A DNA stretch of 64,000 bases, taken from the NCBI RefSeq assembly GCF_011927665.1, contig NZ_JAATJA010000001.1:787019-851018 (forward strand), in the 5' to 3' direction. Source of the stretch: Desulfobaculum xiamenense (GTDB lineage: Bacteria; Desulfobacterota; Desulfovibrionia; Desulfovibrionales; Desulfovibrionaceae). Under the pieces are notes generated by a model. It did not search any database. It had not been told where the DNA came from and saw only the letters and a list, made by a program, of their open reading frames with translations. Shown in pieces: positions 1 through 64,000 of this stretch (the first letter of the stretch is position 1; every line of letters begins with the position of its first letter). Made by a program: the position numbers and the translations under genes.

Positions 1-150
1 GAGGAACTGACGCGGACCATCCGCACCCTCACGGCGGACAGCGACCTGCGCGATGCCATTGGTGCACGCAGCCGCGATTTCATGGAACGCCACTGGAGCG
101 AGCGCAAGGTGGTGGAACGGCTGTGCGGCTTCTACGACACCCTGCGCTGA
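1..150 (+). CDS. glycosyltransferase, C-terminal fragment
   Basis: Open frame from the first base to a TGA at 148-150; it encodes about 49 residues ending FCGFYDTLR-like (LCGFYDTLR). The pattern of a helix with 'LRDAIGARSRDFMERHWSERKVVERL' spacing (short pieces: RSRDFMERHWS, VVERL) is typical of the last helices of GT-B glycosyltransferases of the GT4/group 1 type, where 'A..R.f.e..fsw...v..l...Y' is the usual ending. The start lies outside the window, so substrate and exact family cannot be given. It sits 11 bases upstream of another glycosyltransferase on the same strand, suggesting one transcription unit. Confidence 0.6.
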   Translation, partial: EELTRTIRTLTADSDLRDAIGARSRDFMERHWSERKVVERLCGFYDTLR

Positions 151-161
151 AACACTCCGCA

Positions 162-1094
162 ATGAAAAGCAAACTCTTTCCCACGGCCCTGCGCATCGTC
201 ATCCCCTGCCACAACTGCGGGCAGTGGATAACCGAATGTCTGGAATCCATCGTGACACAGGATTTCGAGAACTGGACGGTCCTCGTGGCGGACGACGCCT
301 CCACGGACGACACCACGCTGGCCGCGCAGGCGTTCCTCGACGATCCGCGCATCACCCTGCGCACGCTACCCGAACGGACGTGGCTGATGGGCAACACGCT
401 CTCGGCGCTGGACGAGGTGGCTCCGGGCCCGGCGGACGTGGTGGCCATCGTGGACGGGGACGACAGGCTCCTGCCCGGAGCGCTGTCGGCAATATGGGAA
501 GCCCATTCGCAGGGCTACGACGTGGTCTGGACGGACATGGACATTCAGGGCATCACCGGCTCCACAGGCGCGGCGCTCATTCCCGGCGTTCCCGTACGCC
601 AGCAGTTGTGGTGCCTGTCGCAACTTCGAAGCTTCAAGGGCTATCTGCTCGAAGGACTCGACCGCGAGGCCGTAAACGGTGCCGATGGCCGTCCGGTCCG
701 CGCCGGGGGCGACCTCGCGCTCTACTTTCAGCTCATCGAACGCGCCGGGATGTGGAAGACGCACTTCCTCCCCGAACGCCTCTACTGGTACCGCGTTCAC
801 CCCGGCAACAACTGCACAGCGCTACGCGGCGAACAACTGGCCAACAACCGCCGCATCCGGGCGTTGCCACCACTTCCCGTGCAGACCAGCCATTTCGATA
901 TCCACATCGAAGCCGATGGACTCGAAAAGCTGAGGCTTCGCGCCTTCGGCCAACGCGTCCGGGCAGAGCATCCGCTCCCCCTCTCGGTCTGCGTCCACCA
1001 TGGCGACGGCAACGGCGACGGATGGACGGCCTACGACGGACTGTGGATCGCCGAGGGCGTGTTTCTCACAAACTCGCCGATGCCCCGCTCATAA
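162..1094 (+). CDS. family 2 glycosyltransferase (GT-A fold)
   Basis: Predicted 310-residue cytosolic transferase that moves a nucleotide-activated sugar to a growing glycan. The N-terminal half has the GT2 hallmarks: IPCHN at 14-18, the nucleotide-binding DDASTDD at 44-50 and the metal-binding DGDD at 98-101, followed by an acceptor-side region with LYFQLIERAGMW around residue 195. An in-frame ATG exists at 123, but it lies inside the preceding gene and gives a non-homologous leader, so the ATG at 162 just before the first beta strand is preferred. The 3' end overlaps the convergent minus-strand gene by 29 bases. Donor and acceptor are unknown. Confidence 0.85.
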   Translation: MKSKLFPTALRIVIPCHNCGQWITECLESIVTQDFENWTVLVADDASTDDTTLAAQAFLDDPRITLRTLPERTWLMGNTLSALDEVAPGPADVVAIVDGDDRLLPGALSAIWEAHSQGYDVVWTDMDIQGITGSTGAALIPGVPVRQQLWCLSQLRSFKGYLLEGLDREAVNGADGRPVRAGGDLALYFQLIERAGMWKTHFLPERLYWYRVHPGNNCTALRGEQLANNRRIRALPPLPVQTSHFDIHIEADGLEKLRLRAFGQRVRAEHPLPLSVCVHHGDGNGDGWTAYDGLWIAEGVFLTNSPMPRS

Positions 1095-2727
1095 GCCGCC
1101 CAAGCTTCAGGAAACGGGCCGTGCGCCCAGAAATGTCCCTCGCGGCCAAGGCGCGCATGAACATCGTCTCCTTGCCCTGACCGACGGCGATATCGAGCGC
1201 CAGCCGCAATTCCTCAAGCCCCGCCTCCAGCCGCATGGCCCGCAGATTCACCAGCCCCAGTTCAAGGCCGATCCGCCAATTGTCCGGCGCGTGGAGCGAC
1301 AGTTCGGACAGCACGCCTAGGCGCAATTCGTCCACGCCTTCCAGCCGCGACAGCACGGTCTCCATGCGGCTCTTGACCTCCATGTCGCCCGGCGCGGCGG
1401 AGTCGGCGGCGATGAGGCTTTCCAATGCCGCCTCGGGCAGACCTTCCACCACGTCATAACGCAGGCCGGGCCGATACAGCGCCCCCCGGCGCACGCACTC
1501 GCGCGACCACGCCAGATGCAGATCACGCGGGGACTCCGGCTTGCACCACTTCGCGCCGCATGCGTCCACCTGCCGGTACCAGAAGCTCTTGGCCATGTCC
1601 CATTCGCCGCAGGCCAGCATGCACATGCTTCCGGCAAAGTTGACGTCGAAGCTCTCGCGATGCGCTGCGGCGTCGAGGATGCCCACGCACGCCGAACGCA
1701 CCTCGTCGCGCCTGTCGATGATGGTCCGCAGCCGTAGCGCCCGTGCCAGAAGCTCCGGATCGGCGGACAGGGCATCGAGCATGGCCAACAGCTTTGCGTC
1801 GTTGCAGATGATGAATTCCGCCTCGCGCAGAATGGCGAGCGTGCGCACGAAGGCCGTCCGCGCCTCAGCCCCACTTGCGGCGCGGCCAGCGGCCTCACTG
1901 GCGATGGACAGGATGGATGCCGCACGATGCGACAGCAGGTGCTCGCGCCGGACGCGTTCCCACGCGGCGCGGGCCATGGCTTGCGCCTCGTCCCTACGGG
2001 CCAGCGTGCGCCGGACCAGTTCGTCCAGCTCAAGAATGTCGGAATAGACGAGAATCTCGCGGCCGGGCACGAAAAGCTGGCCAACGTCGCAGCCCACCTG
2101 CTGGTTGACGACCAGACATCCCGCGCTCGCACCCTCGAACAGACGGAAATTGACCTCGGACAGAATGGATTCGTTGGGAACGATACGGAAGCGCTCGTAG
2201 GTCTCAAGCAATCGCGCGAAGGGAACATTGTCGAAATGTGCCAGCCCATAGCGTTCGGAAAGAAAATCGACGAGGCGCTTGCGCAGGGGGCGGAATCCGG
2301 TCAGACGGCCGATGAAGCCCATGTCGTGCTCCCGCTCGTCCCACGGGACAAAGGGCCGCTCGGTTCCGAACCACGGCAGCCAATGCGCGGCGGGCACGCC
2401 CATCTCTTCCAGACGGCGCACCCAGTGGCCCTGCGTGGTCAGCACCGCGTCGAACAGCCGCCCGTAATGGCGCTGCCACCATGAATTGAGATGCGTGTCG
2501 ATGGACCAGAACAGCCGGACGCAGTGCAGATTCTCCAGTCCGGCGAGAATGGTGCGCGGGCCGAGACTCTCCACCTCCACCAGCAGATCGGGCACGAAAC
2601 CCCGCTCGTCCAGAATGGCGGAGACGTCATGCACGCCGGGTTCGAGCGCCAGATTCAGCACCTCGAAACCCATGGTCTCGAACTCGCGGGCGAGGTCGCC
2701 CATGTTGACCACGCAGATACGGCGCAT
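1066..2727 (-). CDS. CgeB-like GT-B glycosyltransferase with C-terminal helical domain
   Basis: A 553-residue protein. The first ~290 residues look like a CgeB/Glyco_trans_1_2 type GT-B enzyme: Rossmann-like start RRICVVNMGDLA, then MGFIGRLTGFRPLRKRLVDFL (about 136-156, here cited in part) and the family motif NFRLFEGASAGCLVV at 193-207, where the Glu sits in the donor-sugar site. The C-terminal ~250 residues are helical and TPR-like (LRLGVLSEL, GLELGLVNLRAM) without a recognised catalytic motif. ATG at 2727 follows GGAGG; a GTG directly before it (2730) is equally possible. It is the last gene of the minus-strand island and meets the plus-strand GT2 gene tail to tail. Confidence 0.75.
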   Translation of the reverse strand: MRRICVVNMGDLAREFETMGFEVLNLALEPGVHDVSAILDERGFVPDLLVEVESLGPRTILAGLENLHCVRLFWSIDTHLNSWWQRHYGRLFDAVLTTQGHWVRRLEEMGVPAAHWLPWFGTERPFVPWDEREHDMGFIGRLTGFRPLRKRLVDFLSERYGLAHFDNVPFARLLETYERFRIVPNESILSEVNFRLFEGASAGCLVVNQQVGCDVGQLFVPGREILVYSDILELDELVRRTLARRDEAQAMARAAWERVRREHLLSHRAASILSIASEAAGRAASGAEARTAFVRTLAILREAEFIICNDAKLLAMLDALSADPELLARALRLRTIIDRRDEVRSACVGILDAAAHRESFDVNFAGSMCMLACGEWDMAKSFWYRQVDACGAKWCKPESPRDLHLAWSRECVRRGALYRPGLRYDVVEGLPEAALESLIAADSAAPGDMEVKSRMETVLSRLEGVDELRLGVLSELSLHAPDNWRIGLELGLVNLRAMRLEAGLEELRLALDIAVGQGKETMFMRALAARDISGRTARFLKLGRLMSGASASL

Positions 2728-2935
2728 CACGCCAACCCTCCGCGCCGTACGCCCAGCGCCCTCACGAGGCAGTCATCCCGTCTTTCCATGTCATGCCTCC
2801 CGGTCCTATTGCGGACGCGGGCGTACATCGCACGCCCCGTCCTTCGCCGGAACAATAGAGGAAATCGGGACAACTGAAAACAGCAGGCTTTCCGCATCGT
2901 TCGAAGCCGCTGTGGGAGTTCGGTTGCCTTCAGCG
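2728..2935 (-). other. intergenic gap inside the glycan island, no gene seen
   Basis: A 208-base gap, one of only two sizeable breaks in the minus-strand island. I see no credible coding frame and no clear terminator with a T-run. It contains the GGAGG ribosome-binding site for the downstream gene. A separate promoter for the last gene is possible but I cannot point to one. Confidence 0.4.
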
Positions 2936-4237
2936 TCAGGCGGGAGCATGCATAAGGATGGAGCGGTACAGGGCGGCATGTGCCCGCGCCTGCGCCTGTG
3001 CCGTAAAATGTTCCAGTACGGTGGCGCGGCACCGCGCGGCCAGCCCCTTTCGCGCATGGCGCATAGCTCTGGCCCACACCAATCCCTTGGCGAGATCAAG
3101 CGCATCGTAGGGTTGCGCCAGCCATCCGGTTTCGCGGTGGACAATCATGTCGCCCATGCCGCCCACATCGAAAGCCGCGACGGGAGTTCCGCAGGCAAGC
3201 GATTCCAGTGCCACGCTCGGCAGGTTGTCCTCCAGCGAGGGGAGCAGAAATACGTCGGCAAGGCTGTACACGGCGGCGAGCTTCATCTCGTCATCCATGT
3301 AACCGAACTCCATCACCGGATACGGCAGGTCCGGCTCGCCACCCGACCACTGACCGAAAATGACCAGCACGGCATTCTCCACGCCGCACTCCGTCTTCAG
3401 GGCCTCAAGCGTACGCACCATCTGCCGGAATCCCTTACGATGATTGTGAACGCTGGCTGCGCCAAATAGAATGACGAACGAGTCGGGATCAAGCCCCACC
3501 CCGGAGCGCACGGCGTCCGCAGGCCACGGGCGGAACTGCTCCGTATCCAGCCCATTGGGGATGACCTCCACCCGCCGCCCGGCAAACAGCGGACTCTGCG
3601 CAGCCAAACGCCCCAGCCAACGGCTGGGCGTCACCACCACAGGGTCGAAGTCAGCATAGGCACGATGACGCACATCCCATGCCCGACGCGACACGTCGTC
3701 CTGCGCAGACGAGCCGAGGGCCGGGCATGCGCCGCAGCCCTCGCGCCAGCGTTCGCATCCCGCCGAATAGTGACAGCCGCCGGTGAATGCATTCATGTCG
3801 TGCAGCGTCCAGACAACGGGCTTGTCCACCAGCGGACCGAGGTCGGCCGTCCAGTCGATCATGCCCGCAACCCAGTGCAGATGCACCACGTCGGCCTCCG
3901 CCACACCGGGCAGATCGTACGGGGAAAGCCCCGAATGCACGTCGGTGAAAATCTCCAGATTACCGGGACGCGCCGGATAGTCATCAAGCATGCTCCGCCA
4001 GCGCCTTCCCGCGCGAATCCACTCGTCGGAGACGAAGGTCACGGCCCCATTCTCGCCGGGCAATGCGTGCATGCCGCCCCCCTGCGGCACCGCGACCTTG
4101 ATGGACGAATCGTCCCCCCGCCGGTTCAACACGCACATGGAACTTTCCACACCAACCCCGAGCAGCGCCCGGTGCAGACGATAGGCCGCCGTGCCCGCAC
4201 CGCCGTAATGCTGCATGCACACGTGGACGACCTTCAT
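2936..4237 (-). CDS. GT4-family glycosyltransferase
   Basis: A 433-residue GT-B enzyme. The N-terminal acceptor domain begins MKVVHVCMQHYGGAG and carries the Gly-rich loop GGAGTAAYRLHR (12-23). A Cys set (C155, C161, C168, C171 in GGCHY...C...C..C) is typical of one GT4 subgroup that begins with TLHDMNAFTGGC. The C-terminal donor domain has VIPNGLD (225-231) and DNLPSVALE (337-345), the D/E-x7-E nucleotide-sugar motif. The start ATG at 4237 overlaps the upstream stop by four bases (ATGA), which decides it against a longer frame beginning at 4282. Likely extends the surface glycan; sugar specificity unknown. Confidence 0.88.
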   Translation of the reverse strand: MKVVHVCMQHYGGAGTAAYRLHRALLGVGVESSMCVLNRRGDDSSIKVAVPQGGGMHALPGENGAVTFVSDEWIRAGRRWRSMLDDYPARPGNLEIFTDVHSGLSPYDLPGVAEADVVHLHWVAGMIDWTADLGPLVDKPVVWTLHDMNAFTGGCHYSAGCERWREGCGACPALGSSAQDDVSRRAWDVRHRAYADFDPVVVTPSRWLGRLAAQSPLFAGRRVEVIPNGLDTEQFRPWPADAVRSGVGLDPDSFVILFGAASVHNHRKGFRQMVRTLEALKTECGVENAVLVIFGQWSGGEPDLPYPVMEFGYMDDEMKLAAVYSLADVFLLPSLEDNLPSVALESLACGTPVAAFDVGGMGDMIVHRETGWLAQPYDALDLAKGLVWARAMRHARKGLAARCRATVLEHFTAQAQARAHAALYRSILMHAPA

Positions 4238-7200
4238 CGCGCGATCTCCTCGGCGCTGCGCGTTTCGGCCCTTGCGAACCACACGCCGTCGCGGTCGATG
4301 GGGTGCAGGTCGAAGCGTATGCAGCGCTCGCGCTCATACTCGTGCAGCGCCTTGCTGCATCCGTTCCAGAAGCCGTAGTCGTCCGCCTGAACGAGTCCCT
4401 GCGGATGAACGAGATCATAGAGGTTTACGAGGATGTCGCGGGTGGACTCGTACCAATCGCCATCCATGTGCAGGAAGGCGATGGAGCCTATCTCGCCGCG
4501 CATCAACGGCAGCGTGTCGCCAAAGAGCCCCTTCACCGGGCGCACGATGTCCGCCACGCCGAGCTTCGCGCAAATCTCGCGTAAGCTGTCCTCGGGCGCG
4601 GCGCAGGTGCCCGTACCCCATCCGGTGTCCTCGGCGTGGACACCCTCGTGAACGTCATCAGCCGTGGGTTCGGGCATGCCCTCAAAGCTATCGAAGGAAT
4701 ACAGCACCCGCTCGCGGCGGCTGTAGCGACGGATGACCGAGGCGATGAGCGCGCTGGAGCCTCCGGCGGCCACGCCGCACTCCACGAAGTTTCCGGGCAC
4801 GTCCTCCTCGCAGATCCGTCGGGCGAGGCGATAAAGCGACTGAAGCCGCGCCTCGGGAACCATGGTGTAGGGCTTCACGGCGGCAAGCAGTTCCGCGAAT
4901 TCTCCTTCATGGCCTGCGCCCACGCCGCCAAAACCATGACGCCGCAACTGCGCGAGCATTTCACGGGCCTGCGCGTTATCCGGGAAATATCGCAGTTCCT
5001 CCTTGAGGGCCTCCACGGCCGAAGGAGCATCGCGCAGGCCGATGAAGGCCCGCGCACGGACGAAATCCATTCCGGGGACCGGCACACGCAGAGACTTGGC
5101 GCGGCTCGTCAGACGCAGTGCTCCCGCGTTGTCGCCCGCCGCGACCATTCCGGTCGAAACGCCAACCACATCGCCAAGGAAGGGACGGATGTTGGCGTCG
5201 ATGAGTTGCTTCGCCGCTGGCGAGGAGTGATCGAAACCATTCAGGATACCGCGCATGGCGTCGAATGACGCTTCAAGGCGCTTGATGACCGGTTGCATGG
5301 ATACGGACTCCTCAGGGTTTCGTGGGGCCGAGTGCGGAAGCTCCGCCCCCTTTGCGTCGTCGCGCCGCGCTGCAAGGTGTCTGCGGACAATGGTGTCGAA
5401 AAGCCGCGCCTTGGCGGACATGGAATGCTCCGCGAGGCAACGCTCGCGCCCGCGCCGGGCAATGGCCTCCCGCTCGTCGGCATGCGCGAGGTAGTAGCGG
5501 ACCTTGTCCACCAGCTCGCGCTCGTCGCGGAAGGTCTCGATCTCGCGCCCCACCTCGAAATAGCGCGACAGATTGTCGAAATGCTCGGTCAGCAGGAAGG
5601 CCCCGCTACCCGTGGCCTCGAAGATGCGCATGTTGGCGCTCTCGCGACCGGCAAGGTCGCGCATGCGGGAGCCATCGGGGATGCCTATGCGCCCGCGCCC
5701 GTCAAAGGCAATGCGCCCGCTCGCCAGCGCCCGGTGCATGGCCACGCCATACAGCGGCCCGTGAACGTACGGTTGCAGGTCGGCCGGGATGGCGTGCAGG
5801 TCGCCGCTCAAATGAAGCGCGCAGGAAAAACCGCCAGACGGCGCATCCGCCGCACGGCCCAGCGCGGAAAGCAGCGCGTTGCGCCGCCGATGCTGGCCAA
5901 GGGTCCATTGCCCGCAAAAGACCACATCCGTCTCCTGCGGGGTGCCCTGTGTCGCCTGCGCGAGAAATTCAGGGAAGCCGGGAGAAAACTCCTCGGCATG
6001 CGCCGCGCCCAGACGTACCGCCTCCTCCCGCAATCGCGACAGGCTGGAGAGCATGACATCGAAGCCGCCCCAGTCCGTACCCTGCGGGATATCCGCCGCA
6101 CGCCAGCCCAGAACGAGCTTCGGCGTGAAGGATAGGGAACGTACGAAGCGCCCGTCAAAGGTGATGGGTTCGGTAAGGTAGAGGATGTCCGGTCGCAGTT
6201 CCTCCAACTGCATCCGCGCGATGACGTGCACCCAGTCCGGCCCCTCGGGCAGGGGCAGGCCTCGTTCGCGCATCCACGCCGCCTGCGACAGCGGATCGTT
6301 GGCCACGAAGAGATGTCCCTCGTAGCCGAGTTCCCCCAGATGCGGGGCAAGCATGTGGATACCGCTGAATCCGTCATCCACCAGCGCGCGAATCTGCGCA
6401 GCGTGGCTCGCTCGGGCCAGCGCAGGCGCACGGGAGTAGAACCACTCCAGATAGGTGGGATAGAAGGTATGCACCTGCGCGATGACCAACGGACGCGATG
6501 CGTCGCCGCTCTCCCTGCGCCCTTCCGCCACCTGCGCCGGGGCGCTTTTCCCGCTCACTCGCGGCGTTGCGGGGTGTGCGCTGGCAGGCGCGGTCCGCGA
6601 CGGGCCGGGGGCGACCTTCTCGGCCACCGCATGCACCTTACGCCGCCGCACCTCCACATCGAAACCGCCGTCCCACATGAACATGGTGTTGACCAATGGG
6701 GCACGCAGATAGATGAGCGCGGAAAAGGCCTTTTCCCTTGGCGTTCGCGGCGAGACGTGCATGTCCATCAGGATATCGGAGCGCATGCCCTCGCGGTCCG
6801 CGTCGGCATATTCGGTGAAGACCAGCGTGCCATGCACGTTCTCCACCGCCCACAGGTGGTTCGACACACCCGCGCTATTCAGGAAAAGGTCCTTCCCACG
6901 CGAGGGCGTCTCAATGTATCCGCGCCGCGCCACGCGCATAAGTTCGCGGCAGGCGCGCTGCGGGTCCGTGGCGTGTTCCAGCACGTGCGAGCAGTAGGCG
7001 AAATCGAACTGCCCGTCGGCGAAGGGCATCTTCTCCACCGGGCACTCCGCCACGGGCAGGCCCTCGCGCCGCGCAAAGGCCCTGCCTCCACGCCCCACGG
7101 AGCCGTCCGACAGGCTCAGGTCCGCCAGATGCGTTGCCAACGGAAACGGAATGTGCCCGCTGCCAATGTCGAGCACCGCGTCACCGGGCGTGATGGGAAA

Positions 7201-7443
7201 ATCGAAATGTCGCGACTGGTAGAGCGCGAAGCGGCTCCTGTCCTTCATGGCGCAGTAGCAGTCATGACAGGTTGCCAGAATTTCGACATGTGAATCGGGC
7301 CATATCTCCAGAAGCTGCTCGAACAGGTCGAAGGCCTCAAGTCTGCGCCCGCGCGAGAACAGCGCCCCCGCCACCCGCAGCCCTTCGGAAAGATCGTCAA
7401 TGTCGAAGCTGAGCCGATGCCGCACGAAGGGCATGTCACGCAT
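4234..7443 (-). CDS. three-domain fusion: methyltransferase, CgeB-like glycosyltransferase, TylF-type O-methyltransferase
   Basis: About 1,069 residues, far longer than any single family it contains. Residues ~80-200 form a class I SAM methyltransferase (VLDIGSG, then PFADGQFDFAYCSHVLEHA). Residues ~330-690 resemble a CgeB-type GT-B glycosyltransferase (VVFCGQW...HRRRNALL, then NMRIFEATGSGAFLLTE). After a helical linker, residues ~850-1069 form a macrocin-O-methyltransferase (TylF) domain: NFVECGVAAGGSSAL, DSFEGMPEPT, FLHMDGDWYESTRD, VQADDYGFW, where the Asp residues bind the divalent metal. The ATG at 7443 follows AGGTG at good spacing; an ATG at 7461 is an alternative. Inferred to add and methylate sugars in one polypeptide. 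Confidence 0.8.
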   Translation of the reverse strand: MRDMPFVRHRLSFDIDDLSEGLRVAGALFSRGRRLEAFDLFEQLLEIWPDSHVEILATCHDCYCAMKDRSRFALYQSRHFDFPITPGDAVLDIGSGHIPFPLATHLADLSLSDGSVGRGGRAFARREGLPVAECPVEKMPFADGQFDFAYCSHVLEHATDPQRACRELMRVARRGYIETPSRGKDLFLNSAGVSNHLWAVENVHGTLVFTEYADADREGMRSDILMDMHVSPRTPREKAFSALIYLRAPLVNTMFMWDGGFDVEVRRRKVHAVAEKVAPGPSRTAPASAHPATPRVSGKSAPAQVAEGRRESGDASRPLVIAQVHTFYPTYLEWFYSRAPALARASHAAQIRALVDDGFSGIHMLAPHLGELGYEGHLFVANDPLSQAAWMRERGLPLPEGPDWVHVIARMQLEELRPDILYLTEPITFDGRFVRSLSFTPKLVLGWRAADIPQGTDWGGFDVMLSSLSRLREEAVRLGAAHAEEFSPGFPEFLAQATQGTPQETDVVFCGQWTLGQHRRRNALLSALGRAADAPSGGFSCALHLSGDLHAIPADLQPYVHGPLYGVAMHRALASGRIAFDGRGRIGIPDGSRMRDLAGRESANMRIFEATGSGAFLLTEHFDNLSRYFEVGREIETFRDERELVDKVRYYLAHADEREAIARRGRERCLAEHSMSAKARLFDTIVRRHLAARRDDAKGAELPHSAPRNPEESVSMQPVIKRLEASFDAMRGILNGFDHSSPAAKQLIDANIRPFLGDVVGVSTGMVAAGDNAGALRLTSRAKSLRVPVPGMDFVRARAFIGLRDAPSAVEALKEELRYFPDNAQAREMLAQLRRHGFGGVGAGHEGEFAELLAAVKPYTMVPEARLQSLYRLARRICEEDVPGNFVECGVAAGGSSALIASVIRRYSRRERVLYSFDSFEGMPEPTADDVHEGVHAEDTGWGTGTCAAPEDSLREICAKLGVADIVRPVKGLFGDTLPLMRGEIGSIAFLHMDGDWYESTRDILVNLYDLVHPQGLVQADDYGFWNGCSKALHEYERERCIRFDLHPIDRDGVWFARAETRSAEEIAR

Positions 7444-7453
7444 ATGGTTCACC

Positions 7454-9499
7454 TCATCCAAGATACTTAAGCTGAGCCTCGGGCAGGAGGCGTTGCAGCA
7501 GGCTGTCCGCGAAGAACTTCACGCCCCAGTTCGGAATGGAATAGGGGCAGTATGGCGCACCCACGGGGTCCGCCCCGGGAAGTCCACCGCGAAGCTGCGC
7601 ATCGTCCACCCCGTCCACGAGGTGCAGCCGCTTCACGTCGTCCAGCAGGCTATCCGCCGCCGCACGGAATCCGGAGTTTCCCGTCACTACCGACATCTTA
7701 TACAAGAACCACGCCAACTGCGCGTTCCCTGTCACGCACGACCACGGCACACCGGGCCGCCACTGTGGGTCGAAGGTGGCGGAAACGCCAAAGCGCGAGC
7801 CCGTACGCTCGCCTCGTCCCCGCAGCACAATGCCCGCCAAGCGGTCCGCCGCTGCAAGCAGATGTGGCAGCACCACGCCAGCCTCGATGCCGCGCGGCTC
7901 CTTGAGCACGATTTCAAGTAGCCCGCCAAGCGCGTAACCGATGAGATGCGTCAGTGGCATATGCGGATCGTGCAGGCTGCAATCTTCCAGCCAGCCGCCG
8001 GGCCTGAAACGCGAAACAATCCACTCCACGGAGCGAACCGCCGCGCGTAGCGGCGCATCGTCGCCGGTCAGCTCGTGCAGTTCCAAAAGCGCCCATGCCA
8101 CGCGGGATTTGTAGGTCTTCGGTCCTGCGTAGGTATAGTTGATCCAGCGCCCGTCGCGTTCAAGGTTGCGCACCACGAAATCCCCGGCCCGCACGGCGCA
8201 TTCGAGGAATCGCGCCTCCCCGGTGGCGGCGTGCAGGGCCATCCACCCAAGCATGACCTGCCCGGTGTTGAAGACGCGAGGCCGTCTATGGAACACGCCG
8301 ATCGGCTCGCCCGCGCCGCCGGTCGGCGACTGGATGGCAGCCTCCCAGTCGCCCATATCCACGGCCATATCGAACCATGTCCGATCGCCCGTAATTCGCG
8401 CATAGGCGAGGAAATTCGGAATAATGTACCCCGTCGTCTCGGGGTAGGAGACATCCCATTCCTTGCGGTCCATAAAATATGCGGCGCTCACGCCATCATC
8501 AGCGGTGGCCCCGTAGGCCCGGCGTAGCCAGTTCATGCATGCGTCGAGGTGCTGACGGTGCGAGAGGATGCGGTTCTCGCGCTCGTTCAGCGCATCCAGC
8601 CGACGGCGAGCATTGCCGAGTGCCTGCGCGCCCGGCCCCTCGGACTCGGCGACCTCCTCGAAACTGGCCCGCATGCGCTGGAAGACCCTGTCGTCCGGGG
8701 CCTCGGCAAGGAATTCATGAATGAGGCACAGTGCGTCCTCGGGGCGACCATCCCTGCGAATGATATTGAGCGCCGTCAGCGCGGCGGCGCGGTCGGTGAT
8801 GTCGATGTCGAGAGCATGCAGAATGTCCTGCCAGCCCTGCTCCGCCTCGCCCGAGGCCATACGCGCCGCGCCACGGTCCGCGAAGTGCCGGGCCGATTCG
8901 CCCTTCCCCGCGCAGGCCGAAGTTCCTCCGCCCTTCACGGCCTCAAGGAAGAACATCTGCTCCGGGCGGTTGTCGATGCGGTCCACCTCAGGAATGCGGC
9001 TGTCGCGATAGTCGCGCTGCTCTATGCACGTGAACCCGGCCCTCTCGAACAGGAGCCGCAGGGACTCGTAGTCGTAGACCTGCTTGCAGTGCTTGGCTCC
9101 GGAAAAGAAGCCGTAGAAGAACTCATTGAGCTTCTCGCCGAAGGTCTCGCCGGGAAAGCGCTGCTCCCCGTTGGCCCCAGCCTGGAACCAGAACGTGGTG
9201 TCGCGCTCCAGATAGTGGCGGGCCAGCACGTTGAGGTCCTGCGTGGCGAAGCGCGCGATGCCGCCGGGAGCCAACACGCGGTGCACGTCGTTTATGATCT
9301 CCTGCGCGCGCTGGCGGTCGAAGTAGTTAATGGCGGAAATGCACGCCAGAACGCCCACGCTGCCGTCGGCGAAAGGCAGAAGCGCACGTTCGAGGTCGAG
9401 GGTCACGTCCGCGCCGGGATTGACGTCCACATTCACCCAGCCGTCGAGCAGCACCGGACCGCAGCAGAGGTTGACCTTGAGAAGTTCGGACTCGCGCAT
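7454..9499 (-). CDS. fusion of SAM methyltransferase and alpha/alpha-toroid sugar-enzyme-like domain
   Basis: A 681-residue protein. Residues 1-190 are a class I methyltransferase-like domain of the predicted SAM-dependent type (LKVNLCCGPVLLDGWVNVD, then LPFADGSVGVLACISAINYF, VHRVLAPGG). A helical linker (~200-320) follows. Residues ~330-670 have repeated paired helices with Trp/Gly-rich loops (TGYIIPNFLAYARITGD, GQVMLGWMALHAATGE, HLIGYALGGLLEI, CPYSIPNWGVKFFADSLL), the pattern of six-hairpin toroids seen in glycosidases, AGE epimerases and glucuronyl C5-epimerases. ATG at 9499 has GAGG seven bases upstream and leaves an 11-base gap after the preceding gene; the longer frame from 9526 would overlap it. 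Reaction of the toroid is unknown. Confidence 0.75.
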   Translation of the reverse strand: MRESELLKVNLCCGPVLLDGWVNVDVNPGADVTLDLERALLPFADGSVGVLACISAINYFDRQRAQEIINDVHRVLAPGGIARFATQDLNVLARHYLERDTTFWFQAGANGEQRFPGETFGEKLNEFFYGFFSGAKHCKQVYDYESLRLLFERAGFTCIEQRDYRDSRIPEVDRIDNRPEQMFFLEAVKGGGTSACAGKGESARHFADRGAARMASGEAEQGWQDILHALDIDITDRAAALTALNIIRRDGRPEDALCLIHEFLAEAPDDRVFQRMRASFEEVAESEGPGAQALGNARRRLDALNERENRILSHRQHLDACMNWLRRAYGATADDGVSAAYFMDRKEWDVSYPETTGYIIPNFLAYARITGDRTWFDMAVDMGDWEAAIQSPTGGAGEPIGVFHRRPRVFNTGQVMLGWMALHAATGEARFLECAVRAGDFVVRNLERDGRWINYTYAGPKTYKSRVAWALLELHELTGDDAPLRAAVRSVEWIVSRFRPGGWLEDCSLHDPHMPLTHLIGYALGGLLEIVLKEPRGIEAGVVLPHLLAAADRLAGIVLRGRGERTGSRFGVSATFDPQWRPGVPWSCVTGNAQLAWFLYKMSVVTGNSGFRAAADSLLDDVKRLHLVDGVDDAQLRGGLPGADPVGAPYCPYSIPNWGVKFFADSLLQRLLPEAQLKYLG

Positions 9500-9510
9500 G
9501 GGGTACCTCG

Positions 9511-10377
9511 TCAATACATCAGGCACTCGCCCACGCAGAAGTCCGGGGCGTCGCCGTTGATAATGCGTTCGCGAAATTCCCGGTAGTGCGGGGCATTCCA
9601 GATATCCATCACATCGCTTTCGAAAATGTTGCCAAAGGTTGTCACGCCGTCGTGGTCGTAGCAGCAGGCAACCACGGAGCCATCGAGCAGGATGGTGAAC
9701 ACGTTGCGCGCGTTGGGACAGGCGCTCATGGCCCGGATGCGCCCGCGTGGCGTAGCGCTACGCCTGCGCTCCAATCCCTGTATTCCCGAGGGCTTCAGGC
9801 TCGACCCCTCGCGGATGTAGGGGGCCTTGAACATCGGCTCCAGCCCGATATCCCGACAGAAGGCCGCAAAGAGCGCCATCTCGTGTCTATTGTGCTCGAA
9901 GGCGATGAACTGCGGGGTAATGGACACCCCGGTCCCCAGTTCCGCGTTGAAGCGCTGGAGCATCACCAGCGACGCCAGCGCCCGCTCCACCTCGCCCTTC
10001 ACGCGGTAGGCCGAGTACACCTCCTGCGACACGCCATCTATGGACACGATGATGTCCGTGACGCCCGAGGTAATAAGTTCCCGCGCCTTGCGGGCGTCGA
10101 GCGTGTTGCCGTTGGTACTGATGTTCGTGGCCGTGTAGGCCGAGGCGTGGCGAATCATGGCGATGATGTCCGGGTTGAGCATCGGCTCGCCCCACAGGTG
10201 CAGATAGAGATACCGGCTGAACGGGCGGATGCGTTCGGCGATGCGCTCGTAGTCGCCGTAGCTCATCATCCCGTGCCGCCGCCGGACCAGCCCGGACCCC
10301 ACCGCGCATTCGCGACAGCGCAGGTTGCAGCCGAGCACGGTCTCCACGGCGAAGGTAGTGGGCAGCATATCAGGCAT
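9511..10377 (-). CDS. radical SAM/SPASM protein
   Basis: A 288-residue radical SAM enzyme. The canonical [4Fe-4S] cluster motif C-x3-C-x2-C is at C17, C21, C24 (GCNLRCREC) and is followed by EPML and a TNGNT-type segment. The C-terminal part has a SPASM-like Cys set (CPNARN, VVACCYDHDG, then C...C near the end) for auxiliary clusters. Start chosen at the ATG at 10377 after AAGGGG; it overlaps the upstream asparagine-synthase-like gene by eight bases. In sugar loci such enzymes can epimerise, dehydrate or otherwise modify unactivated carbons; the substrate here cannot be read from sequence. Confidence 0.85.
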   Translation of the reverse strand: MPDMLPTTFAVETVLGCNLRCRECAVGSGLVRRRHGMMSYGDYERIAERIRPFSRYLYLHLWGEPMLNPDIIAMIRHASAYTATNISTNGNTLDARKARELITSGVTDIIVSIDGVSQEVYSAYRVKGEVERALASLVMLQRFNAELGTGVSITPQFIAFEHNRHEMALFAAFCRDIGLEPMFKAPYIREGSSLKPSGIQGLERRRSATPRGRIRAMSACPNARNVFTILLDGSVVACCYDHDGVTTFGNIFESDVMDIWNAPHYREFRERIINGDAPDFCVGECLMY

Positions 10378-12262
10378 TAGTTTCCCCTTGCGTTCCGAAG
10401 GCCGCGCTACCCTGCGGCAGGACGGACGAGCCAAGGGAGTCAAGCCATGTTTCAAGATTGAGCACCTGCCACAGGAACATCATGTGATTCTCGCCGGGTG
10501 CGCCGCTCGCCACGATGGCCCGGTGCTCCTGCACGATGCGCTCCACCTCTGCGGGATTGTAGATGCCGCGCTCACGAAATGCCCGCCCGCGCACCATGTC
10601 CATGAGCTTCTCCCCATCCCGCCCGGCGAACCACACGTGGGCCGGGGCGTTCCAACCAGTCTTGGTCACACGGGTACGCGTCGGCTCCGGCAGGATCGTG
10701 CGCATGGCCTCACGTAGCAGGACCTTGGTCACGCCATCGCGAATCTTCAGATCGCCCGGCACGCGGAACATGAACTCCACCAGCCGATGATCGAGGAAGG
10801 GATGCACGTTCACCAGTCCCATGGCCGCACAGTTCCGGTCCCCGGCCCGCAGGCAGCAGGGCAGCGTTTCCCGCGTCATGTCCTGCCATGTCCGATTGCC
10901 GAGGCATGTCGGCAGTGGATGGTCCATGACCGGCTCGAACGCGGCGAGATCAAAGAAGCCCGGTGCCAACGCACGGGCGTAGCGCTCCATACGCGCACGA
11001 TCCGGACGGCACAGGCCCGGACGGGCCGGGTCGGTCAGGCGCTCCATGGCTTCGTCGGCAATGGCGCTGCCCTTGCGATACACGGGGTGATCGTGATGAC
11101 GCACCCAGCCCGCTATCTCGCGGGCCATATCCATGCGCCGTCCGGCGGCGCGCAGGTCCGCAAAGTGATAAATGAAATACTCGTATTCCCCGGCATTCAG
11201 CTCGTCCCCGCCAAGACCGCCAAACAGCGACCGGAACCCGTGGCGGGACACCTCCCGACACAGGAGCCAATGCGAGAGCCACGTAGCCGTGGCCACCGGC
11301 TCGTCCCCCGCCGCGATCATCTCCCGCACCAGCGCGAACACGTCCGGCGCATCGACCGGCACACGGTGCCAGCGCGAGGCCAGCGCCGAGGCCAGCGGCG
11401 CAATATCCGCCGATTCATCGAATGTCGGGTCCGCATATACGGCGGAGAAGGCATGCCGCTGCCGACCGTCCCCATGCACTGCCGCCGCGAGGACCGACGA
11501 GGAATCCATGCCGCCGGACAGTGTGAAAGCTGGGCTTTGCGCCTCGCGCACGCGCAGACGCACGGCATCAAGGAACAGGTCGCGGTAGCGCTGCGCCAGC
11601 GTCTGTTCGCTGTGGGTGAATTCCGGCGCGTCGGGCAGCGTCCACCAGCGGCATTCGCGCTCGCCCCCGGCCTGCGCACGTAGCGCGCATGCAGGCGGCA
11701 ACTGGTGCACCGCCGCATAGGGCGACGCAGAGGGATCGTTGTCGAAGGTCCGATAGTGCGACGCCGCAAAGAGCGCGGCATAGGTCCAGTTCACGTCAGT
11801 CGGCACGCCGGGCAAATGCGCCAGCGCACCGGGACGCGACGCGAAGGCGAACAGCCCTGCGCTTCGCGTCCAATACAGGGGCCGCACACCGAAGCGGTCC
11901 CGCCCGAGCCACAGCACGCCACGCGGAACGTCGAACAGCGCGATAGCGAAATCCCCGTTCAGGCGCTCAAGCGCAGCGGTGAAGCCATGGCGGGCGTAAA
12001 GGTCGATGACGAGCGCCGCGTCGTTCCCCTTGGCCCCAAGCTCCTCGCGGTTCACGACCATACCGTCCACGACGGCGAGAACCCCACCGCGTTCGGCGGC
12101 ATTTGGAGTCTCCACGCCGGTCCACCCGAACGCCGCACGTGCGCCGTTAAGCACGCGCTCGCGTCTGTGCGCGGGAACCCGCACGTTATCCAACATCCCG
12201 CGCAGCAATTCATGCCGCGTGGACGCGTCGCCGGGATGGACGATGCCGCAGATTCTGCTCAT
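10370..12262 (-). CDS. asparagine synthase-like amidotransferase with displaced N-terminal cysteine
   Basis: A 630-residue two-domain protein: Ntn-type glutaminase-like domain (1-~190, with NGDFAIALFD and GRDRFGVRPLYW) and an ATP-pyrophosphatase synthetase domain with the PP-loop SGGMDSSSV at 249-257. In classical AsnB the nucleophile is Cys2; here the protein starts MSRICGI, so the equivalent Cys is residue 5. The start ATG at 12262 forms an ATGA overlap with the upstream stop and has GGGGGC upstream, so a start directly at the Cys is not supported. It could amidate a sugar carboxylate using glutamine or ammonia; true asparagine synthesis seems less likely in this setting. Confidence 0.85.
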   Translation of the reverse strand: MSRICGIVHPGDASTRHELLRGMLDNVRVPAHRRERVLNGARAAFGWTGVETPNAAERGGVLAVVDGMVVNREELGAKGNDAALVIDLYARHGFTAALERLNGDFAIALFDVPRGVLWLGRDRFGVRPLYWTRSAGLFAFASRPGALAHLPGVPTDVNWTYAALFAASHYRTFDNDPSASPYAAVHQLPPACALRAQAGGERECRWWTLPDAPEFTHSEQTLAQRYRDLFLDAVRLRVREAQSPAFTLSGGMDSSSVLAAAVHGDGRQRHAFSAVYADPTFDESADIAPLASALASRWHRVPVDAPDVFALVREMIAAGDEPVATATWLSHWLLCREVSRHGFRSLFGGLGGDELNAGEYEYFIYHFADLRAAGRRMDMAREIAGWVRHHDHPVYRKGSAIADEAMERLTDPARPGLCRPDRARMERYARALAPGFFDLAAFEPVMDHPLPTCLGNRTWQDMTRETLPCCLRAGDRNCAAMGLVNVHPFLDHRLVEFMFRVPGDLKIRDGVTKVLLREAMRTILPEPTRTRVTKTGWNAPAHVWFAGRDGEKLMDMVRGRAFRERGIYNPAEVERIVQEHRAIVASGAPGENHMMFLWQVLNLETWLDSLGSSVLPQGSAAFGTQGETNA

Positions 12263-12957
12263 TTCGCCCCCTTTGTATCCGTGCGCACCGCCACGAAGAA
12301 GGTCCAGTAGTGCGGGTGGCCGATAACCGTCTCCGCCCGTCCCTGCGTGCGCCGATCCTGAATCCGCGCGACCTCGAAGCCGTATCCGCGCATAAAGTCC
12401 ATAAGTTCCGCCGCGTTGTAGGTGTTCACATGCACATTGAGCTTCACGCCGGAATCGAGATGCCTGTCGCGGACGTAGGCATAAACGGCAAGCCCGTCCC
12501 ACGCCGATTCCCGCAGGATGAGCGTGCGCCGCGCCACCCGCAGCAACCGTTCGAGAGGCCGGTGGTAGTTGTCGATATTGCTCAACACGTTGAGGCACAC
12601 CACGTGATCGACCTCCCCGGCCATATCCTCGATGCGCAGCACGCGAAGATTCTCCGCCGCAAGGCCGAACTCCGGCATGATCTCGCGGCCAATGGCCACC
12701 AGCGAGGATGCGGCGTCTATGCCGACGTAGCGCACGTCCAGCCCGCGCCGGACCAGCGAATGCCAGAACGCCCCGCTACCGCAACCGGCGTCCAGCACGC
12801 TGTCCCCAGCCCGCACGTGTGCGGCCAGCAGTTCCGCAGCCTGCGCGTGGCAGGTCATCTCCTCGGCCTCACCCCGGCTACGCGCCGCATAGAGTTCGCG
12901 CAGCGCCGCGCTGTGCTCCCATGTGCAGTAGGCCCGGTAGCCGTCGTCGCGAATCAC
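12259..12957 (-). CDS. class I SAM-dependent methyltransferase
   Basis: A 232-residue methyltransferase. SAM-binding motif I is SVLDAGCGSGAF (about 53-64), followed by the acidic YVGIDAA strand and HVVCLNVLSNIDNY. It starts with GTG at 12957, part of a GTGA overlap with the preceding methyltransferase gene and preceded by GGGAGG, and ends in an ATGA overlap with the AsnB-like gene. Probably a sugar O-, N- or C-methyltransferase of the surface glycan; the acceptor is unknown. Confidence 0.85.
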   Translation of the reverse strand: MIRDDGYRAYCTWEHSAALRELYAARSRGEAEEMTCHAQAAELLAAHVRAGDSVLDAGCGSGAFWHSLVRRGLDVRYVGIDAASSLVAIGREIMPEFGLAAENLRVLRIEDMAGEVDHVVCLNVLSNIDNYHRPLERLLRVARRTLILRESAWDGLAVYAYVRDRHLDSGVKLNVHVNTYNAAELMDFMRGYGFEVARIQDRRTQGRAETVIGHPHYWTFFVAVRTDTKGAK

Positions 12958-13856
12958 GTGCGCCTCCCGACGAGCATGAAGGCCGATGCCATGAAGTACC
13001 CGCGCCAGTCCTCGGGATTCTCCATGGACAGACTGCGCTCCCGAAAGAACTCCGGCGCGACCTCGGCCAGCATGGGCGGCAGGCAGTGGAAATGGTAGAA
13101 CAGCGTGCGCACGTCCGCGAAGCCCGCTTGCTCGAAACGCATCCGCAGTTCCAATGGGTTGTGCGTGCGCGAGAGCACTTCGTCATAGCCCGGCTCGCCC
13201 CCGCGCCCCGTGCGTACCGGCGGCAGGTCCGTACGAAACATTGACTCCAGAGCGTCAAACGCCGCGCACAGCGCCCCGCTCTCGGCCCCAGCCTCGCGCA
13301 GGGTCTCGTCACGGCGGATGAGCCGGTCCATGAAGAAATCCCGGCTGTAGCGATTGAGGGTGAACAGAGCGAAAAGCTCGTTTCGCGCCTCCACCACGGC
13401 CAATCCGCCGGGCCGCAGCGCATCGCACAGATTGGCGAACACCGCATCCTCCGTGCCTTCGGGGATATGCGGCAAGACGCCCACGCACACGGCGGCGTCG
13501 AAGGCACGCGGCCCCCCGTCCGGAGCGCGGAAGGCTGCGGCGTCGAGCACACTGCCCTGCCAGAGATTGCGGACGGGCACCCCGTCGCGCGCGAGCACGC
13601 GCCGCGCCTCGGCGACCATCTCCGGCGTGAGGTCGAAGCCGTAGAGGTCCATGCCCATGTCGGTGACGTCACGCAGGAACGATGCCGGGCCGCAGCCCGC
13701 GTCGAGTAGCGTGCGCCCCCCGCCCCCGGCCAGAAGCGAGCGCAGGATGTCCCGGTGCACGGGCGGATACGCGGCCGCGCCGGAATAGTAGTCCTCGTAG
13801 TAACTGTCGCTCCACGTGGCGTAGCAGGCCTTCACCGCATCCTCAGGCGAACGCAT
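12954..13856 (-). CDS. class I SAM-dependent methyltransferase
   Basis: A 300-residue methyltransferase. Motif I is TLLDAGCGPASFL (about 48-60), followed by LYGFDLTPEMVAEAR and AAVCVGVLPHIP. The C-terminal ~130 residues (FFMDRLIRRDETLREAG, NPLELRMRFEQAGF) form a longer cap than in the neighbouring methyltransferase, which suggests a different acceptor. The ATG at 13856 follows GGGAGGACTG and overlaps the upstream DUF4910 gene by 14 bases. Confidence 0.85.
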   Translation of the reverse strand: MRSPEDAVKACYATWSDSYYEDYYSGAAAYPPVHRDILRSLLAGGGGRTLLDAGCGPASFLRDVTDMGMDLYGFDLTPEMVAEARRVLARDGVPVRNLWQGSVLDAAAFRAPDGGPRAFDAAVCVGVLPHIPEGTEDAVFANLCDALRPGGLAVVEARNELFALFTLNRYSRDFFMDRLIRRDETLREAGAESGALCAAFDALESMFRTDLPPVRTGRGGEPGYDEVLSRTHNPLELRMRFEQAGFADVRTLFYHFHCLPPMLAEVAPEFFRERSLSMENPEDWRGYFMASAFMLVGRRT

Positions 13857-15201
13857 CAGTCCTCCCCGCCCCGCGAGGGGGCACGGGCGCGCGGTCGAGG
13901 ACGGACGGACGCGTCAGCGCCACCAGTCCCTTGTCCTCGAAGCGGCCCAAATAGTCGTGAAGCCTCGAAAAGTCCACGTCGAACTCCTCGGCGATGTCGA
14001 AAATGGTCCTTGATCCGTCGAAATATCGCGGCAGGCGGTCCTGCATGGCCCCAAAACGCAGTTCCTCCGGCGACAGGCCCTTGTCCACCACCGGGTCCGG
14101 GCGCTCCACGTACAGGCCGTAGCGCGGGTTGGACAGCGCCACCAGACCGGTAAAGCGCCGCGTCACCACGCGGTCCTCCTCCAGCACGTCCACCATGGCC
14201 TCCAGCGCATCCACCGCCGCATCCAGCCTGTCGCGCCGGATGATGTCCAGACTGTCGCGGCTGGTGTGGTATTCCGGATACGGCCACCGCGAGAGGGAAA
14301 TCATCGGTATCTCAATGCCCGGAGCCTCCCACACCGTTTCGTCGTTGCCGACCACGCTTCGGAATTCGCCCTCGCCGAAGTCAGGTTCCAGCGCGCCGAG
14401 GACGTGGCGCGCCACGCGGTCCACGAGGGAATCGCCGTGGAAGCTGCGTTGCAGCACCAGCGGCCCGGCGGTCCCAAGCATCTCCGCAAACACGCCAAGG
14501 CGTATGGACCGCAACCGCTCTTCGGACAGTGAGGCGGTATAGAACACCGTCCCCACATGCTCCGGCGCGAACACGAACAGATAGGACCAGTGCCGTCTGC
14601 GCCGCGAGAGCCTCTCGAAGAGATCGACCAACGCGAAGACCCCGGCCATGTCGTCGTTGGCCTGCCGGGGGTGGCAGGTGTGGGCGTTGAAGACCACCGT
14701 CCGGTCGCTCTCGCCGGGCAGAAAGGCCTCGCCCACCAGCATCTCGCCCTCGGCCAATTCAGTTTCGAGGCGCACTTCGTAGTCACCGTCCGGCCAAGTG
14801 GCATACTCGGCATACGGCACGCAGAATCCCCAATGCCGCTGCCACGGGCGGTAGTTGTACATGGAGTGGAAGGCGTAGGCGTCCGGGAAATCCTTGCGGT
14901 GGAAGACGTGCGCATCGAGTTCGGCCTTGGGAATCGTCCCCGCGAAGGACGAGGAATACCCCGCCACCGCCAACGGATGGCAGGTGCCGTCGAACACCGT
15001 GCGCCCGCCGTGGCGTATCTGCGCCCGCTGGACGCGCCAGTCGTGCGGGACCACCCAGCCGTTGTGCTCCGCCCCACTCGGGAAACGATGCACGACAAGG
15101 GGCACCCGCCGCGAGAGCAGCTCGAACAGCCGCGCGTTCTCGCGGCGACTCACGCCAATGTCCAGCCCCATGGCCTGCGCGAAGAGATCGTAATCCACCA
15201 T
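13843..15201 (-). CDS. DUF4910/DUF2172-type aminopeptidase-like protein
   Basis: A 452-residue protein of the zinc-aminopeptidase-like family often found in polysaccharide loci. Likely metal ligands are visible in HTCHP (H173 region), the NDD pair of QANDDMAG, the Glu in APEHVGT and the His in EYHTSRDSLD, the M28-like closing motif. The last ~70 residues (FDGSRTIFDIAEEFDVDF, LGRFEDKGLVAL) resemble a winged-helix domain, which the family also carries. The ATG at 15201 has no Shine-Dalgarno sequence; it lies one base after the stop of a 31-codon ORF, suggesting translational coupling. Its role in glycan assembly is unknown; it may hydrolyse an amide or peptide substituent. Confidence 0.8.
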   Translation of the reverse strand: MVDYDLFAQAMGLDIGVSRRENARLFELLSRRVPLVVHRFPSGAEHNGWVVPHDWRVQRAQIRHGGRTVFDGTCHPLAVAGYSSSFAGTIPKAELDAHVFHRKDFPDAYAFHSMYNYRPWQRHWGFCVPYAEYATWPDGDYEVRLETELAEGEMLVGEAFLPGESDRTVVFNAHTCHPRQANDDMAGVFALVDLFERLSRRRRHWSYLFVFAPEHVGTVFYTASLSEERLRSIRLGVFAEMLGTAGPLVLQRSFHGDSLVDRVARHVLGALEPDFGEGEFRSVVGNDETVWEAPGIEIPMISLSRWPYPEYHTSRDSLDIIRRDRLDAAVDALEAMVDVLEEDRVVTRRFTGLVALSNPRYGLYVERPDPVVDKGLSPEELRFGAMQDRLPRYFDGSRTIFDIAEEFDVDFSRLHDYLGRFEDKGLVALTRPSVLDRAPVPPRGAGRTDAFA

Positions 15202-15202
15202 T

Positions 15203-15298
15203 TCAATACAGGGGGTAGATATCGCCGTCCTTCGGCCTATTCCGCCGGAACAGCGCGTTGATGATGCGCTTCGCCATGGCCTTCAGTCTTGCGAGCAT
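15203..15298 (-). CDS. 31-residue basic micro-protein (putative leader ORF)
   Basis: A short frame starting ATG at 15298 and ending TGA at 15203-15205. The product starts MLARLKAMAKRIINALF, a basic amphipathic helix, and ends DGDIYPLY. Support: a strong AAGGAGG seven bases upstream of the ATG, and the fact that the following DUF4910-type gene begins one base after this stop without its own ribosome-binding site. The ORF overlaps the end of the upstream SGNH gene by 16 bases. It could be a functional small protein or mainly a device to deliver ribosomes to the next gene. No family recognised. Confidence 0.5.
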   Translation of the reverse strand: MLARLKAMAKRIINALFRRNRPKDGDIYPLY

Positions 15299-16434
15299 GT
15301 CGCCGCCTCCTTGCCTGCGGTGAAGAGCCCGGCGAGATGCGCGCCCACAAATCCGGCGCGGCTCTCGTTGCCTCGGGCGGAAAAGTGCATGGCATCCACG
15401 AAGTTCTCAGCATCGGCCGGAAACAGCCGGTCGAAATCCAGCACGTGGCAGCCCTCGTGCCGATCGAGTTCGCGGACAATGTCGTTTATGCGATCGAGGA
15501 ACGGGCGATACCATTCCCCGCCCTCCATGAGCCGCTCGGTGAGGAAGAGCGCGGGAATGTCCCGGAAGCGGCATAGCGCGACGATATTCTCGTAGTGCGA
15601 GCGGATGATGCCGTAGTCGATGCGCTGGGCGATGTGGTCCAGCGCGAACTGCGTGTCATCGCCGATGTGGTGGACCTTGTGTGAGCCGCCAAGCGTGTGG
15701 AAGCGGATGTTGAAATCCTCGTCCGACACGGCGAGCGCCGCGAAAAGCCGCACCAGTCCGGACCAGCGCGCCGAGCGCGGCAGCCTGTCGCGCACCTCGG
15801 CCACGCACAGCGGGCGGATGGAATGCGCGAGGTCCGGCCGCACCCCCTTGGGCGGAACGTCCGTGTACAGAAACGGCGTGATGTCGTTTATGCCCTGATA
15901 GACCACCACCACATGCGGCCGCAGGAAGTCGGCCCATGCCGCCAGCCGCGTAAAGGACTGGAAGCTCGTGAAATTGCCGACCCCGGCGTTGAACACCTTC
16001 ACCCTGCGGCCCGTGCGCCGGGTCAGCTCGTCCTGCAGGAGCGCCGCGAAGGTCTGCGCGTTGTCGTCCACGCAGGTGTCGTAAACGGTGCTTCCCCCGG
16101 CGAGATACACGCGCAGATCAAAGGAATCGACATACTCGCGGGTGTAGTCGACACTGTCGCGAAACGAGCAGTTGTTGTGGATGCGCACTCCGCCCGCAGC
16201 CACGAAATCCGGATCCGGCTCGAAGGCCGTGAAGGGGTGGCCGCGATAGCGCATGAGCGAAGGACGCGACAGTTCACGGTCCTCCTCCGCCAATTCCCCG
16301 GCACGTCCGGTCAGCAGGTAGTCGATGAACATCCGCCTGCGACGGGGCACCACGACACGCCACAGTGCACGCGCGGCAAGTTCCACCACGCACGCGCCGC
16401 CAATCACGGCCCCGGCGAGGAGATATCCGCTCAC
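15283..16434 (-). CDS. membrane-anchored SGNH/GDSL-family hydrolase
   Basis: A 383-residue protein with one N-terminal hydrophobic segment (residues ~4-25, LLAGAVIGGACVVELAA) and then an SGNH fold. The conserved blocks are visible: GGSTVYD (block I, nucleophile Ser), NAGVGNFTS (block II, Gly), QGINDITP (block III, Asn) and VDAMHFSARGN (block V, Asp-x-x-His). Such enzymes add or remove acyl groups on glycans at the membrane. Starts GTG at 16434 in a GTGA overlap with the upstream SGNH-like gene. Whether it is a deacetylase or an acyltransferase is not decidable from sequence. Confidence 0.85.
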   Translation of the reverse strand: MSGYLLAGAVIGGACVVELAARALWRVVVPRRRRMFIDYLLTGRAGELAEEDRELSRPSLMRYRGHPFTAFEPDPDFVAAGGVRIHNNCSFRDSVDYTREYVDSFDLRVYLAGGSTVYDTCVDDNAQTFAALLQDELTRRTGRRVKVFNAGVGNFTSFQSFTRLAAWADFLRPHVVVVYQGINDITPFLYTDVPPKGVRPDLAHSIRPLCVAEVRDRLPRSARWSGLVRLFAALAVSDEDFNIRFHTLGGSHKVHHIGDDTQFALDHIAQRIDYGIIRSHYENIVALCRFRDIPALFLTERLMEGGEWYRPFLDRINDIVRELDRHEGCHVLDFDRLFPADAENFVDAMHFSARGNESRAGFVGAHLAGLFTAGKEAATCSQD

Positions 16435-18410
16435 CGCGCGCCTCCGTTCGCCAAATGCGACAGCGCCTGCAATTCGAGATCAAAGCCCGCCAGAAAGGCC
16501 ATATTGCGCACATTGGCATCCCCGACGCCGCCGCCCATCCACAAATCGTGCGACAGCCCCTCCACGTGCGCGGCCAGCCCGTCGAGGGCGACACGCCCCG
16601 CATCGAATAGAGCGCCCGCATCCGCCGTACGCCAGATGGCCAGCGCAGCCAGAAGCGCCTCCATGGCCCGCTCGTAGCCCCACGCGTCGATCAGCATGGA
16701 TGGGCGCGAGTGCGTGCCGTAGCGGAAGGACTCCCGCGTGTACCAGTAGATCACCGTCCGCCGCCGCACTTCCGGATCGACGGCTGCCCGGCCCAGTTCG
16801 CGCAGGGCATTTCGGACATTGTCCACGAGGCGCGCGGCGTAGGGCAGGCTCATGTCTACCTCGCGCGGCAGGGCGCGTGGGCGCTTCATGAGCACCAGCG
16901 AGGCGTAGGCCGCCGAGGAAAAATCGAAATTGCCATACTGCCCGAGGATGCCGCCCTCCCCCGCCTGCTCCAGCGCGTCCATATAGGCGCTCATGACTCG
17001 GTAGGTGTGAAACTCGGGGAAGCTCAAGACCTCGAACCAGTATTCCGGCGCAACGGTGAGCAAATCCGCCCCATGCCCGAAGAGCGGATGGGCCAACGCG
17101 CTGCGGGTGAAGCCCGTGAAGGCCTCGGCCAGCATGTCCCCGCCCGGCACGTCCACCGCCGCCGTCTCCATGAACTCCGCGAAGCACTGGCCGGGGTCCG
17201 CCTCGTCGCGGTCGATCAGGTAGTAGTCGAGCAGCGTTCCGCAGCGGCCGGAATAGGCGTCCGGGCTGACGAACCACGTCCGGTAGGCGCAGAGTCCGCC
17301 CTCCGGCGCGAAACCGTGCAACTCGGCAAGGACCGCCCCGGCGAGACGCTCGTGCAACTCCGGCGTGGGATGGCAGTAATCGACGAACGACGCGGCGTCG
17401 GCATATTCCGCCACATCCACGATTCCGGCCCCGTTGCGGACCGCGACGTCCAGCGCCGCCCGGCGTACGGATTCGCGCACCCGGTACAGCGAGGCGTCGG
17501 ACTCGTAGGCCTGCGCGTTCAGTTCGCAGGCCTCCCCGTCGCGATTCGTCATCCTGCACACCCGCGCGATGTTGGCGAGATAGAGCGGCGCGTACTCCGG
17601 ATGCTCGGCCAGTCCGCGCTCCAGTTCGAACCGCGCGTCCGACAGTTGCCCAAGCCCGGCAAGGGCCGTGCCCAGATTGTTCAGCGCGGCAGAGCGCACG
17701 CAAGCCTGCTCCGAGTGCGCAGCCTGCGCGAAATGCTCGCGGGCGAGGGCCCAACGTCCCTTCTCCATGGCCACGACCCCGCCGAAGAGCCACGCCTGAT
17801 GCTCGCCCTGCGGCTCGTACCATCGCCCCAGGAACTCCGAGATGCGGTCCCGCACGCCCACGGTCTTGAACCATGCGGCATTGGCCAGCCCCACGCCGTG
17901 GGGAAAGTCCGGATTCGCCACGGGCACGACCACCACCGCGCGCGCACCGGTCCGGCGCACCTCGCGCAGGGCACGGTCCATGTTGCAGCGGAAATCGTCC
18001 AGCGTATTGGCCACGCTCGGCGTTTGCGGCACATCCTCGAAATGCAGTTCGCACATTCCAGCGGGCCTGCGCAGCCCGCCGGAATTCGGCACCAGCGAGC
18101 GCAAGGCCCGCCCCCAGCGCCGCAGCCCGCCGTAGCGTCCCTTGTACGCCGACGCCGCCAGTTCGTTGTTGCCGAGGTAAAACACCACGGCCGCACCGGG
18201 ACCTATCTCCCCGGCACCGGAGAGGTCATGAATCAGCGCGGCGGCGTCCGTGCTGGTGAAGCCGGGGACGGCGCAATTCACGGCCTCGACCGGGCCGCGC
18301 CCCGCGTCGCGGAGCAGCCCGACCAGCCGCCGGGGAAAGACCTCACGCCCAAGGCCGATGCCCGACGCCGAGGAATCCCCCACGAACCAGAGCTTGCGTG
18401 GTTCGCTCAT
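16431..18410 (-). CDS. large SGNH-like hydrolase with inserted helical repeats and unknown C-terminal domain
   Basis: A 659-residue protein. It opens with the SGNH block I WFVGDSSASGIGLG (nucleophile Ser in GDSSA), has block II/III-like NCAVPGFTST and YLGNNELA, and a block V-like DYCHPTPELH near residue 400. Between them sits a TPR-like insertion (AALNNLGTALAGLGQLSDAR, cited at its limit). The final ~230 residues are not recognised. The start ATG at 18410 shares ATGA with the upstream radical SAM stop. Directly upstream of a second, membrane-anchored SGNH gene, so the two may act on the same glycan on different sides of the membrane; this one has no signal peptide. Confidence 0.75.
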   Translation of the reverse strand: MSEPRKLWFVGDSSASGIGLGREVFPRRLVGLLRDAGRGPVEAVNCAVPGFTSTDAAALIHDLSGAGEIGPGAAVVFYLGNNELAASAYKGRYGGLRRWGRALRSLVPNSGGLRRPAGMCELHFEDVPQTPSVANTLDDFRCNMDRALREVRRTGARAVVVVPVANPDFPHGVGLANAAWFKTVGVRDRISEFLGRWYEPQGEHQAWLFGGVVAMEKGRWALAREHFAQAAHSEQACVRSAALNNLGTALAGLGQLSDARFELERGLAEHPEYAPLYLANIARVCRMTNRDGEACELNAQAYESDASLYRVRESVRRAALDVAVRNGAGIVDVAEYADAASFVDYCHPTPELHERLAGAVLAELHGFAPEGGLCAYRTWFVSPDAYSGRCGTLLDYYLIDRDEADPGQCFAEFMETAAVDVPGGDMLAEAFTGFTRSALAHPLFGHGADLLTVAPEYWFEVLSFPEFHTYRVMSAYMDALEQAGEGGILGQYGNFDFSSAAYASLVLMKRPRALPREVDMSLPYAARLVDNVRNALRELGRAAVDPEVRRRTVIYWYTRESFRYGTHSRPSMLIDAWGYERAMEALLAALAIWRTADAGALFDAGRVALDGLAAHVEGLSHDLWMGGGVGDANVRNMAFLAGFDLELQALSHLANGGAR

Positions 18411-19471
18411 TCGTTCCTTCCAAGTTCGTCTTCGACCATGAGCCCGCCCGTGGTGGTATGCGACACGCAGCGCAGGCAGTATTCGTTGTCCATATAGCGA
18501 TGGGCCATATGCATCCGGCGAAGTTCCGAGAACTTCGGGGAATTCCACGCCTCGCGAACACTGACGGCATTCAGGTCGCCAAGGTTCAGCCCCTCCCAGC
18601 CGAATACGTAACCGCAGGGCAGGGCCTGCCCGTTGTAGCGCACGTACATTCGCTGGTTGATCTTGGCGCACCGGAAGTCACGCTGCGCCGCCTGTTCGCC
18701 CTGTGTGGGCAGGCTGTTTTCAAAGTCCATGATCTCGTAATCGAGCAGGTTCTGAATGGAAAAGTAGTCCGCAACGTGCCGCCAGAAACCGATGAAATCC
18801 GCCAGTTCGTCGCGGTTGGCGTCCAGCTTGAGAAAGCTCACGCGCAGCAGGGGAAACACGGAGCCTGCGGCCTCGCGCCGTTCCAGAAAGCCGAAAATGT
18901 TACGCAGCAGGCGATAGTAATTCCCGCCCTTTCGCACGGCGGCATAGGTCTCGGGCCGGATGGCGTCCACGGAGACCTCAAGGCGCGTCAGTCCCGAGTC
19001 GATGAGCTGGCGCGCCATGTCGTCATCGAGCAGCATGCCGTTGGTGCCCACGCGGATATCCATCACGCTGTGCTGCCGGGCGTAGGTGATCATGTCCACG
19101 AGGTCCGGATTAAGCAGGGATTCGCTCTCGAAGCCAAAAGTCATGGCGGGCAGCCCGTGCTCGTGCCCCTCGTCCACCAGCCGCCGGAAGAGGTCCGGCT
19201 TCAGAAAGCCGTGCCTGCCGCCGGAATCCGGATGTAAGTTCGTGGAGAACAGGCACATGCGGCAGCGCAGGTTACAGAAGTTGTTGGTCTCGAAATCGAG
19301 GCTCAAGGGAAACTCGGGAATGCGCCGTCCATCCTGCGCGGCGTACCAGTCGCGGCGGTAGTCGTCGTACGCCTGCCCGAACTGGGCGCGAAAGATGGCG
19401 TCGATGTCCTTGTAGGCGATAAGGCGCACCTGATCGGTGGGTTCGTGATGGCTGTAGGCCAGTTCGCTCAT
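18407..19471 (-). CDS. radical SAM/SPASM protein
   Basis: A 354-residue radical SAM enzyme with C66, C70, C73 (FCNLRCRMC) binding the SAM-cleaving cluster, followed by GFESESLLNPDL and GTNGMLL. C-terminal SPASM-like cysteines occur in FRCAKINQRMYV, LPCGYVFG and CLRCVSHT. The start ATG at 19471 lies in an ATGA overlap with the preceding gene, which rules out the longer frame from 19582. It is the second of three radical SAM genes in the island; the substrate is unknown. Confidence 0.85.
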   Translation of the reverse strand: MSELAYSHHEPTDQVRLIAYKDIDAIFRAQFGQAYDDYRRDWYAAQDGRRIPEFPLSLDFETNNFCNLRCRMCLFSTNLHPDSGGRHGFLKPDLFRRLVDEGHEHGLPAMTFGFESESLLNPDLVDMITYARQHSVMDIRVGTNGMLLDDDMARQLIDSGLTRLEVSVDAIRPETYAAVRKGGNYYRLLRNIFGFLERREAAGSVFPLLRVSFLKLDANRDELADFIGFWRHVADYFSIQNLLDYEIMDFENSLPTQGEQAAQRDFRCAKINQRMYVRYNGQALPCGYVFGWEGLNLGDLNAVSVREAWNSPKFSELRRMHMAHRYMDNEYCLRCVSHTTTGGLMVEDELGRNE

Positions 19472-21024
19472 GATCGTCCTCCCGGCAAAGGATTCTTCGC
19501 ATTGCGGGGCACACCGCCGCCCGCCCGTTTCGCGGCCAGAAGACGCGCCGCCTGCGCGCCGAGTCCCAATCCGTTCATGCACACGGCGCGAAGCTCTTCG
19601 AGTGCGGGCACCTCCACCCCAAGGGGACCGGCCAGAATGACCGCCCGATTGAGGATATCCAGCGCGGCCTTATGCTCGCCCGCCTCGATGTGGGCCACCC
19701 CGGCATGGACAAGCGCGTCCAACGCCACGAACCGCCCGCTGGCCAGCGCCGAGCGCAGATGCGGATCGTCATAGGCCAGTCGCTGGGGACGCTCGCCCTG
19801 AAGCCCGGCCAGAAACCGCGCGATGTCCGCCGAGGGCACATAGGGCCGCGTGCCATCCAGATGCCCGGTCTCGATGTTGAACACGTCGAGCAGCACCGTG
19901 CGCATGCGCTCCGTCATCACGAAAGGCATCGGCTGTGCGATGTGCCGGGAAATGAGTTCCGGGATTTCTGCGATGTCCGCACGCAGGGTCGATTCCCAGC
20001 CCGAGTCGTGAAAGTAGAAATTCGGGTTGGCGGGATTTCGCCCCTCGCCATAGAGTTCCTCGGACGTAACGAACACCGAGGGCACCCCCTGCAGGCAGGC
20101 TTCCGCAAGGCAGGTTGACCCGTAATGCAAAAACAGCCCGGCCCGCACGAGCAGATCGACGATGCGCACCGGCTCGCTGACGTAGACGATGTTCCCCATG
20201 CGCGAAAAAGCCTCGGCATAGGGATTGTGCCCCTTGCGCCCGAAGATGATGTGCTCCACCGGGTGACTCTTGACCACGATGAGCGCGTGCGGGTTGCGGT
20301 AGGCCGCGCGAAGAATGGCGTCGATCCACATCTGCCGGAACACTCCGCAGCGCCGCGCGCCCTCGATGCCCGCCGCCAGCTCCTCACCAGCGTCCGGGGC
20401 GTTCACATCGATCAGGTCGCCCGCGTTGACGATGTCCTGCGCGCTGTAGTCCGCAAAACAGAAGTTGGTGATGAACAGCGCCACGTGGCTGCGGGGCCGC
20501 GCATCGAGCCGCGCGGCATGATGCGCGGGAAGCGTATCCTCCGCTCTGTCCCACGGGCGGAAATGGACCTCGTAGGGCGGATAGCCGAACACGCGGATAC
20601 GCTCCGACGAGGACAGCCTATCCGTTCGCACAAGCTCCTGCCCCGTCAGCTCGGCAATCTTGCGGCTCCAGAACATCTCATAGTCCACGAAGTCCGGGCC
20701 GTAGTTCTCCATGCCCACCAGCCACGTGTTCTTGTTGGCGTTGCGGTAGTCGAGCTGCCCCTCCGTGCGCAGGCACAGGTTGAAGCACCCGAAGATATGC
20801 TTGAGCACATAGGAGCGCACGGACGTGGTCCGCGCCGTGTACGGGAAGGACACCAACGCGTTCGGCGCATAGGCGATCATACGGCGCATGTAGTCCGCAT
20901 CGTTGTAGGCGAATGTCCGCATCTCGCAATCCGGGGCCTCGCGTTCGAGGTGGGTGCGGATGGCGTCCATGGTCGGGGCCTCACGTTCCGGCTTGTTGAG
21001 GATGGCCGCTATTTTGAAGCTCAT
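19468..21024 (-). CDS. surface-carbohydrate biosynthesis protein, GT-B-like
   Basis: A 518-residue soluble protein that resembles 'surface carbohydrate biosynthesis' proteins of nonulosonic-acid and capsule loci. The second half has a GT-B-like donor region: LIVVKSHPVEHIIFG, IVYVSEPVRIVDLLVRAG, then HYGSTCLAEACLQGVPSVFV, a pattern shared with CDP-glycerol and capsule transferases and UDP-GlcNAc 2-epimerase folds. The last ~90 residues are helical and TPR-like. Start ATG at 21024 by ATGA overlap with the upstream radical SAM gene. It could be a transferase or an unidentified step such as sugar-nucleotide hydrolysis; I cannot decide which. Confidence 0.65.
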   Translation of the reverse strand: MSFKIAAILNKPEREAPTMDAIRTHLEREAPDCEMRTFAYNDADYMRRMIAYAPNALVSFPYTARTTSVRSYVLKHIFGCFNLCLRTEGQLDYRNANKNTWLVGMENYGPDFVDYEMFWSRKIAELTGQELVRTDRLSSSERIRVFGYPPYEVHFRPWDRAEDTLPAHHAARLDARPRSHVALFITNFCFADYSAQDIVNAGDLIDVNAPDAGEELAAGIEGARRCGVFRQMWIDAILRAAYRNPHALIVVKSHPVEHIIFGRKGHNPYAEAFSRMGNIVYVSEPVRIVDLLVRAGLFLHYGSTCLAEACLQGVPSVFVTSEELYGEGRNPANPNFYFHDSGWESTLRADIAEIPELISRHIAQPMPFVMTERMRTVLLDVFNIETGHLDGTRPYVPSADIARFLAGLQGERPQRLAYDDPHLRSALASGRFVALDALVHAGVAHIEAGEHKAALDILNRAVILAGPLGVEVPALEELRAVCMNGLGLGAQAARLLAAKRAGGGVPRNAKNPLPGGRS

Positions 21025-22133
21025 GCCGCCACCATCTTCCCGGTTCGGGGGCAGACCTCGCCGCCCCGGCAGTCCAGATAGCGCAGGAGCGGGCTGTTCA
21101 GCCCGTGCTGACGCACCACCTGCGCGCGAAGAAGCCCCATGAACACCTCGGAGCACTCATTGTCGTTCTCGTCCACGCCGCAATCCGTCTCGCGGCACAG
21201 GCGCAGGTCGAGCCTTCGCCCCTCGCCGACGAGCTTTCGCAAAACATGGGCACGCTTGCCGTGCCAGATGTCGTAGAGGCTCGTCTCGCGGACGTTGCCC
21301 ATGGGATACAGCCCAGCGTAGTCGCAACAGCACGGGTGCACGGAACCGTCCCACCCCACCAGGAGCCGCTGCCACGGCGAGGCGCAGAAGGCCGAGGCGT
21401 CGTGAGCGGGGACATGCTCCGCGAAATTGGACAGCATCTCGCCAATGAGGATGCGATCCGACAACGGACCGAAGATGCGCAGGAACTCCGCGCGCTCCTC
21501 CGGGGTGAACCATGTGCCCACGGCGTTGATGCGCACCTTGGGGTAGCTGGCCCCATTGCGGCGCTTGATCTGCGCCAGCAGTCCGAGGCGGGAGACGAGC
21601 TCGTCGAACACGCCGGGACGGCGCACGCTGTCGTAGGTGCTGCCCACGCCGTCGGCGGAAATGACGATGTAATCGGTACGGGTGCGAACCAGCAGCTCCA
21701 TGAGCCGCTCGTCCAGCAGCAGGCTATTGGTCAGGAAGGATATGCTCCCGTCGTAGACCGAACGGGCGTGGTGGAGCATGCGGGCGAACTCCGGGTGCAG
21801 CAGGCATTCGCCCCGCCACGACAGGCGGATCGAATAAGGCCTGCGCCCCGCCACCTCGGCCATGACTCTCTCGAAGAGCGGAAAATCCATGAAACCGTGG
21901 GAAATGTCCTTGCGCACGGTCTGGAAGCACATGGGGCACGCAAGCTGGCACACGGAGCACGTCTCGATATCCACATGCTCCGGAAAGCGCGACACCCGAC
22001 CAAGGCGCGGTAGCCACCTCCAGCGCAGACGATGCATGAGATATCCGGCGGGCCTGCGCTGCGTCAGCGCATAGTGCATCTCGCTGCGCAACGTCCCGGC
22101 ATAGCTGATGTTCGGATCTATCTTGAAGGCCAT
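21021..22133 (-). CDS. radical SAM/SPASM protein
   Basis: A 370-residue radical SAM enzyme. The cluster motif is C62, C66, C69 (CQLACPMC), followed by LSWRGECLLHPEF and FLTNSLLLDE. SPASM-like cysteines follow in SAFCASPWQRL, VHPCCCDYAG and LCRETDCG...C. ATG at 22133 has GGTGGAGGA upstream. It is the first gene after a 190-base low-GC gap, so it may head its own transcript. The substrate is unknown. Confidence 0.85.
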   Translation of the reverse strand: MAFKIDPNISYAGTLRSEMHYALTQRRPAGYLMHRLRWRWLPRLGRVSRFPEHVDIETCSVCQLACPMCFQTVRKDISHGFMDFPLFERVMAEVAGRRPYSIRLSWRGECLLHPEFARMLHHARSVYDGSISFLTNSLLLDERLMELLVRTRTDYIVISADGVGSTYDSVRRPGVFDELVSRLGLLAQIKRRNGASYPKVRINAVGTWFTPEERAEFLRIFGPLSDRILIGEMLSNFAEHVPAHDASAFCASPWQRLLVGWDGSVHPCCCDYAGLYPMGNVRETSLYDIWHGKRAHVLRKLVGEGRRLDLRLCRETDCGVDENDNECSEVFMGLLRAQVVRQHGLNSPLLRYLDCRGGEVCPRTGKMVAA

Positions 22134-22323
22134 AACATCCTCCACCTCACCGAAACAATTCACGTTATTTGCCACAGGCGATACGCCTCGACACAGGCGA
22201 CACCTCTCACAACGCAAGCAACTTACATTCCCCCTTTCCAAACAGGCGCAATTGTCATGTGTTATATGACGAGCACAACAATCCTACAGTGTAACCCCGT
22301 GCCATGTGCCAGAAATGCAACGC
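22134..22323 (-). promoter_or_regulatory. 190-base low-GC gap, possible internal promoter
   Basis: Lower in GC than the flanking genes and free of credible coding frames. On the minus strand it contains TGGCACGGGGTTACA, which matches the -24 half of a sigma-54 promoter but lacks the GC of the -12 element, and an AT-rich CATATAAC. A promoter serving the distal half of the island is plausible; no specific site is certain. Confidence 0.3.
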
Positions 22324-23184
22324 TCAGACCGCCCACCACGCGGGGCCAAGGCGGTCCGGCTCCAGAAACGCGCGAAGGGTGTACTTGCCACTCGGCTCGT
22401 TGACGCGCTCGATGGCGAGCGGCGCGAAACCGGCCCGTTCGGCCATGATGGCCACGGACGCGCACGAGAAGACATGCAGATGCTCCACGAAAAACTCCTC
22501 GCGCCATGGGCCGTCGGCCAGCGCCGACACGCCGTCCGGCACTTCGAGGTACACGAAGCCACCGGGTGCGAGCTTCTCCCCTGCCGCGGCGAGCATCGCC
22601 ACCGGGTCCGCCACATGTTCCAGCACCTTGTTGAAGGTAATGGCATCGAAGCCCTCAAGCCCCGGTAGCGTCAGAAAATCTCCGCACACGGCCAGCACCC
22701 CGGCCGCCTTTCGGGCATGGGCCACCAGCCGCTCGTCCGTGTCGAGGGCCATGCAGTTCCAGCCTGCCTGCCGCATGGCATGGGGAAACACGCCAAGGCC
22801 GGAGCCGACATCCAAAAGCCTCAAGGCCGCGCCCGAGGGGTCGCTGCTGCGATAACGTGCCTCCGCAAAGGAAATGATGCGCGCCACCCGCCACACGTTG
22901 TCGGACCGCTCCGGCGGCAGGGACACGATGCGCGTGAACGCCTCCTCCAGTCCCTTTTCGCCGCCGTAGGTCATGTCCACGTAGTCGCGCTCGTAGAGGT
23001 CCGAAATGTCCATGCGCATCCGCGCGAGGAAATGTCCGCAATACCCGCAACGCCACATTTCCCGCAGATACTCGCCCTCGAAGTGAAAACGCGTTTCGCC
23101 GTCTGGCGGTGCGTCGAAGAGGAACTCCCGACGGAAGCGCTCGCCGCCGCACAGGCATTTCAACCCATGGCCCACTCCGGTCAC
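22324..23184 (-). CDS. SAM-dependent methyltransferase with N-terminal zinc-ribbon-like cysteines
   Basis: A 286-residue protein if started at the GTG at 23184, which forms a GTGA overlap with the upstream stop and has AGGGAGG seven bases before it. The N-terminal CLCGG (about 10-14) and CGYCG (about 46-50) form a possible zinc ribbon, as in C-methyltransferase-like sugar enzymes. The methyltransferase domain has LRLLDVGSGLGVFPHAM and ITFNKVLEHVADP. Probably modifies a sugar intermediate; the acceptor is unknown. The frame stays open further upstream, but that part is a shadow of the neighbouring genes. Confidence 0.75.
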   Translation of the reverse strand: MTGVGHGLKCLCGGERFRREFLFDAPPDGETRFHFEGEYLREMWRCGYCGHFLARMRMDISDLYERDYVDMTYGGEKGLEEAFTRIVSLPPERSDNVWRVARIISFAEARYRSSDPSGAALRLLDVGSGLGVFPHAMRQAGWNCMALDTDERLVAHARKAAGVLAVCGDFLTLPGLEGFDAITFNKVLEHVADPVAMLAAAGEKLAPGGFVYLEVPDGVSALADGPWREEFFVEHLHVFSCASVAIMAERAGFAPLAIERVNEPSGKYTLRAFLEPDRLGPAWWAV

Positions 23185-23558
23185 GGCTTTCCCTCCCTTC
23201 CGAGCGTAGCCAACGCCTCGGGATCGTCGAGACGACACACCACCCGGAGCGATTCCGAATGCAGATACGCCGCGAAATCGTCCTCGCTCCCATCCTCCAC
23301 CAAGAGGACAAAATGCCGCCCGAGGGTGTTGACCACCAGCACGGGCCGCAGCCCGAAACCGGCCAGCCTGCCGTTGAGCGACGGCGTGGCGTAGAAGCCC
23401 CACGACTTGCGCGCCACGTCGTATTCCGCCCCGGACTCGGTGACGAAGGTCACCTGCTCGTCCGGGCCAAGGGCGATGTTCGCGCAATCGCTCATGGTCA
23501 CGTCGTCGCGGATGCCGGTTCGGAACCGGCGCGGGGGGTCCCTGCGTTCGATCTTCAT
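23181..23558 (-). CDS. conserved-looking small protein of unknown function
   Basis: A 125-residue protein between the amidotransferase and a methyltransferase, coupled to both by 4-base overlaps (ATGA at 23555-23558, GTGA at 23181-23184). It is rich in beta-strand patterns (EQVTFVTESGAEYDVARK, RPVLVVNTLGRHFVLLVED) with no cysteines or histidines in an obvious active-site arrangement. I do not recognise the family. Its strict coupling suggests it acts with the amidotransferase, for example as a partner or small binding protein; that is inference. Confidence 0.65.
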   Translation of the reverse strand: MKIERRDPPRRFRTGIRDDVTMSDCANIALGPDEQVTFVTESGAEYDVARKSWGFYATPSLNGRLAGFGLRPVLVVNTLGRHFVLLVEDGSEDDFAAYLHSESLRVVCRLDDPEALATLGREGKP

Positions 23559-24676
23559 GTCCACTCCCAATCCGGCACGATGAAGTCCGGGATGGTCCAG
23601 CGCCCGTCGTGGCGTGTCCACACGTCCGGATTGCGAAAGCGCTCCGCAATCCGAAAAAACTCCTCGGGCGATATGCGCATGAAGGCCGAAGCCGCCTCGA
23701 TGTCCTCGCGGGGCATCTCGTCGCCCCGCCGGGCTATCTCGGCCAGGGCCTCGCCCCGCGTCATGCGGCCATTGCGGATTTCCAGCGAAAGATTGTCGAA
23801 GGTCCGGGTAAAGCCGAACTTGTACCACTTGAGCCAGTGATGGACGGCGATGAATTCGTCATCCACATCGGCGTAATCGTAGAACCCTGTGCGCGCTCCG
23901 TCCGCGCTTGCGGAAAATCCGCTCCCGCTCGCCACCCGGCGCACCGCCTCCGGGTCCCACGGGAAATACCAGCCGAGGAACACGGCCCGCAGCCCCTTCG
24001 CCTCCAAATCATCCGGCGACGGCCCGAAGTACGGCGTCAGGTCGCGGGCGCTCAGCCCTTCGCTGCCTATCCAGTCCTCGGCGGTGGTCCCGTGCATGAC
24101 GCCGTGGCGCGCCAGCCAGCCGGAGGTCAGCCGCTCGCCCATGTGCAGCCCATCGGGCGAGCCGTACTCCAGCGCGGAGTTCTCTCCCCACACCACGAGG
24201 GGGATGGACATACGCAGCGCCATGGCCAGCGGAATGCCGAAGATGGCCATGTGCATCGGCAGCCCCGGCGTCCCGAAGCGCCGAAACGCCGCGAGCATAA
24301 ACCGGCTTTCCACGTCCGGATTCACGGTAAAGTCGATGTGGTCCACGCCAAGGCGGACGAGGTTGTCCAGATTGGCCTGCCCAAGGGCCGTGCGCCCCGG
24401 CGGACGCCATGTCACACACAGCGGTTTCAGGCCGTGTTCCAGACAGGTCAGCACCTGCCAGTGGCTATCCTTGCCGCCGCTCACGGGGATAAGCGCGTCA
24501 TAGCCGGGGCCATCGGACCGCACGGATTCGCACAGCCGCCCGAAGGCCCGCGCCCGCTCGGCCCAGTCCACTTCGGGCCGCAGGCCATGGGTGCGGCAGG
24601 CGTTGCACACGCCGTCATCGCCGATGACGATGCCGGGCCGGGTATCCGGCAGCACACACCGCGCACACCACCTCAT
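23555..24676 (-). CDS. N-acetyl sugar amidotransferase (PseA/WbpG type)
   Basis: A 373-residue PP-loop enzyme. The N-terminal zinc-finger cysteines C4, C7, C24 and C27 and the ATP-pyrophosphatase loop SGGKDS at 66-71 are the hallmarks of WbpG/PseA/LegG-type proteins, which convert an acetamido group to an acetamidino group on surface sugars using ammonia from a glutaminase partner. Further family-like segments are WGENSALEYG and HHWLKWYKFGF. It overlaps the AsnB gene upstream by four bases, and AsnB could supply the ammonia. Downstream it is coupled to a small unknown protein. Confidence 0.88.
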   Translation of the reverse strand: MRWCARCVLPDTRPGIVIGDDGVCNACRTHGLRPEVDWAERARAFGRLCESVRSDGPGYDALIPVSGGKDSHWQVLTCLEHGLKPLCVTWRPPGRTALGQANLDNLVRLGVDHIDFTVNPDVESRFMLAAFRRFGTPGLPMHMAIFGIPLAMALRMSIPLVVWGENSALEYGSPDGLHMGERLTSGWLARHGVMHGTTAEDWIGSEGLSARDLTPYFGPSPDDLEAKGLRAVFLGWYFPWDPEAVRRVASGSGFSASADGARTGFYDYADVDDEFIAVHHWLKWYKFGFTRTFDNLSLEIRNGRMTRGEALAEIARRGDEMPREDIEAASAFMRISPEEFFRIAERFRNPDVWTRHDGRWTIPDFIVPDWEWT

Positions 24677-26508
24677 GACGCATACTCCTCAAGGAACATC
24701 TTCACCCCCAGAAAGGCGAACAGGAACTTGCTCTCGCTGTTGGGCAACGCCCCCGGACGATCCAGCAGCTCCGCCACGGCCTCGCGCCGCACCACGTCGA
24801 ACACCGGGCCATCCGCGAGCAATTCGGCCCGGACCTCCGGGTCGTCGCGGTCAAGGAATGAAAACACCGGCGCGTTGAAGCCCACCTTGCGCCTGTCGTC
24901 GAGGATGTGATCCGGCACGATGCCGCGCATGGCATCGCGCAGCACGGACTTGTTGAACCCGTCGCGAATGAGGTGGCGGGTGGGAATGCGCCCGCACATC
25001 TCGAAAAGCCCCCGGTCGAGGAATGGCGAACGGTTCTCGATGGAGAAATACATGGCGTTCAGGTCGTCCTCGTGCAGGATGACGGGCACAGCCTCGTGGA
25101 ACAACTCGTTCAGCATGCGCATGCGCAGCAGGTCCGTATCGTGCGAAACCTCGGTGAAGGGTTCCTCGAACGGCTCGCGCAGGCGCGCCGAAAAATTGGC
25201 CGCATCCAGATAGATGTGCCCGCGCTCGCCGGGGTTCTTCACGAACACCTCGGGATCGCGCAGCACGGGATTGCGGACGATCGGCTCCACATGCCGCCGC
25301 CAGTTGCGCAGGGATTCGGCGAACAGCGCGGGGTCGTCGCGCACGGCGTGCAGGTACAGGGCGTGGTGGTCGTAGTAGCCGGAAAACAACTCGTCCGCCC
25401 CGGTGCCGCTAACGGCGATGCGGTAGCCGTTCGCGGCCACGGCGCTCATGAGCAGCCAATGGGCGTAGTATGTGATGGTGTAGACCGGCGCGTCGTGCTG
25501 ACGCACCAGTTCGCGCAGAAGCGGCAGGAAGTCGTCCGTGCGCACGGGCACGGCGGTATGCCGGATGCCCAGCTCATCCACGGCCCGGCTCACGGAATCC
25601 CACTCCGCGTAGCGCTCGTCGGTGTTGACGATGGTGAAGCCGTGCACGTCGTAGTCGAACACCGTGCGGGCGATGGAGATGAGGCTATTCGAATCCACAC
25701 CCCCGCTCATGCAGAAGGCCAGCGGCACATCGGCCCGCAACCGTAGGCGCACCGCCTCCAAAAGCGCATCGCGCGCACCGGTCACGGCCTCTGCGCGGCT
25801 CATGCCTTCGTCCGGCTCGATGCGTGGCATCCAGTAGCGGGCACGTTCCTCGCGCCCGTCTGCGTAGCGCGTCAGAAGCCCGGCGGCGGGCAACTCCTCC
25901 ACGCCGAGGAAGAACCCGGCCGGAGTCTTGTAGAGGGACTTGTAGCCGTTGACGAGGAAACGCCGCAGGTGCTCGCGATTCACGGGAAAACGCCTGCCGC
26001 ACAGCGCTTCGAGGAATTTCACCTCGGACGCGAAATACAGCCCGGTGTCGTCGCGGCAGAGGTAGAGCGGCTTTTCGCCGAACCTGTCGCGCGAGAGGAC
26101 GAGGGTGCCGTCACGCCTATCGAGCACGGCAAAGGCCCACATGCCTTCCAGCCTGTCCAGCGCGTCAAGGCCCCACGCGCCAAGCGCCCGCGCAAGCACC
26201 TCGGTGTCGCTTCGCGTACGGAAGGCGCGGCCCTCGGCCTCCAAAGCGGCGCGCACCTCAAGGTAGTTGTAGATTTCCCCATTCACGGCGAGCACCAGCC
26301 CATCCACGGAAAACGGCTGATTGGCGCGCTCGTCGAGGTCGATGATCGCCAGCCGCGAATGCAACAGGCACAGGTTCATGCGCGGCGAGACGGCGGCGCG
26401 GTACACACCGGCGGCGTCCGGACCGCGACGGCGCATGCGCTCAAGGCATGTCCGCACGGCTTCGTCGCCGATGACCCGCGTTCCGTGGTATCCCGCAATG
26501 CCGCACAT
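24673..26508 (-). CDS. asnB: asparagine synthase (glutamine-hydrolysing) family protein
   Basis: A 611-residue AsnB-type enzyme with intact features: Cys2 nucleophile (MCGIAGY), RRGPD (28-31 region), NGEIYNY (76-82), and the synthetase PP-loop SGGVDSNS (268-275), followed by SGTGADELFSGY. Start ATG at 26508 after AGGAGG, eight bases downstream of the neuB stop; a longer frame from 26733 is a shadow. It may make asparagine, but its place between neuB and a PseA-type amidotransferase suggests it either amidates a glycan carboxylate or provides ammonia to its neighbour. Confidence 0.9.
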   Translation of the reverse strand: MCGIAGYHGTRVIGDEAVRTCLERMRRRGPDAAGVYRAAVSPRMNLCLLHSRLAIIDLDERANQPFSVDGLVLAVNGEIYNYLEVRAALEAEGRAFRTRSDTEVLARALGAWGLDALDRLEGMWAFAVLDRRDGTLVLSRDRFGEKPLYLCRDDTGLYFASEVKFLEALCGRRFPVNREHLRRFLVNGYKSLYKTPAGFFLGVEELPAAGLLTRYADGREERARYWMPRIEPDEGMSRAEAVTGARDALLEAVRLRLRADVPLAFCMSGGVDSNSLISIARTVFDYDVHGFTIVNTDERYAEWDSVSRAVDELGIRHTAVPVRTDDFLPLLRELVRQHDAPVYTITYYAHWLLMSAVAANGYRIAVSGTGADELFSGYYDHHALYLHAVRDDPALFAESLRNWRRHVEPIVRNPVLRDPEVFVKNPGERGHIYLDAANFSARLREPFEEPFTEVSHDTDLLRMRMLNELFHEAVPVILHEDDLNAMYFSIENRSPFLDRGLFEMCGRIPTRHLIRDGFNKSVLRDAMRGIVPDHILDDRRKVGFNAPVFSFLDRDDPEVRAELLADGPVFDVVRREAVAELLDRPGALPNSESKFLFAFLGVKMFLEEYAS

Positions 26509-26516
26509 GTGCCCTC

Positions 26517-27524
26517 CTAGGCTTCCCACTCCATGTCCGCTGGCAAAAGCATTTCGCCCCGCCGCACGGCCCGCGCCAGCACCCGCCCAAGCACCACGTC
26601 CTCGTCGCCGGGGCGCACTCCGCCTCCGGGCCGCACCCAGTCGATATGCTCCCACCCGATGCGGCTGCCCGCCTCCAGATCGCAGGCCGCCACCACGGAG
26701 CGCGTGAAGGCGTCCAGGTTGCCGGCCTCGCAATGCTGAAGCTCCTTCAGCCCCGTGCCGAGCATGATTTCCGCCTCGCGGATGCGCCCCACCATTCGCG
26801 CGAAATCCGCCGGGTCCGCAGACAGGGCGTGATCGCGAAAGTCCGAGAAGTTGCGGTCGATGGTGAAATGCTTCTCCACGATGCGCGCTCCGCAGGCCAC
26901 GGCAAGAATCGCGGCGGCGATTCCAAGCGTGTGGTCGGAATATCCCGGCGTGACCCCAAGCCCGGCCAGCGTCGTCACCGCCCGCAGGTTGGCCTGCTCC
27001 GGCGGCGTGGGATAGGCGCTCACGCAGTGCAACGCGGCGATGCCTCCGTCACAGCTGCGCTCCTGCCGGATGATGCCGATGCTGCGGCGCACGGCCGCGA
27101 GGTCGGCAAGCCCCGTGGACAGAAGCACCGGCTTGCCCGTGCGCGCCACGGCCCGCAGCAGGGGCACGAAGCCATTGTCGCCCGAGGCAATCTTGAACGC
27201 GGGCACCAGTTCATCGAGAAACATCGCGCTTTCGATGTCGAAGGGCGTGGACAGAAACGCCACGCCCTCCGCCTGCGCGGCGCGGGCCAGCCTGCGGAAG
27301 TCGTCGTACCCGAGGGCAAAGCGCGAAAGCTGCGCGATGCGCGCCGTCTGCACGCCACTCACCAGCCGCTCGGGCACGATGGTCTGGAACTTCACGGCGT
27401 CCGCCCCCGCAGCGGCGGCAAGACCGATCATCTCCTCGGCAAGCGCCACGTCGCCCTCGTGATTGTTGCCGATCTCGGCGATGATGAAGACGCGGTCCGC
27501 CGTGTCGGCCCCGCCGATCAGCAT
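26517..27524 (-). CDS. NeuB-family nonulosonic acid synthase
   Basis: A 335-residue enzyme that condenses phosphoenolpyruvate with a six-carbon amino sugar to give a nine-carbon sialic-acid-like sugar. Visible family segments: FIIAEIGNNHEGD (13-25), VKFQTIVPE, FLSTPFD, KIASGD, LSTGLA, HCVSAYPTPPEQANL and GYSDHTLG, followed by KHFTIDRN, then a C-terminal SAF-like domain (RPGGGVRPGDEDVVLGR). It could be a sialic, legionaminic or pseudaminic acid synthase; SpsE is the closest in gene order. ATG at 27524 has AAGGAGG upstream; the preceding GNAT gene overlaps by seven bases. Confidence 0.92.
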   Translation of the reverse strand: MLIGGADTADRVFIIAEIGNNHEGDVALAEEMIGLAAAAGADAVKFQTIVPERLVSGVQTARIAQLSRFALGYDDFRRLARAAQAEGVAFLSTPFDIESAMFLDELVPAFKIASGDNGFVPLLRAVARTGKPVLLSTGLADLAAVRRSIGIIRQERSCDGGIAALHCVSAYPTPPEQANLRAVTTLAGLGVTPGYSDHTLGIAAAILAVACGARIVEKHFTIDRNFSDFRDHALSADPADFARMVGRIREAEIMLGTGLKELQHCEAGNLDAFTRSVVAACDLEAGSRIGWEHIDWVRPGGGVRPGDEDVVLGRVLARAVRRGEMLLPADMEWEA

Positions 27525-28303
27525 TCGTCCCCCTCCTTCGGAACCGACACGCCGCCGTGATAATGGAACACGCGTTCCACGGCGACGGAACGGAATCCCG
27601 CCTTGCGATAGCAGGCCATGGCCGGTGCGTTCTCGGCCTGCGTGACCGTGCGCAGAATGGAAAAGCGCCCCAGTTCGCGGCTGGCATGGGCCATCATCGC
27701 CCCCGCGACGCCAGCCCCTCGGGCCTGCGCCGCCACGGCCACGAGGTCGAGAACGAGGTCACTCCCGCGACAGAAGAACAGGGCGAAACCAACCACCGCC
27801 CCGCCATCCTCGGCAACGACCATGGCATCCCCCCGGCTGCCCACGAAGAAGTTCGCGGCCCACTCCTCCTTGAGGGCATCCGCCGCCGCGCGCGGGATGA
27901 AGGGGTCCCGGTGGAAGCGCGACCATGTGAAGCTCTCGCGGGCGATGCGCCGCACGGCCTCCTCATCCTCCCCACGGGCCATGCGCACGGATATTGCGCC
28001 ACTACCCGCAGGAAAGTCCTCATCCAGGCGACGCTCCATGGTCACCGCCGTGACCACGGGCAGAAAGCCCAGATGCCGCAGCACGCACGCGGTGCCGGCC
28101 GCATCGGCCAGAATGCGCGTCCATGCGAACACGGACTTCATGCTCAAAAGCGCGCCAAGAGCGCTACGGATGGCCACCGCGTCAAGCCCCGAAAGCAGGC
28201 AGCCATCCACCACGAACGCCGGTCTGCCCAGCCGCCGCGCCAGCCACTCGTCACGGCGGACAAGGTCGGCGGCGTTGCAGACCAGATCGTCCCGCAGGCT
28301 CAT
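27518..28303 (-). CDS. GNAT-family acyltransferase (SpsD/WecD-like)
   Basis: A 261-residue N-acyltransferase. The C-terminal ~150 residues form the GNAT fold: VRMARGEDEEAVRRIARESF, VVGFALFF, then the acetyl-CoA pyrophosphate loop AAQARGAGVAGAMM and NAPAMACYRKAGFRS, the NxxAxxxYxKxGF signature. The N-terminal ~110 residues (LVRRDEWLARRLGRPAF) match the extra region of WecD-like sugar acetyltransferases. Predicted to acylate the amino group installed by the DegT aminotransferase two genes upstream. Start ATG at 28303 by ATGA overlap with the epimerase gene. Confidence 0.85.
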   Translation of the reverse strand: MSLRDDLVCNAADLVRRDEWLARRLGRPAFVVDGCLLSGLDAVAIRSALGALLSMKSVFAWTRILADAAGTACVLRHLGFLPVVTAVTMERRLDEDFPAGSGAISVRMARGEDEEAVRRIARESFTWSRFHRDPFIPRAAADALKEEWAANFFVGSRGDAMVVAEDGGAVVGFALFFCRGSDLVLDLVAVAAQARGAGVAGAMMAHASRELGRFSILRTVTQAENAPAMACYRKAGFRSVAVERVFHYHGGVSVPKEGDEC

Positions 28304-29385
28304 TGCCGCGCCTCCGGCGGCAGCATTCCCGGCAGCACCGTTGCCGAGGTGAGGCGCGAACCGCCATTTCCATCGGCGTACATATGCTTGTACCACTGGA
28401 TATACTTCACGAATCCCCGCTCAAGCGGCCATTCGGGGCGATAGCCGATCAGTTCGCGGGCCTTGTCCACGCACAGCGTTCCCCGGTCGGGCGTCAGGTT
28501 GTCCTTGGGCACATAGCGCACCCGCGCGCCGGGGAAGTGCTCGCGGACGAGGTCGGCCATGTTCCCCAGCGAACGCGATTCGCCATAGGTGATGTTGAAT
28601 ATCTGATTGCGGGAATTCTCGTTCTCCAGCACACACAGCATGCCGTTCACGAAGTCGTCGATGTAGGTGAAGTCGAGGCGGTCCGATCCGTCGCCAAGCA
28701 CGCGAATCTCGTCGCCGCGCAGAGCGCTCTCGATGAATATCTGCCCCACCCGGCGGCTCACGCAGCGCTCGCCATAGAGCGCCGAGGGCCTGATGATGGT
28801 GTATGGCAGCCCAAACGCCTGATTGTAGGCGATGACGAGCTTCTCCCCGCCGAACTTGAGCGCGCCGTAGATGCCGAGCGGCTCGCACTGGGTGTCCTCC
28901 ATCACCGTGCCGGTGCGGAAATGCCCGTAAACCATGCTGGACGAGAAATAGATGAAGTGCTCCACCCTATCGCGCGAGCAGTCCAGCGCGTTTTCCAGCG
29001 TGCGGAAGCTGTGGTCGAAGGTGCTGTAGGGGTCCTTGTTGGACTTGTTGGCATGGGCCACCGCCGCCAGTTGCACCACCACCTGCGGGTCGATGCGGGC
29101 GATGAGCTTGGAGAGCGCGTTGTAGTCGCGGCAGTCCTGCACGAAGAGTGGAATCCCCGCCTGTCGCAGCAGGATAAGGCGGGCGTTGAGCATATCGAGG
29201 TAGATGTCGCGGTTTGGGACATCCGTGGCGGTGGAGGCGAAGGTCAGGAGGTTGTTGATCATGAGGCTGTCGATGATCGACACCTCAGCACCCAGCGCCC
29301 GAAGCCGCAGGGCGAGATTGTGGCCAATGAACCCGGCGCCGCCGATGAGGGCGATGCGCCTGCCTTTGAAGGGAATGAGGGTCAT
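28300..29385 (-). CDS. NAD-dependent sugar epimerase/dehydratase (extended SDR)
   Basis: A 361-residue short-chain dehydrogenase of the nucleotide-sugar type. Rossmann motif GGAGFIG at 15-21, catalytic Y-x3-K in YGALK with the upstream Ser run FSSSMVYG, and IRPSALYGER and FTYIDDFVNGM downstream, as in UDP-hexose 4-epimerases. Start ATG at 29385, four bases after the aminotransferase stop; AAGGAG is upstream. It probably epimerises or oxidises the nucleotide sugar feeding the aminotransferase, but whether it acts as 4-epimerase, 4,6-dehydratase or 5-epimerase is not certain. Confidence 0.88.
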   Translation of the reverse strand: MTLIPFKGRRIALIGGAGFIGHNLALRLRALGAEVSIIDSLMINNLLTFASTATDVPNRDIYLDMLNARLILLRQAGIPLFVQDCRDYNALSKLIARIDPQVVVQLAAVAHANKSNKDPYSTFDHSFRTLENALDCSRDRVEHFIYFSSSMVYGHFRTGTVMEDTQCEPLGIYGALKFGGEKLVIAYNQAFGLPYTIIRPSALYGERCVSRRVGQIFIESALRGDEIRVLGDGSDRLDFTYIDDFVNGMLCVLENENSRNQIFNITYGESRSLGNMADLVREHFPGARVRYVPKDNLTPDRGTLCVDKARELIGYRPEWPLERGFVKYIQWYKHMYADGNGGSRLTSATVLPGMLPPEARQ

Positions 29386-29389
29386 GACG

Positions 29390-30628
29390 TTACAACTCCT
29401 TGACAGCATTGCTGAACGTTTCGGCAACGTATTCCATGTCGCCGACGCCGAGATGCGGCCCCACGGGCAGCGCCACGGACGAATCGCTTACGGCGCGGGC
29501 GTTGGGAAACTCTCCGTCCCGCCAGCCGTATTTCTCCCTGTAGTAGGTCAACCGGGGCACCGGATGCGGGTAGTAGACGCTGAATCCGATGCCCGCCTGC
29601 CGAAGCGACGCGGCCAGATCGGGCCGACGCGCCGACAGTGGCCCCTCAAGCACCACGCTCAGGCAGTAGTGGCTCGACTGCGCGCCCGCCCCGATTGCGG
29701 CCCCGGCTTCGCCGCCAAATGTGCCGCCGGACACGCCGCCGGACGTGCCACCGGACACGCCGCCTGATGTTTCCCCGGACACGCCGCCGAGGACGCGCAC
29801 ATTCTCAAGGCTTCCCAGCCCCTCCGACAGCACCCGGAAATTCTCCCGCCGCCGCGCGAGCATCTCGTCCACCCGCTCCAACTGGGCCAGCCCAAGGGCG
29901 GCCTGCAACTCGCTCATGCGGCAGTTCATGCCCAGCATGTCCACGTCGTACACGCCGGGCATGCTGCGGTCGGCGTGGGTCCTGTCCACGCCAAAGGCCC
30001 GCTTTCGCGCCACGGTGACGGCGGCATCGGCATCCCGTGTCACAAGCATGCCGCCCTCGGCCGTCGTCAGATGCTTCACCGGATAGAACGAAAAACATCC
30101 CGCATCGCCGAACAGGCCCGCATGCACGCCGTCGAGGCGCGTTCCCACGGCAAGGGCGCAGTCCTCCACCACGCGCAGGTCGTGCCGCCGCGCAATGTCC
30201 ATGATGGCCGCCATGTCACACGGCACGCCGAGGAAATGGACCAGCGTAATGCCGCGCGTGTTCGGCGTGATGGCCGCCTCCACCGCGACGGGGTCGATAT
30301 TTCCGCTCGCATCGCAATCGACGAACACGGGACGCGCTCCAGTCAGCTCGATGGCATGGGCAGTGGCCACATGCGTCATGGCCGGGCAGATCACCTCGTC
30401 CCCCGGTCCCACGCCAAGGTGGAACCACGCCATGTGCAGCGCGGCCATGCACGAGCTCATGCTCACGCAATGCGCCCCGTCGCCCATGAAGGATGCGAAC
30501 CGCTTCTCGAAGGCCGAACAGTGCGGACCATGCGTCAGGATGGGCCCGTCGAGCACCGTGGCCACGGCTTCGCGCTCGCGATGCGTCATCCACGGCCTGC
30601 CGAATGGAATCTCCCTGCGTTGCGTCAT
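29390..30628 (-). CDS. DegT/DnrJ/EryC1/StrS-family sugar aminotransferase with a Gly/Ser repeat insertion
   Basis: A 412-residue PLP enzyme that converts a ketosugar nucleotide to an aminosugar. Landmarks are SSCMAALHMA (58-67), VEDCALAVG (154-162) and the PLP lysine K185 in SFYPVKHLTTAEGG. Residues 281-306 are a low-complexity Gly/Ser/Thr repeat encoded by six 12-base units; the family normally has only a short loop there, close to the dimer and active-site region, so the enzyme carries a flexible insertion. Start ATG at 30628 by ATGA overlap with the Gfo/Idh gene. SpsC/PseC-like in this context. Confidence 0.9.
   Translation of the reverse strand: MTQRREIPFGRPWMTHREREAVATVLDGPILTHGPHCSAFEKRFASFMGDGAHCVSMSSCMAALHMAWFHLGVGPGDEVICPAMTHVATAHAIELTGARPVFVDCDASGNIDPVAVEAAITPNTRGITLVHFLGVPCDMAAIMDIARRHDLRVVEDCALAVGTRLDGVHAGLFGDAGCFSFYPVKHLTTAEGGMLVTRDADAAVTVARKRAFGVDRTHADRSMPGVYDVDMLGMNCRMSELQAALGLAQLERVDEMLARRRENFRVLSEGLGSLENVRVLGGVSGETSGGVSGGTSGGVSGGTFGGEAGAAIGAGAQSSHYCLSVVLEGPLSARRPDLAASLRQAGIGFSVYYPHPVPRLTYYREKYGWRDGEFPNARAVSDSSVALPVGPHLGVGDMEYVAETFSNAVKEL
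29721..29792. repeat. six imperfect 12-base tandem repeats inside the aminotransferase gene
   Basis: Units of 12 bases, alternating between forms like GTGCCGCCGGAC and ACGCCGCCGGAC, with the last three copies degenerate. Because 12 is a multiple of three, copy-number changes keep the reading frame and only alter the length of the Gly/Ser/Thr loop in the encoded enzyme. Confidence 0.9.
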
Positions 30629-31635
30629 GCGTATTCGATCTCCGTTTCGCTGTTGGTCGCCACCGCCTGGTCGCATGCCACGCACACGCTCACGGCGGCG
30701 AACATGTCATCCGTATGCTTGCCGATGTCGGCGTCCGTGCGCACGGCATCCACGAACCACGGCACAAGGGCCGATGCGTCCTCGGGGCGGGAGGACTCGT
30801 GCAGTCGCACCGGCGGTCGATCCGGACTGCGGCTTGCGTACATCCGCGCCCCCGCGTCGTCGAAATGGAAGGTGCCGCCCGTCCCGTAGACGCGAAACAC
30901 GTGCTGATGCGGCTGCACGCATCCGAAGTTCGCCGTCAGCCGCCCCACAACTCCGGACGGGAAGCGCAGTTCCGCCGCGCTGAAGTCGTCGAAGCCCATC
31001 GCGCGCGAGGCCGTGCAAATCCTGTTGCCCGTGGCACGAACCGTGTGCGGACGCTCGCCAAGCACCCACAGCATGAGGTCCGCCATGTGCACCCCGCCGC
31101 CAAGCATGACCGAATAGTCCCGAATTCCGCCGCGCCACCCGCCCGTGATCTTCTCCAGACGGCCATAGAGATACTCGGCGTCCACCGCGTAAGGAGTCCC
31201 GTAGGCCCCGGCCTGCACGTCGTCGCGCACGCGGCGATACAGCGGCGCGGCCCGTAGCACGAGGTTCGACGCCAATTTCACCCGCCCGCCGTGCGCCGCC
31301 CACGCGACGCGCAGGGCATGCAGCTCGGCGATGGTGCGACACATGGGTTTCTCGACGAACACGTGCCGTCCGGCCTCCAGCGCGGCCAGCGCCTGCGCGA
31401 AGTGCGCATCGTCCGGGCTGGCCACCACCACCAGCTCCACCTCGGGATCGGCGAGGATGGCGTCGAAATCCCGCGCATGGCCCCCTGCACCGAGTTCCTT
31501 GGCCAGGGACCGCGCCCTGTCGACGTCCGGGTCGCACAACAGCCGCAACTCGCAGCCGCAGGAGCGCAACGTGTCCGCATGGCGCGCTCCCACCCCAAGC
31601 CCGGCCACCGCCGCGACAGGTCGTCCATCAGCCAC
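30625..31635 (-). CDS. Gfo/Idh/MocA-family oxidoreductase
   Basis: A 336-residue NAD(P)-dependent sugar oxidoreductase. N-terminal Rossmann fold starts VAAVAGLGVGARHADTL (the Gly-rich loop), and the family lysine is in VFVEKPMCRT. The C-terminal substrate domain includes GGWRGGIRDYSVMLGGGVHMADL, where DxxxH-type residues (H in GGGVHMAD) serve in catalysis. GTG at 31635, preceded by GGGGAG, overlaps the upstream cytidylyltransferase by eight bases. It likely oxidises or epimerises a nucleotide sugar of the same pathway. Confidence 0.87.
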   Translation of the reverse strand: MADGRPVAAVAGLGVGARHADTLRSCGCELRLLCDPDVDRARSLAKELGAGGHARDFDAILADPEVELVVVASPDDAHFAQALAALEAGRHVFVEKPMCRTIAELHALRVAWAAHGGRVKLASNLVLRAAPLYRRVRDDVQAGAYGTPYAVDAEYLYGRLEKITGGWRGGIRDYSVMLGGGVHMADLMLWVLGERPHTVRATGNRICTASRAMGFDDFSAAELRFPSGVVGRLTANFGCVQPHQHVFRVYGTGGTFHFDDAGARMYASRSPDRPPVRLHESSRPEDASALVPWFVDAVRTDADIGKHTDDMFAAVSVCVACDQAVATNSETEIEYA

Positions 31636-32272
31636 ACCTGTTCTCCCCAGCTGCGGCCACCGCGTCCTCAAGCCGATGAATGTCGGCGAGCGTATCCACG
31701 GTGTAGCTATCGCCCCCGTCGGGAATGCGCTCCGGGTTGGGAACGTTAACGATCCTATAGTGGTCGGGATGATTGTAGAAATGCAGCGTTACATGCTCGC
31801 GCTCGGCAGGCGTGAGCACCCTGCCATCAACAGCCATGAACGCCGCAGAACGCACCAGCTCCGCCGAGAGGCCGCGCGGGAATGTGCGGGGGAAGACATT
31901 GGTCACGATGTCGGCCTGCGCCGGGTCCGCATGGTGAGCCAGCGAGCCAAGAAGGTCTGGACGGATGAGAGGGCTGTCCGCGCACACGCGGTAGAACCAG
32001 TCGCACGGATACTCGGCAAGGCAGCCCCGGAACCGCTCGAAGACGTTGTCGAGCGGACCGCGATGCACGCGCACGCCAAGCGTGGCCGCATACCCGGCCA
32101 ACGGGTCGTCGGTGAATTCGGTGCTAGTGGCCACGGTGATGCGCGAACGGGGGATGACCCGCGCCACGCGTTCGATCACATGATGAAGAAGGGGAAAGCC
32201 TCGAAACGGAGCCAGAACCTTGCCCGGAAACCTGCTTGAACTCATGCGTGCCTGAACGAATGCTCTAAACAT
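31628..32272 (-). CDS. SpsF-like cytidylyltransferase
   Basis: A 214-residue nucleotidyltransferase of the CMP-sialate/CMP-KDO synthetase family, with the signature QARMSSSRFPGKVL (7-20) that binds CTP, and RVCADSPLIRPDLL (the metal-binding Asp region), as in SpsF. It is the first gene of the island's minus-strand unit, 30 to 110 bases from the proposed promoter. Predicted to activate the NeuB product as a CMP-sugar. Full-length PseF or NeuA proteins are similar in size, but the closest sequence style is SpsF, which matches the gene neighbours. Confidence 0.87.
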   Translation of the reverse strand: MFRAFVQARMSSSRFPGKVLAPFRGFPLLHHVIERVARVIPRSRITVATSTEFTDDPLAGYAATLGVRVHRGPLDNVFERFRGCLAEYPCDWFYRVCADSPLIRPDLLGSLAHHADPAQADIVTNVFPRTFPRGLSAELVRSAAFMAVDGRVLTPAEREHVTLHFYNHPDHYRIVNVPNPERIPDGGDSYTVDTLADIHRLEDAVAAAGENRCG

Positions 32273-32668
32273 GCGAATTACCTACCGAACGAGGTTGAAG
32301 AGTACAGATTGAAGCGCAAATGTCGCATCTGACACCACTGTATTGCATGTAGCAAATTGTGTGTGTCATTTCAACGTGGCGCATCAATTTCCCCTTATAT
32401 CAACGCACTACATCACACACCACCAACTCACCGATTTACTGTACGTTTTCATATCAGCGACAATGAGCATAAAGCGTACCCATTGCATGCTCGCCAATCA
32501 TTTCAATCCGCTACATGAATCATCCACGTCCAATGCGGCAAAAAACAGCAATGGTCCCCACCAGCCGTCAATTTTCGGGCAATTTGATACGCTGATGCGC
32601 AATAAAAAAAATTCAGTGATCAAGGCGGACAGGCGACACGACGCAGAGACGAACGTGCCAAAAGGCAT
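32273..32668 (-). promoter_or_regulatory. low-GC upstream region of the glycan island
   Basis: About 400 bases much richer in A and T than any surrounding gene, with no credible coding frame. It lies between the pdxA terminator and the first island gene and should hold the island's main promoter. I see no clear operator palindrome. Confidence 0.6.
32346..32374 (-). promoter_or_regulatory. candidate sigma-70 promoter of the glycan island
   Basis: On the minus strand TTGAAA (32,369-32,374) is separated by 17 bases from TACATG (32,346-32,351). This would give a leader of about 65 bases before the ATG at 32,272. The -10 element is a poor match, so the call is tentative. Confidence 0.3.
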
Positions 32669-32705
32669 AAAAAAACGCCGGGGCGGTCATCACCACCCCG
32701 GCGTT
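32669..32705 (-). terminator. rho-independent terminator of pdxA
   Basis: A 14-bp stem (32,674-32,687 with 32,692-32,705, one G-T wobble in RNA) with a four-base loop. Read on the minus strand it is followed by a run of T residues. It lies 31 bases after the pdxA stop and isolates pdxA from the glycan island. Confidence 0.85.
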
Positions 32706-32735
32706 GAAAAGCCGTGCGTCACAATGGAAAAACGA

Positions 32736-33749
32736 TCAGGAGCGCGATTTCTCCGCGCCAAAACGCCCCCGTACGAGGCGTTCGGCCCAGTCAATGGCGG
32801 CGCGCAGACTGCCGAGGTCGGCCACGTCGTGCCCGGTGATGTCGTATCCGGTGCCATGATCGACGGAGGTGCGCACCACGGGCAGACCGAGGGTCACGTT
32901 CACCGCCTCATAGAAATGCAGGAGCTTCAGGGGCGCGAGGCCCTGATCGTGGTACATGGCCAGAACGGCGCTGTAGCGCCCCTGCGCGGCGAAGTGGAAC
33001 ACCGTGTCGCCGGGCAGCGGCCCCGCGACGTCAATCCCCTCGGCACGGGCCTCGTCCACGGCGGGACCGATGATCTCGATCTCCTCGCGGCCGATCTTGC
33101 CGGATTCGCCAGCGTGGGGATTGAGCCCACATACGGCGATGGGCGCATCGTCCACGCCAAGGGCGCGCACAAGCTCGCGCGTCAGCCGCAGGCACCGCAG
33201 GACGCGCTCGCGCGTGATGAGCGCGGGAACATCCGCCAGCCGGGGATGTGTGGTGACGAGGCTGACACGCAGACGCGGTCCGCCCAGATGCATACACACA
33301 TTGTCGCGCCCAACGCCAAGGCGTTCGGCGAAAAATTCCGTATGGCCGGGAAAATCGAAACCCGCGTCCTGAAGCATGGCCTTGTTCAGCGGACAGGTGA
33401 CCACGCCATGCGCCTTGCCCGCCAGAAGGAATCCGCAGGCGGCTTCGAGCGTCAACCCGGCGGCCCTTCCGCCCTCGGGATGGGGCTGGCCCGGTTGCAT
33501 GACGAAGTCCTCAAGACCTTCGGGAACCACGAGCACCACGGGCTTGTCCGGGCATTCGCCGGGATCGGACACCCGCGTCCAGAACGGCGCGATGCCAAGC
33601 CGCCGCGCATGATGCGCAAGCGCCGTCTCTGGCCCGATGAGCACGAGCCGCGAGGACGGCAACTCGCCGGAACCGAGCAGGCGACAGACCAACTCCGGTC
33701 CCAGTCCATTAGGATCGCCAAGTGTGAGCAGAAGCGTTTGTTCAGTCAT
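32736..33749 (-). CDS. pdxA: 4-hydroxythreonine-4-phosphate dehydrogenase
   Basis: A 337-residue enzyme of the DXP-dependent pyridoxal phosphate pathway: NAD-dependent oxidation of 4-phosphohydroxy-L-threonine. Family segments are LLTLGDPNGLGPE near the start, TCPLNKAML, FPGHTEFFAE, NPHAGESGKIG, AMYHDQGLAPLK and SVDHGTGYDI; the three His residues in GHT, YHD and DHG are the divalent-metal ligands. ATG at 33749 is preferred to a TTG at 33773. The ribosome-binding site is weak. It is downstream of the CBM48 gene on the same strand but separated by a hairpin. PLP made here is needed by the glycogen phosphorylase and the aminotransferases of the window. Confidence 0.95.
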   Translation of the reverse strand: MTEQTLLLTLGDPNGLGPELVCRLLGSGELPSSRLVLIGPETALAHHARRLGIAPFWTRVSDPGECPDKPVVLVVPEGLEDFVMQPGQPHPEGGRAAGLTLEAACGFLLAGKAHGVVTCPLNKAMLQDAGFDFPGHTEFFAERLGVGRDNVCMHLGGPRLRVSLVTTHPRLADVPALITRERVLRCLRLTRELVRALGVDDAPIAVCGLNPHAGESGKIGREEIEIIGPAVDEARAEGIDVAGPLPGDTVFHFAAQGRYSAVLAMYHDQGLAPLKLLHFYEAVNVTLGLPVVRTSVDHGTGYDITGHDVADLGSLRAAIDWAERLVRGRFGAEKSRS

Positions 33750-33773
33750 GACGGGGGAGCATACGCAAGGCAA

Positions 33774-33814
33774 ACCCCGCAGTCCAGCGCCGAAGACCGC
33801 GCCGACTGCGGGGT
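33774..33814 (-). terminator. hairpin between the CBM48 gene and pdxA
   Basis: Perfect 11-bp inverted repeat (33,774-33,784 with 33,804-33,814) and a 19-base loop. On the minus strand only three T residues follow, so it is either a weak terminator of the glycogen unit or an mRNA-processing or stability element. Confidence 0.4.
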
Positions 33815-33916
33815 ATGAAAGAGTGCCTGGTCCGAGGAAAATCCGCGTCCTTCACGACGGGCGAAAGCGCAGCGCGCCACGCCCGCAACCTGTCGCCACA
33901 GAGCCGACCCGCCGCG

Positions 33917-34225
33917 TCAGGTCGTCACCACGGAGTTGTCGCAATTGCCGAACGTGCTGCGCACGTAGGCATCGGCTTCCCCGTCGTTCTCCCAACGGGT
34001 CTTGTCGATGAGATAGCGATACTGGAACGAACGCCCAGTTTCGAGTTCGAGCGTCAGCGTATAGTCGCCGTTCTTCAGTCGCTTCATCGGCGTAGACTTC
34101 TCGCTCCAATTGTTGAACTCGCCGACGAGGGAAACGTGTTTCGCCCCATCGGCGGATTCCTTCGGAACGCGAAACGTGACCTTGCATACGGGTTTGCTTC
34201 TCAAATACATCTTTTTCAGGGACAT
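33917..34225 (-). CDS. stand-alone CBM48 glycogen-binding protein
   Basis: A 102-residue protein made almost only of a CBM48/AMPK-beta-like domain: KVTFRVPKESADGAKHVSLV, GEFNNWSEKSTPMKRLKNGD and FQYRYLIDKTRWENDGEA match the isoamylase N-terminal fold, including the aromatic residues that bind alpha-glucan. There is no catalytic domain and no signal peptide. It follows glgA by 53 bases with AAGGAGG before the ATG, so the two are likely co-transcribed. The likely role is to target or regulate glycogen enzymes at the granule; this is inference. Confidence 0.85.
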   Translation of the reverse strand: MSLKKMYLRSKPVCKVTFRVPKESADGAKHVSLVGEFNNWSEKSTPMKRLKNGDYTLTLELETGRSFQYRYLIDKTRWENDGEADAYVRSTFGNCDNSVVTT

Positions 34226-34278
34226 ATCATTCCTCCTTGGGCATCACCCCGTACATTACATCATTTTTGGGGTGAGGT

Positions 34279-35745
34279 TCAAGCGTCAGGCATGCTCACG
34301 CCCAACTCGCGGTACACATCCATATACCCCCGCGCGGAATCCTCCCACGAAAAGCTGGCCTGCATGGCCCGTGAACGGATGCGATTCCACACACCCGGCT
34401 TCTCCCAGATGGCCAGCGCCTCCATAATGGACCGCAGAAACGAACTGGGATCGCCCGCCGTGAAGGTGAAGCCCGTGGACCCGAAACGCGGATGCGGAAC
34501 GATGGTGTCGCGAAGCCCGCCGACGGAGCTGGCCACCGGCACGGTGCCGAAACGCAGGGAATACATCTGCGTCAGCCCACACGGCTCGTAGCGCGAGGGC
34601 ATGAGAAAAATGTCGGTCCCAGCCTGAATGTAATGCGCCAACTCCTCGGTGTACCCGATGCGTGCGGCAAGACGGCCGGGATAGCGCTCCATGAGCTCCA
34701 TGAGTTGCGCCTCGAACTCGAGGTTTCCCTCGCCAAGCACCACCACGCCAACGCCGATCTTCATGAGCGCGGGCAGAATCTCGATGAGCAGGTCGATGCC
34801 CTTCTGCCGCCGCAGACGTCCAATGAAGCCCAGAAGGGGCCGCTGCGCCACCACCGGGTCCATGCAGTACTCGCGCAGCAGATGCTCCTTGCAGATGCGC
34901 TTTCCCTTCATGTTCGCCGAATCATAGACATGGGGCAAAAACTTGTCGGACGACGGGTCCCACACGTCGTAGTCCGCACCGTTGATGATGCCCGTCAGCC
35001 GCTCCGAACGGTGGCGGAGGATGCCGTCCAGCCCGCAACCGAATTCCGGCGTCTGTATCTCAAGGGCATACGACGGGCTGACGGTGGTCACACTGTCGGC
35101 ATAGGCGATGCCCGCCTTGAGCATGTTGAAATCACCCCAGAATTCCGCGCCGTCCATGTTCCACGCATCCGTAGGTAGGCCGGACTCCCAGAACAGGCGC
35201 GAAGAATAGCGCCCCTGAAAGGCCAGATTATGGATGGTGAGGACGGTCTTCACGTCCTTCCAGAAGGGGTCCATCTGTCGCCAGAAATGGAGATAGGCCA
35301 CGGTCATGGCGGCCTGCCAATCGTGTGCATGGACGATGGCCGGGGGCCTGTCGAGATACTTGCACCATTCGAGGGCGGCCCGACAAAAGAACACGAAGCG
35401 CTCGCAGTTGTCGAAATAGTCGCCTTTGTGCGTGTTGTAATAGAAACGGCGATCGAAATACTCGCCGCGCCCGATGAAGTAGACCGGAACGCCCTGATAC
35501 TCCGCGCTGTAGACCTCGGCGGTGATGGGCGGCCACGGAAAGCCTACCGGAACATCGGAATGCAGAAGATGGATGGGATAGCCCCCCGTGGCAAGCCGCC
35601 CATAAAAAGGCGTCACCACGGCCACATCCACCCCCTTGCGCGCCAGCGTGGGAGGAAGCGCACCCAGAACGTCCGCCAGACCACCTGTCTTGGAAAATGG
35701 GTAGATCTCGGACGTCACATGCAGCACCAGCGGCCGATCAGACAT
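34279..35745 (-). CDS. glgA: glycogen synthase (ADP-glucose type)
   Basis: A 488-residue GT5 enzyme that elongates alpha-1,4-glucan from ADP-glucose. The N-terminal KTGGLADV (19-26) binds ADP-glucose; [32 protein letters not shown] and the C-terminal [18 protein letters not shown] with GGLRDT are the usual landmarks. Length is normal for bacterial GlgA. ATG at 35745 (an in-frame TTG precedes it). It lies 47 bases after the Nudix gene and upstream of the CBM48 gene; glycogen phosphorylase is 21 kb away. Confidence 0.96.
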
Positions 35746-35792
35746 CAATCACCCGTACCCGGCCTCCGCCGGGAAGTCTCCGAAGCAGTGCG

Positions 35793-36248
35793 TCAACGCC
35801 GGCCGACGAGCCGTGCCCGGAAATCCTCGATTATCCGCGCATGGTCGAAGGCCAAAGGCGTAGGAAGGGATTCGAGCGGGAAAAAGCTGGCCGCACCGGC
35901 GTCATCGCCCGCGCAGAGCGCATCGGGATCCGCCGTGCGTCCGGTGAAGACCACGCTCAAGGTATGCATGCGGGGGTCGCGCGCAGGATCGGAATAGACA
36001 CCAAGCAACCCCGTCAGTTCGACATGCAGCCCGGTTTCCTCGTACGCCTCGCGAACGGCCGCCTGTTCGACCGTTTCGCCGCAGTCCACGAAACCGCCCG
36101 GCAAGGCCCATCCAGACGGCGGATTCTTCCGCTCCACCAGGACGATCCCAAGACCGGGCTCATGAATGACAACGTCAACCGTGGGGACCGGATTGCAGTA
36201 TTCCTCAATGACCCCGCCACAATGAGGACAAGACGCGATTTTGAGCAT
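35793..36248 (-). CDS. Nudix hydrolase with N-terminal zinc ribbon
   Basis: A 151-residue protein with a Cys-rich N-terminus (CPHCGG at 7-12, then C near 18) like the zinc ribbon of NudC/NADH pyrophosphatase-type proteins, and a complete Nudix box, [18 protein letters not shown]...EETGL, which holds the metal-binding glutamates. Substrate unknown; ADP-ribose, NADH or ADP-sugar are possible. ADP-glucose cleavage would be relevant because the gene precedes glgA on the same strand, but this is not shown by sequence. Start ATG at 36248; an upstream frame to 36380 overlaps the divergent gene. Confidence 0.85.
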
Positions 36249-36332
36249 ATCTTGCGTTCTTCGAAATTTTCCTGTCTTCTCTGTTACGTTGCGCGCACAC
36301 CGCGCAGCCGCCACAAAAGGTCTCCAGCAGCA
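36249..36332. promoter_or_regulatory. divergent promoter region, Nudix/glgA versus GT9
   Basis: An 84-base AT-richer gap between two divergent genes; it must contain promoters in both directions. Individual elements are not clear. Confidence 0.45.
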
Positions 36333-37310
36333 ATGGGAACCAAGCAAGTATACAAAGATGTAAGCCATATGCAACGGCAACTCAAGGTCATTCTGCTCGG
36401 ATGCGGAGGCATGGGCGATTTTCTATGCGCATGGCCCGCCATACGCTCGATCGCCCTACATTATGCGCCACAAAGCATCATCCACGCCGGGAAATCGGAG
36501 CATGCGGAATGGCTTGCGCCACTTGGCATTGCCAAGCCCGGCATGGCGCTCGCCGACGCGGTGATGCGCCTGCACGCCGGACACAACACGCTCCCCACGC
36601 CAACGCGCATCCTCCGGTTCGGACTGGAGACGCCGCAAACCGCCATGCCCGTCGATCACCACACGGAATTTATCCCCGGCATCGACCCCGTCGGACACAT
36701 CCACGTACGCGAAGCATATCTGCGCGCCATCGCCGATCTCGGCATCGCCCCTCGGCACGACTGGGCCGAGGCCTTCCGCGAGCTGTTTGCGACCAACGAA
36801 TGCTCTCCGGCAGAAAAACTGCACGCCCTCGTCTTTCCGGGGGCTGGGCATCCAGCCAAGCGATGGAGCCTCGTCAAATTTTTTGAACTGGGCAAAAGGA
36901 TAAAACACTTCGGGTTGGAGCCGATTTTCGTCCTCGGACCTGCCGAGCGCGAGCAAGGGCTCGACGCCGCCGGATTCCGAAGCGTCACGCCATCCACGCC
37001 GGGTGAACTGCACGCCCTGATGCGCACCGCCCGCGTGGTCATCGGCAACGACTGCGGCCCCATGCACCTTGCCGGAATGCTCGGCCTGCCGGGAGTGGCC
37101 CTGTTCGGCCCCGTACCGCGCCACACATGGGCTCCCGCCCATCCGGTGCGCTCGCTTGCAGCCACGATTCCCTGCCGCCCCTGCACCCTCACGACCCGCC
37201 ACATCCCCTGCCGCCACGAGGCTCCCTGCATGCAGGCGCTGGACGTCGAGAACGTCTGGCGGGAATTCCTCGACGTGTTGAACGAAACCCCAAAGTTCCG
37301 AACGCCATAA
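36333..37310 (+). CDS. family 9 glycosyltransferase (heptosyltransferase-like)
   Basis: A 325-residue GT9 enzyme, the family that adds heptose or related sugars to LPS inner core. The N-terminal strand [21 protein letters not shown] (part) matches the GDxL loop; the donor domain has [33 protein letters not shown] and [12 protein letters not shown]. Near the C-terminus a Cys-rich loop (IPCRPC, then C...C) is present, as in several GT9 proteins. ATG at 36333 has AAAGG 12 bases upstream; an ATG at 36369 is an alternative. A strong hairpin follows immediately. Confidence 0.88.
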
Positions 37311-38023
37311 CGACAAAAGCCAGCTTCCCGGGGGCGCAACCCGAAGAAGCTGGCTTTTGCAAAACAAAGAAGGATGATTGGGTATTAGCAACATGCGGGC
37401 CAAACCAGACCACGGCCTTCATTTTTCAATTTATACCTTGAAATACAACGTGTTGCACAACTCAACATTTTCAGAACTCGCTGGTTTCTCCGCCAAAACT
37501 GGTCAAAAAACTTGAACCGTTCCCCCGAATCCCCGCCATTTGCCCCGTTTCCGGTCAAAGCTTTTGAACCACCCGCCACACAGGGCGAAAGCCCGATGCG
37601 CCAAACGCCACAAAAAACAAAAACCGGCTTCCCGGGGGGCGCAACCCGAAGAAGCCGGCTTCTGCAAAACAAAGAAGGATGTTTTGGTATTAGCAACATG
37701 CGGGCCAAACCAGACCACGGCCTTCATTTTTCAATTTATACGTTGAAATACAACGTGTTACACAACTCAACATTTTCAGGACTCGCTGGCTTCTCCGCCC
37801 AAACTGGTCAAAAAACTTGAACCGCTCCGAGAATCCCCAGCGTTTACCCCATTTCCGGTCAAACTTTTTGAACCGTCGCCCCAAACGCCTTTCGCAACGG
37901 GGTAATTTCGGCGCCGATTCGCGTCGGGCGGGGAAGCCCGCTTCCGCGAAACGATACGACAAGGCCCCCGCACATACGCACGGGGGCCTGCTTCATGAAA
38001 GGACTGCCACTCGGGCAAAAGGA
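37311..38023. repeat. two tandem copies of a ~305-bp repeat in a 713-base non-coding stretch
   Basis: Copy 1 starts near 37,315 and copy 2 near 37,619, with an offset of 304-305 bases that holds over long runs (for example the segment containing ATTAGCAACATGCGGGCC occurs at about 37,386 and 37,691). Each copy begins with a hairpin, continues with an AT-rich part and ends with a degenerate GGTCAAA-(A)CTTTTTGAACC-type motif that also recurs within the copies. Short frames inside (for example minus strand 37,385-37,708) lack ribosome-binding sites and shift between copies, so I do not call genes. Copy 2 decays towards 37,890. Confidence 0.85.
37315..37358 (+). terminator. hairpin after the GT9 gene (first repeat copy)
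   Basis: Perfect 12-bp arms (37,315-37,326 and 37,347-37,358) starting four bases after the stop codon. The right arm ends in four T residues. The same structure with compensating changes occurs at about 37,618-37,662 in the second repeat copy. Confidence 0.7.
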
Positions 38024-38644
38024 TCAGATCACGCGCCGGACGGTGAAGCCCACGGCCTCCAGCCGCTCCACGGAGACAGCCCCCTCGCGATAGACCGCGA
38101 GCCGCCCCTCGCCCTCGACGCCAACCACGGTGGACGGCAGGCCACCCGCAGGCCACGGGCGCTCATCGAGCACGAAGTCCGCACCCGCGCAAAGTCCGGC
38201 ATCGAGCTGACCGGGCACGCACACGGCGGGCTGACCGCTGATGTTGGCGCTCGTCGCCACGATAGGCCGTCCGGTCCGACGCGACAGTTCGGCCGCAACG
38301 GGGTGCGGCGTGACACGCACGGAGGTCAGGCCACGGCGGTCCTGAATCTGGGCGGGAAGGCCCGCACGCGCGGGAACCAGCACGGACAGCGGACCGGGCC
38401 AGAAATGTTCGGCGAGGACGGAAATCTCCTGCGGGGACCAGTCCGTCACCAGGGAAAGCTGGGCGGCATCGGCCACCAGCAGGGGAAGCGGCTTGGACGG
38501 ATCACGCCCCTTGAGGGCATAGACCCGCGCCGCAGCGGCGGCATCCAGACCGTCGCAACCGATCGCATAGAGCGTCTCGGTGGGATAGACCAGCACGCCC
38601 CCGTCGAGAATCACCCGACAGGCGCGCTCCATGGCGGAATTCAT
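38024..38644 (-). CDS. Sua5/YrdC-family L-threonylcarbamoyladenylate synthase
   Basis: A 206-residue protein of the YrdC/Sua5 fold that makes threonylcarbamoyl-AMP for tRNA t6A37. Landmarks: VLVYPTETLYAIGCDG, ALKGRDPSKPLPLLV (the KxR and ATP-binding part), FWPGPLSVLVPA, VRVTPHPVA and the SANISGQP loop. Size matches the short YrdC form without the Sua5 extension. ATG at 38644 is in an ATGA overlap with the RNA methyltransferase upstream, so both are translated as one unit, a link that fits a shared role in tRNA modification. Confidence 0.9.
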   Translation of the reverse strand: MNSAMERACRVILDGGVLVYPTETLYAIGCDGLDAAAAARVYALKGRDPSKPLPLLVADAAQLSLVTDWSPQEISVLAEHFWPGPLSVLVPARAGLPAQIQDRRGLTSVRVTPHPVAAELSRRTGRPIVATSANISGQPAVCVPGQLDAGLCAGADFVLDERPWPAGGLPSTVVGVEGEGRLAVYREGAVSVERLEAVGFTVRRVI

Positions 38645-39240
38645 CTCGTGCACCACTCGTCAACCATCTTGTCCAATGTTTCGGAATCGTACGTAGGCTG
38701 GTCATACATGCCCTTGGCCATGCGCTGACGATAGGCCTCGTACAGGGTAACCGCCGCAGCCACGGAAACATTCAGGCTCTGCACCATGCCCTGCATGGGA
38801 ATGTAGACCTGATCCGCGGCCAACCTGTCCAGTTCGGCATCCACCCCGCGGTGCTCGTTGCCGAGCATGATGACCGTGGGCAGCGTGAGGTCGCAGTCCA
38901 TGAGCGGACGCGCCGTCTCGGAAAAGCCGGTGGACAATATCTGATAGCCCTCGGCGCGCAGGCCGCCAATGAGCGCCTCGGCATTGGTATGCCGCTGGCA
39001 CTCCACCCATTTCTTGGCGGAGCCGGACGCCTTGCGCCCAATGTTCGGAAAGGCCGTGTCCGTATAGTAGAGGTGCACGCGCGGAACCCCGAAGGCGTCG
39101 CAACTGCGCAGGATGGCGGAAACATTGTGAGGATCCCATATATTGGCGAGTATGAGCGATAGATCGTTCTGCCTGCGCTCAAGAACCGAGCGCATCCTGT
39201 CCCTGCGTTCCGGGGTACGGCACTGTGCGAATTTCCTCAT
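38641..39240 (-). CDS. TrmH-type SpoU-family RNA 2'-O-methyltransferase
   Basis: A 199-residue SPOUT methyltransferase. The three SpoU motifs are visible: NIWDPHNVSAILRSCDAFG (motif 1, catalytic Arg and Asn), PTVIMLGNEHRGVD (motif 2, SAM knot) and IPMQGMVQSLNVSVAAAVTLYE (motif 3, in part). The N-terminal ERRQNDLSLILANI start is TrmH-like, so tRNA Gm18 is the probable target. ATG at 39240 with AGGAG upstream; longer frames are artefacts. Confidence 0.9.
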   Translation of the reverse strand: MRKFAQCRTPERRDRMRSVLERRQNDLSLILANIWDPHNVSAILRSCDAFGVPRVHLYYTDTAFPNIGRKASGSAKKWVECQRHTNAEALIGGLRAEGYQILSTGFSETARPLMDCDLTLPTVIMLGNEHRGVDAELDRLAADQVYIPMQGMVQSLNVSVAAAVTLYEAYRQRMAKGMYDQPTYDSETLDKMVDEWCTR

Positions 39241-40119
39241 CCTGCTCCTCGCTGTTGGGGTGCGCGGCCAGCGGCCATCCTCATGTTCGGTGCGATTCGT
39301 ACACTTTTTCCTCGAAAATGAAAATCGCCGGAAACGCAACCAGCTCTGTCGCCAACCATGAGACATGAAGCACGCCAATGCCAAGCGGGCATCCATCACC
39401 ACACCGCTCGACAGGCCGACACGCTCCCGCAGCAGAACGTTCCCTACAGAGAACACACTTCTTTCCGGAAAAAACGGCCAAGCACGGATGTTTCTGCCGA
39501 TCGTCCTACAAGCGGCACCACGTCACACCTTGCGCAACTTTTCACAACTGTCAGGATGCCGTCAAAAGCAAGGCAATCACTGCATTACGGAAAAAAAGCG
39601 GCACAATTGGATTGATTTTTTCGGGATTAGCTGACAAAAGACTTTCACCGCCAATTGTTCTTTTTTTCTCAAGACCTGTGCTTTCGTTTCGCCTGGAAGG
39701 TGCCCCTCCCGGACATGACGAACGTGCTGAAGGCCAAGCGGAAAAGGCGAAACGGACAGACGTGTTCGGATCGTCCACCGCCAAGGCGAACGGAGTACCA
39801 CGCAGCTTGCCCAGCTTCGCGAGACAATGCTCCGATCAAAGGCTTGCGACCACCGTGCATACCGCCAACTTGCACACGTGGTCTAACCTGCATGGTTCGA
39901 GGGCCATCGGCCCACACCGCCCGAACCCTGCGTAGCCCGCCGAAACGGTTTCCCCGCCTTGGTCACGCGGCATGCACAAGCCATCGCATCGACGGAAGGG
40001 TGCCCAATATCTTCCCGACAATGTGGGGGTCTTGAGGTGTGACACAGTTGGACGGGCAAACGACGACTGTTTGCTTGCCCACCACCCCTCTAACGCTTGT
40101 TGTCTGACGGAGGATCTTG
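39241..40119. other. 879-base stretch without a credible gene
   Basis: Between the divergent trmH-like gene and the DASS transporter. Frames up to 185 codons exist but have no ribosome-binding sites, no family resemblance and non-protein-like composition. An AT-rich island at about 39,430-39,690 contains an 8-bp inverted repeat (ACAATTGG at 39,603 with CCAATTGT at 39,651) followed by a T-run at 39,659-39,667. The last 100 bases form the leader of the transporter, with GGAGG before the ATG and a small GCAAAC/GTTTGC hairpin near 40,060. An unannotated small RNA would fit here but is not shown. Confidence 0.5.
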
Positions 40120-41604
40120 ATGGTTGAAAAAGCAAAGGCCGCCGTTGAGGAAGTGATGTTCGATAAGACGCGGCTCATCGCCATGCTTACCGGTGTCCTT
40201 CTCTTCGTCGTGGTGTACTGGTCCCCCATGTGGGCCGACGCCATCGACCCGGCTGGCAAGCACTTCGTGCTTACTCGTGAAGGAAAGGGTGCCCTTGCCG
40301 TATTTCTGCTGGCAGGCACCTGGTGGGTCTTCGAAGTAGTCCCCATCGGCGTGACCTCTCTCATGATCGGCATCCTTCAGGCCCTGTTCCTGATCCGTCC
40401 GGCCAAGGTCGCGTTCAAGGACTTCATGGACCCGTCCGTGATGTTCATCTTCGCCTCGCTGGTCATCGGCGCGGTCTTCACCAAGACCGGCCTCACCAAG
40501 CGACTTGCCTACAAGATGCTCGCCATCGTCGGCGAACGCACGTCGATGATTCTGCTCGGCACGTTCGTCGTCTGCGCGGCACTCACCCACATCATGGCCC
40601 ACACGGCGGTCGCGGCGACCCTGTATCCGCTGCTGGTGGCCATATACAGCCTGTACACAGATGAAACCGAACCCACCAAGTTCGGCAAGGCCCTGTTCAT
40701 CGGCATGGCCTACGTGGCAGGCGCAGGTTCCATCATCACCCTGCTCGGCGCGGCTCGCGGCGCCGTGGCACTCGGCTTCTTCAAGGATATCATGGGGCAG
40801 GAGATCAGCTTCTTCACCCTGACCTACTACATGGCTCCCATCGGCTGGCTTATGACCTTCCTGCTGTGGGGATTTTTCATGCTGGTGCTGCCCCCCGAGC
40901 GCAAGACCATCCCCGGCCTGCGCGAAAAGGCGGCAAAGCTCAACGCACAGCTCGGTCCCATTACCCGCAAGGAAATCATGGCCGCGACCATCGTTGGCGC
41001 AGCCATCCTGATCATGAGCCTCAGGTCGTTCATCCCAGTGCTCAAGCCCGTGGACAAGACGGCCATCATCCTGTGTTCCACCGTCCTCTTCTACGTCTTC
41101 AAGATTCTTGACCTGAAGGACCTCGAAGAGGTGCCGTGGAACATCATCCTGCTCTTCGCGGGTGCCATGAGCATCGGTTTCTGCCTGTGGGAAACCGGCG
41201 CGGCCAAGTGGCTCGCCGTGAACTGGCTCGTACTCTTCGAAACCGCCCACTGGTTCGTCTTCGTGATGGGCATCGCCTTCTTCGTCATGGTCATGACGAA
41301 CTTCATCATGAACGTCGCGGCGATTGCCATATCGCTGCCCGTTGCGCTGGTCATCGCCCCCTATCTGGGTGTCACCGGCGAAGTGATCCTGTTCGCCTCC
41401 CTGATCGTGGCAGGCATGCCCTTCCTGCTGCTCGTCGGCGCTGCGCCAAACGCCATCGCCTACAACTCCGGGCAGTTCACCAGCGGCGAATTCTTCAAGT
41501 ACGGTGTGCCTGCCAGCATTCTGCTGCTGGCTGTCACCGCATTTGCGGTACTTATCCTGTGGCCCATCATGGGTATGCCCATCACCCTGCCGGTAGGCGG
41601 CTAG
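40120..41604 (+). CDS. DASS/SLC13-family anion transporter
   Basis: A 494-residue inner-membrane permease with about 11-12 hydrophobic segments, related to CitT/NadC dicarboxylate or sulfate carriers. The C-terminal repeat keeps the AAPNAIAYNSG motif (441-451). The paired Ser-Asn-Thr signatures that bind Na+ and substrate in characterised members are replaced: AHT at 160-162 and MNV at 397-399, and the first repeat's PPN is ARG near 212. This suggests altered coupling or substrate. ATG at 40120 has GGAGG upstream. A hairpin follows the gene. Confidence 0.85.
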   Translation: MVEKAKAAVEEVMFDKTRLIAMLTGVLLFVVVYWSPMWADAIDPAGKHFVLTREGKGALAVFLLAGTWWVFEVVPIGVTSLMIGILQALFLIRPAKVAFKDFMDPSVMFIFASLVIGAVFTKTGLTKRLAYKMLAIVGERTSMILLGTFVVCAALTHIMAHTAVAATLYPLLVAIYSLYTDETEPTKFGKALFIGMAYVAGAGSIITLLGAARGAVALGFFKDIMGQEISFFTLTYYMAPIGWLMTFLLWGFFMLVLPPERKTIPGLREKAAKLNAQLGPITRKEIMAATIVGAAILIMSLRSFIPVLKPVDKTAIILCSTVLFYVFKILDLKDLEEVPWNIILLFAGAMSIGFCLWETGAAKWLAVNWLVLFETAHWFVFVMGIAFFVMVMTNFIMNVAAIAISLPVALVIAPYLGVTGEVILFASLIVAGMPFLLLVGAAPNAIAYNSGQFTSGEFFKYGVPASILLLAVTAFAVLILWPIMGMPITLPVGG

Positions 41605-41634
41605 GCGAGGCGCTCATGAACAGCTAGAATACAA

Positions 41635-41673
41635 TACGGCCCCGAAGGTTCATTGCCCGCCTTCGGGGCCGTA
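41635..41673 (+). terminator. hairpin after the DASS transporter
   Basis: Perfect 14-bp stem (41,635-41,648 with 41,660-41,673), 11-base loop, 30 bases after the stop codon. No T-run follows, so termination may be partial and allow read-through into the beta-helix gene. Confidence 0.6.
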
Positions 41674-41710
41674 CAGCCTGAACCGGTTATCGATGGAGGG
41701 AAGCAAACGC

Positions 41711-43162
41711 ATGAACCAGCTCCAGAAACTGCTGGAAAGCATCGTCACCCGCGTCAACGTCAACCTGCGCGAATTCACCGACGTGGGTCCGCACATCCGC
41801 AATCTTGTAGACCGCAAGCGACTGTCCGGCTTCTACGCATTCTACGGACTGACACAACACCATCCGCTCTATTTCAAGTTCGTGGAATCCTGCTTGTCCG
41901 GCACATATTTCCTCGGGAAATGCGATACAAGTCGCTCTATCATCTACAAAAGCGACATCCGCGGCGACGAGCTCAAGCGCCGCGGCGACGTGGTGACTGT
42001 CGGCGGCCTGAAGGTGCGCCTGCTCAGCGACGAATTCATCTCCATCCGCGACAGCTATCTCGTAAAAACCCTCGTGCACAACCATTCGCACGATCTGGAA
42101 AACCTTGAGAAGTTCGCCATCCGCAACACCGTGGCCCTGCACTGGTCCAACATCCACGGTTCGCCCATGGAAGGCTGCTTCCTCGGCCCCTTCGCCACGG
42201 TCGACCTCACCAGCGCGCACAACTGCGTGTTTGGCTCCTACTCCTACACGCAGGTCGGCGACATCTCGAACACCTACGTGAAGCCCGGTCGCGTGTGGAT
42301 CAAGTCCGAAGGCGAATTTGAATTCAACTACCAGTTCGACGAGGACGTCCTCCACCAGTACGTGGCCTACGAGACCGGAAAGCCGCCCAAGGGAATCCTC
42401 ATGGACTACGTGGAGGACCGCAAGGCCGACTTCCTGCCCATCTACAGCTTCGTGCAGGAGCACCCGGTACCCGTGCCCCCCGGGGCGTCCCTCTCGCCCT
42501 ACGCCGTGGTCAAAGGGCAGACCCGCGTGGACCGCAACGTGCTCGTGGCGCAGCGCGCCTACCTTGAGGAGGCATGGCTGGGCGAAGGCTCCAACGCGCA
42601 GGAAAACTGCTACATCGTCCACTCCAGCCTCGAAGCCGAGGACGTCACCGCGCACGGCGGCAAGATCATCCACGCCCACCTCGGCAGACACATCTTCGTG
42701 GGCTTCAACGCATTCCTGCACGGCACGCCGGAGAATCCGCTCCAAGTGGGCGAAAACTCCATCATCATGCCGCACACCATCATCGACGCGGACGAGCCAC
42801 TCGAAATTCCCGCCGAAACGCTGGTCTGGGGCTACATCCGCACCGCCGCGGACCTCGAACAGAACTCCATATCCCTAAAGGAACTGGAAGACATCACCGA
42901 CGGCCTCGAAATGGGTGCCATGCGTTTCAGCGGCAACGGCAAGATTTTTGCCAACGTCTTCCGCGACCGCATCCGGCACATCCTTGAGGAAAACGGCGCG
43001 TTCTACACCCCGACCGGAAACAACGCTGGTCACGCCCAGAAGAATCAGGAAATGGCCTTCAACATCATGCAGCCCTACCCGTCCGGTGACCTTGAGGGAC
43101 TCTACCCGGCCCTTGAGATCAACCCGACGTCCGTGGACTATTTCGCGCCCATCGAAGACTGA
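41711..43162 (+). CDS. left-handed beta-helix (hexapeptide-like) protein of unknown function
   Basis: A 483-residue protein. The region from ~130 to ~390 shows irregular hexapeptide-like turns (NTVALHWSNIHGSPMEGCFLG shortened: VALHWSNIHG, CFLGPFATVDLTSAHNCVFG; and LSPYAVVKGQTRVDRNVLV, NSIIMPHTIIDAD), the pattern of left-handed beta-helix acyltransferases, gamma carbonic anhydrases and sugar-nucleotide enzymes. Several histidines (HNHSHD, IIHAHLGRH) could bind metal. N- and C-terminal helical parts are unassigned. ATG at 41711 follows GGAGGG; an ATG at 41693 is possible. Whether it is an acyltransferase or a metal enzyme is open. Confidence 0.7.
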   Translation: MNQLQKLLESIVTRVNVNLREFTDVGPHIRNLVDRKRLSGFYAFYGLTQHHPLYFKFVESCLSGTYFLGKCDTSRSIIYKSDIRGDELKRRGDVVTVGGLKVRLLSDEFISIRDSYLVKTLVHNHSHDLENLEKFAIRNTVALHWSNIHGSPMEGCFLGPFATVDLTSAHNCVFGSYSYTQVGDISNTYVKPGRVWIKSEGEFEFNYQFDEDVLHQYVAYETGKPPKGILMDYVEDRKADFLPIYSFVQEHPVPVPPGASLSPYAVVKGQTRVDRNVLVAQRAYLEEAWLGEGSNAQENCYIVHSSLEAEDVTAHGGKIIHAHLGRHIFVGFNAFLHGTPENPLQVGENSIIMPHTIIDADEPLEIPAETLVWGYIRTAADLEQNSISLKELEDITDGLEMGAMRFSGNGKIFANVFRDRIRHILEENGAFYTPTGNNAGHAQKNQEMAFNIMQPYPSGDLEGLYPALEINPTSVDYFAPIED

Positions 43163-43186
43163 TCAGCCAACACACGCCACAACAGA

Positions 43187-43221
43187 ACGGGCCGCAGGAG
43201 CATCCTGCGGCCCGTCTTTTT
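43187..43221 (+). terminator. rho-independent terminator of the beta-helix gene
   Basis: Perfect 13-bp GC-rich stem (43,187-43,199 with 43,203-43,215), three-base loop and a following CTTTTT, 25 bases after the stop. Confidence 0.93.
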
Positions 43222-43593
43222 CCCGACGCGGCGATTTTCGTGGCATCGCCCGCCCGCTGTGCTATCATCGTGCGGATTCCACTGGTCACCCCCCACTCGC
43301 TCCCCCACAACCACGTGCAGCGCAATCGACATTCCGGCCTCTCGTCTCTCTAGTGGCCATCGCGACATGTCAGCAACACGACTATTATGGCGGATGCAAT
43401 CACGGCAAACTCACATGCACAGGGGGCATTTCGGCACGATCCGGGGCGGAATTGCGCAGCGCAACGCACAGGTGCAGCGGCGAGAAACCGCATCCCTGCC
43501 CGGTGCAGCCGAGCGCTCACTCGGGAAAAATGGAGAAACACGCACCGATTCAGGTTTTTTCCGCCCGAATGGTATTCAAATATTGTTTCAAAT
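43222..43593. other. non-coding stretch upstream of the antiporter operon
   Basis: No credible gene. The last ~60 bases are AT-rich (ATTCAAATATTGTTTCAAAT at 43,574-43,593) and probably hold the operon promoter, but no convincing -35/-10 pair could be fixed. Confidence 0.45.
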
Positions 43594-43660
43594 AGGGTAA
43601 GCAGACGGGGACTTTTTGGGAGGAGGTGCCCCCAAAAAGAGAAGGAGAGGAAACTTACCC
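43594..43660 (+). promoter_or_regulatory. nested hairpin leader of the antiporter operon
   Basis: Outer arms GGGTAAG (43,594-43,600) and CTTACCC (43,654-43,660) enclose an inner perfect 9-bp stem, CTTTTTGGG (43,612-43,620) with CCCAAAAAG (43,631-43,639). The loop of the inner stem carries AGGAGG. The ATG of the first gene is 37 bases downstream with its own AAGGA, so this element is in the 5' leader and could sense an ion or ligand or bind a protein. No known riboswitch class was matched. Confidence 0.5.
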
Positions 43661-43696
43661 ATATAATTCGTTACTGTTACAAACAAGGATTCGCTC

Positions 43697-44263
43697 ATGG
43701 CCATTTCCAATGACCGTCTTGAGCGGCGGTACGGACCCGCCGCTGGGACAGGTGCGTCCGCCGAGCCGCAGAAGCGGCGCATCGGACCCATGGTTGTCAC
43801 GTTCGTCATCATGGCGATCACATGGGTTGTTCTTTCGGGGCAGTTCGATCCCTTCCACCTGAGTCTAGGGGTCATATCCTGTTCCATCGTTGCCTGGTTC
43901 TCCAGTGACCTGCTCTTCCCGCCACGGGAATCCAGCGGGCCCGATGGTACGTGGATTCGCTTCTGTCTCTACATCCCTTGGCTTCTGGTCGAGATCTTCA
44001 AGGCCAATCTGTGGCTTCTGTACCTGGTCTTCCATCCGCGCATGATGGACCTGATCGATCCCAAGATCATCAAGTTCGACACACGCCTGCGCAAGACCAT
44101 GTCACGCCTTACCTTCGCCAATTCCATCACGCTCACGCCCGGCACCATCACCGTCTATGTGGACGTTGACGGCCGCTACACCGTGCACGCCATCGACGAC
44201 AAGTCGGCGGCGGGTCTGCCCGGCGAGATGGAGGAGAAGGTAGCCAAGACCTTCGGAGAGTAA
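43697..44263 (+). CDS. mnhE: Na+/H+ antiporter subunit E (MrpE/MnhE, MbhA-like)
   Basis: A 188-residue membrane protein with two or three N-terminal hydrophobic segments (MVVTFVIMAITWVVLSGQF, LSLGVISCSIVAWF, then a third in WLLVEIFKANLWLLYLVF) and the conserved soluble tail: SRLTFANSITLTPGTITVYV and YTVHAIDD, typical of MrpE. First gene of a tightly packed operon; AAGGA lies seven bases before the ATG. In Mrp and Mbh complexes the subunit supports assembly and ion transport. Confidence 0.92.
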   Translation: MAISNDRLERRYGPAAGTGASAEPQKRRIGPMVVTFVIMAITWVVLSGQFDPFHLSLGVISCSIVAWFSSDLLFPPRESSGPDGTWIRFCLYIPWLLVEIFKANLWLLYLVFHPRMMDLIDPKIIKFDTRLRKTMSRLTFANSITLTPGTITVYVDVDGRYTVHAIDDKSAAGLPGEMEEKVAKTFGE

Positions 44264-44266
44264 CCC

Positions 44267-44554
44267 ATGGATTCATTCTTCCTGTTCTCCGCCCTGTGCC
44301 TCGTGGCCGTCATGATCATCACCCTGTACCGCACGGTGGTCGGTCCCACGGTTCTCGACAGGCTTTTGGGCGTCAACGCCATCGGGTCCAAGACGGTGGT
44401 TCTGCTGGTCCTTCTGGGCTTCAGTTTCCAACGCGTGGACATGTTCGTGGACATTGCACTGGCGTACGGCATGCTGAACTTCATCGCCGTCATTGCCGCC
44501 AGCCGCTACTTCCAGAAACGAAAGGGACTGCACGACGAGTCCCAGGGCAGCTAG
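44267..44554 (+). CDS. mnhF: Na+/H+ antiporter subunit F (MrpF, MbhB-like)
   Basis: A 95-residue protein with three hydrophobic segments; TLYRTVVGPTVLDRLLGVNA is the conserved MrpF core between helices 1 and 2. It starts three bases after mnhE with GGAGAG upstream. Confidence 0.93.
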   Translation: MDSFFLFSALCLVAVMIITLYRTVVGPTVLDRLLGVNAIGSKTVVLLVLLGFSFQRVDMFVDIALAYGMLNFIAVIAASRYFQKRKGLHDESQGS

Positions 44555-44576
44555 CCCCAACAAAGGAGAGCAAGAC

Positions 44577-44906
44577 ATGATACTCGACATCATCGTCATG
44601 ACGCTGCTGCTTCTGGGCGTCGTGGTCTTCGCGGGGGCGGCCCTCGGAATCCTGAGATTCCCGGACTTCTATTCGCGCCTGCATCCCGCGGGCAAGATGG
44701 ACACGCTGGCCTCCGGATTTATGCTGCTGGGTCTCGCCCTGTACAACCTGCATCACTTCGATGTGGCGAATCTGCTGACCAGCCTCAAGATCATGCTCAT
44801 TCTGGTCTTCGTGTTCATCGCCAGCCCCACCGCCACCCACGCCCTCGTGGACGCCGGCTTCAGGGCTGGCCTCAAGCCCTGGCAGAAGGGTCAGGAGAGG
44901 AGATAG
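44577..44906 (+). CDS. mnhG: Na+/H+ antiporter subunit G (MrpG, MbhC-like)
   Basis: A 109-residue protein with three hydrophobic segments and the conserved ALGILRFPDFYSRLHPAGKM, characteristic of MrpG/MnhG. ATG at 44577 has AAAGGAGA upstream; a longer frame from 44493 overlaps mnhF and is rejected. Confidence 0.93.
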   Translation: MILDIIVMTLLLLGVVVFAGAALGILRFPDFYSRLHPAGKMDTLASGFMLLGLALYNLHHFDVANLLTSLKIMLILVFVFIASPTATHALVDAGFRAGLKPWQKGQERR

Positions 44907-44909
44907 CGC

Positions 44910-45155
44910 ATGATCTGGCAGATTGATCAAGCAATCCTCGTACTGGTCATGGTATGCGCGGTGGCCGCCCTGCAGATTCGCGATCTGCTCGGCGCGGGCA
45001 TCGTGTTCGGAGCGTTCAGCTTCATGATGTGCCTTCTGTGGACATCCATGGGCGCGGTGGACGTCGCCTTTACCGAGGCGGCCGTCGGCGCGGGCGTGAG
45101 CACGGTCCTCTTCATAGCGGCCGTGTTCCGAACCTCAAGGGGGTCGAAGGACTGA
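44910..45155 (+). CDS. MbhD-like subunit (DUF4040; C-terminal MrpA homologue)
   Basis: An 81-residue protein with two or three membrane segments. RDLLGAGIVFGAFSFMMCLLW and VDVAFTEAAVGAGVSTVLF (each cited within limit) match the DUF4040 family that forms MbhD and part of the C-terminal MrpA/MnhA region. Here it is a separate small gene, as in the membrane-bound hydrogenase operons of Thermococcales. It ends in TGATG, where the next gene starts. Confidence 0.88.
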   Translation: MIWQIDQAILVLVMVCAVAALQIRDLLGAGIVFGAFSFMMCLLWTSMGAVDVAFTEAAVGAGVSTVLFIAAVFRTSRGSKD

Positions 45156-45988
45156 TGATGAAGCACATCGCACTGGCAACGGTCGTCCTGACCGGCCTGC
45201 TCATGATCTACGTGACGGAAAGTTTCCCGACGTGGGGCGACCCCAACTCCCCGGCGAGCCTGCACGTCTCCAATCATTACATTGAAAACTCGCTGCCCGA
45301 GACGGACGTGCCGAACATCGTCACCGCCGTGCTCGGCGACTACCGCGGATTCGACACCATGTTCGAGACCACGGTCGTCTTCTGTGCGGGCATGGCCTGC
45401 TTCTTCCTGCTTGGCGCGTACAAGCGCGAGGAACCCGCCATCCGCTACTACCGCCACACGGCCACCGGCGTGGTCCTGCAATTCAGGAACGGGGCCAAGG
45501 GCCCGCGCCAGGGCGGAGCCTTCGAGCGCATCGACCCCACGTGGACGCCTTATGACTTCATTGTCTCGCGCGTGTGCAAGCTGATGATTCCCTTCATCCA
45601 GATCTATGGTCTCTACGTCATCGCCCACGGCCATCATAGCCCGGGCGGCGGCTTCCAGGGCGGCGTCATCCTTGCGGCAGGCTTCCTGCTCTTGGCCCTG
45701 TCGCACAACCTGCGCACCCTCACCGAACGTATCTCCCACCGGGTGCTCGGCATCATGTCCGCCATCGGCGTGGTGATCTACGCAGGCTACGGCGCACTGG
45801 CCCTGCTCTATGGCGGCAACTTCCTCGACTACTCGGCGCTGGCCGGGCTGCTCGGCGTCGATCCCATCTACGCCCGCTCCCTCGGCATCATGATCGTCGA
45901 AATCGGCGTTGGCACCACCGTCATGTCGACCATGGTCATCATCTATAACAACGTCGCCTCTGTCGGCCGTTACGACGAGGGTCTGTAG
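45155..45988 (+). CDS. MbhE-MrpB fusion subunit
   Basis: A 277-residue membrane protein that joins two subunits. Residues ~1-95 are MbhE-like (C-terminal MrpA): VPNIVTAVLGDYRGFDTMFE and TTVVFCAGMACFFLLG. Residues ~130-277 are MrpB: SRVCKLMIPFIQIYGLYVIAHGH, SPGGGFQGGVILAAGFLLL, and LGIMIVEIGVGTTVMSTMV. In Mbh operons these are usually separate. ATG at 45155 shares a base with the upstream stop. The linker (about 96-125, RYYRHTATGVVLQF...) is predicted to be exposed. Confidence 0.88.
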   Translation: MMKHIALATVVLTGLLMIYVTESFPTWGDPNSPASLHVSNHYIENSLPETDVPNIVTAVLGDYRGFDTMFETTVVFCAGMACFFLLGAYKREEPAIRYYRHTATGVVLQFRNGAKGPRQGGAFERIDPTWTPYDFIVSRVCKLMIPFIQIYGLYVIAHGHHSPGGGFQGGVILAAGFLLLALSHNLRTLTERISHRVLGIMSAIGVVIYAGYGALALLYGGNFLDYSALAGLLGVDPIYARSLGIMIVEIGVGTTVMSTMVIIYNNVASVGRYDEGL

Positions 45989-45990
45989 CC

Positions 45991-46386
45991 ATGTACGAAC
46001 TGTTCGAGACCGTACTCGCGGCAAAATACAACTACTGGGCCTATACGGTGCTGATGATGATCGGCGTGTGGGCGATGATCGGAAAGAACAACCTGGTCAA
46101 GAAGGTGGTCGGCATGAACATCTTCCAGACCTCGATCATCCTCTTCTACGTCTCCATCGGCTCCAAGAAGGGCGGAACGATTCCGATCCTGATGCATGCG
46201 CACGGCGCGGAAAGTCACGCCGTTCACGCGGCGGACTACATCAACCCGCTGCCCCACGTGCTCATGCTGACGGCCATCGTCGTGTCCGTCGCGACCCTCG
46301 GTGTGGCGCTGGCGCTTCTGCTCAACATTTACAAAGAGCACAAGACGCTGGAAGAAGATGAAATCTTAAAACACCTCAGCGAATAA
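45991..46386 (+). CDS. mnhC: Na+/H+ antiporter subunit C (MrpC, NuoK-like)
   Basis: A 131-residue protein with three hydrophobic segments. MMIGVWAMIGKNNLVKKVVGMNIFQTSIILFY-type helices (short pieces: IGKNNLVKKVVG, NIFQTSIIL) and NPLPHVLMLTAIVVSVATLG are the MrpC/NuoK landmarks, including the membrane Glu/Lys-rich loop. Starts two bases after the preceding stop; ends TAATG, overlapping the next start. Confidence 0.92.
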   Translation: MYELFETVLAAKYNYWAYTVLMMIGVWAMIGKNNLVKKVVGMNIFQTSIILFYVSIGSKKGGTIPILMHAHGAESHAVHAADYINPLPHVLMLTAIVVSVATLGVALALLLNIYKEHKTLEEDEILKHLSE

Positions 46387-47885
46387 TGAACCAATATCCT
46401 GCGCTTATACTCATCGCACCGTTGTTGTCGGCCTTTGCCGTCGCCATCGGCGGATGGTTCGGCCGGCGGATCCACTTCCCCGTGGCCGTCGCCGCGCTGG
46501 GCGTGTCCGTCCTGTCCGCCATAGGGCTTCTGCTCGAAGTCCTCGCCGACGGCCCCTTCAGCTACCGCCTCGGTGGCTGGGCCCCGCCCTTCGGCATCGA
46601 GTACTACATCGACTACCTGAACGCGCTAGTCCTCGTACTCGTCTCCGGTCTGGGCTTCGTCAACCTCATCGCCACGCGCCCCGACGTCGAGCGCTGCTAC
46701 GAAGGCAAGGTCCCGGTGTTCTACACCCTGTACCTGCTCTCCGTGGCCGGTCACCTCGGCATCGTGGTCACGGGCGACGCGTTCAACCTCTACGTTCTGC
46801 TCGAAATCGCCGCCCTGTCGGGCTATGCGCTTCTGGCCATGGGCAGCGCGAGATCCGCGCTCTCCACCCTGCGCTACCTGTTCATGGGCACCGTTGGCGC
46901 GTCCTTCTACCTGCTTGGCGTGGGCTACATGTACATCATGACCGGCTCGCTCAACATGCAGGACCTCGCGTCCATTCTCCCCGGGCTCTACGGCAACCCG
47001 GCCATCATGGCCTCCTTCGGCCTCGTGCTGGCGGGTGTGTTCGTCAAGATGGCCTTCTTCCCGGTGCATGCTTGGCTGCCGGGCGCATACGGTGATGCCG
47101 GTTCCCCGGCGTCGAGCCTCATCGCGCCCATGACCACCAAGGTCATGGTCTACGCGATGATCCGCATGATGCTCACGGTCTATACGCCGGACTTCGTCTT
47201 CTCCTCCCCCGTATTCTGCGAGGGTGTGGTGTGGGCAGCCGTGGCGGCCATGCTGGCCGGCGCGTTCTTCGCCCTCGCCTCGCGCGATCTCAAGCGCATG
47301 CTGACCTTCATCCTCATCTCCGAGGTTGGCTACATGGTCGGCGGCGCATGGCTCGGCAACCGCGTTGGCATGACGGGTTCCATCCTGCACATCGTCAACG
47401 ACGCCGTGATGACCCTGTGCGTGTTCCTGTGCGTGGGCTGCATCGCCTACCGCAACCGGAGCACCCGCTTCGAGGACCTCAAGGGACTCTTCCGCAGACA
47501 GCCCTTCACCATGGCGGCTCTCGTCATCGGTGCGCTGGCCATGATCGGCGTCCCGCCGACCTGCGGCTTCTTCTCCAAGTGGTACCTCATCCTCGGCGGC
47601 CTTCAGGCCGGTCATTTCGGGTTCGTCGCCGCGCTGGTGCTCTCGAGCCTCATCAACATCGTCCTGTTCTTCAGGATATTCGAGATCGCCTACTTCGAAC
47701 CCTTCGCTGAGGGACACGGTCACGAGCACGGGCATGGTCCCGCGCCCGAACCCATCAACGACGCACCGTGGAGCATGGTGGTGCCGCTGCTTCTCGTGGC
47801 GGCCGGCCTCATCGTGCTGGGCGTCTTCTCCGGCGACATCGTGACCCGCGTCATCGACTTCGCCATACCGGCCAACATCGTCTAG
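46386..47885 (+). CDS. MrpD-type proton-translocating subunit (NuoL/M/N family)
   Basis: A 499-residue polytopic protein with ~14 helices. It has the Proton_antipo_M features: a helix-7/8 region with VFVKMAFFPVHAWLPGAYGDA (part), the conserved Lys in MTTKVMVY, and LKRMLTFILISEVGYMVGG. C-terminal loop is His-rich (EGHGHEHGHG). It is the first of three such subunits in this operon, more than the usual single MrpD plus MrpA pair. Confidence 0.9.
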   Translation: MNQYPALILIAPLLSAFAVAIGGWFGRRIHFPVAVAALGVSVLSAIGLLLEVLADGPFSYRLGGWAPPFGIEYYIDYLNALVLVLVSGLGFVNLIATRPDVERCYEGKVPVFYTLYLLSVAGHLGIVVTGDAFNLYVLLEIAALSGYALLAMGSARSALSTLRYLFMGTVGASFYLLGVGYMYIMTGSLNMQDLASILPGLYGNPAIMASFGLVLAGVFVKMAFFPVHAWLPGAYGDAGSPASSLIAPMTTKVMVYAMIRMMLTVYTPDFVFSSPVFCEGVVWAAVAAMLAGAFFALASRDLKRMLTFILISEVGYMVGGAWLGNRVGMTGSILHIVNDAVMTLCVFLCVGCIAYRNRSTRFEDLKGLFRRQPFTMAALVIGALAMIGVPPTCGFFSKWYLILGGLQAGHFGFVAALVLSSLINIVLFFRIFEIAYFEPFAEGHGHEHGHGPAPEPINDAPWSMVVPLLLVAAGLIVLGVFSGDIVTRVIDFAIPANIV

Positions 47886-47894
47886 GGGACTCGC

Positions 47895-49376
47895 ATGCAC
47901 ATCGAAACCGTAGAATCCATCAGACCGCTTATCGCCGTCCTGGTCTCGCTGGCGGTCATGCCGATCATCGCGTCGTGCGGTAAATCCCCCAACGCGCGTG
48001 AGGCATGGACCTTCATCGCCGCCGCGATCAAGCTGGCCATCATCGCCTCCATGATCCCCGCGGTCCTTGACGGCATCCAGTTCACATACACCATGTTCGA
48101 GGTCATCCCCGGCGTCCCGCTCGCATTCAAGGTCGACGCGTTCGGCCTGCTCTTCGCGATCGTCTCGTCGTCCCTGTGGATCCTGACCTCCATCTACTCC
48201 ATCGGCTACATGCGCGCCGAGCACGAACACAGCCAGACGCGCTACTTCGCGTTCTTCGCTCTGGCGCTGTCGTCCACCATCGGCGTGGCGTTCTCCGCAA
48301 ACCTGCTGACCATGTACATGTTCTACGAGATTCTCTCCCTGAGCACGTACCCGCTGGTCACCCATCATCAGGACCGCGAAGCCCGCGCATCCGGCCGCAA
48401 GTACCTGCTCTACATCATGGGCACGTCCATCGGCCTCGCGCTGCCGGCCATGCTCATCGCCTACTTCCAGGCGGGCACGCTGGACTTCGGTCCCAACGGC
48501 TTCCTCACCGGCCACGTGACCCCGACCATGGCCACCACGCTGCTGGTGATGTTCCTGTTCGGCTTCGCCAAGGTCGGCATCATGCCCGTCCACTCATGGC
48601 TGCCCGCAGCCATGGTCGCGCCCACCCCGGTCTCCGCACTGCTGCACGCAGTTGCGGTCGTCAAGGTCGGCGCGTTCTCCATCCTGCGCGTCATCACCGG
48701 CGTGTTCGGCGTGGACCTACTGGCCCAGATGAATCTGTCATGGTTCATCTGCACGGCGGCGAGTGTGACCATCATCACGGCCTCGCTCATCGCGCTATCG
48801 CAGGACGGACTCAAACGCAGGCTGGCCTTCTCGACTATCGGCCAGCTCTCCTACATCGTGCTGGGCCTCGGCCTGCTGGCTCCGAAAGCCGTCATGGGCG
48901 GCAGCATGCACATCGCCATGCACGCCTTCGGCAAGATCACGCTGTTCATGTGCGCCGGTGCCATCTTCGTGGCCACCGGCAAAAAGTACATCAGCGAGAT
49001 GGTCGGCATCGGCAGGCGCATGCCCGTGACCATGACCGCGTTCCTCATCGGTTCGCTCTCGGTCATCGGCATTCCGCCCACGGGCGGCTTCTTCTCCAAG
49101 TGGTACCTGCTGCTTGGCACCATCGAAGCCGGACAGTGGCCCTTCATGGTGGTGCTGCTGGTCAGCTCCATCCTCAACGCCGCCTACTTCCTGCCCATCG
49201 TGTACAAGGCGTTCTTCTGCACTCCGGAGGAATGCATGTTCAATGATGGTGTCAAGGAAGCGCCCATCCAGTGCGTGGCGCCGCTGGTCATCACCGCGGC
49301 CTGCTCCGTCGGGCTTTTCTTCTACCCCGACGTGTTCATGAATCTGGCCGCGCTGGCCGTGGGCGTGACCCCCTAA
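47895..49376 (+). CDS. NuoL/M-family antiporter subunit (MrpD/MrpA-like)
   Basis: A 493-residue polytopic protein with ~14 helices. Conserved elements: YFAFFALALSSTIGVAFSAN, YEILSLSTYPLV (the catalytic Glu of helix 5), FGFAKVGIMPVHSWLPAAMV, the Lys in AVAVVKVGAFS and LKRRLAFSTIGQLSYIVLG. It is closer to NuoM/MrpA-N-terminal style than its neighbour. Nine bases separate it from the preceding gene. Contributes a proton or Na+ pathway. Confidence 0.9.
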   Translation: MHIETVESIRPLIAVLVSLAVMPIIASCGKSPNAREAWTFIAAAIKLAIIASMIPAVLDGIQFTYTMFEVIPGVPLAFKVDAFGLLFAIVSSSLWILTSIYSIGYMRAEHEHSQTRYFAFFALALSSTIGVAFSANLLTMYMFYEILSLSTYPLVTHHQDREARASGRKYLLYIMGTSIGLALPAMLIAYFQAGTLDFGPNGFLTGHVTPTMATTLLVMFLFGFAKVGIMPVHSWLPAAMVAPTPVSALLHAVAVVKVGAFSILRVITGVFGVDLLAQMNLSWFICTAASVTIITASLIALSQDGLKRRLAFSTIGQLSYIVLGLGLLAPKAVMGGSMHIAMHAFGKITLFMCAGAIFVATGKKYISEMVGIGRRMPVTMTAFLIGSLSVIGIPPTGGFFSKWYLLLGTIEAGQWPFMVVLLVSSILNAAYFLPIVYKAFFCTPEECMFNDGVKEAPIQCVAPLVITAACSVGLFFYPDVFMNLAALAVGVTP

Positions 49377-49389
49377 GGAGAAGGACGAC

Positions 49390-49641
49390 ATGAGCCAAAA
49401 GAAAGAATTCGACTGGTTCGATCACGACAAGAACAGGAAGCTCCTGTGGAAGCTCTTGTTCGGCACCTGCGCCCTGACGCTGGCCCTTGAGCCGTTCGCC
49501 CACGTCCACGGCCACTTCGGCTGGGACGACTTCTTCGGGTTCTCGGCGCTTCTGGGCTTCGGCTCCTGTGCCGTGCTCATCATTCTCGCAAAGCTTATGG
49601 GCTATGTGCTGAAGGTGCGGGAGGACTTCTATGATCGCTAA
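49390..49641 (+). CDS. small membrane protein of the antiporter operon
   Basis: An 83-residue protein with an acidic/basic N-terminus (FDWFDHDKNRKLLWKLLFG) and two hydrophobic segments (LWKLLFGTCALTLALEPFA, FGFSALLGFGSCAVLIILA). It has AAGGAGAAGG upstream of the ATG and overlaps the next gene by 11 bases, so it is clearly part of the operon. No named family recognised; it might be an assembly or accessory subunit specific to this complex. Confidence 0.75.
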   Translation: MSQKKEFDWFDHDKNRKLLWKLLFGTCALTLALEPFAHVHGHFGWDDFFGFSALLGFGSCAVLIILAKLMGYVLKVREDFYDR

Positions 49642-51382
49642 CATTCCACCGTTCGCCATCCTCATCCTCGGCGCGGCACTGGTGCCGTTCTTCCGGGACA
49701 GGATGAAAAGCATCTACGTGTGCATGCTGCCCGCTCTGGCTTTCTGGGTCATCACCCAGTTGCCCTACGGCGAGCATCTCGGCGTGCACTTCTTCGGCTA
49801 CGACCTGACGCTACTGCGCGTGGACAAGCTGTCCAAAATCTTCGGATACATCTTCACGCTCAACGGCTTCGCGGCCTTCCTGTATGCCTTCTACCTGAAG
49901 GACAACCAGCAGCACATGGCCGCGCTGGGATACATGGGCGGCGCGCTCGGCGTCGTCTTCGCGGGCGATCTGGTCACTCTCTACTTCTTCTGGGAGTGGA
50001 TGGCCGTGACCTCCACCTTCCTCATCCTCGCCCGCAAGACCAAGAAGGCCTACGGCGCAGGCTACCGCTACGTGCTGATGCATCTCTTCGGCGGCCTCGT
50101 GCTGCTGGCGGGCATCGTGCTGCACGTGCAGTCCTCCGGCTCCGTGACCTTCGAGCACTTCGCCACCCGCGGCCTGGCCTCCTACCTCATCCTGTTCGGC
50201 ATCCTCGTGAACGCGGCGGCTCCGCCCTTCCACGCATGGCTGTCCGACTCGTACCCGGAGGCCACCGTCACCGGCGGCATCATCCTGTCCGCCTACACGA
50301 CGAAGACTTCGGTCTACACGCTCATCCGTGGGTATGCAGGCTATGAGGTCCTCATCGTCATCGGCTGCGTGATGGCCCTCTACGGCATCATGTACGCGCT
50401 GCTCGAAAACGACATGCGCCGCATTCTGGCCTACTCCATCATCAACCAGGTGGGCTTCATGGTCTGCGGCGTGGGCATCGGCACCGCCATGTCCCTCAAC
50501 GGCGCGGCGGCGCACGCCTTCTGCCACATCATCTACAAGTCCCTGTTGTGGATGAGCGCTGGTAGCGTGCTGTACATGACCGGCAAGAGCAAGTGCACCG
50601 AACTCGGCGGTCTGTACAAGACCATGCCGTGGACAATGATATTCGGAACAATAGGCGCACTCGCCATCTCGTCCGTGCCCTTCACCAGCGGCTACACGTC
50701 CAAGCCTCTCATCATCGAGGCCGCCGTGCACGAGCACTGGACCTGGGCATGGCTGGTTCTCGAAATCGCCTCGGCGGGCGTGTTCCTGCACGCGGGCATC
50801 AAGTTCCCCTACTTCGTGTTCTTCAATCAGGACAGGGGGCTACGCCCCGGCGAACCGCCGCACAAGACCATGCTCATCGCCATGGGCCTCATGGCCTTCC
50901 TGTGCATCTTCCTTGGCGTGTACCCCGATCCGCTCTATGCGATCCTGCCGTTCGACATGCCCGCCCACGTGCCCTACACCTTCGGCGGCGTGGTCAAGCA
51001 GTTCCAGCTGCTGATGCTCTCGGCTCTGGCGTTCTTCGTGTTCCTCAAGCTGCTCAAGCGTACGGACACCATCGCGCTGGATACGGACATCTTCTGGCGC
51101 TTCGGCGGCCGCGCGTTCAGCTGGTTCATGGACAAGACCCTGAATGGCCTGAACGCCATATGTGATGCGGTCTTCGTCAAGGGACTGGCGGGACTGGTCA
51201 ACGCATTCTTCGTGAATGCCCCGCTCAGGCTGACCCAGCTGGTGCTGAACCCCGTGCTGAACGGCGCGCAGCGCGACAGACTGGCAAAGCAGTTCAAGGC
51301 CGGAGTGTCCCCCATCGGACTCTCGGTAGCCGTGTCCCTGCTGTACCTGTTCGGGATCATCGTCTTCACGATGAACCGCTAG
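49631..51382 (+). CDS. third NuoL/M/N-family antiporter subunit
   Basis: A 583-residue polytopic protein. Conserved parts: VTLYFFWEWMAVTSTFLILA (Glu of helix 5), VNAAAPPFHAWLSDSYPEAT, TTKTSVYTLIRGY (helix 7/8 Lys), and ENDMRRILAYSIINQVGFMV (at the 20-residue limit). The last ~120 residues (after RTDTIALDTDIFWRFGGRAF) extend beyond a typical MrpD, with an amphipathic stretch and a final TM helix, reminiscent of NuoL-type C-termini. Overlaps the small membrane protein gene by 11 bases. Confidence 0.9.
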   Translation: MIANIPPFAILILGAALVPFFRDRMKSIYVCMLPALAFWVITQLPYGEHLGVHFFGYDLTLLRVDKLSKIFGYIFTLNGFAAFLYAFYLKDNQQHMAALGYMGGALGVVFAGDLVTLYFFWEWMAVTSTFLILARKTKKAYGAGYRYVLMHLFGGLVLLAGIVLHVQSSGSVTFEHFATRGLASYLILFGILVNAAAPPFHAWLSDSYPEATVTGGIILSAYTTKTSVYTLIRGYAGYEVLIVIGCVMALYGIMYALLENDMRRILAYSIINQVGFMVCGVGIGTAMSLNGAAAHAFCHIIYKSLLWMSAGSVLYMTGKSKCTELGGLYKTMPWTMIFGTIGALAISSVPFTSGYTSKPLIIEAAVHEHWTWAWLVLEIASAGVFLHAGIKFPYFVFFNQDRGLRPGEPPHKTMLIAMGLMAFLCIFLGVYPDPLYAILPFDMPAHVPYTFGGVVKQFQLLMLSALAFFVFLKLLKRTDTIALDTDIFWRFGGRAFSWFMDKTLNGLNAICDAVFVKGLAGLVNAFFVNAPLRLTQLVLNPVLNGAQRDRLAKQFKAGVSPIGLSVAVSLLYLFGIIVFTMNR

Positions 51383-51413
51383 CAACCCGACAACATCGAT
51401 CGAGGTTACGAAT

Positions 51414-51896
51414 ATGATCACGCTCAACGATCTGAAAAGCGTTCCCATGCTGCAAGGCCTCGGCGACGAGGCACTCAAGAAGATGCTGCCCCTCGCCCAC
51501 ATCGAGACCTACGCCGAGGATCAGATCATCTACGAAACCAATTCCCATGCCGAGAACTTCTACATCGTCCGTTCCGGCAAGGCACTGCTCGAAGGCGACC
51601 TGAACGAGGACGTCACCGTGTCGCTGGCGGCGCTGAAGCCGGGCTACCTGTTCGGCTGGTACGCGCTGCTGCCCAACTCGAACCACACCATGCGAGCCCG
51701 CGCCACCGAGAGCTCCGAGATCATCGTCATCCCCGGTGATGGCCTGCGCATGCTGATGGACGAGGACCACGACTTCGGCTACCGCCTCATGAACCGCCTG
51801 TACATGCTGCTCAAGATCCGTCTGGACCACCGCAGCGAGCAATTCATGAAGATCCTCGCCCGCCATCCCGACCTGACCTCCGGGACCGAGGACTAA
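51414..51896 (+). CDS. cyclic-nucleotide-binding-domain protein
   Basis: A 160-residue cytosolic protein consisting of one cNMP-binding (CAP_ED) domain: MLQGLGDEALKKMLPLAHIE, IIYETNSHAENFYIVRSGKA, GYLFGWYALLPNSNHTMRA, IIVIPGDGLRMLM. There is no DNA-binding helix-turn-helix behind it, so it is not a Crp-type regulator. The phosphate-binding cassette lacks the classical Arg-Ala pair in a clear form, so ligand binding is uncertain. It is 31 bases after the last antiporter gene and before the operon terminator, suggesting it modulates the antiporter post-translationally. Confidence 0.8.
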   Translation: MITLNDLKSVPMLQGLGDEALKKMLPLAHIETYAEDQIIYETNSHAENFYIVRSGKALLEGDLNEDVTVSLAALKPGYLFGWYALLPNSNHTMRARATESSEIIVIPGDGLRMLMDEDHDFGYRLMNRLYMLLKIRLDHRSEQFMKILARHPDLTSGTED

Positions 51897-51931
51897 AGAC
51901 GCCCGCGCTTCTGCGCGAACCTCACCGATAT

Positions 51932-51965
51932 GGCGGCGTGCGGATTGTTCCGCACGCCGCCTTTT
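51932..51965 (+). terminator. rho-independent terminator of the antiporter operon
   Basis: Perfect 13-bp GC-rich stem (51,932-51,944 with 51,949-51,961), TTGT loop and a following TTTT. Confidence 0.93.
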
Positions 51966-52374
51966 CATTTGGACAAACGAAAGCCCCAGCCCGAACGCTC
52001 GCCGAACGTGCACACCACCGCGCCCATCACCATGCCTCCCCCGCGCGTGACACGCGACTTCGGCCCGCAATCCCATGCGAAAAAAATGGTACCCCTTCCC
52101 CATCCACTCGCCAGGCCCACCCGAAATCCCGCACAAAACGATTCGCAACCCATCGACTTGCCGTACAAATCTTTTCCGACGCTTCGACGAGGCCCATCCA
52201 CCCCCAGCCTTCCATTCCTCTATACAATCATACGTTCGCTCATTGATTGACCGCTCAACAGACACGCCGTGAAATCCATTGCATTGACTGTGGCACTTTC
52301 CGCAAAAATATATTACGAGGAACGCCAAGACACACGGGGATTCCCCCTGTGCACCCCATTTCACGGAGGTCGTC
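51966..52374. promoter_or_regulatory. upstream region of the nickel/cobalt operon
   Basis: About 410 bases without a credible gene. AT-rich near 52,220-52,320. A candidate promoter is TTGACT (52,284-52,289) with AATATA at 52,307-52,312 (17-base spacer). I looked for a NikR-type inverted repeat and a cobalamin-riboswitch-like structure and saw neither. GGAGG lies just before the first start codon. Confidence 0.4.
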
Positions 52375-53022
52375 TTGATCCGCACCGCATATGCCTTCAC
52401 GCTCCGGACAGTCCTCGCCGCCCTCTTCGCGACGCTTCTTCTCGCCCAGACCGCCCATGCCCATCGGGTGACCATCTTCGCCTGGGAGGAAGACGGAGCC
52501 ATCCATACCGAGAGCACCTTCAGCGGCGGAAAGAAGGCCCGCGACAGCAAGGTCGTGGTGTCCGACGCCGCATCCGGCAAGGAAATTCTGACCGGCACCA
52601 CGGACGACAACGGCCTGTTCACTTTCCCCATCCCCGCCGAAGCCAAGGCCGCACGCATGGACCTCAAGATCGACCTGTACGCAGGCGTCGGCCATGCGGG
52701 GCAGTGGATCATCGCCGCCGACGAATACCTCGGCGAGGCCGAAACCGCTGTCGGCACCGCCACCGCCCAGTCCGCCGACGCTACGCCGCAGCCCGCACCC
52801 GTGGCCCCCGCAGCGGGCGCGCAGACCCTGTCCGGCATCGACGAGGCGACACTCACGCGCATCGTGGAGCACGCGGTGGACCGCAAGCTCGCGCCCATCG
52901 CCCGCAAGCTCGCCGAAGAGGAGACCGCAGGCCCCGGTGCCGTGGAAATCTTCGGTGGCATCGGCTACATCTTTGGCCTGTTCGGCGTCGCCGCGCTGGT
53001 CCGCAGCCGCCGCAACCCATAG
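52375..53022 (+). CDS. NikL-like accessory protein of a Ni/Co ECF transporter
   Basis: A 215-residue protein starting at TTG (GGAGG five bases upstream). N-terminal signal peptide (MIRTAYAFTLRTVLAALFATLLLAQTAHAH; cleavage likely after AHA at 29), a beta-sandwich like carboxypeptidase regulatory or CbiL/NikL domains (HRVTIFAWEEDG, ESTFSGGKKARDSKVVV, GTTDDNGLFTF), then a low-complexity Ala/Pro linker and a C-terminal membrane anchor (IFGGIGYIFGLFGVAALV). NikL proteins help metal delivery to the NikMQO transporter; the first gene of the cbiQ-cbiO set. Confidence 0.8.
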   Translation: MIRTAYAFTLRTVLAALFATLLLAQTAHAHRVTIFAWEEDGAIHTESTFSGGKKARDSKVVVSDAASGKEILTGTTDDNGLFTFPIPAEAKAARMDLKIDLYAGVGHAGQWIIAADEYLGEAETAVGTATAQSADATPQPAPVAPAAGAQTLSGIDEATLTRIVEHAVDRKLAPIARKLAEEETAGPGAVEIFGGIGYIFGLFGVAALVRSRRNP

Positions 53023-53040
53023 GACACGAAACGGCGCGCC

Positions 53041-53796
53041 ATGCTCGATGAACACTTCGCCTACGGCACCTCGCCCGTTCACGCGCTGGACCCGCGAGTG
53101 AAGATCACGGCGGCAACGGCGTTTTCCGTCGTAGTTGCCGTATCGCAGCATCCGCACACGCTCTACGCGGCGCTGGCCGTCTCCGTCGCGCTCCTCGCGG
53201 CGGCCCGGCTGGACGCCCGCCCCGTGCTGCGCAGACTGCTGGGCGTCAACGCGTTCATCGCTTTCCTGTGGCTGTTCATCCCGTTCTCCGTGCCCGGCGA
53301 GGCCGTGCTTTCCGTGTGGAAGCTCGTCGCCTCGCGCGAGGGACTCGAACTCGCGGGGCTGATCACGCTCAAGTCCAACGCCATCGTCATCGCCTTCACC
53401 GCACTCATCGCGACGACGCCGGTTCCCGACCTCGGGCATGCGCTGCGCAAGCTGCACGTCCCGGACAAGCTGGGGTGGCTGCTCATCTTCACCTACCGCC
53501 ACATCTTCCTCATCGCGCAGGAATACCAGCGCCTGAACGCGGCAATGAAAGTCCGTGGATTCCGCCCCCGCACCGACCTGCACACCTACCGCTCCTACGC
53601 CTCTCTCATCGGCATGGTCCTCGTGCGCAGTTGGGACCGCTCGGAACGCGTGTATCAGGCCATGCTCTGCCGAGGCTTCAACGGCACGTTCCACTCGCTC
53701 AACGGCTTCGCCCACTCAACCCGAGACATCCTCTTCCTCGCGTCCATGCTTGCCGTCACATGCGCTCTGGCCGCCGGAGAAATCATACTTCCATGA
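53041..53796 (+). CDS. cbiQ: ECF transporter transmembrane (T) subunit CbiQ
   Basis: A 251-residue inner-membrane protein with 4-6 hydrophobic segments. It has the EcfT coupling motifs AAMKVRGF and AMLCRGF (Arg-Gly pairs) on the two cytoplasmic helices that dock on CbiO, and the N-terminal YGTSPVHALDPRVKI typical of CbiQ. Starts 18 bases after the NikL-like gene and overlaps cbiO by ATGA. Confidence 0.92.
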   Translation: MLDEHFAYGTSPVHALDPRVKITAATAFSVVVAVSQHPHTLYAALAVSVALLAAARLDARPVLRRLLGVNAFIAFLWLFIPFSVPGEAVLSVWKLVASREGLELAGLITLKSNAIVIAFTALIATTPVPDLGHALRKLHVPDKLGWLLIFTYRHIFLIAQEYQRLNAAMKVRGFRPRTDLHTYRSYASLIGMVLVRSWDRSERVYQAMLCRGFNGTFHSLNGFAHSTRDILFLASMLAVTCALAAGEIILP

Positions 53797-54524
53797 CCGA
53801 TTCGACCCCCATTTTCGAACTTCGCGGCGTCAGCTTCGGCTACCCCGGCCGGGCCAACATTCTCAACGAACTCGACTTCGCCCTGCCACGCGGCGCGCGC
53901 GTCGGCATTATCGGTCCCAACGGCGCGGGCAAGACCACCATGGCCCACATCCTCATGGGACTCGTGAAGCCCACTTCCGGGCGCATCCTGTTCCGGGGAA
54001 AAGCCGTGGAATCCGAGGACGGATTCGTGGCCCTACGCAAGGCTGTGGGACTCCTGTTCCAGAACGCCGAGGATCAGCTCATCTTCCCCACCGTCATCGA
54101 GGATGTGGCATTCGGGCCGCTCAACGCCGGGAAATCCGCATCCGAAGCCAAGGACATCGCCCTGCGCACACTGGCGTCCCTCGGGCTAAGCGGCTTCGAG
54201 CACCGCGTCACGCACAAGCTCTCCGGCGGCGAAAAGAAACTCGTGTCCCTCGCCTCCGTGCTGGCCATGGACCCGGAGGCCCTGTTCCTCGACGAACCCA
54301 CCAACGCGCTGGACGTCGACACCCGCGAGCGCCTCGTGTCCATCCTGAACGGACTCGACAAGGCGCTGATCATCATCTCCCACGACTGGGACTTCCTCGC
54401 CCGCACCACGCACGACATCTACGCCATGCGCAACGGACGCGTCACCTTCGACGGCGAAACGCACGCGCACCAGCACATCCACGCCCACGTGCACGGCACC
54501 ACGCCCCACACCCACGGCGAATAA
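53793..54524 (+). CDS. cbiO: ECF transporter ATPase CbiO with His-rich tail
   Basis: A 243-residue ABC ATPase: Walker A GPNGAGKTT (about 40-48), Q-loop in LLFQNAEDQLIF, signature LSGGEKKLVSLA, Walker B ALFLDEPTNALD and the switch His in IISHDWD. The final 21 residues contain eight histidines in alternating positions (HAHQHIHAHVH), a likely Ni2+/Co2+ binding tail. Powers metal import with CbiQ and an S-component that is not in the window. Confidence 0.93.
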   Translation: MTDSTPIFELRGVSFGYPGRANILNELDFALPRGARVGIIGPNGAGKTTMAHILMGLVKPTSGRILFRGKAVESEDGFVALRKAVGLLFQNAEDQLIFPTVIEDVAFGPLNAGKSASEAKDIALRTLASLGLSGFEHRVTHKLSGGEKKLVSLASVLAMDPEALFLDEPTNALDVDTRERLVSILNGLDKALIIISHDWDFLARTTHDIYAMRNGRVTFDGETHAHQHIHAHVHGTTPHTHGE

Positions 54525-54618
54525 CCCCGGCCCACGGGCCCACACGGGGCACCCCATTCCGGAAATGCGCCCTCGCGGGGCTTCGCAATCGGACGATTGT
54601 CTGATATGTACGTGAGTT

Positions 54619-54632
54619 GTGCCGTACGGCAC
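54619..54632. promoter_or_regulatory. 14-bp perfect palindrome upstream of cbiK
   Basis: GTGCCGTACGGCAC lies 30 bases before the cbiK start in the 137-base gap after cbiO. It may be an operator for a metal or corrinoid regulator, or a small RNA hairpin; neither is shown. Confidence 0.35.
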
Positions 54633-54661
54633 GTTCCATTCACATCCCATCCCCGAAACGC

Positions 54662-55447
54662 ATGAAAAAAGGCATTCTGCTCGTCGCATTCGGCTCCAGC
54701 CGCGAAGCAGCGCACCTCTCCCTCAGGAGGTTCGACGATGCCGTGCGCCTACGCTTCCCCAAAATCCCCGCCCGCTGGGCCTTCACGTCCGGCGTCGTAC
54801 GCGGCAAGCTCGCGGACAAGGGCAAGAAGACGGATTCCGTAACCAAGGCGCTGGAAAAGATGTGGTTCGAGAAATTCACGCATGTGGCCGTGCAGTCGCT
54901 GCACGTCATCCCCGGCGACGAATTTCACGACCTCGTGCAGGATGCCGACCGTTTCCGTGGCGGCGACAGAGGGTTCGAAAGCATCGTCCTCGGCCGTCCG
55001 CTCATCGCCGGGCCGGAGGACGTCCCCGCCGCGGCCGACGCGGTGATGGCCGCACTACCGCCCGAGCGCACGCCGGACGAGGCCGTGGTACTCATGGGCC
55101 ACGGCACATGGCACGCCGGAGACTGCATGTACGACGCGCTCTACGACGAATTGCGCAGCCGGGACGAAAACGTGCTCGTCGCCACCATGGAGGGCCGCCT
55201 CGTTATCGGCGACATCACGCGCGAGCTTGTGGAACGCCGCATCGGTCGCGCGTGGCTGGTGCCGCTTCTGGCCGTGCCCGGCCGTCACGTACAGAAGGAC
55301 ATGTGCGGCTCCGGTCCCGAGTCGTGGGTCAACATCCTCGCAGCGGCGGGCATAGAGCCGCGCTGCGTGCTGCGCGGCACCGCCGAATACGGCGACTTTC
55401 CGAAGCTGTGGCTCGACCACCTCGAAGAGGCCATGCGCGACCTGTAG
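54662..55447 (+). CDS. cbiK: sirohydrochlorin cobaltochelatase CbiK (cytosolic type)
   Basis: A 261-residue chelatase that inserts Co2+ into sirohydrochlorin, an early step of anaerobic cobalamin synthesis; in sulfate reducers the same enzyme class can also supply sirohaem precursors. Landmarks: GILLVAFGSS at the N-terminus, VQSLHVIPGDEF with the first catalytic His, VVLMGHGTWHAGDCMYDAL with the second, and LLAVPGRHVQKDMCG with a third. No signal peptide, so this is the cytoplasmic form (Desulfovibrio also has a periplasmic one). Its position after cbiQO links cobalt uptake to use. Confidence 0.93.
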   Translation: MKKGILLVAFGSSREAAHLSLRRFDDAVRLRFPKIPARWAFTSGVVRGKLADKGKKTDSVTKALEKMWFEKFTHVAVQSLHVIPGDEFHDLVQDADRFRGGDRGFESIVLGRPLIAGPEDVPAAADAVMAALPPERTPDEAVVLMGHGTWHAGDCMYDALYDELRSRDENVLVATMEGRLVIGDITRELVERRIGRAWLVPLLAVPGRHVQKDMCGSGPESWVNILAAAGIEPRCVLRGTAEYGDFPKLWLDHLEEAMRDL

Positions 55448-55696
55448 CCGCCGCATCGTCTCTCACGTAAACTACCGCGCGACGCCGCGCAAAACGGCAA
55501 CGTCCCTATCATCCCGCACACGCTCCCGCCCCGTCTCCACACTCCGATTGACATTCCCCTCGGAACGGATGCACATCACGCATCCGGGGATTCCCCCGCA
55601 CGGACGCCACGCACTCACCCGCTCTTCACCTTAACGAGCGATGACACGCCTGCCCGCGCCCGCCGCAAACCGCCCTCCACCGTCGAGGTACAACGC
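55448..55696. other. 249-base gap, no gene seen
   Basis: Contains TTGACA at about 55,548 and a 7-bp inverted repeat CGGATGC/GCATCCG near 55,566-55,586; a promoter for the following gene is likely but the -10 element is unclear. Confidence 0.35.
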
Positions 55697-56050
55697 ATGC
55701 ATAAGCTTCTGCCCGTTCTGTTCCTCATCCTGTCGAACATGTTCATGACCTACGCATGGTACGGCCACCTGAAGGACTTCAGAAGCAAGCCGCTTTTGGT
55801 CGTCATCGTGCTGAGCTGGGGTGTGGCCTTCTTCGAATACTGCCTGCAAGTGCCCGCCAACCGCATGGGCAGCGGCATCTACAGCCTCGGCCAGCTCAAG
55901 GTGATGCAAGAGGTCATAACCATGTGCGTCTTCGCGGGCTTCTGCACCTTCTACATGAAGGAACGCCTGACGTGGGATTTCCTGTGGGCAGGCTGCTGCC
56001 TCGCCGGCGCGGCCTACTTCATGTTCCGGGGCTTCAATCCGCCGGCGTAA
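55697..56050 (+). CDS. DUF486-family (DMT superfamily) membrane protein
   Basis: A 117-residue protein with four hydrophobic helices. NMFMTYAWYGHLKDF, WGVAFFEYCLQVPANRMG and SLGQLKVMQEVITMCVFAGF are characteristic of DUF486, a family distantly related to small multidrug-resistance transporters. GAGG precedes the ATG. Function unknown. Confidence 0.88.
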   Translation: MHKLLPVLFLILSNMFMTYAWYGHLKDFRSKPLLVVIVLSWGVAFFEYCLQVPANRMGSGIYSLGQLKVMQEVITMCVFAGFCTFYMKERLTWDFLWAGCCLAGAAYFMFRGFNPPA

Positions 56051-56128
56051 GGGGGAGACTGACCCGCCACGCACATCACCTTTCAACCTCGCGCCACCCA
56101 CCATTCATCGACCGACAAGGAGAACGCC

Positions 56129-56368
56129 GTGGAAGAAAACGTGAAACTCACCGCTGAACACATGCACGAGGCCCTCGACCGTGCCTACGTGATCAACACC
56201 ATGTACGATCAGATACTGATGCAGCACCCAGCCGTGATGGGCACCCCGAAACTGAAGGAAAAGGCCGAAGCGATTGCCGAAGCTCTGGCCAGCTTCTACC
56301 AGTTGTGCGGCAAGGTCTCTTTCGACTTCCACGAAGCCGCCGAAGCTCGGGAAAAGGACGACCGCTAG
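56129..56368 (+). CDS. small acidic helical protein of unknown function
   Basis: A 79-residue protein beginning at GTG (AAGGAG six bases upstream). It is all-helical in pattern (HMHEALDRAYVINTMYDQIL, KEKAEAIAEALASFYQLCG), soluble, with one Cys. No family recognised. It ends 22 bases before a bidirectional terminator. Confidence 0.65.
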   Translation: MEENVKLTAEHMHEALDRAYVINTMYDQILMQHPAVMGTPKLKEKAEAIAEALASFYQLCGKVSFDFHEAAEAREKDDR

Positions 56369-56390
56369 GGCTTGGCCCCGCATTAGCCAC

Positions 56391-56428
56391 AAACGAAAAG
56401 CCCCCGGCATGCCGGGGGCTTTTCGTTT
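56391..56428. terminator. bidirectional terminator, 38-bp perfect palindrome
   Basis: Two 19-base arms meet at position 56,409/56,410 with no mismatch. The arms contain a C5/G5 core flanked by A4 and T4 runs, so it acts as a rho-independent terminator in both directions, for the small plus-strand gene and for the convergent glucan phosphorylase. Confidence 0.95.
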
Positions 56429-56451
56429 GTATCATCGCGTCGCTTGTAGAC

Positions 56452-59019
56452 CTATTCCGCCCAGCGGATGAGTCCGAGCGAATGGGGGTCCAGAAGGTGT
56501 CTGTGGCGCGGTAGCACGCGCACGGTGAAGCCGAAGCGCCCTGGAGCAACAGGCTTGAACGCGCCGGAATACCGGCACCATCCATCCTCCACGAATTCGC
56601 CCGGCTTCATCTCCACGGCCTCGCGCTGGGAGAACTGCCCATCCTGATCGAGTGCGCCGGAGTAGATTTCCACAAGGACATTCTCTGGAGCGATGCCGTT
56701 GAGACGGACCTCCGCCGCCACACTGACAGGCTCGCCCACATGAATCTCGCCGAATTCCTGCGCGGTGACGTGCCGGATGCCCAGCCCATGCCACTTGGTC
56801 ATCATGTCCATCCGCCACTGAGCGAGATCCTTGGCGGCCTGGAAGCCCTGTTGCGTGAGCGCCACGAAGTTCTGGTAGGCGGGGATGTAGGCGATACGCG
56901 CATAATCCTCCACCATGCGGTGCGAATTGAACATCGGCCCCAGTTCCACCAGCGCGTTCTTCATGCGCCGGACCCAGTGCCGCGGCAGGTTGCCATGCCC
57001 CCGGTCGTAGAAGTCAGGCACGACCTCGGTTTCAAGCAGCGTGTACAGAATCTGGGATTCCACGAAGTCCTGATGGCGCGGGTCGTCGTAGATTTCGCCA
57101 CGTCCGATGGACCAGCCAACGCTGTTGTCATCCCGGTAGGCCTCGGCCCACCAGCCGTCGAGGGTGCTCAAATTGATGACGCCGTTGGCCATGGCCTTCA
57201 TGCCGCTGGTGCCGCAGGCTTCGAGAGGAACGCGCGGATTGTTGAGCCACACGTCGCAGCCCTGAAGCATGTATTCGGCCACCTCCATGTCGTAGTCCTG
57301 CAGAAACACCATGCGCGGACGGCAATTGCCCTCGCGACAGAACTGGACGATCTGCTGGATGATCTTCTTGCCCTCGTTGTCCTGCGGATGGGCCTTGCCC
57401 GCGAAGATGAACTGCACGGCGCGCTGACTGTCGCCGATAAGCTTCATCAGCCGGTCGCGATCCTGCAGGATGAGGTTCGCGCGCTTGTAGGTGGCAAAAC
57501 GCCGCGCAAAGCCGATGGTCAGCGCCTGCGGATCGAGCACGTCCTCGGCGGCCTCCACCTCGCTTCGCCGCGCGCCCTTCTGCAACAGCTCCTGCCGCAG
57601 ACGATGGCGCACGAAATCCACAAGCCGCTCGCGCAGACGCTCGTGCGTCCGCCAGAGTTCGGCGTCCGGGATGGCCTCGGCATTGCGCCACACGCGCACG
57701 CAGTCCGGGTCCTCACGCCAGTTCCCGCCGAGGTAGCGGTCGTAGAGCACGGCCAGATCATCCGCCACCCATGACGGATGATGCACGCCGTTGGTGATGG
57801 AGCCGATGGGCACGTCCTCGGTGGGGAACTGCGGCCACACGCGTTTCCACATGTTGCGCGAGACATGTCCGTGCAATTCGCTCACGCCGTTGTTGAAACG
57901 CGACAGCCGAAGCGCCAGCACCGTCATGCAGAACGGCTCCGCGTCGTCGCGCGGATCCTCGCGTCCGAGGGCGAGAAAGACCTTGAAGGCAAGGCCCAAC
58001 TCGCGGGCGTAGGGTTCAAGGTAACGCTGCATGAGGTCCGGAGGAAAGCGGTCATTACCCGCCGGGACCGGGGTATGCGTGGTGAACACGCAGCTCGACG
58101 CCGCAAGCTCCACCGCAGCCTCATAGCTCATGCCGCAGTCCTTCATGAACAGCCGAATGCGCTCAAGGCCCGCGAAGGCCGAATGGCCCTCGTTCATGTG
58201 GATGATGCGCGGCTCCAGCCCAAGGGCGGCCAACGCCTTGATGCCGCCGATGCCGAGCAGGATTTCCTGCTGGAGGCGCATCTCCCAGTCGCCGCCATAC
58301 AGGCGCGTCGTCAATTGGCGAAACTCCGGCGGATTCTCCGGAATGTTGGTATCCATGAGGTAGAGGTTCACCCGCCCCACCGCCGCCTTCCAAATCTGGA
58401 CGATGAGCTTTCTATCCTGCAGGTCTATGGTGAAGGTCACGGGCCGCGCGTCGGCGTCCTTGACAAGGGTGATGGGCATCTGCTCGAAATCGTAGACGGG
58501 ATAGCGCTCGTGCTGCCAACCGTCCGGCGTGAGGCGCTGCCGGAAGTAGCCCTGCTGATAGCACAGGCCAATTCCGACGAGGGGGACATTGAGGTCGCTT
58601 GCGGATTTAAGGTGATCACCGGCCAGAATGCCGAGTCCGCCGGAATAGATGGGCAGGCAGGGGCTTAGGCCGAATTCGAAGCTGAAATAGGCCACCACGG
58701 GCTGGCCGGGCGTCGCGCCGGGAAAGTCCACGACGGACGTCGTGCGCGAAAGGTAGGCCCGAAGTTCATCGACCGTCTCATGCATGCGGGAGAGGAACAA
58801 TTCGTCGCCGGAAAGCTCTTCCAGCGTCTCCTGCCCGAGGCTGTTGATGAAGCGCACGGGATTGTTCTCGCTCATGCGCCACAGACGGGCGTCGATGCGG
58901 GAAAAGAGATCGACAATGTTTCCGTTCCAGGAGAAGAGGAGATTGTAGGCAAGATCCCAAAGCGGCTTCAGATTCTCCGGAAGCCGCGGGACCACGCTGA
59001 AAACCTGGATAGGCTGCAT
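56452..59019 (-). CDS. glgP: alpha-glucan (glycogen) phosphorylase, GT35
   Basis: An 855-residue PLP enzyme releasing glucose-1-phosphate from glycogen. The N-terminal ~100 residues match the DUF3417 extension of the 'short' alpha-glucan phosphorylase type (LPENLKPLWDLAYNLLFSWN). Catalytic landmarks: YFSFEFGLS...YSGGLGILAGDH, HMNEGHSAF, FTTHTPVPAGND, GFARRFATYKRA and the PLP-lysine segment EACGTSGMKAMANGVINLS. The C-terminus has an extra beta-rich domain (~720-855). ATG at 59019 follows AAGGAG. It complements glgA in the window. Confidence 0.95.
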   Translation of the reverse strand: MQPIQVFSVVPRLPENLKPLWDLAYNLLFSWNGNIVDLFSRIDARLWRMSENNPVRFINSLGQETLEELSGDELFLSRMHETVDELRAYLSRTTSVVDFPGATPGQPVVAYFSFEFGLSPCLPIYSGGLGILAGDHLKSASDLNVPLVGIGLCYQQGYFRQRLTPDGWQHERYPVYDFEQMPITLVKDADARPVTFTIDLQDRKLIVQIWKAAVGRVNLYLMDTNIPENPPEFRQLTTRLYGGDWEMRLQQEILLGIGGIKALAALGLEPRIIHMNEGHSAFAGLERIRLFMKDCGMSYEAAVELAASSCVFTTHTPVPAGNDRFPPDLMQRYLEPYARELGLAFKVFLALGREDPRDDAEPFCMTVLALRLSRFNNGVSELHGHVSRNMWKRVWPQFPTEDVPIGSITNGVHHPSWVADDLAVLYDRYLGGNWREDPDCVRVWRNAEAIPDAELWRTHERLRERLVDFVRHRLRQELLQKGARRSEVEAAEDVLDPQALTIGFARRFATYKRANLILQDRDRLMKLIGDSQRAVQFIFAGKAHPQDNEGKKIIQQIVQFCREGNCRPRMVFLQDYDMEVAEYMLQGCDVWLNNPRVPLEACGTSGMKAMANGVINLSTLDGWWAEAYRDDNSVGWSIGRGEIYDDPRHQDFVESQILYTLLETEVVPDFYDRGHGNLPRHWVRRMKNALVELGPMFNSHRMVEDYARIAYIPAYQNFVALTQQGFQAAKDLAQWRMDMMTKWHGLGIRHVTAQEFGEIHVGEPVSVAAEVRLNGIAPENVLVEIYSGALDQDGQFSQREAVEMKPGEFVEDGWCRYSGAFKPVAPGRFGFTVRVLPRHRHLLDPHSLGLIRWAE

Positions 59020-59237
59020 GGCGCACTCCTTGGGGGCGCGGGCCTGCCGCACCCTTCCGAAAAAGTTCTCCGGCACGTTCTAAACTGCCAACCCACCCGG
59101 AAAATGGCAAGCCCTCTCTTGCCCCTTCTCGTCGAATCATGCCTTGGTCTTTGACTTCCACACCGCTGTGGACTACTTCTTTGCCCCACGTTTACGAAAC
59201 CGCCTGCCCTAGGGCAGCCCCATCCCGGAGCTTCAAA
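59020..59237. promoter_or_regulatory. divergent promoter region, glgP versus dut
   Basis: A 218-base gap between divergent genes; it must hold both promoters. No operator or clear -35/-10 pair stands out. Confidence 0.4.
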
Positions 59238-59723
59238 ATGTACAGCGACAACCTCGGTCCCATCGCCGGGACCATCGACGTCGACATCAGAATCCTGCAT
59301 CCCGTGCTGGAGGAAAACCAGCCCGGGTACTCCACGCAAGGTTCCGCAGGCATCGACCTGCGCGCCTGCATGGACGCGGACGACGTCACCATTCCCCCGG
59401 GTGGACGCCATGCCTTCGCAACCGGCCTCGCCATAGACATCCGCACCCCCTCGATGGCGGGATTCGTCTATTCGCGCAGTGGCCTCGGCACGAAGGAAGG
59501 CCTCACCGTGAGTCAGGGCGTCGGCGTCATCGACCCCGATTACCGCGGCGAGATCATCGTTTCCCTGCTCAACACATCCGACGCGCCACGAACCGTCCGA
59601 CGAGGACAGCGCATTGCGCAGCTCGTGTTCCAGCCCATCCACCAGGCCCGTCTGCGGCAGGTGGAGGCTCTCTCGGAAACCTCCCGCGGAAGCGGAGGGT
59701 TCGGTCACACAGGGAAAATGTAA
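59238..59723 (+). CDS. dut: dUTP diphosphatase
   Basis: A 161-residue trimeric-type dUTPase converting dUTP to dUMP and diphosphate. All five motifs are present: GSAGIDLRA (1), YSRSGLGTKEGL (2), GVGVIDPDYRGEI (3, catalytic Asp and uracil-binding Tyr), RRGQRIAQLVFQP (4) and RGSGGFGHTG (5, the C-terminal phosphate clamp). ATG at 59238 with GGAG upstream; the frame extends to 59139 but the extra residues are non-homologous. First of dut-argD-prmA. Confidence 0.95.
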   Translation: MYSDNLGPIAGTIDVDIRILHPVLEENQPGYSTQGSAGIDLRACMDADDVTIPPGGRHAFATGLAIDIRTPSMAGFVYSRSGLGTKEGLTVSQGVGVIDPDYRGEIIVSLLNTSDAPRTVRRGQRIAQLVFQPIHQARLRQVEALSETSRGSGGFGHTGKM

Positions 59724-59751
59724 TCTGCCTCAGGCACAGGGAGATATTGCC

Positions 59752-60972
59752 ATGTCCGATGCATTCGAAGCGCTCACGAAAAGGGACCACGACTCCATCT
59801 GCAACACCTACGCCCGCTATCCCCTCGCCATCGACCACGCCAGCGGCACGCGCCTGTTCGACGTGGACGGCAGGGAATACGTGGATCTGCTTGCCGGAAT
59901 CGCCGTCTGCAACCTCGGCCACGGAAATCCCGAACTTCTCGAAACCGTCACCCGCCAGTGGACCAAGCTCGTCCATTCGAGCAATCTCTTCCACCAGCAG
60001 GAACAGGTGGAGCTTGCCGAAAAGCTGCTCGCCACCTGCGGCGCGGACAAGGTCTTCTTCTGCAACTCCGGCGCGGAGGCCAACGAGGCCGCCATCAAGA
60101 TCGCCCGCCGGTACATGCATGTCGTGCGCAAGCGCGACGCGTACGAGGTCATCACCCTCGACGGCTCCTTCCACGGCCGCACGCTCGCCACGCTGACCGC
60201 CACCGGTCAGGCCAAGGTCAAGGACGGCTTCGATCCGCTGCCCGAAGGCTTCAAGACCGTGCCCTTCATGGACCTCGACGCCGTGCGCGAGGCGATCACG
60301 GACAAGACCGCCGCCGTCATGGTCGAACTGATTCAGGGCGAACGCGGCGTGCGTCCGCTGTCGCAGGAATTCGTGGACGGCCTCGTGGCCCTGTGCCGCG
60401 AGCATGATATTCTGCTCATCGTTGACGAGGTGCAGACCGGCCTTGGCCGCACGGGCAAATACTGGGCGCACCAGCACTACGGCATCACGCCCGACGTGTT
60501 CACCACCGCCAAGCCACTGGCCAACGGCCTGCCCATGGGCGCGATGTTCGCCCGCGAGGAAATGGCTGCGGCCTTCACCCCCGGCACGCACGGCACCACC
60601 TTCGGTGGCGGCGCGCTGGTCAGCGCCGTGGCCTCGCGCGTGCTCGACATCATGAAGCGCGACGCCATCTGCGAACGCGCGGCCGACACCGGACGCTATG
60701 CCATGGGCCTCTTCGAGGGCCTCAAGGCCGCCCATCCGGACAAGGTCGCCGAAGTGCGCGGCCTCGGCCTCATCATCGGCATCGAGCTGACCATGCCCGG
60801 AAAGGACATCTGGAACGCGCTGATCGACGCGGGCTTCGTCTGCAACCTCACGCAGGGCAACATCCTGCGCCTGCTGCCCCCGCTCATCATCGAAAAGGAC
60901 GACATCGCCCGCTTCGCGCAGACGCTCGACGGCCTGCTGGCCGCGGCGGGGCTGCCGAAGTCCGAGGCATAG
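59752..60972 (+). CDS. argD: acetylornithine aminotransferase
   Basis: A 406-residue class III aminotransferase. Family markers: DVDGREYVDLLAGIAVCNLGH, FFCNSGAEANEAAIKIAR, DGSFHGRTLATL, VDEVQTGLGRTGKYWA and the PLP lysine in TTAKPLANGLPMGAM, followed by HGTTFGGGALVSAVA and NILRLLPPLII. These fit ArgD (arginine synthesis, and often succinyl-diaminopimelate transamination). ATG at 59752 follows GGGAGA, 28 bases after dut. Confidence 0.93.
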   Translation: MSDAFEALTKRDHDSICNTYARYPLAIDHASGTRLFDVDGREYVDLLAGIAVCNLGHGNPELLETVTRQWTKLVHSSNLFHQQEQVELAEKLLATCGADKVFFCNSGAEANEAAIKIARRYMHVVRKRDAYEVITLDGSFHGRTLATLTATGQAKVKDGFDPLPEGFKTVPFMDLDAVREAITDKTAAVMVELIQGERGVRPLSQEFVDGLVALCREHDILLIVDEVQTGLGRTGKYWAHQHYGITPDVFTTAKPLANGLPMGAMFAREEMAAAFTPGTHGTTFGGGALVSAVASRVLDIMKRDAICERAADTGRYAMGLFEGLKAAHPDKVAEVRGLGLIIGIELTMPGKDIWNALIDAGFVCNLTQGNILRLLPPLIIEKDDIARFAQTLDGLLAAAGLPKSEA

Positions 60973-61085
60973 CCCGATAAACGCCGCCCCTTCGCGGCAC
61001 GAAACCACAGCCGGACGGAACCATGCGCCAAGCCGCCACAACCGCGCGCTCACACAGGCGAATTCCCGTCCCCGAGAGCCGAACA

Positions 61086-61952
61086 ATGAAGAATCTGCTA
61101 CAGATCGAATTCGCCGTCCCGGATTCCCGCGTTGACGACGTCACCGTCTACCTGACCGAGAACGCCCCCCACGGCTGGCAGGAAGAACTCGTGGTGGACC
61201 GCGAGGAAGTCATCTTCCGCGTCCACTTCGAGGACACCGCCGCCGCGCAGGGCGTCATTCAGGGCCTGTGCGCCGCATGGCCGGACCTCGTCGTGAACCG
61301 CGCCACCATCGAACAGCAGGACTGGGCGACGGCGTGGAAGGAATTCTTCACTCCCGTCGAGGCCGGACGCTTCATCGTGCTGCCCCCGTGGCGCGCAGAC
61401 GAGGCCCCCGAGGACCGCATCCCGATCATCATCGAGCCGAAGACCGCCTTCGGCACCGGCCACCACGGCACCACGGCGCTGTGCCTCGAAGCCATCTCCA
61501 ATCTGGCCGGTGAAGGCACGCTGACCGCTGGCTCCAGCTTCTTCGACCTCGGCACCGGTTCCGGCATCCTCGGCATCGGCTGCTGCAAGCTCGGCCTCAC
61601 CGGTCTGGGCTACGACATTGATCCGCTGGCCATCGAGAACGCCGAGGAAAACCGCGCCATCAACGGCGTGGCCGAAGAGGCCTTCAGCCTCGGCACCGGC
61701 TCCGTGGACGGCCCGGCTGCTGGCGAGCGCTTCGACCTCATGGTGGCCAACATCCTCGCCAACCCGCTCAAGGCCATGGCCCCGCAGATCATCGACAGGG
61801 TCCGCCCCGGCGGCTGCCTCGTGCTGTCCGGCATCCTCGTGGAGCAGGGCGACGCCGTGGCCGAGGTCTACATGGCCAACGGACTCGGCGAGCCGGAGCG
61901 CCATTCCAGCAAGGAATGGATCGTGCTCATCTGGCGCGGCGTGAACCGCTAG
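61086..61952 (+). CDS. prmA: ribosomal protein L11 methyltransferase
   Basis: A 288-residue SAM methyltransferase. The N-terminal ~100 residues form the L11-recognition domain (VEQQDW-like: TIEQQDWATAWKEFF), then IEPKTAFGTGHHGTTALCL, FFDLGTGSGILGIGCCKLG (SAM motif I) and LMVANILANPLKAMAPQI, the usual PrmA catalytic loop. Start ATG at 61086; an in-frame ATG at 61023 is less likely. 113 bases after argD. Confidence 0.93.
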   Translation: MKNLLQIEFAVPDSRVDDVTVYLTENAPHGWQEELVVDREEVIFRVHFEDTAAAQGVIQGLCAAWPDLVVNRATIEQQDWATAWKEFFTPVEAGRFIVLPPWRADEAPEDRIPIIIEPKTAFGTGHHGTTALCLEAISNLAGEGTLTAGSSFFDLGTGSGILGIGCCKLGLTGLGYDIDPLAIENAEENRAINGVAEEAFSLGTGSVDGPAAGERFDLMVANILANPLKAMAPQIIDRVRPGGCLVLSGILVEQGDAVAEVYMANGLGEPERHSSKEWIVLIWRGVNR

Positions 61953-61985
61953 CCCGGTCCGGATTCATCCAGTCAACGAACGCAC

Positions 61986-62025
61986 GCGGGGCGGCACTCC
62001 TTGGGAGAGCCGCCCCGCTTTCTTT
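61986..62025 (+). terminator. rho-independent terminator after prmA
   Basis: Perfect 10-bp GC stem (61,986-61,995 with 62,009-62,018), 13-base loop and TTTCTTT after it. It sits between prmA and the convergent oligosaccharyltransferase gene and may also stop the latter. Confidence 0.88.
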
Positions 62026-62046
62026 CGTCCGATTCCCCCACAGGGG

Positions 62047-64000
62047 CTAGTCCACATCGCCAATGTCGGCGTTCAGCCGATAGGCCCGCACCATCGGTCC
62101 GCGATCCACCACGAGGGTGAAATACGGCTCGAAATCCGCCGGGTCGCCAAGCAGCATCCGCGTCATGAGCGCACCGTACGCCGTGCCGTCCATGTAGAGC
62201 ATCTCGCCGGTCCGCTCGTCCGCCACCACATGTCCCTGCCTGCCCGTGGGCCACGAGTGGCGGCGCAGCCGCCCCCTTTCGTCCACCATATCCAGCGAGG
62301 TCAAATGAACCTCGGAGCCGGAATCCGTGAAGGCTATGCCGCGTTGCAGGTCAAAACGCACGCCCTCGCCCACGCGCCGGCTGCGCCCCGCGCCCGCCGG
62401 ACCAGACGCCAGGTTCCACAGCCCGAAACGCGTGATCCACGAGGCGATGCGCAGGTTCTCCCACGACACCACGAAATACTGCTCGGGCAGCTTGTCCGGC
62501 CATGGCCTACGACGCACGGCAAGGCTGCGGACGAAATCCTCCGCCCCACGCGGCCCCATCGCGGCCAGTTCCTCGACGGGATTGTAGGGATAGAGTTCCG
62601 GCCGAACGCCCGGCAACGCGACGACGCCCGCCGCACGGGCACGCTGCGCCTGCGCGGCGCGCCCGGCGGCCATGAAGCGCATAATCTGCCACGCCTGCAA
62701 TGGCGAGGGCGTGGTGTGCACCTTCGCCAGCGGATACAGGAAGTCCCCTTCCTGCCGCGCTCCGTCGCCAAAGGTTTCGCGACCTGCATAATACTGCGCC
62801 GCATAGCCGAAGTCCCACCACTGCCACAGTTCGGCGTCGGGCTTTGCCATACGCCCGATGTCCCGCAACGTCTGCGCGTAGGCGGGGCTGAGCACCGGAA
62901 TGGGGCGATAGCCGCCAAGATTCCAGGCCAACGGCAGCACGGCGAGGCAGGAAATCCCAGCCTGAAACACCCAGCGCGTCGCCCGGCGGTCACGGTAGGC
63001 ACGTGCGGCGACGTCCGCCAGCCAGCCGAGGCCAAGCCCGAGGGCCACACCGGAATACATGGTGAACCGCGTGCCGAGCCAGTATCCGGACAAGCCCATG
63101 CCAAGAAACGGCAAAAGCATGATCGCGACGGGCCTGCGCAGGACCAACCACAGATACCCAGCCACACCGGCCAGCGCCACGCTCCAGTGCCCGGCCATGT
63201 ACATGAGCAGTCGCGCCGGTTCGGGGCGCGTCGCCTCGCGGACGCTGACGATAACCGAGGGCAGGTTCAGTCCGCCCCATGCCCTGCGCACAGCCTCGTC
63301 CACCGGTCCCATGCCCAGATACTTCGCGGCGATGGTCGCGATCTCCGCCACCTCGGCCCGCCGGGTGACGAGCATCCCCGTCACCGCCAGCAAAAGACCA
63401 ACGAGTGCGGCCATCCGCACCCGTCCATGAATCAGTTCCGGCCGCATCCATACGACGGCGGCACCGCACGCAAACAGAGGCCACGACCATGGCCCAAGAA
63501 GCCACGAACCCACCGCACCGCCAACGGCAAGCACGACATGCCAACGCATTCCGGGCCGGGCCAGAACCAGCCCCGCAAGGCCGCAGAATCCGCACAGCGC
63601 CATGCCCACGGCGAATCCGGAGCCGTAGAACCACGTGTAGAGCCACAGACCGACGCCAACGGCCAGCCCGCCCGCAGGCAGGCGCGACGCATCAGCCGGT
63701 AGGGATTCGGAGGTATCGGCGGGCCTCCACGTCTCCCGCACGAGCGGCGCAAGGAGCGTCAGAAGCCCGGCCGCCACGCACAGCGGCAGGAACAGCGTGA
63801 GGATATCCGTATCGCAAAAGCCCACGCGGGTGCGCATGTAGAATCCGGGCATGGCCGCCGCAGCGATACCCGTGGGCACTCCGGCGGACGGCCCAATAAG
63901 CCGCGCCGCGATGAGACACGCGGGCAATGCGGCAAGGGCGGCGGCAAAGGGCGGAATCCAGAAGGCGACATTACCCATGGCCGCACCGGAAACGGCGGCA
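62047..64000 (-). CDS. STT3/PglB-like oligosaccharyltransferase (5' end outside window)
   Basis: At least 650 residues; the frame stays open through the window edge, so the N-terminus is missing. The visible part has ~10 hydrophobic helices followed by a soluble domain. Conserved OST elements: MRTRVGFCDTDILTLF (the DxD-like second acidic motif), IVSVREATRP (TIxE-like), and LWQWWDFGYAAQYY, the WWDYG catalytic acceptor motif (WWDFGY). It would transfer a lipid-linked glycan to Asn residues of exported proteins in the periplasm. It is 30 kb from the glycan island that might make its substrate. Confidence 0.88.
   Translation of the reverse strand, partial: AAVSGAAMGNVAFWIPPFAAALAALPACLIAARLIGPSAGVPTGIAAAAMPGFYMRTRVGFCDTDILTLFLPLCVAAGLLTLLAPLVRETWRPADTSESLPADASRLPAGGLAVGVGLWLYTWFYGSGFAVGMALCGFCGLAGLVLARPGMRWHVVLAVGGAVGSWLLGPWSWPLFACGAAVVWMRPELIHGRVRMAALVGLLLAVTGMLVTRRAEVAEIATIAAKYLGMGPVDEAVRRAWGGLNLPSVIVSVREATRPEPARLLMYMAGHWSVALAGVAGYLWLVLRRPVAIMLLPFLGMGLSGYWLGTRFTMYSGVALGLGLGWLADVAARAYRDRRATRWVFQAGISCLAVLPLAWNLGGYRPIPVLSPAYAQTLRDIGRMAKPDAELWQWWDFGYAAQYYAGRETFGDGARQEGDFLYPLAKVHTTPSPLQAWQIMRFMAAGRAAQAQRARAAGVVALPGVRPELYPYNPVEELAAMGPRGAEDFVRSLAVRRRPWPDKLPEQYFVVSWENLRIASWITRFGLWNLASGPAGAGRSRRVGEGVRFDLQRGIAFTDSGSEVHLTSLDMVDERGRLRRHSWPTGRQGHVVADERTGEMLYMDGTAYGALMTRMLLGDPADFEPYFTLVVDRGPMVRAYRLNADIGDVD

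Follow-up and report, generated by a model that had tools for sequence, protein, structure and literature searches.

A conserved cassette for a putative CMP-activated nonulosonate-type sugar with no PseG/NeuC-type hydrolase of its own

To our knowledge, routes to nonulosonates that start from nucleotide sugars use a dedicated hydrolase. The cluster described here, in a 64 kb stretch of Desulfobaculum xiamenense DNA (64,000 nt, the window), raises the question of how a sugar could reach the synthase where no such enzyme is encoded. A sequence-only reading had pointed to a NeuB-type route to a nonulosonate-like sugar, with amidation steps and with no PseG, NeuC or SpsG in the cluster; this is supported, and the absence is common to other cassettes of the same type. 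On balance, the gene complement suggests that the cassette probably leads to a CMP-activated nonulosonate-type sugar, by a route that has no 4,6-dehydratase step and for which the cassette itself supplies no PseG/NeuC-type hydrolase. A hydrolase-free cassette under approximately 13 phylum-level names would represent either a new solution to the release step or a new product, and its presence in named isolates makes the choice between the two testable.

Organization and distribution of the cassette

The eight genes named earlier, from the SpsF-like cytidylyltransferase to the PseA/WbpG-type amidotransferase, lie on the minus strand in one tight, operon-like run; their order is borne out, and the Pfam and NCBIfam matches agree with their labels. 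Two further genes, a 125-aa ORF and the methyltransferase gene after it, recur in cassettes elsewhere and bring the cassette to ten genes, spanning 32,272 to approximately 22,324 (Table 1). When gene starts are placed according to alignments and the upstream sequence context, each gene from SpsF to the small gene overlaps its neighbour by 4–8 nt or lies 4–8 nt from it. Because the overlaps and gaps are so short, this run looks like a single operon. A chance arrangement is excluded, since the same gene order is found in other phyla, and the comparison of loci shows the ten genes to be one conserved cassette common to many phyla.

Table 1. Predicted genes of the cassette and of a second module, by position in the window
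Feature	Position	Strand	Evidence
SpsF-like cytidylyltransferase (CTP_transf_3), first cassette gene	31628..32272	-	PF02348 69.9 bits
Gfo/Idh/MocA oxidoreductase	30625..31635	-	GFO_IDH_MocA domains 71-72 bits; predicted start GTG 31635
DegT-family PLP aminotransferase	29390..30628	-	DegT 341 bits
Extended SDR	28300..29385	-	Epimerase 147 bits
WecD-like GNAT N-acyltransferase	27518..28303	-	GNAT 43 bits
NeuB-family PEP-condensing synthase with SAF domain	26517..27524	-	PF03102 223 bits; PF08666 32 bits
Asparagine-synthase-type amidotransferase (AsnB)	24673..26508	-	TIGR01536 375.8 bits (cut-off 267.1)
WbuX/PseA/WbpG-type N-acetyl sugar amidotransferase	23555..24676	-	TIGR03573 298.7 bits (cut-off 203.2); SGGKDS
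Small conserved protein, 125 aa	23181..23558	-	Recurrent in cassettes; absent from the earlier list
SAM-dependent methyltransferase, last cassette gene	22324..23184	-	Predicted start
Methyltransferase MT2, second module	12954..13856	-	52-61% identity beside some cassettes (matches of at least 40% counted)
Methyltransferase MT3, second module	12259..12957	-	42-63% identity elsewhere
AsnB2, second asparagine-synthase-like protein	10370..12262	-	43-58% identity elsewhere; predicted start

Of 84 sources examined, 51 carry a five-gene core (SpsF-like, Gfo/Idh, DegT, SDR and NeuB), and these fall under approximately 13 phylum-level names; since the sources were selected for a match to the SDR or NeuB of the cassette, the fraction is no measure of prevalence, and the 51 take in two loci, L092 and L104, with a NeuB that is weak or of another type. 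Orders and counts come from HMMs built from members of these very loci. The order SpsF-Gfo-DegT-SDR-(acyl)-NeuB is kept in 39 of the 51 core loci, with DegT and SDR adjacent in 50, Gfo and SpsF in 46, Gfo and DegT in 44, and AsnB and WbuX in 42. Gfo accompanies the other four core genes in 51 of 52 sources; SpsF does so in 51 of 53 and NeuB in 51 of 57. Gfo was not found in the fetched stretch of L064 or L123, and in L114, L115 and L117 it lies apart from DegT, beside SpsF, GNAT or NeuB instead. The late genes are present in 47 (AsnB), 42 (WbuX), at least 32 (small gene) and at least 24 (methyltransferase) core loci; the small-gene counts are a lower bound, as overlapping ORFs can hide the gene, which in L092 appeared only on a later search. 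The acyl step is represented by GNAT alone in 41 core loci, by the formyltransferase FMT2 alone in nine, by both in none and by neither in one, a distribution which shows that the two genes replace each other in the cassette. Three other genomes in the phylum sample also carry the cassette; most cassette genomes are metagenome-assembled (MAGs), with completeness not given. A literature search of titles and abstract openings, with subscription journals and bioRxiv outside its reach, found no description of the cassette.

Hydrolase genes in and around the cassette

HMMs built from 12 PseG and eight NeuC genes had no match in the window at 1e-3. No PseG was detected by HMM in the window or in the 51 core loci, and a match of NeuC strength or to PseG was found near only one of them, L092, so that a PseG or NeuC gene hidden in the cassette flanks is excluded by the HMM searches of the fetched loci. 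L092 has lost the cassette NeuB; it keeps SpsF, Gfo, DegT, SDR, GNAT, AsnB and WbuX, and its only NeuB is canonical, with NeuC adjoining. No cassette-type NeuB was found in that genome, a single MAG, at 1e-30.

A hydrolase gene lies near the ordinary NeuB in 13 of 16 fetched loci (four of the 13 hold genes used to build the NeuC model), compared with one of the 51 cassette loci (Fisher 3e-10). Within 10 kb of ordinary NeuB genes the figure is 61 of 107, again compared with one of 51 (Fisher 6e-13). The count of 107 leaves out G280, a genome whose NeuB belongs to the cassette clade, with no cassette adjoining it, and in which no hydrolase scores above cut-off; including it gives 61 of 108 for the genes and 20 of 80 for the genomes. 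Locus L041, of that genome, is assigned to neither side of the fetched-loci comparison. At the level of whole genomes, NeuC above cut-off and PseG at 1e-5 are both missing from 27 of the 51 with a cassette, compared with 20 of 80 controls (p 0.0015); the controls are 80 of 99 genomes, all with an ordinary NeuB and from one phylum, the last 19 having been left out. Among the 27 are Thalassospira sp. HJ, Spirulina sp. CCY15215 and two members of the sampled phylum that are 94% and 97% complete. The absence of a hydrolase is thus not unique to the cassette, because no such gene was found in the 20 controls, nor within 10 kb of 46 of the 107 ordinary NeuB genes.

Elsewhere in the genome, NeuC above cut-off occurs in 18 of 51 cassette genomes, a 52-bit match to the NeuC model in L062 being counted as WecB-like, and a PseG-type gene in nine of 50. 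The hydrolase searches took in 50 of the 57 genomes originally listed (L071, L073, L079, L092, L120, L123 and L131 were left out), three of which (L064, L065 and L089) have one core gene missing from the fetched stretch. In D. xiamenense itself, the only NeuC-like match scores 34 bits (cut-off 235.9), and a single SpsG lies on another contig, C4, scoring 85.7 bits against the PseG model (cut-off 153.6). The sequence-only reading would give way to a standard legionaminic or pseudaminic route if a hydrolase gene elsewhere in the genome completed it, and this is half the case here: an SpsG-like gene does exist at C4, but it belongs to a separate NeuB-SpsG-SpsF operon, and in 41 of the 50 other genomes with a cassette the search for a PseG-type gene found nothing at 1e-5.

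Predicted functions of the cassette proteins

The synthase is a member of the NeuB/PEP-condensing family as judged by its NeuB and SAF domains and by its conserved catalytic residues. In an alignment of 48 cassette NeuBs (L092, L104 and L114 left out) to 1xuu and 8h2c, E17, K45, H198, E217, H219 and D231 are present in 48 of 48 and R298 in 47; we assume catalytic roles for these residues from their positions in NmNeuB, and they give no indication of the substrate specificity of the cassette NeuB. Scores against the equivalog models lie below cut-off (TIGR03569, 295.6 bits, cut-off 399.65; PseI, 231.9, cut-off 340.25). In a midpoint-rooted tree of 90 tips, the cassette NeuBs, 55 tips, group together in a clade (support 0.971), and the remaining 35 tips, among them NmNeuB, a solved PseI and both further NeuBs of D. 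xiamenense, lie outside it; the non-cassette tips are mostly from one phylum, and the tree also holds the second NeuBs of L061, L084 and L092 and two PDB chains. The possibility raised earlier, that this NeuB might group with Kdo-8-P or other non-sialic synthases, is excluded by this separate clade inside the NeuB family.

The SDR is conserved across the 50 other core loci, at 57–72% identity in 43 and 42–52% in seven. In place of T-D-E, which we take to be the dehydratase motif, it reads SSS(M/T)VYG, with SSS followed by M in 46 and by T in five of the 51, and no D-E; Y173-x3-K177 is intact. Because T-D-E is missing, the best reading of the motif is that the SDR is not a 4,6-dehydratase. In overall score it is equally near dehydratases and epimerases: its best NCBIfam model is dTDP-glucose 4,6-dehydratase (109 bits, cut-off 365), and its solved relatives are the 4zrm epimerase (114 bits), 6bwl Pal (110) and the 5u4q dehydratase (108). 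It scores below cut-off for LegB (TIGR04180, 86.9 bits, cut-off 475) and for the PseB type (TIGR03589, 18.6 bits, cut-off 407.75), and the PseB, LegB, PseC, LegC and PseI models are all under their own cut-offs for the cassette proteins.

The PLP lysine of DegT, K185, is present in 51 of 51; its solved relatives include perosamine synthase (186 bits), ArnB (174), KdnA (5k8b, 145) and WbpE (139). Gfo keeps the EKP lysine and His183, and Gly179, invariant in 43, replaces the Asp of anhydrofructose reductase. Among solved structures, those closest to it are inositol, anhydrofructose and sugar dehydrogenases, none of which shows hydrolysis; a fold search with the AF2 model (pLDDT 96.2) returned general sugar and inositol dehydrogenases, with no substrate hint.

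AsnB carries an N-terminal Cys and SGGVDS, presumably the functional motifs of the glutamine-dependent asparagine synthase family, to which it belongs by these motifs and by its score above the TIGR01536 cut-off. WbuX, with SGGKDS and a score above the TIGR03573 cut-off, is likewise assigned to the WbuX/PseA/WbpG amidotransferases. The small protein has no relative detected by sequence in Pfam, NCBIfam or the PDB, and no match in phages at 0.01. Its AF2 model has a pLDDT of 94.5; the best Foldseek match in the PDB is at E 0.91, and the best VIA-align match has Z 4.0 (rmsd 1.6, 40 residues aligned), with none at Z 5 or above. It appears to represent a conserved protein family whose fold is confidently modelled and has so far found no clear counterpart. 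As an essential hydrolase the small protein is rejected, as it was not found in L090, L099, L076 or L062, although overlapping ORFs can hide the gene.

Related systems and possible routes

Close kinship with the Bacillus subtilis sps operon, as proposed earlier, is not supported: the SDR shows no T-D-E, the cassette encodes no SpsG, and it has a Gfo/Idh enzyme in addition. The sps route to legionaminic acid needs the 4,6-dehydratase SpsM and SpsG (PMC7439481); it shares DegT, GNAT, NeuB/SpsE and an SpsF-type cytidylyltransferase with the cassette, which has no SpsM-type dehydratase or SpsG and has in addition the Gfo/Idh, the SDR, amidation genes and the small protein. Legionaminic acid synthesis is described as amination, acylation, PEP condensation and CMP activation (PMC6137143).

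By the model scores, the cassette encodes no PseB-type dehydratase, PseI or PseG of the pseudaminic acid pathway, no LegB/SpsM-type dehydratase or NeuC/LegG/SpsG of the legionaminic (Leg/sps) pathways, and no NeuB equivalog or NeuC of N-acetylneuraminate synthesis. The Pse and Leg pathways (PseBCHGIF and LegBCHGIF) proceed through amination, acylation, PEP condensation and CMP activation, with PseA-type formation of acetamidino groups. The cassette shares this overall logic and a WbuX/PseA-family amidotransferase, but lacks the hydrolase, can have a formyl in place of another acyl group, and adds AsnB and the small protein. In Pseudomonas, WbpB, WbpE, WbpD and WbpG lead to 3-acetamidino sugars, and here too Gfo/Idh, DegT, acyltransferase and WbuX-type amidotransferase stand side by side, whereas the cassette goes on to NeuB and CMP activation; the scores indicate no special kinship (DegT to WbpE, 139 bits; Gfo to 3q2i, which we take to be WlbA, 80 bits). 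The KdnB/KdnA pathway to 8-amino-Kdo likewise ties oxidation and DegT amination to an ulosonic acid, but has no NeuB, GNAT or WbuX, and by score the DegT of the cassette lies closer to perosamine synthase and ArnB.

In the route that we propose, Gfo/Idh would first oxidize an activated hexose (amino) sugar at one of its ring hydroxyls; DegT would aminate the resulting ketone, and GNAT or the formyltransferase would acylate the new amine. The SDR may invert a ring carbon. The bare aldose would then reach NeuB, which would add PEP, and SpsF would join the acid to CMP. WbuX, probably with AsnB, could convert an N-acyl group to an amidine and/or a carboxylate to an amide, the methyltransferase could O-methylate the product, and the small protein may help in this late amidation and methylation module. 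The product is best read from the gene complement as an N-acylated, amidinated and O-methylated CMP-nonulosonate. N-acetyl or N-formyl, amidine and O-methyl would be the predicted groups for glycoproteomics of environmental bacteria.

For the loss of the nucleotide, the favoured guess is that Gfo/Idh is also responsible, by oxidation, elimination, hydration and reduction. A rival reading, in which SDR and DegT act as a ketone/amine pair (PseB/PseC-like, with no 6-deoxygenation) and Gfo/Idh supplies the missing hydrolysis through transient C3 oxidation, elimination of UDP, addition of water and reduction of the ketone, giving NeuB a free aldose, is unlikely, though several features of the loci fit it. 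DegT adjoins the SDR almost throughout and Gfo leaves DegT in several loci (L114, L115 and L117); Gfo accompanies the other four core genes in all sources but one, and PseG and NeuC are missing beside the cassette NeuB. NAD-dependent oxidative cleavage of glycosides by Gfo/Idh proteins of the GH109 and YjhC types may provide a precedent. Nevertheless, neighbouring Gfo/Idh and DegT genes usually encode an oxidation/amination pair (WbpB/WbpE, GnnA/GnnB, GenD2/GenS2), the residues of the cassette Gfo offer no evidence for cleavage, and an essential role would need a Gfo elsewhere in the genomes of L064 and L123. A wider proposal is tentative and less likely than not: a new and widely shared NulO pathway with a non-6-deoxygenated start, release without PseG/NeuC and perhaps by Gfo/Idh, a CMP-sugar with an acylamino or amidino group at a position that legionaminic and pseudaminic acid do not have it, and a new small-protein fold serving amidation.

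Slightly less likely than the SDR/DegT rival is a route in which the decorating enzymes act after NeuB, a simple free aldose being converted to a nonulosonate or octulosonate that Gfo, DegT and GNAT then modify, as KdnB/KdnA do on Kdo. Here no hydrolase would be needed, which explains its absence directly; KdnA is among the solved relatives of DegT, and L092 combines the modifying genes with a canonical NeuB and NeuC, as if another nonulosonate supply could feed them. On the other hand, L092 is one MAG whose NeuC could equally serve a nucleotide-sugar route, the DegT scores favour perosamine synthase and ArnB over KdnA, and in the cases known, extended SDRs and WecD-like GNATs have nucleotide-diphosphate sugars as substrates.

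Of similarly low likelihood is an ordinary UDP-sugar pathway in which hydrolysis falls to an unlinked PseG, NeuC or SpsG, such as the C4 SpsG of D. xiamenense, or to an unrelated phosphatase. That SpsG, the NeuC and PseG genes of some cassette genomes and the many ordinary NeuB genes with no hydrolase within 10 kb are consistent with it; against it stand the 27 genomes with neither NeuC nor PseG, the position of the C4 SpsG in its own triad, and a distance of approximately 1.7 Mb between NeuC and the cassette in IMCC3096, if C1 is that chromosome. The missing hydrolysis may also fall to an enzyme from a different family, encoded away from the cassette.

The GT-B-like protein at 19,468–21,024, put forward earlier as a stand-in hydrolase, is a highly improbable candidate: it has weak glycosyltransferase-like scores (NF046086, 52 bits, cut-off 200; TIGR04396, 30 bits, cut-off 125) but no match to the PseG/NeuC HMMs, its only homologue at 1e-10 in 395 phylum genomes is in its own genome, though three others carry the cassette, and it has no best match in 80 loci at 1e-8.

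MT2, MT3 and AsnB2 (Table 1) form a second module, which is found next to some cassettes.

Gene content and recurrence of the cassette

In the D. xiamenense genome (3.64 Mb, 8 contigs), of which the window covers C1:787019-851018, the eight genes listed by the earlier sequence-only reading are present in the order it gave, all on the minus strand. WbuX is followed by a 125-aa ORF, which that list had missed, and then by a methyltransferase gene. Adjoining genes from SpsF through the small ORF are separated by 4-8 nt or overlap by 4-8 nt, as in an operon.

Features of the window, of related loci in the same genome and of the Azospirillum brasilense plasmid
Feature	Position	Strand	Content or remark
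Cassette	window, from 32,272 downward	minus	SpsF-like cytidylyltransferase, Gfo/Idh, DegT, extended SDR, WecD-like GNAT, NeuB with SAF domain, AsnB, WbuX
Second module	window 10370-13856		MT2-MT3-AsnB2
Radical SAM-like protein	window 9511-10455		
Radical SAM-like protein	window 18407-19582		Radical_SAM and SPASM (Pfam)
Radical SAM-like protein	window 21021-22241		Radical_SAM and SPASM (Pfam)
Orphan protein	window 19468-21024		weak NF046086 (glycosyltransferase) similarity
Second NeuB	L006:18024-19103		close to the window, on its upstream side; FliA and CheY genes some 16-17 kb further upstream
Winged-helix-like protein and second NeuB	L006:17347-19103		
Operon with third NeuB	L007:9758-12536 (G000 contig C4 ~75758-78536)		NeuB-SpsG-SpsF operon
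A. brasilense SpsF, Gfo, DegT	L180:5959-9042		frames appear split

Comparison of the window NeuB with 395 genomes of the phylum gave a match at 1e-40 in 103. Besides D. xiamenense itself, four genomes stand clearly apart from the remaining NeuB matches (63, 57, 48 and 50% identity). Three of these (G040, G034 and G298) carry the eight genes with order and strand conserved, WbuX of G298 being truncated where the fetched stretch ends. The eight-gene set was not found at the locus of the fourth, G280, whose NeuB (L041, 48% identity) belongs to the cassette clade and has no cassette adjoining. Neither PseG nor NeuC is above cut-off in the G280 genome, which is 87% complete.

A scan of 84,980 species genomes was made with an alignment of four SDRs, and the best 80 loci were retained. 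The core five genes (SpsF, Gfo, DegT, SDR and NeuB) are complete in 51 of the resulting 84 sources (the window, three phylum loci and the best 80 loci), as judged by HMMs made from members of the same loci, which renders the counts partly circular. Since the 51 are defined by the core five, the fair figures are those for presence given the other four: Gfo 51/52, SpsF 51/53, NeuB 51/57, and DegT and SDR each 51/51. Accessory genes in these loci are AsnB (47), WbuX (42), GNAT (41), the small protein (at least 32) and the methyltransferase (at least 24). The order SpsF-Gfo-DegT-SDR-(acyltransferase)-NeuB is conserved in 39 of the 51.

Record titles among the loci listed name approximately 13 phylum-level groups, with genera allotted to phyla by ourselves: Desulfobacterota/Deltaproteobacteria, Pseudomonadota, Chloroflexi, Fibrobacteres, Eisenbacteria, Bacteroidetes, a cyanobacterium (Spirulina), Nitrospira, Omnitrophota, Planctomycetota, Elusimicrobia, Handelsmanbacteria and Actinomycetota. 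The majority of cassette sources are MAGs; records without a MAG title include Kordiimonadales bacterium IMCC3096 (complete), Thalassospira sp. HJ, Curvivirga aplysinae and Spirulina sp. CCY15215. The ten-gene set is also present on a plasmid of A. brasilense MTCC4039 (NZ_CP032350.1). Three of its frames appear split in this record, the remaining cassette genes being in single frames, and this may reflect decay or sequencing error. A search of titles and abstract openings found no published description of the cassette.

The second recurrent module, MT2-MT3-AsnB2, has all three genes in Afipia (L106), Rhodovibrionaceae (L086) and Azospirillum (L180), while Nitrospira (L081) has MT2 and MT3.

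The small protein was aligned for 35 members, in which R10, G54, Y56, S60, R64 and Y98 are invariant. It had no Pfam match in the two members scanned, no NCBIfam family matching more than one of the 35, and no PDB sequence relative at E 5. Its AF2 model has a pLDDT of 94.5, and fold searches gave at best E 0.91 with Foldseek and Z 4.0 over 40 residues with VIA-align, a non-match that is no proof of a new fold. Its gene neighbours WbuX, AsnB, the methyltransferase or SpsF, and in A. brasilense is annotated as a hypothetical protein.

Core enzymes and the proposed route

The cassette resembles the legionaminic and pseudaminic acid routes in its working logic, but is without their defining features: a dehydratase (by motif and by model), a hydrolase in the cluster, and scores reaching equivalog cut-offs. 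It is therefore classed as a new nonulosonate-type pathway variant, outside the Leg, Pse and sps systems, and close kinship with sps, a parallel drawn previously, is not supported.

All 51 SDRs contain the segment SSS(M/T)-x-Y-G (M in 46, T in 5), and the Y and K of Y-x3-K are conserved. Dehydratases carry T-D-E at the corresponding segment, and 6-deoxygenation by this enzyme is therefore unlikely. Overall scores do not decide between epimerase and dehydratase: among solved structures a UDP-glucose 4-epimerase (4zrm) comes first with 114 bits, narrowly ahead of Pal (110) and a dTDP-glucose dehydratase (108), and of the NCBIfam models dTDP-glucose 4,6-dehydratase scores highest (109 bits; cut-off 365). 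In DegT, whose nearest solved relatives are perosamine synthase and ArnB, the PLP lysine is present in 51/51. Gfo keeps the EKP lysine and H183 in 43 of 43 sequences, but an invariant Gly replaces the Asp found four residues before the His in anhydrofructose reductase; we take these lysine, His and Asp positions to be catalytic. The fold of its AF2 model (pLDDT 96.2) is like that of inositol, anhydrofructose and levoglucosan dehydrogenases, and also like that of GenD2 and KanD2, two aminoglycoside enzymes.

The cassette NeuBs form a clade of 55 tips (support 0.971) that includes all 51 labelled cassette tips. The other four are L121, L123 and L128, with cassettes spread over more DNA, and L012, the solitary G280 gene. 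The cassette NeuB falls under the equivalog cut-offs for NeuB and PseI, as do the other two NeuBs of D. xiamenense. An Arg occupies the position of NmNeuB Arg314, the residue holding the N-acyl group, in 47 of 48 cassette NeuBs, which hints at an N-acylated C5.

Gfo could form the ketone that DegT would aminate, as in WbpB/WbpE, a Gfo/DegT-type pair in which Gfo makes the ketone. As hexose Cn becomes nonulosonate Cn+3, a Gfo ketone at hexose C3 would place the amine at nonulosonate C6; we know of no diamino nonulosonate that uses a C6 amine. Alternatively, if the SDR makes the ketone, Gfo would be free to act as the missing hydrolase. Adjacency in the 51 loci (DegT-SDR 50, Gfo-SpsF 46, Gfo-DegT 44) argues both ways about the ketone.

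GNAT and the formyltransferase family FMT2 are mutually exclusive in the 51 core loci (GNAT only, 41; FMT2 only, 9; both, 0; neither, 1, L104). Seven of the nine FMT2 loci (L074, L084, L090, L097, L103, L122 and L130) have it in the same slot between SDR and NeuB; in L111 and L128 it is located elsewhere. An exchange of this kind would be expected of a slot that acylates an amine. Another formyltransferase family, FMT1, is present in 10 of the 51, every one also with GNAT (L068, L069, L078, L081, L085, L088, L102, L110, L114 and L121), and mostly adjoins NeuB or AsnB.

Distribution of known hydrolases

HMMs made from 12 PseG and 8 NeuC genes of the phylum match 13 of 16 fetched ordinary (non-cassette) NeuB loci, four of the 13 containing genes used in the NeuC model. 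Among the 51 core loci, a NeuC-strength match is found only in L092 (Elusimicrobia, 466 bits); a 52-bit match in L062 is taken for WecB-like. L092 lacks a NeuB between GNAT and AsnB, and no NeuB of cassette type was found anywhere in its genome at 1e-30 (best identity 37%). Immediately upstream lie a canonical NeuB and a NeuC. This natural replacement could reveal the order of steps.

PseG or NeuC lies within 10 kb of 61 of 107 ordinary NeuB genes in control genomes (by printed positions) versus 1 of 51 cassette loci (Fisher 6e-13), the comparison being uneven in that a stretch of 12 kb or more around NeuB was available for 43 of the 51. Genome-wide, PseG (1e-5) is found in 9 and PF02350 in 36 of 50 cassette genomes, and 18 of 51 carry a NeuC that exceeds its cut-off. 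With D. xiamenense counted as having one, 27 of 51 have no PseG at 1e-5 and no NeuC exceeding its cut-off, Thalassospira sp. HJ among them. The 80 control genomes have PseG in 48, NeuC above cut-off in 26, and neither in 20 (19/79 plus G280). Absence of both is thus more frequent in cassette genomes (p 0.0015), and is not unique to them.

Other NeuB genes and neighbours in D. xiamenense

The genome encodes three NeuBs: that of the cassette, one upstream of the window and one on contig C4. C4 has an SpsG, which goes halfway to the refutation set out in the sequence-only reading, a PseG or NeuC gene elsewhere in the genome that completes a standard legionaminic or pseudaminic route. It is the sole PseG-type match at 0.01 (85.7 bits to PseG; cut-off 153.6), but lies inside a separate NeuB-SpsG-SpsF triad that is independent of the cassette. 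This SpsG could in principle serve the cassette, although its own synthase and cytidylyltransferase adjoin it. The orphan protein suggested as a stand-in hydrolase has no homologue at 1e-10 in any other of the 395 phylum genomes.

Given the FliA and CheY genes upstream of it, the second NeuB may belong to an island for flagellin glycosylation. A winged-helix-like protein with no NCBIfam match precedes this NeuB, and its cluster was seen in 16 loci. Three radical SAM-like proteins lie among the glycan genes of the window. Downstream of the C4 operon, WbqC-like, radical SAM, methyltransferase and PIG-L-like proteins were seen by eye, the radical SAM proteins being similar in appearance to those of the window.
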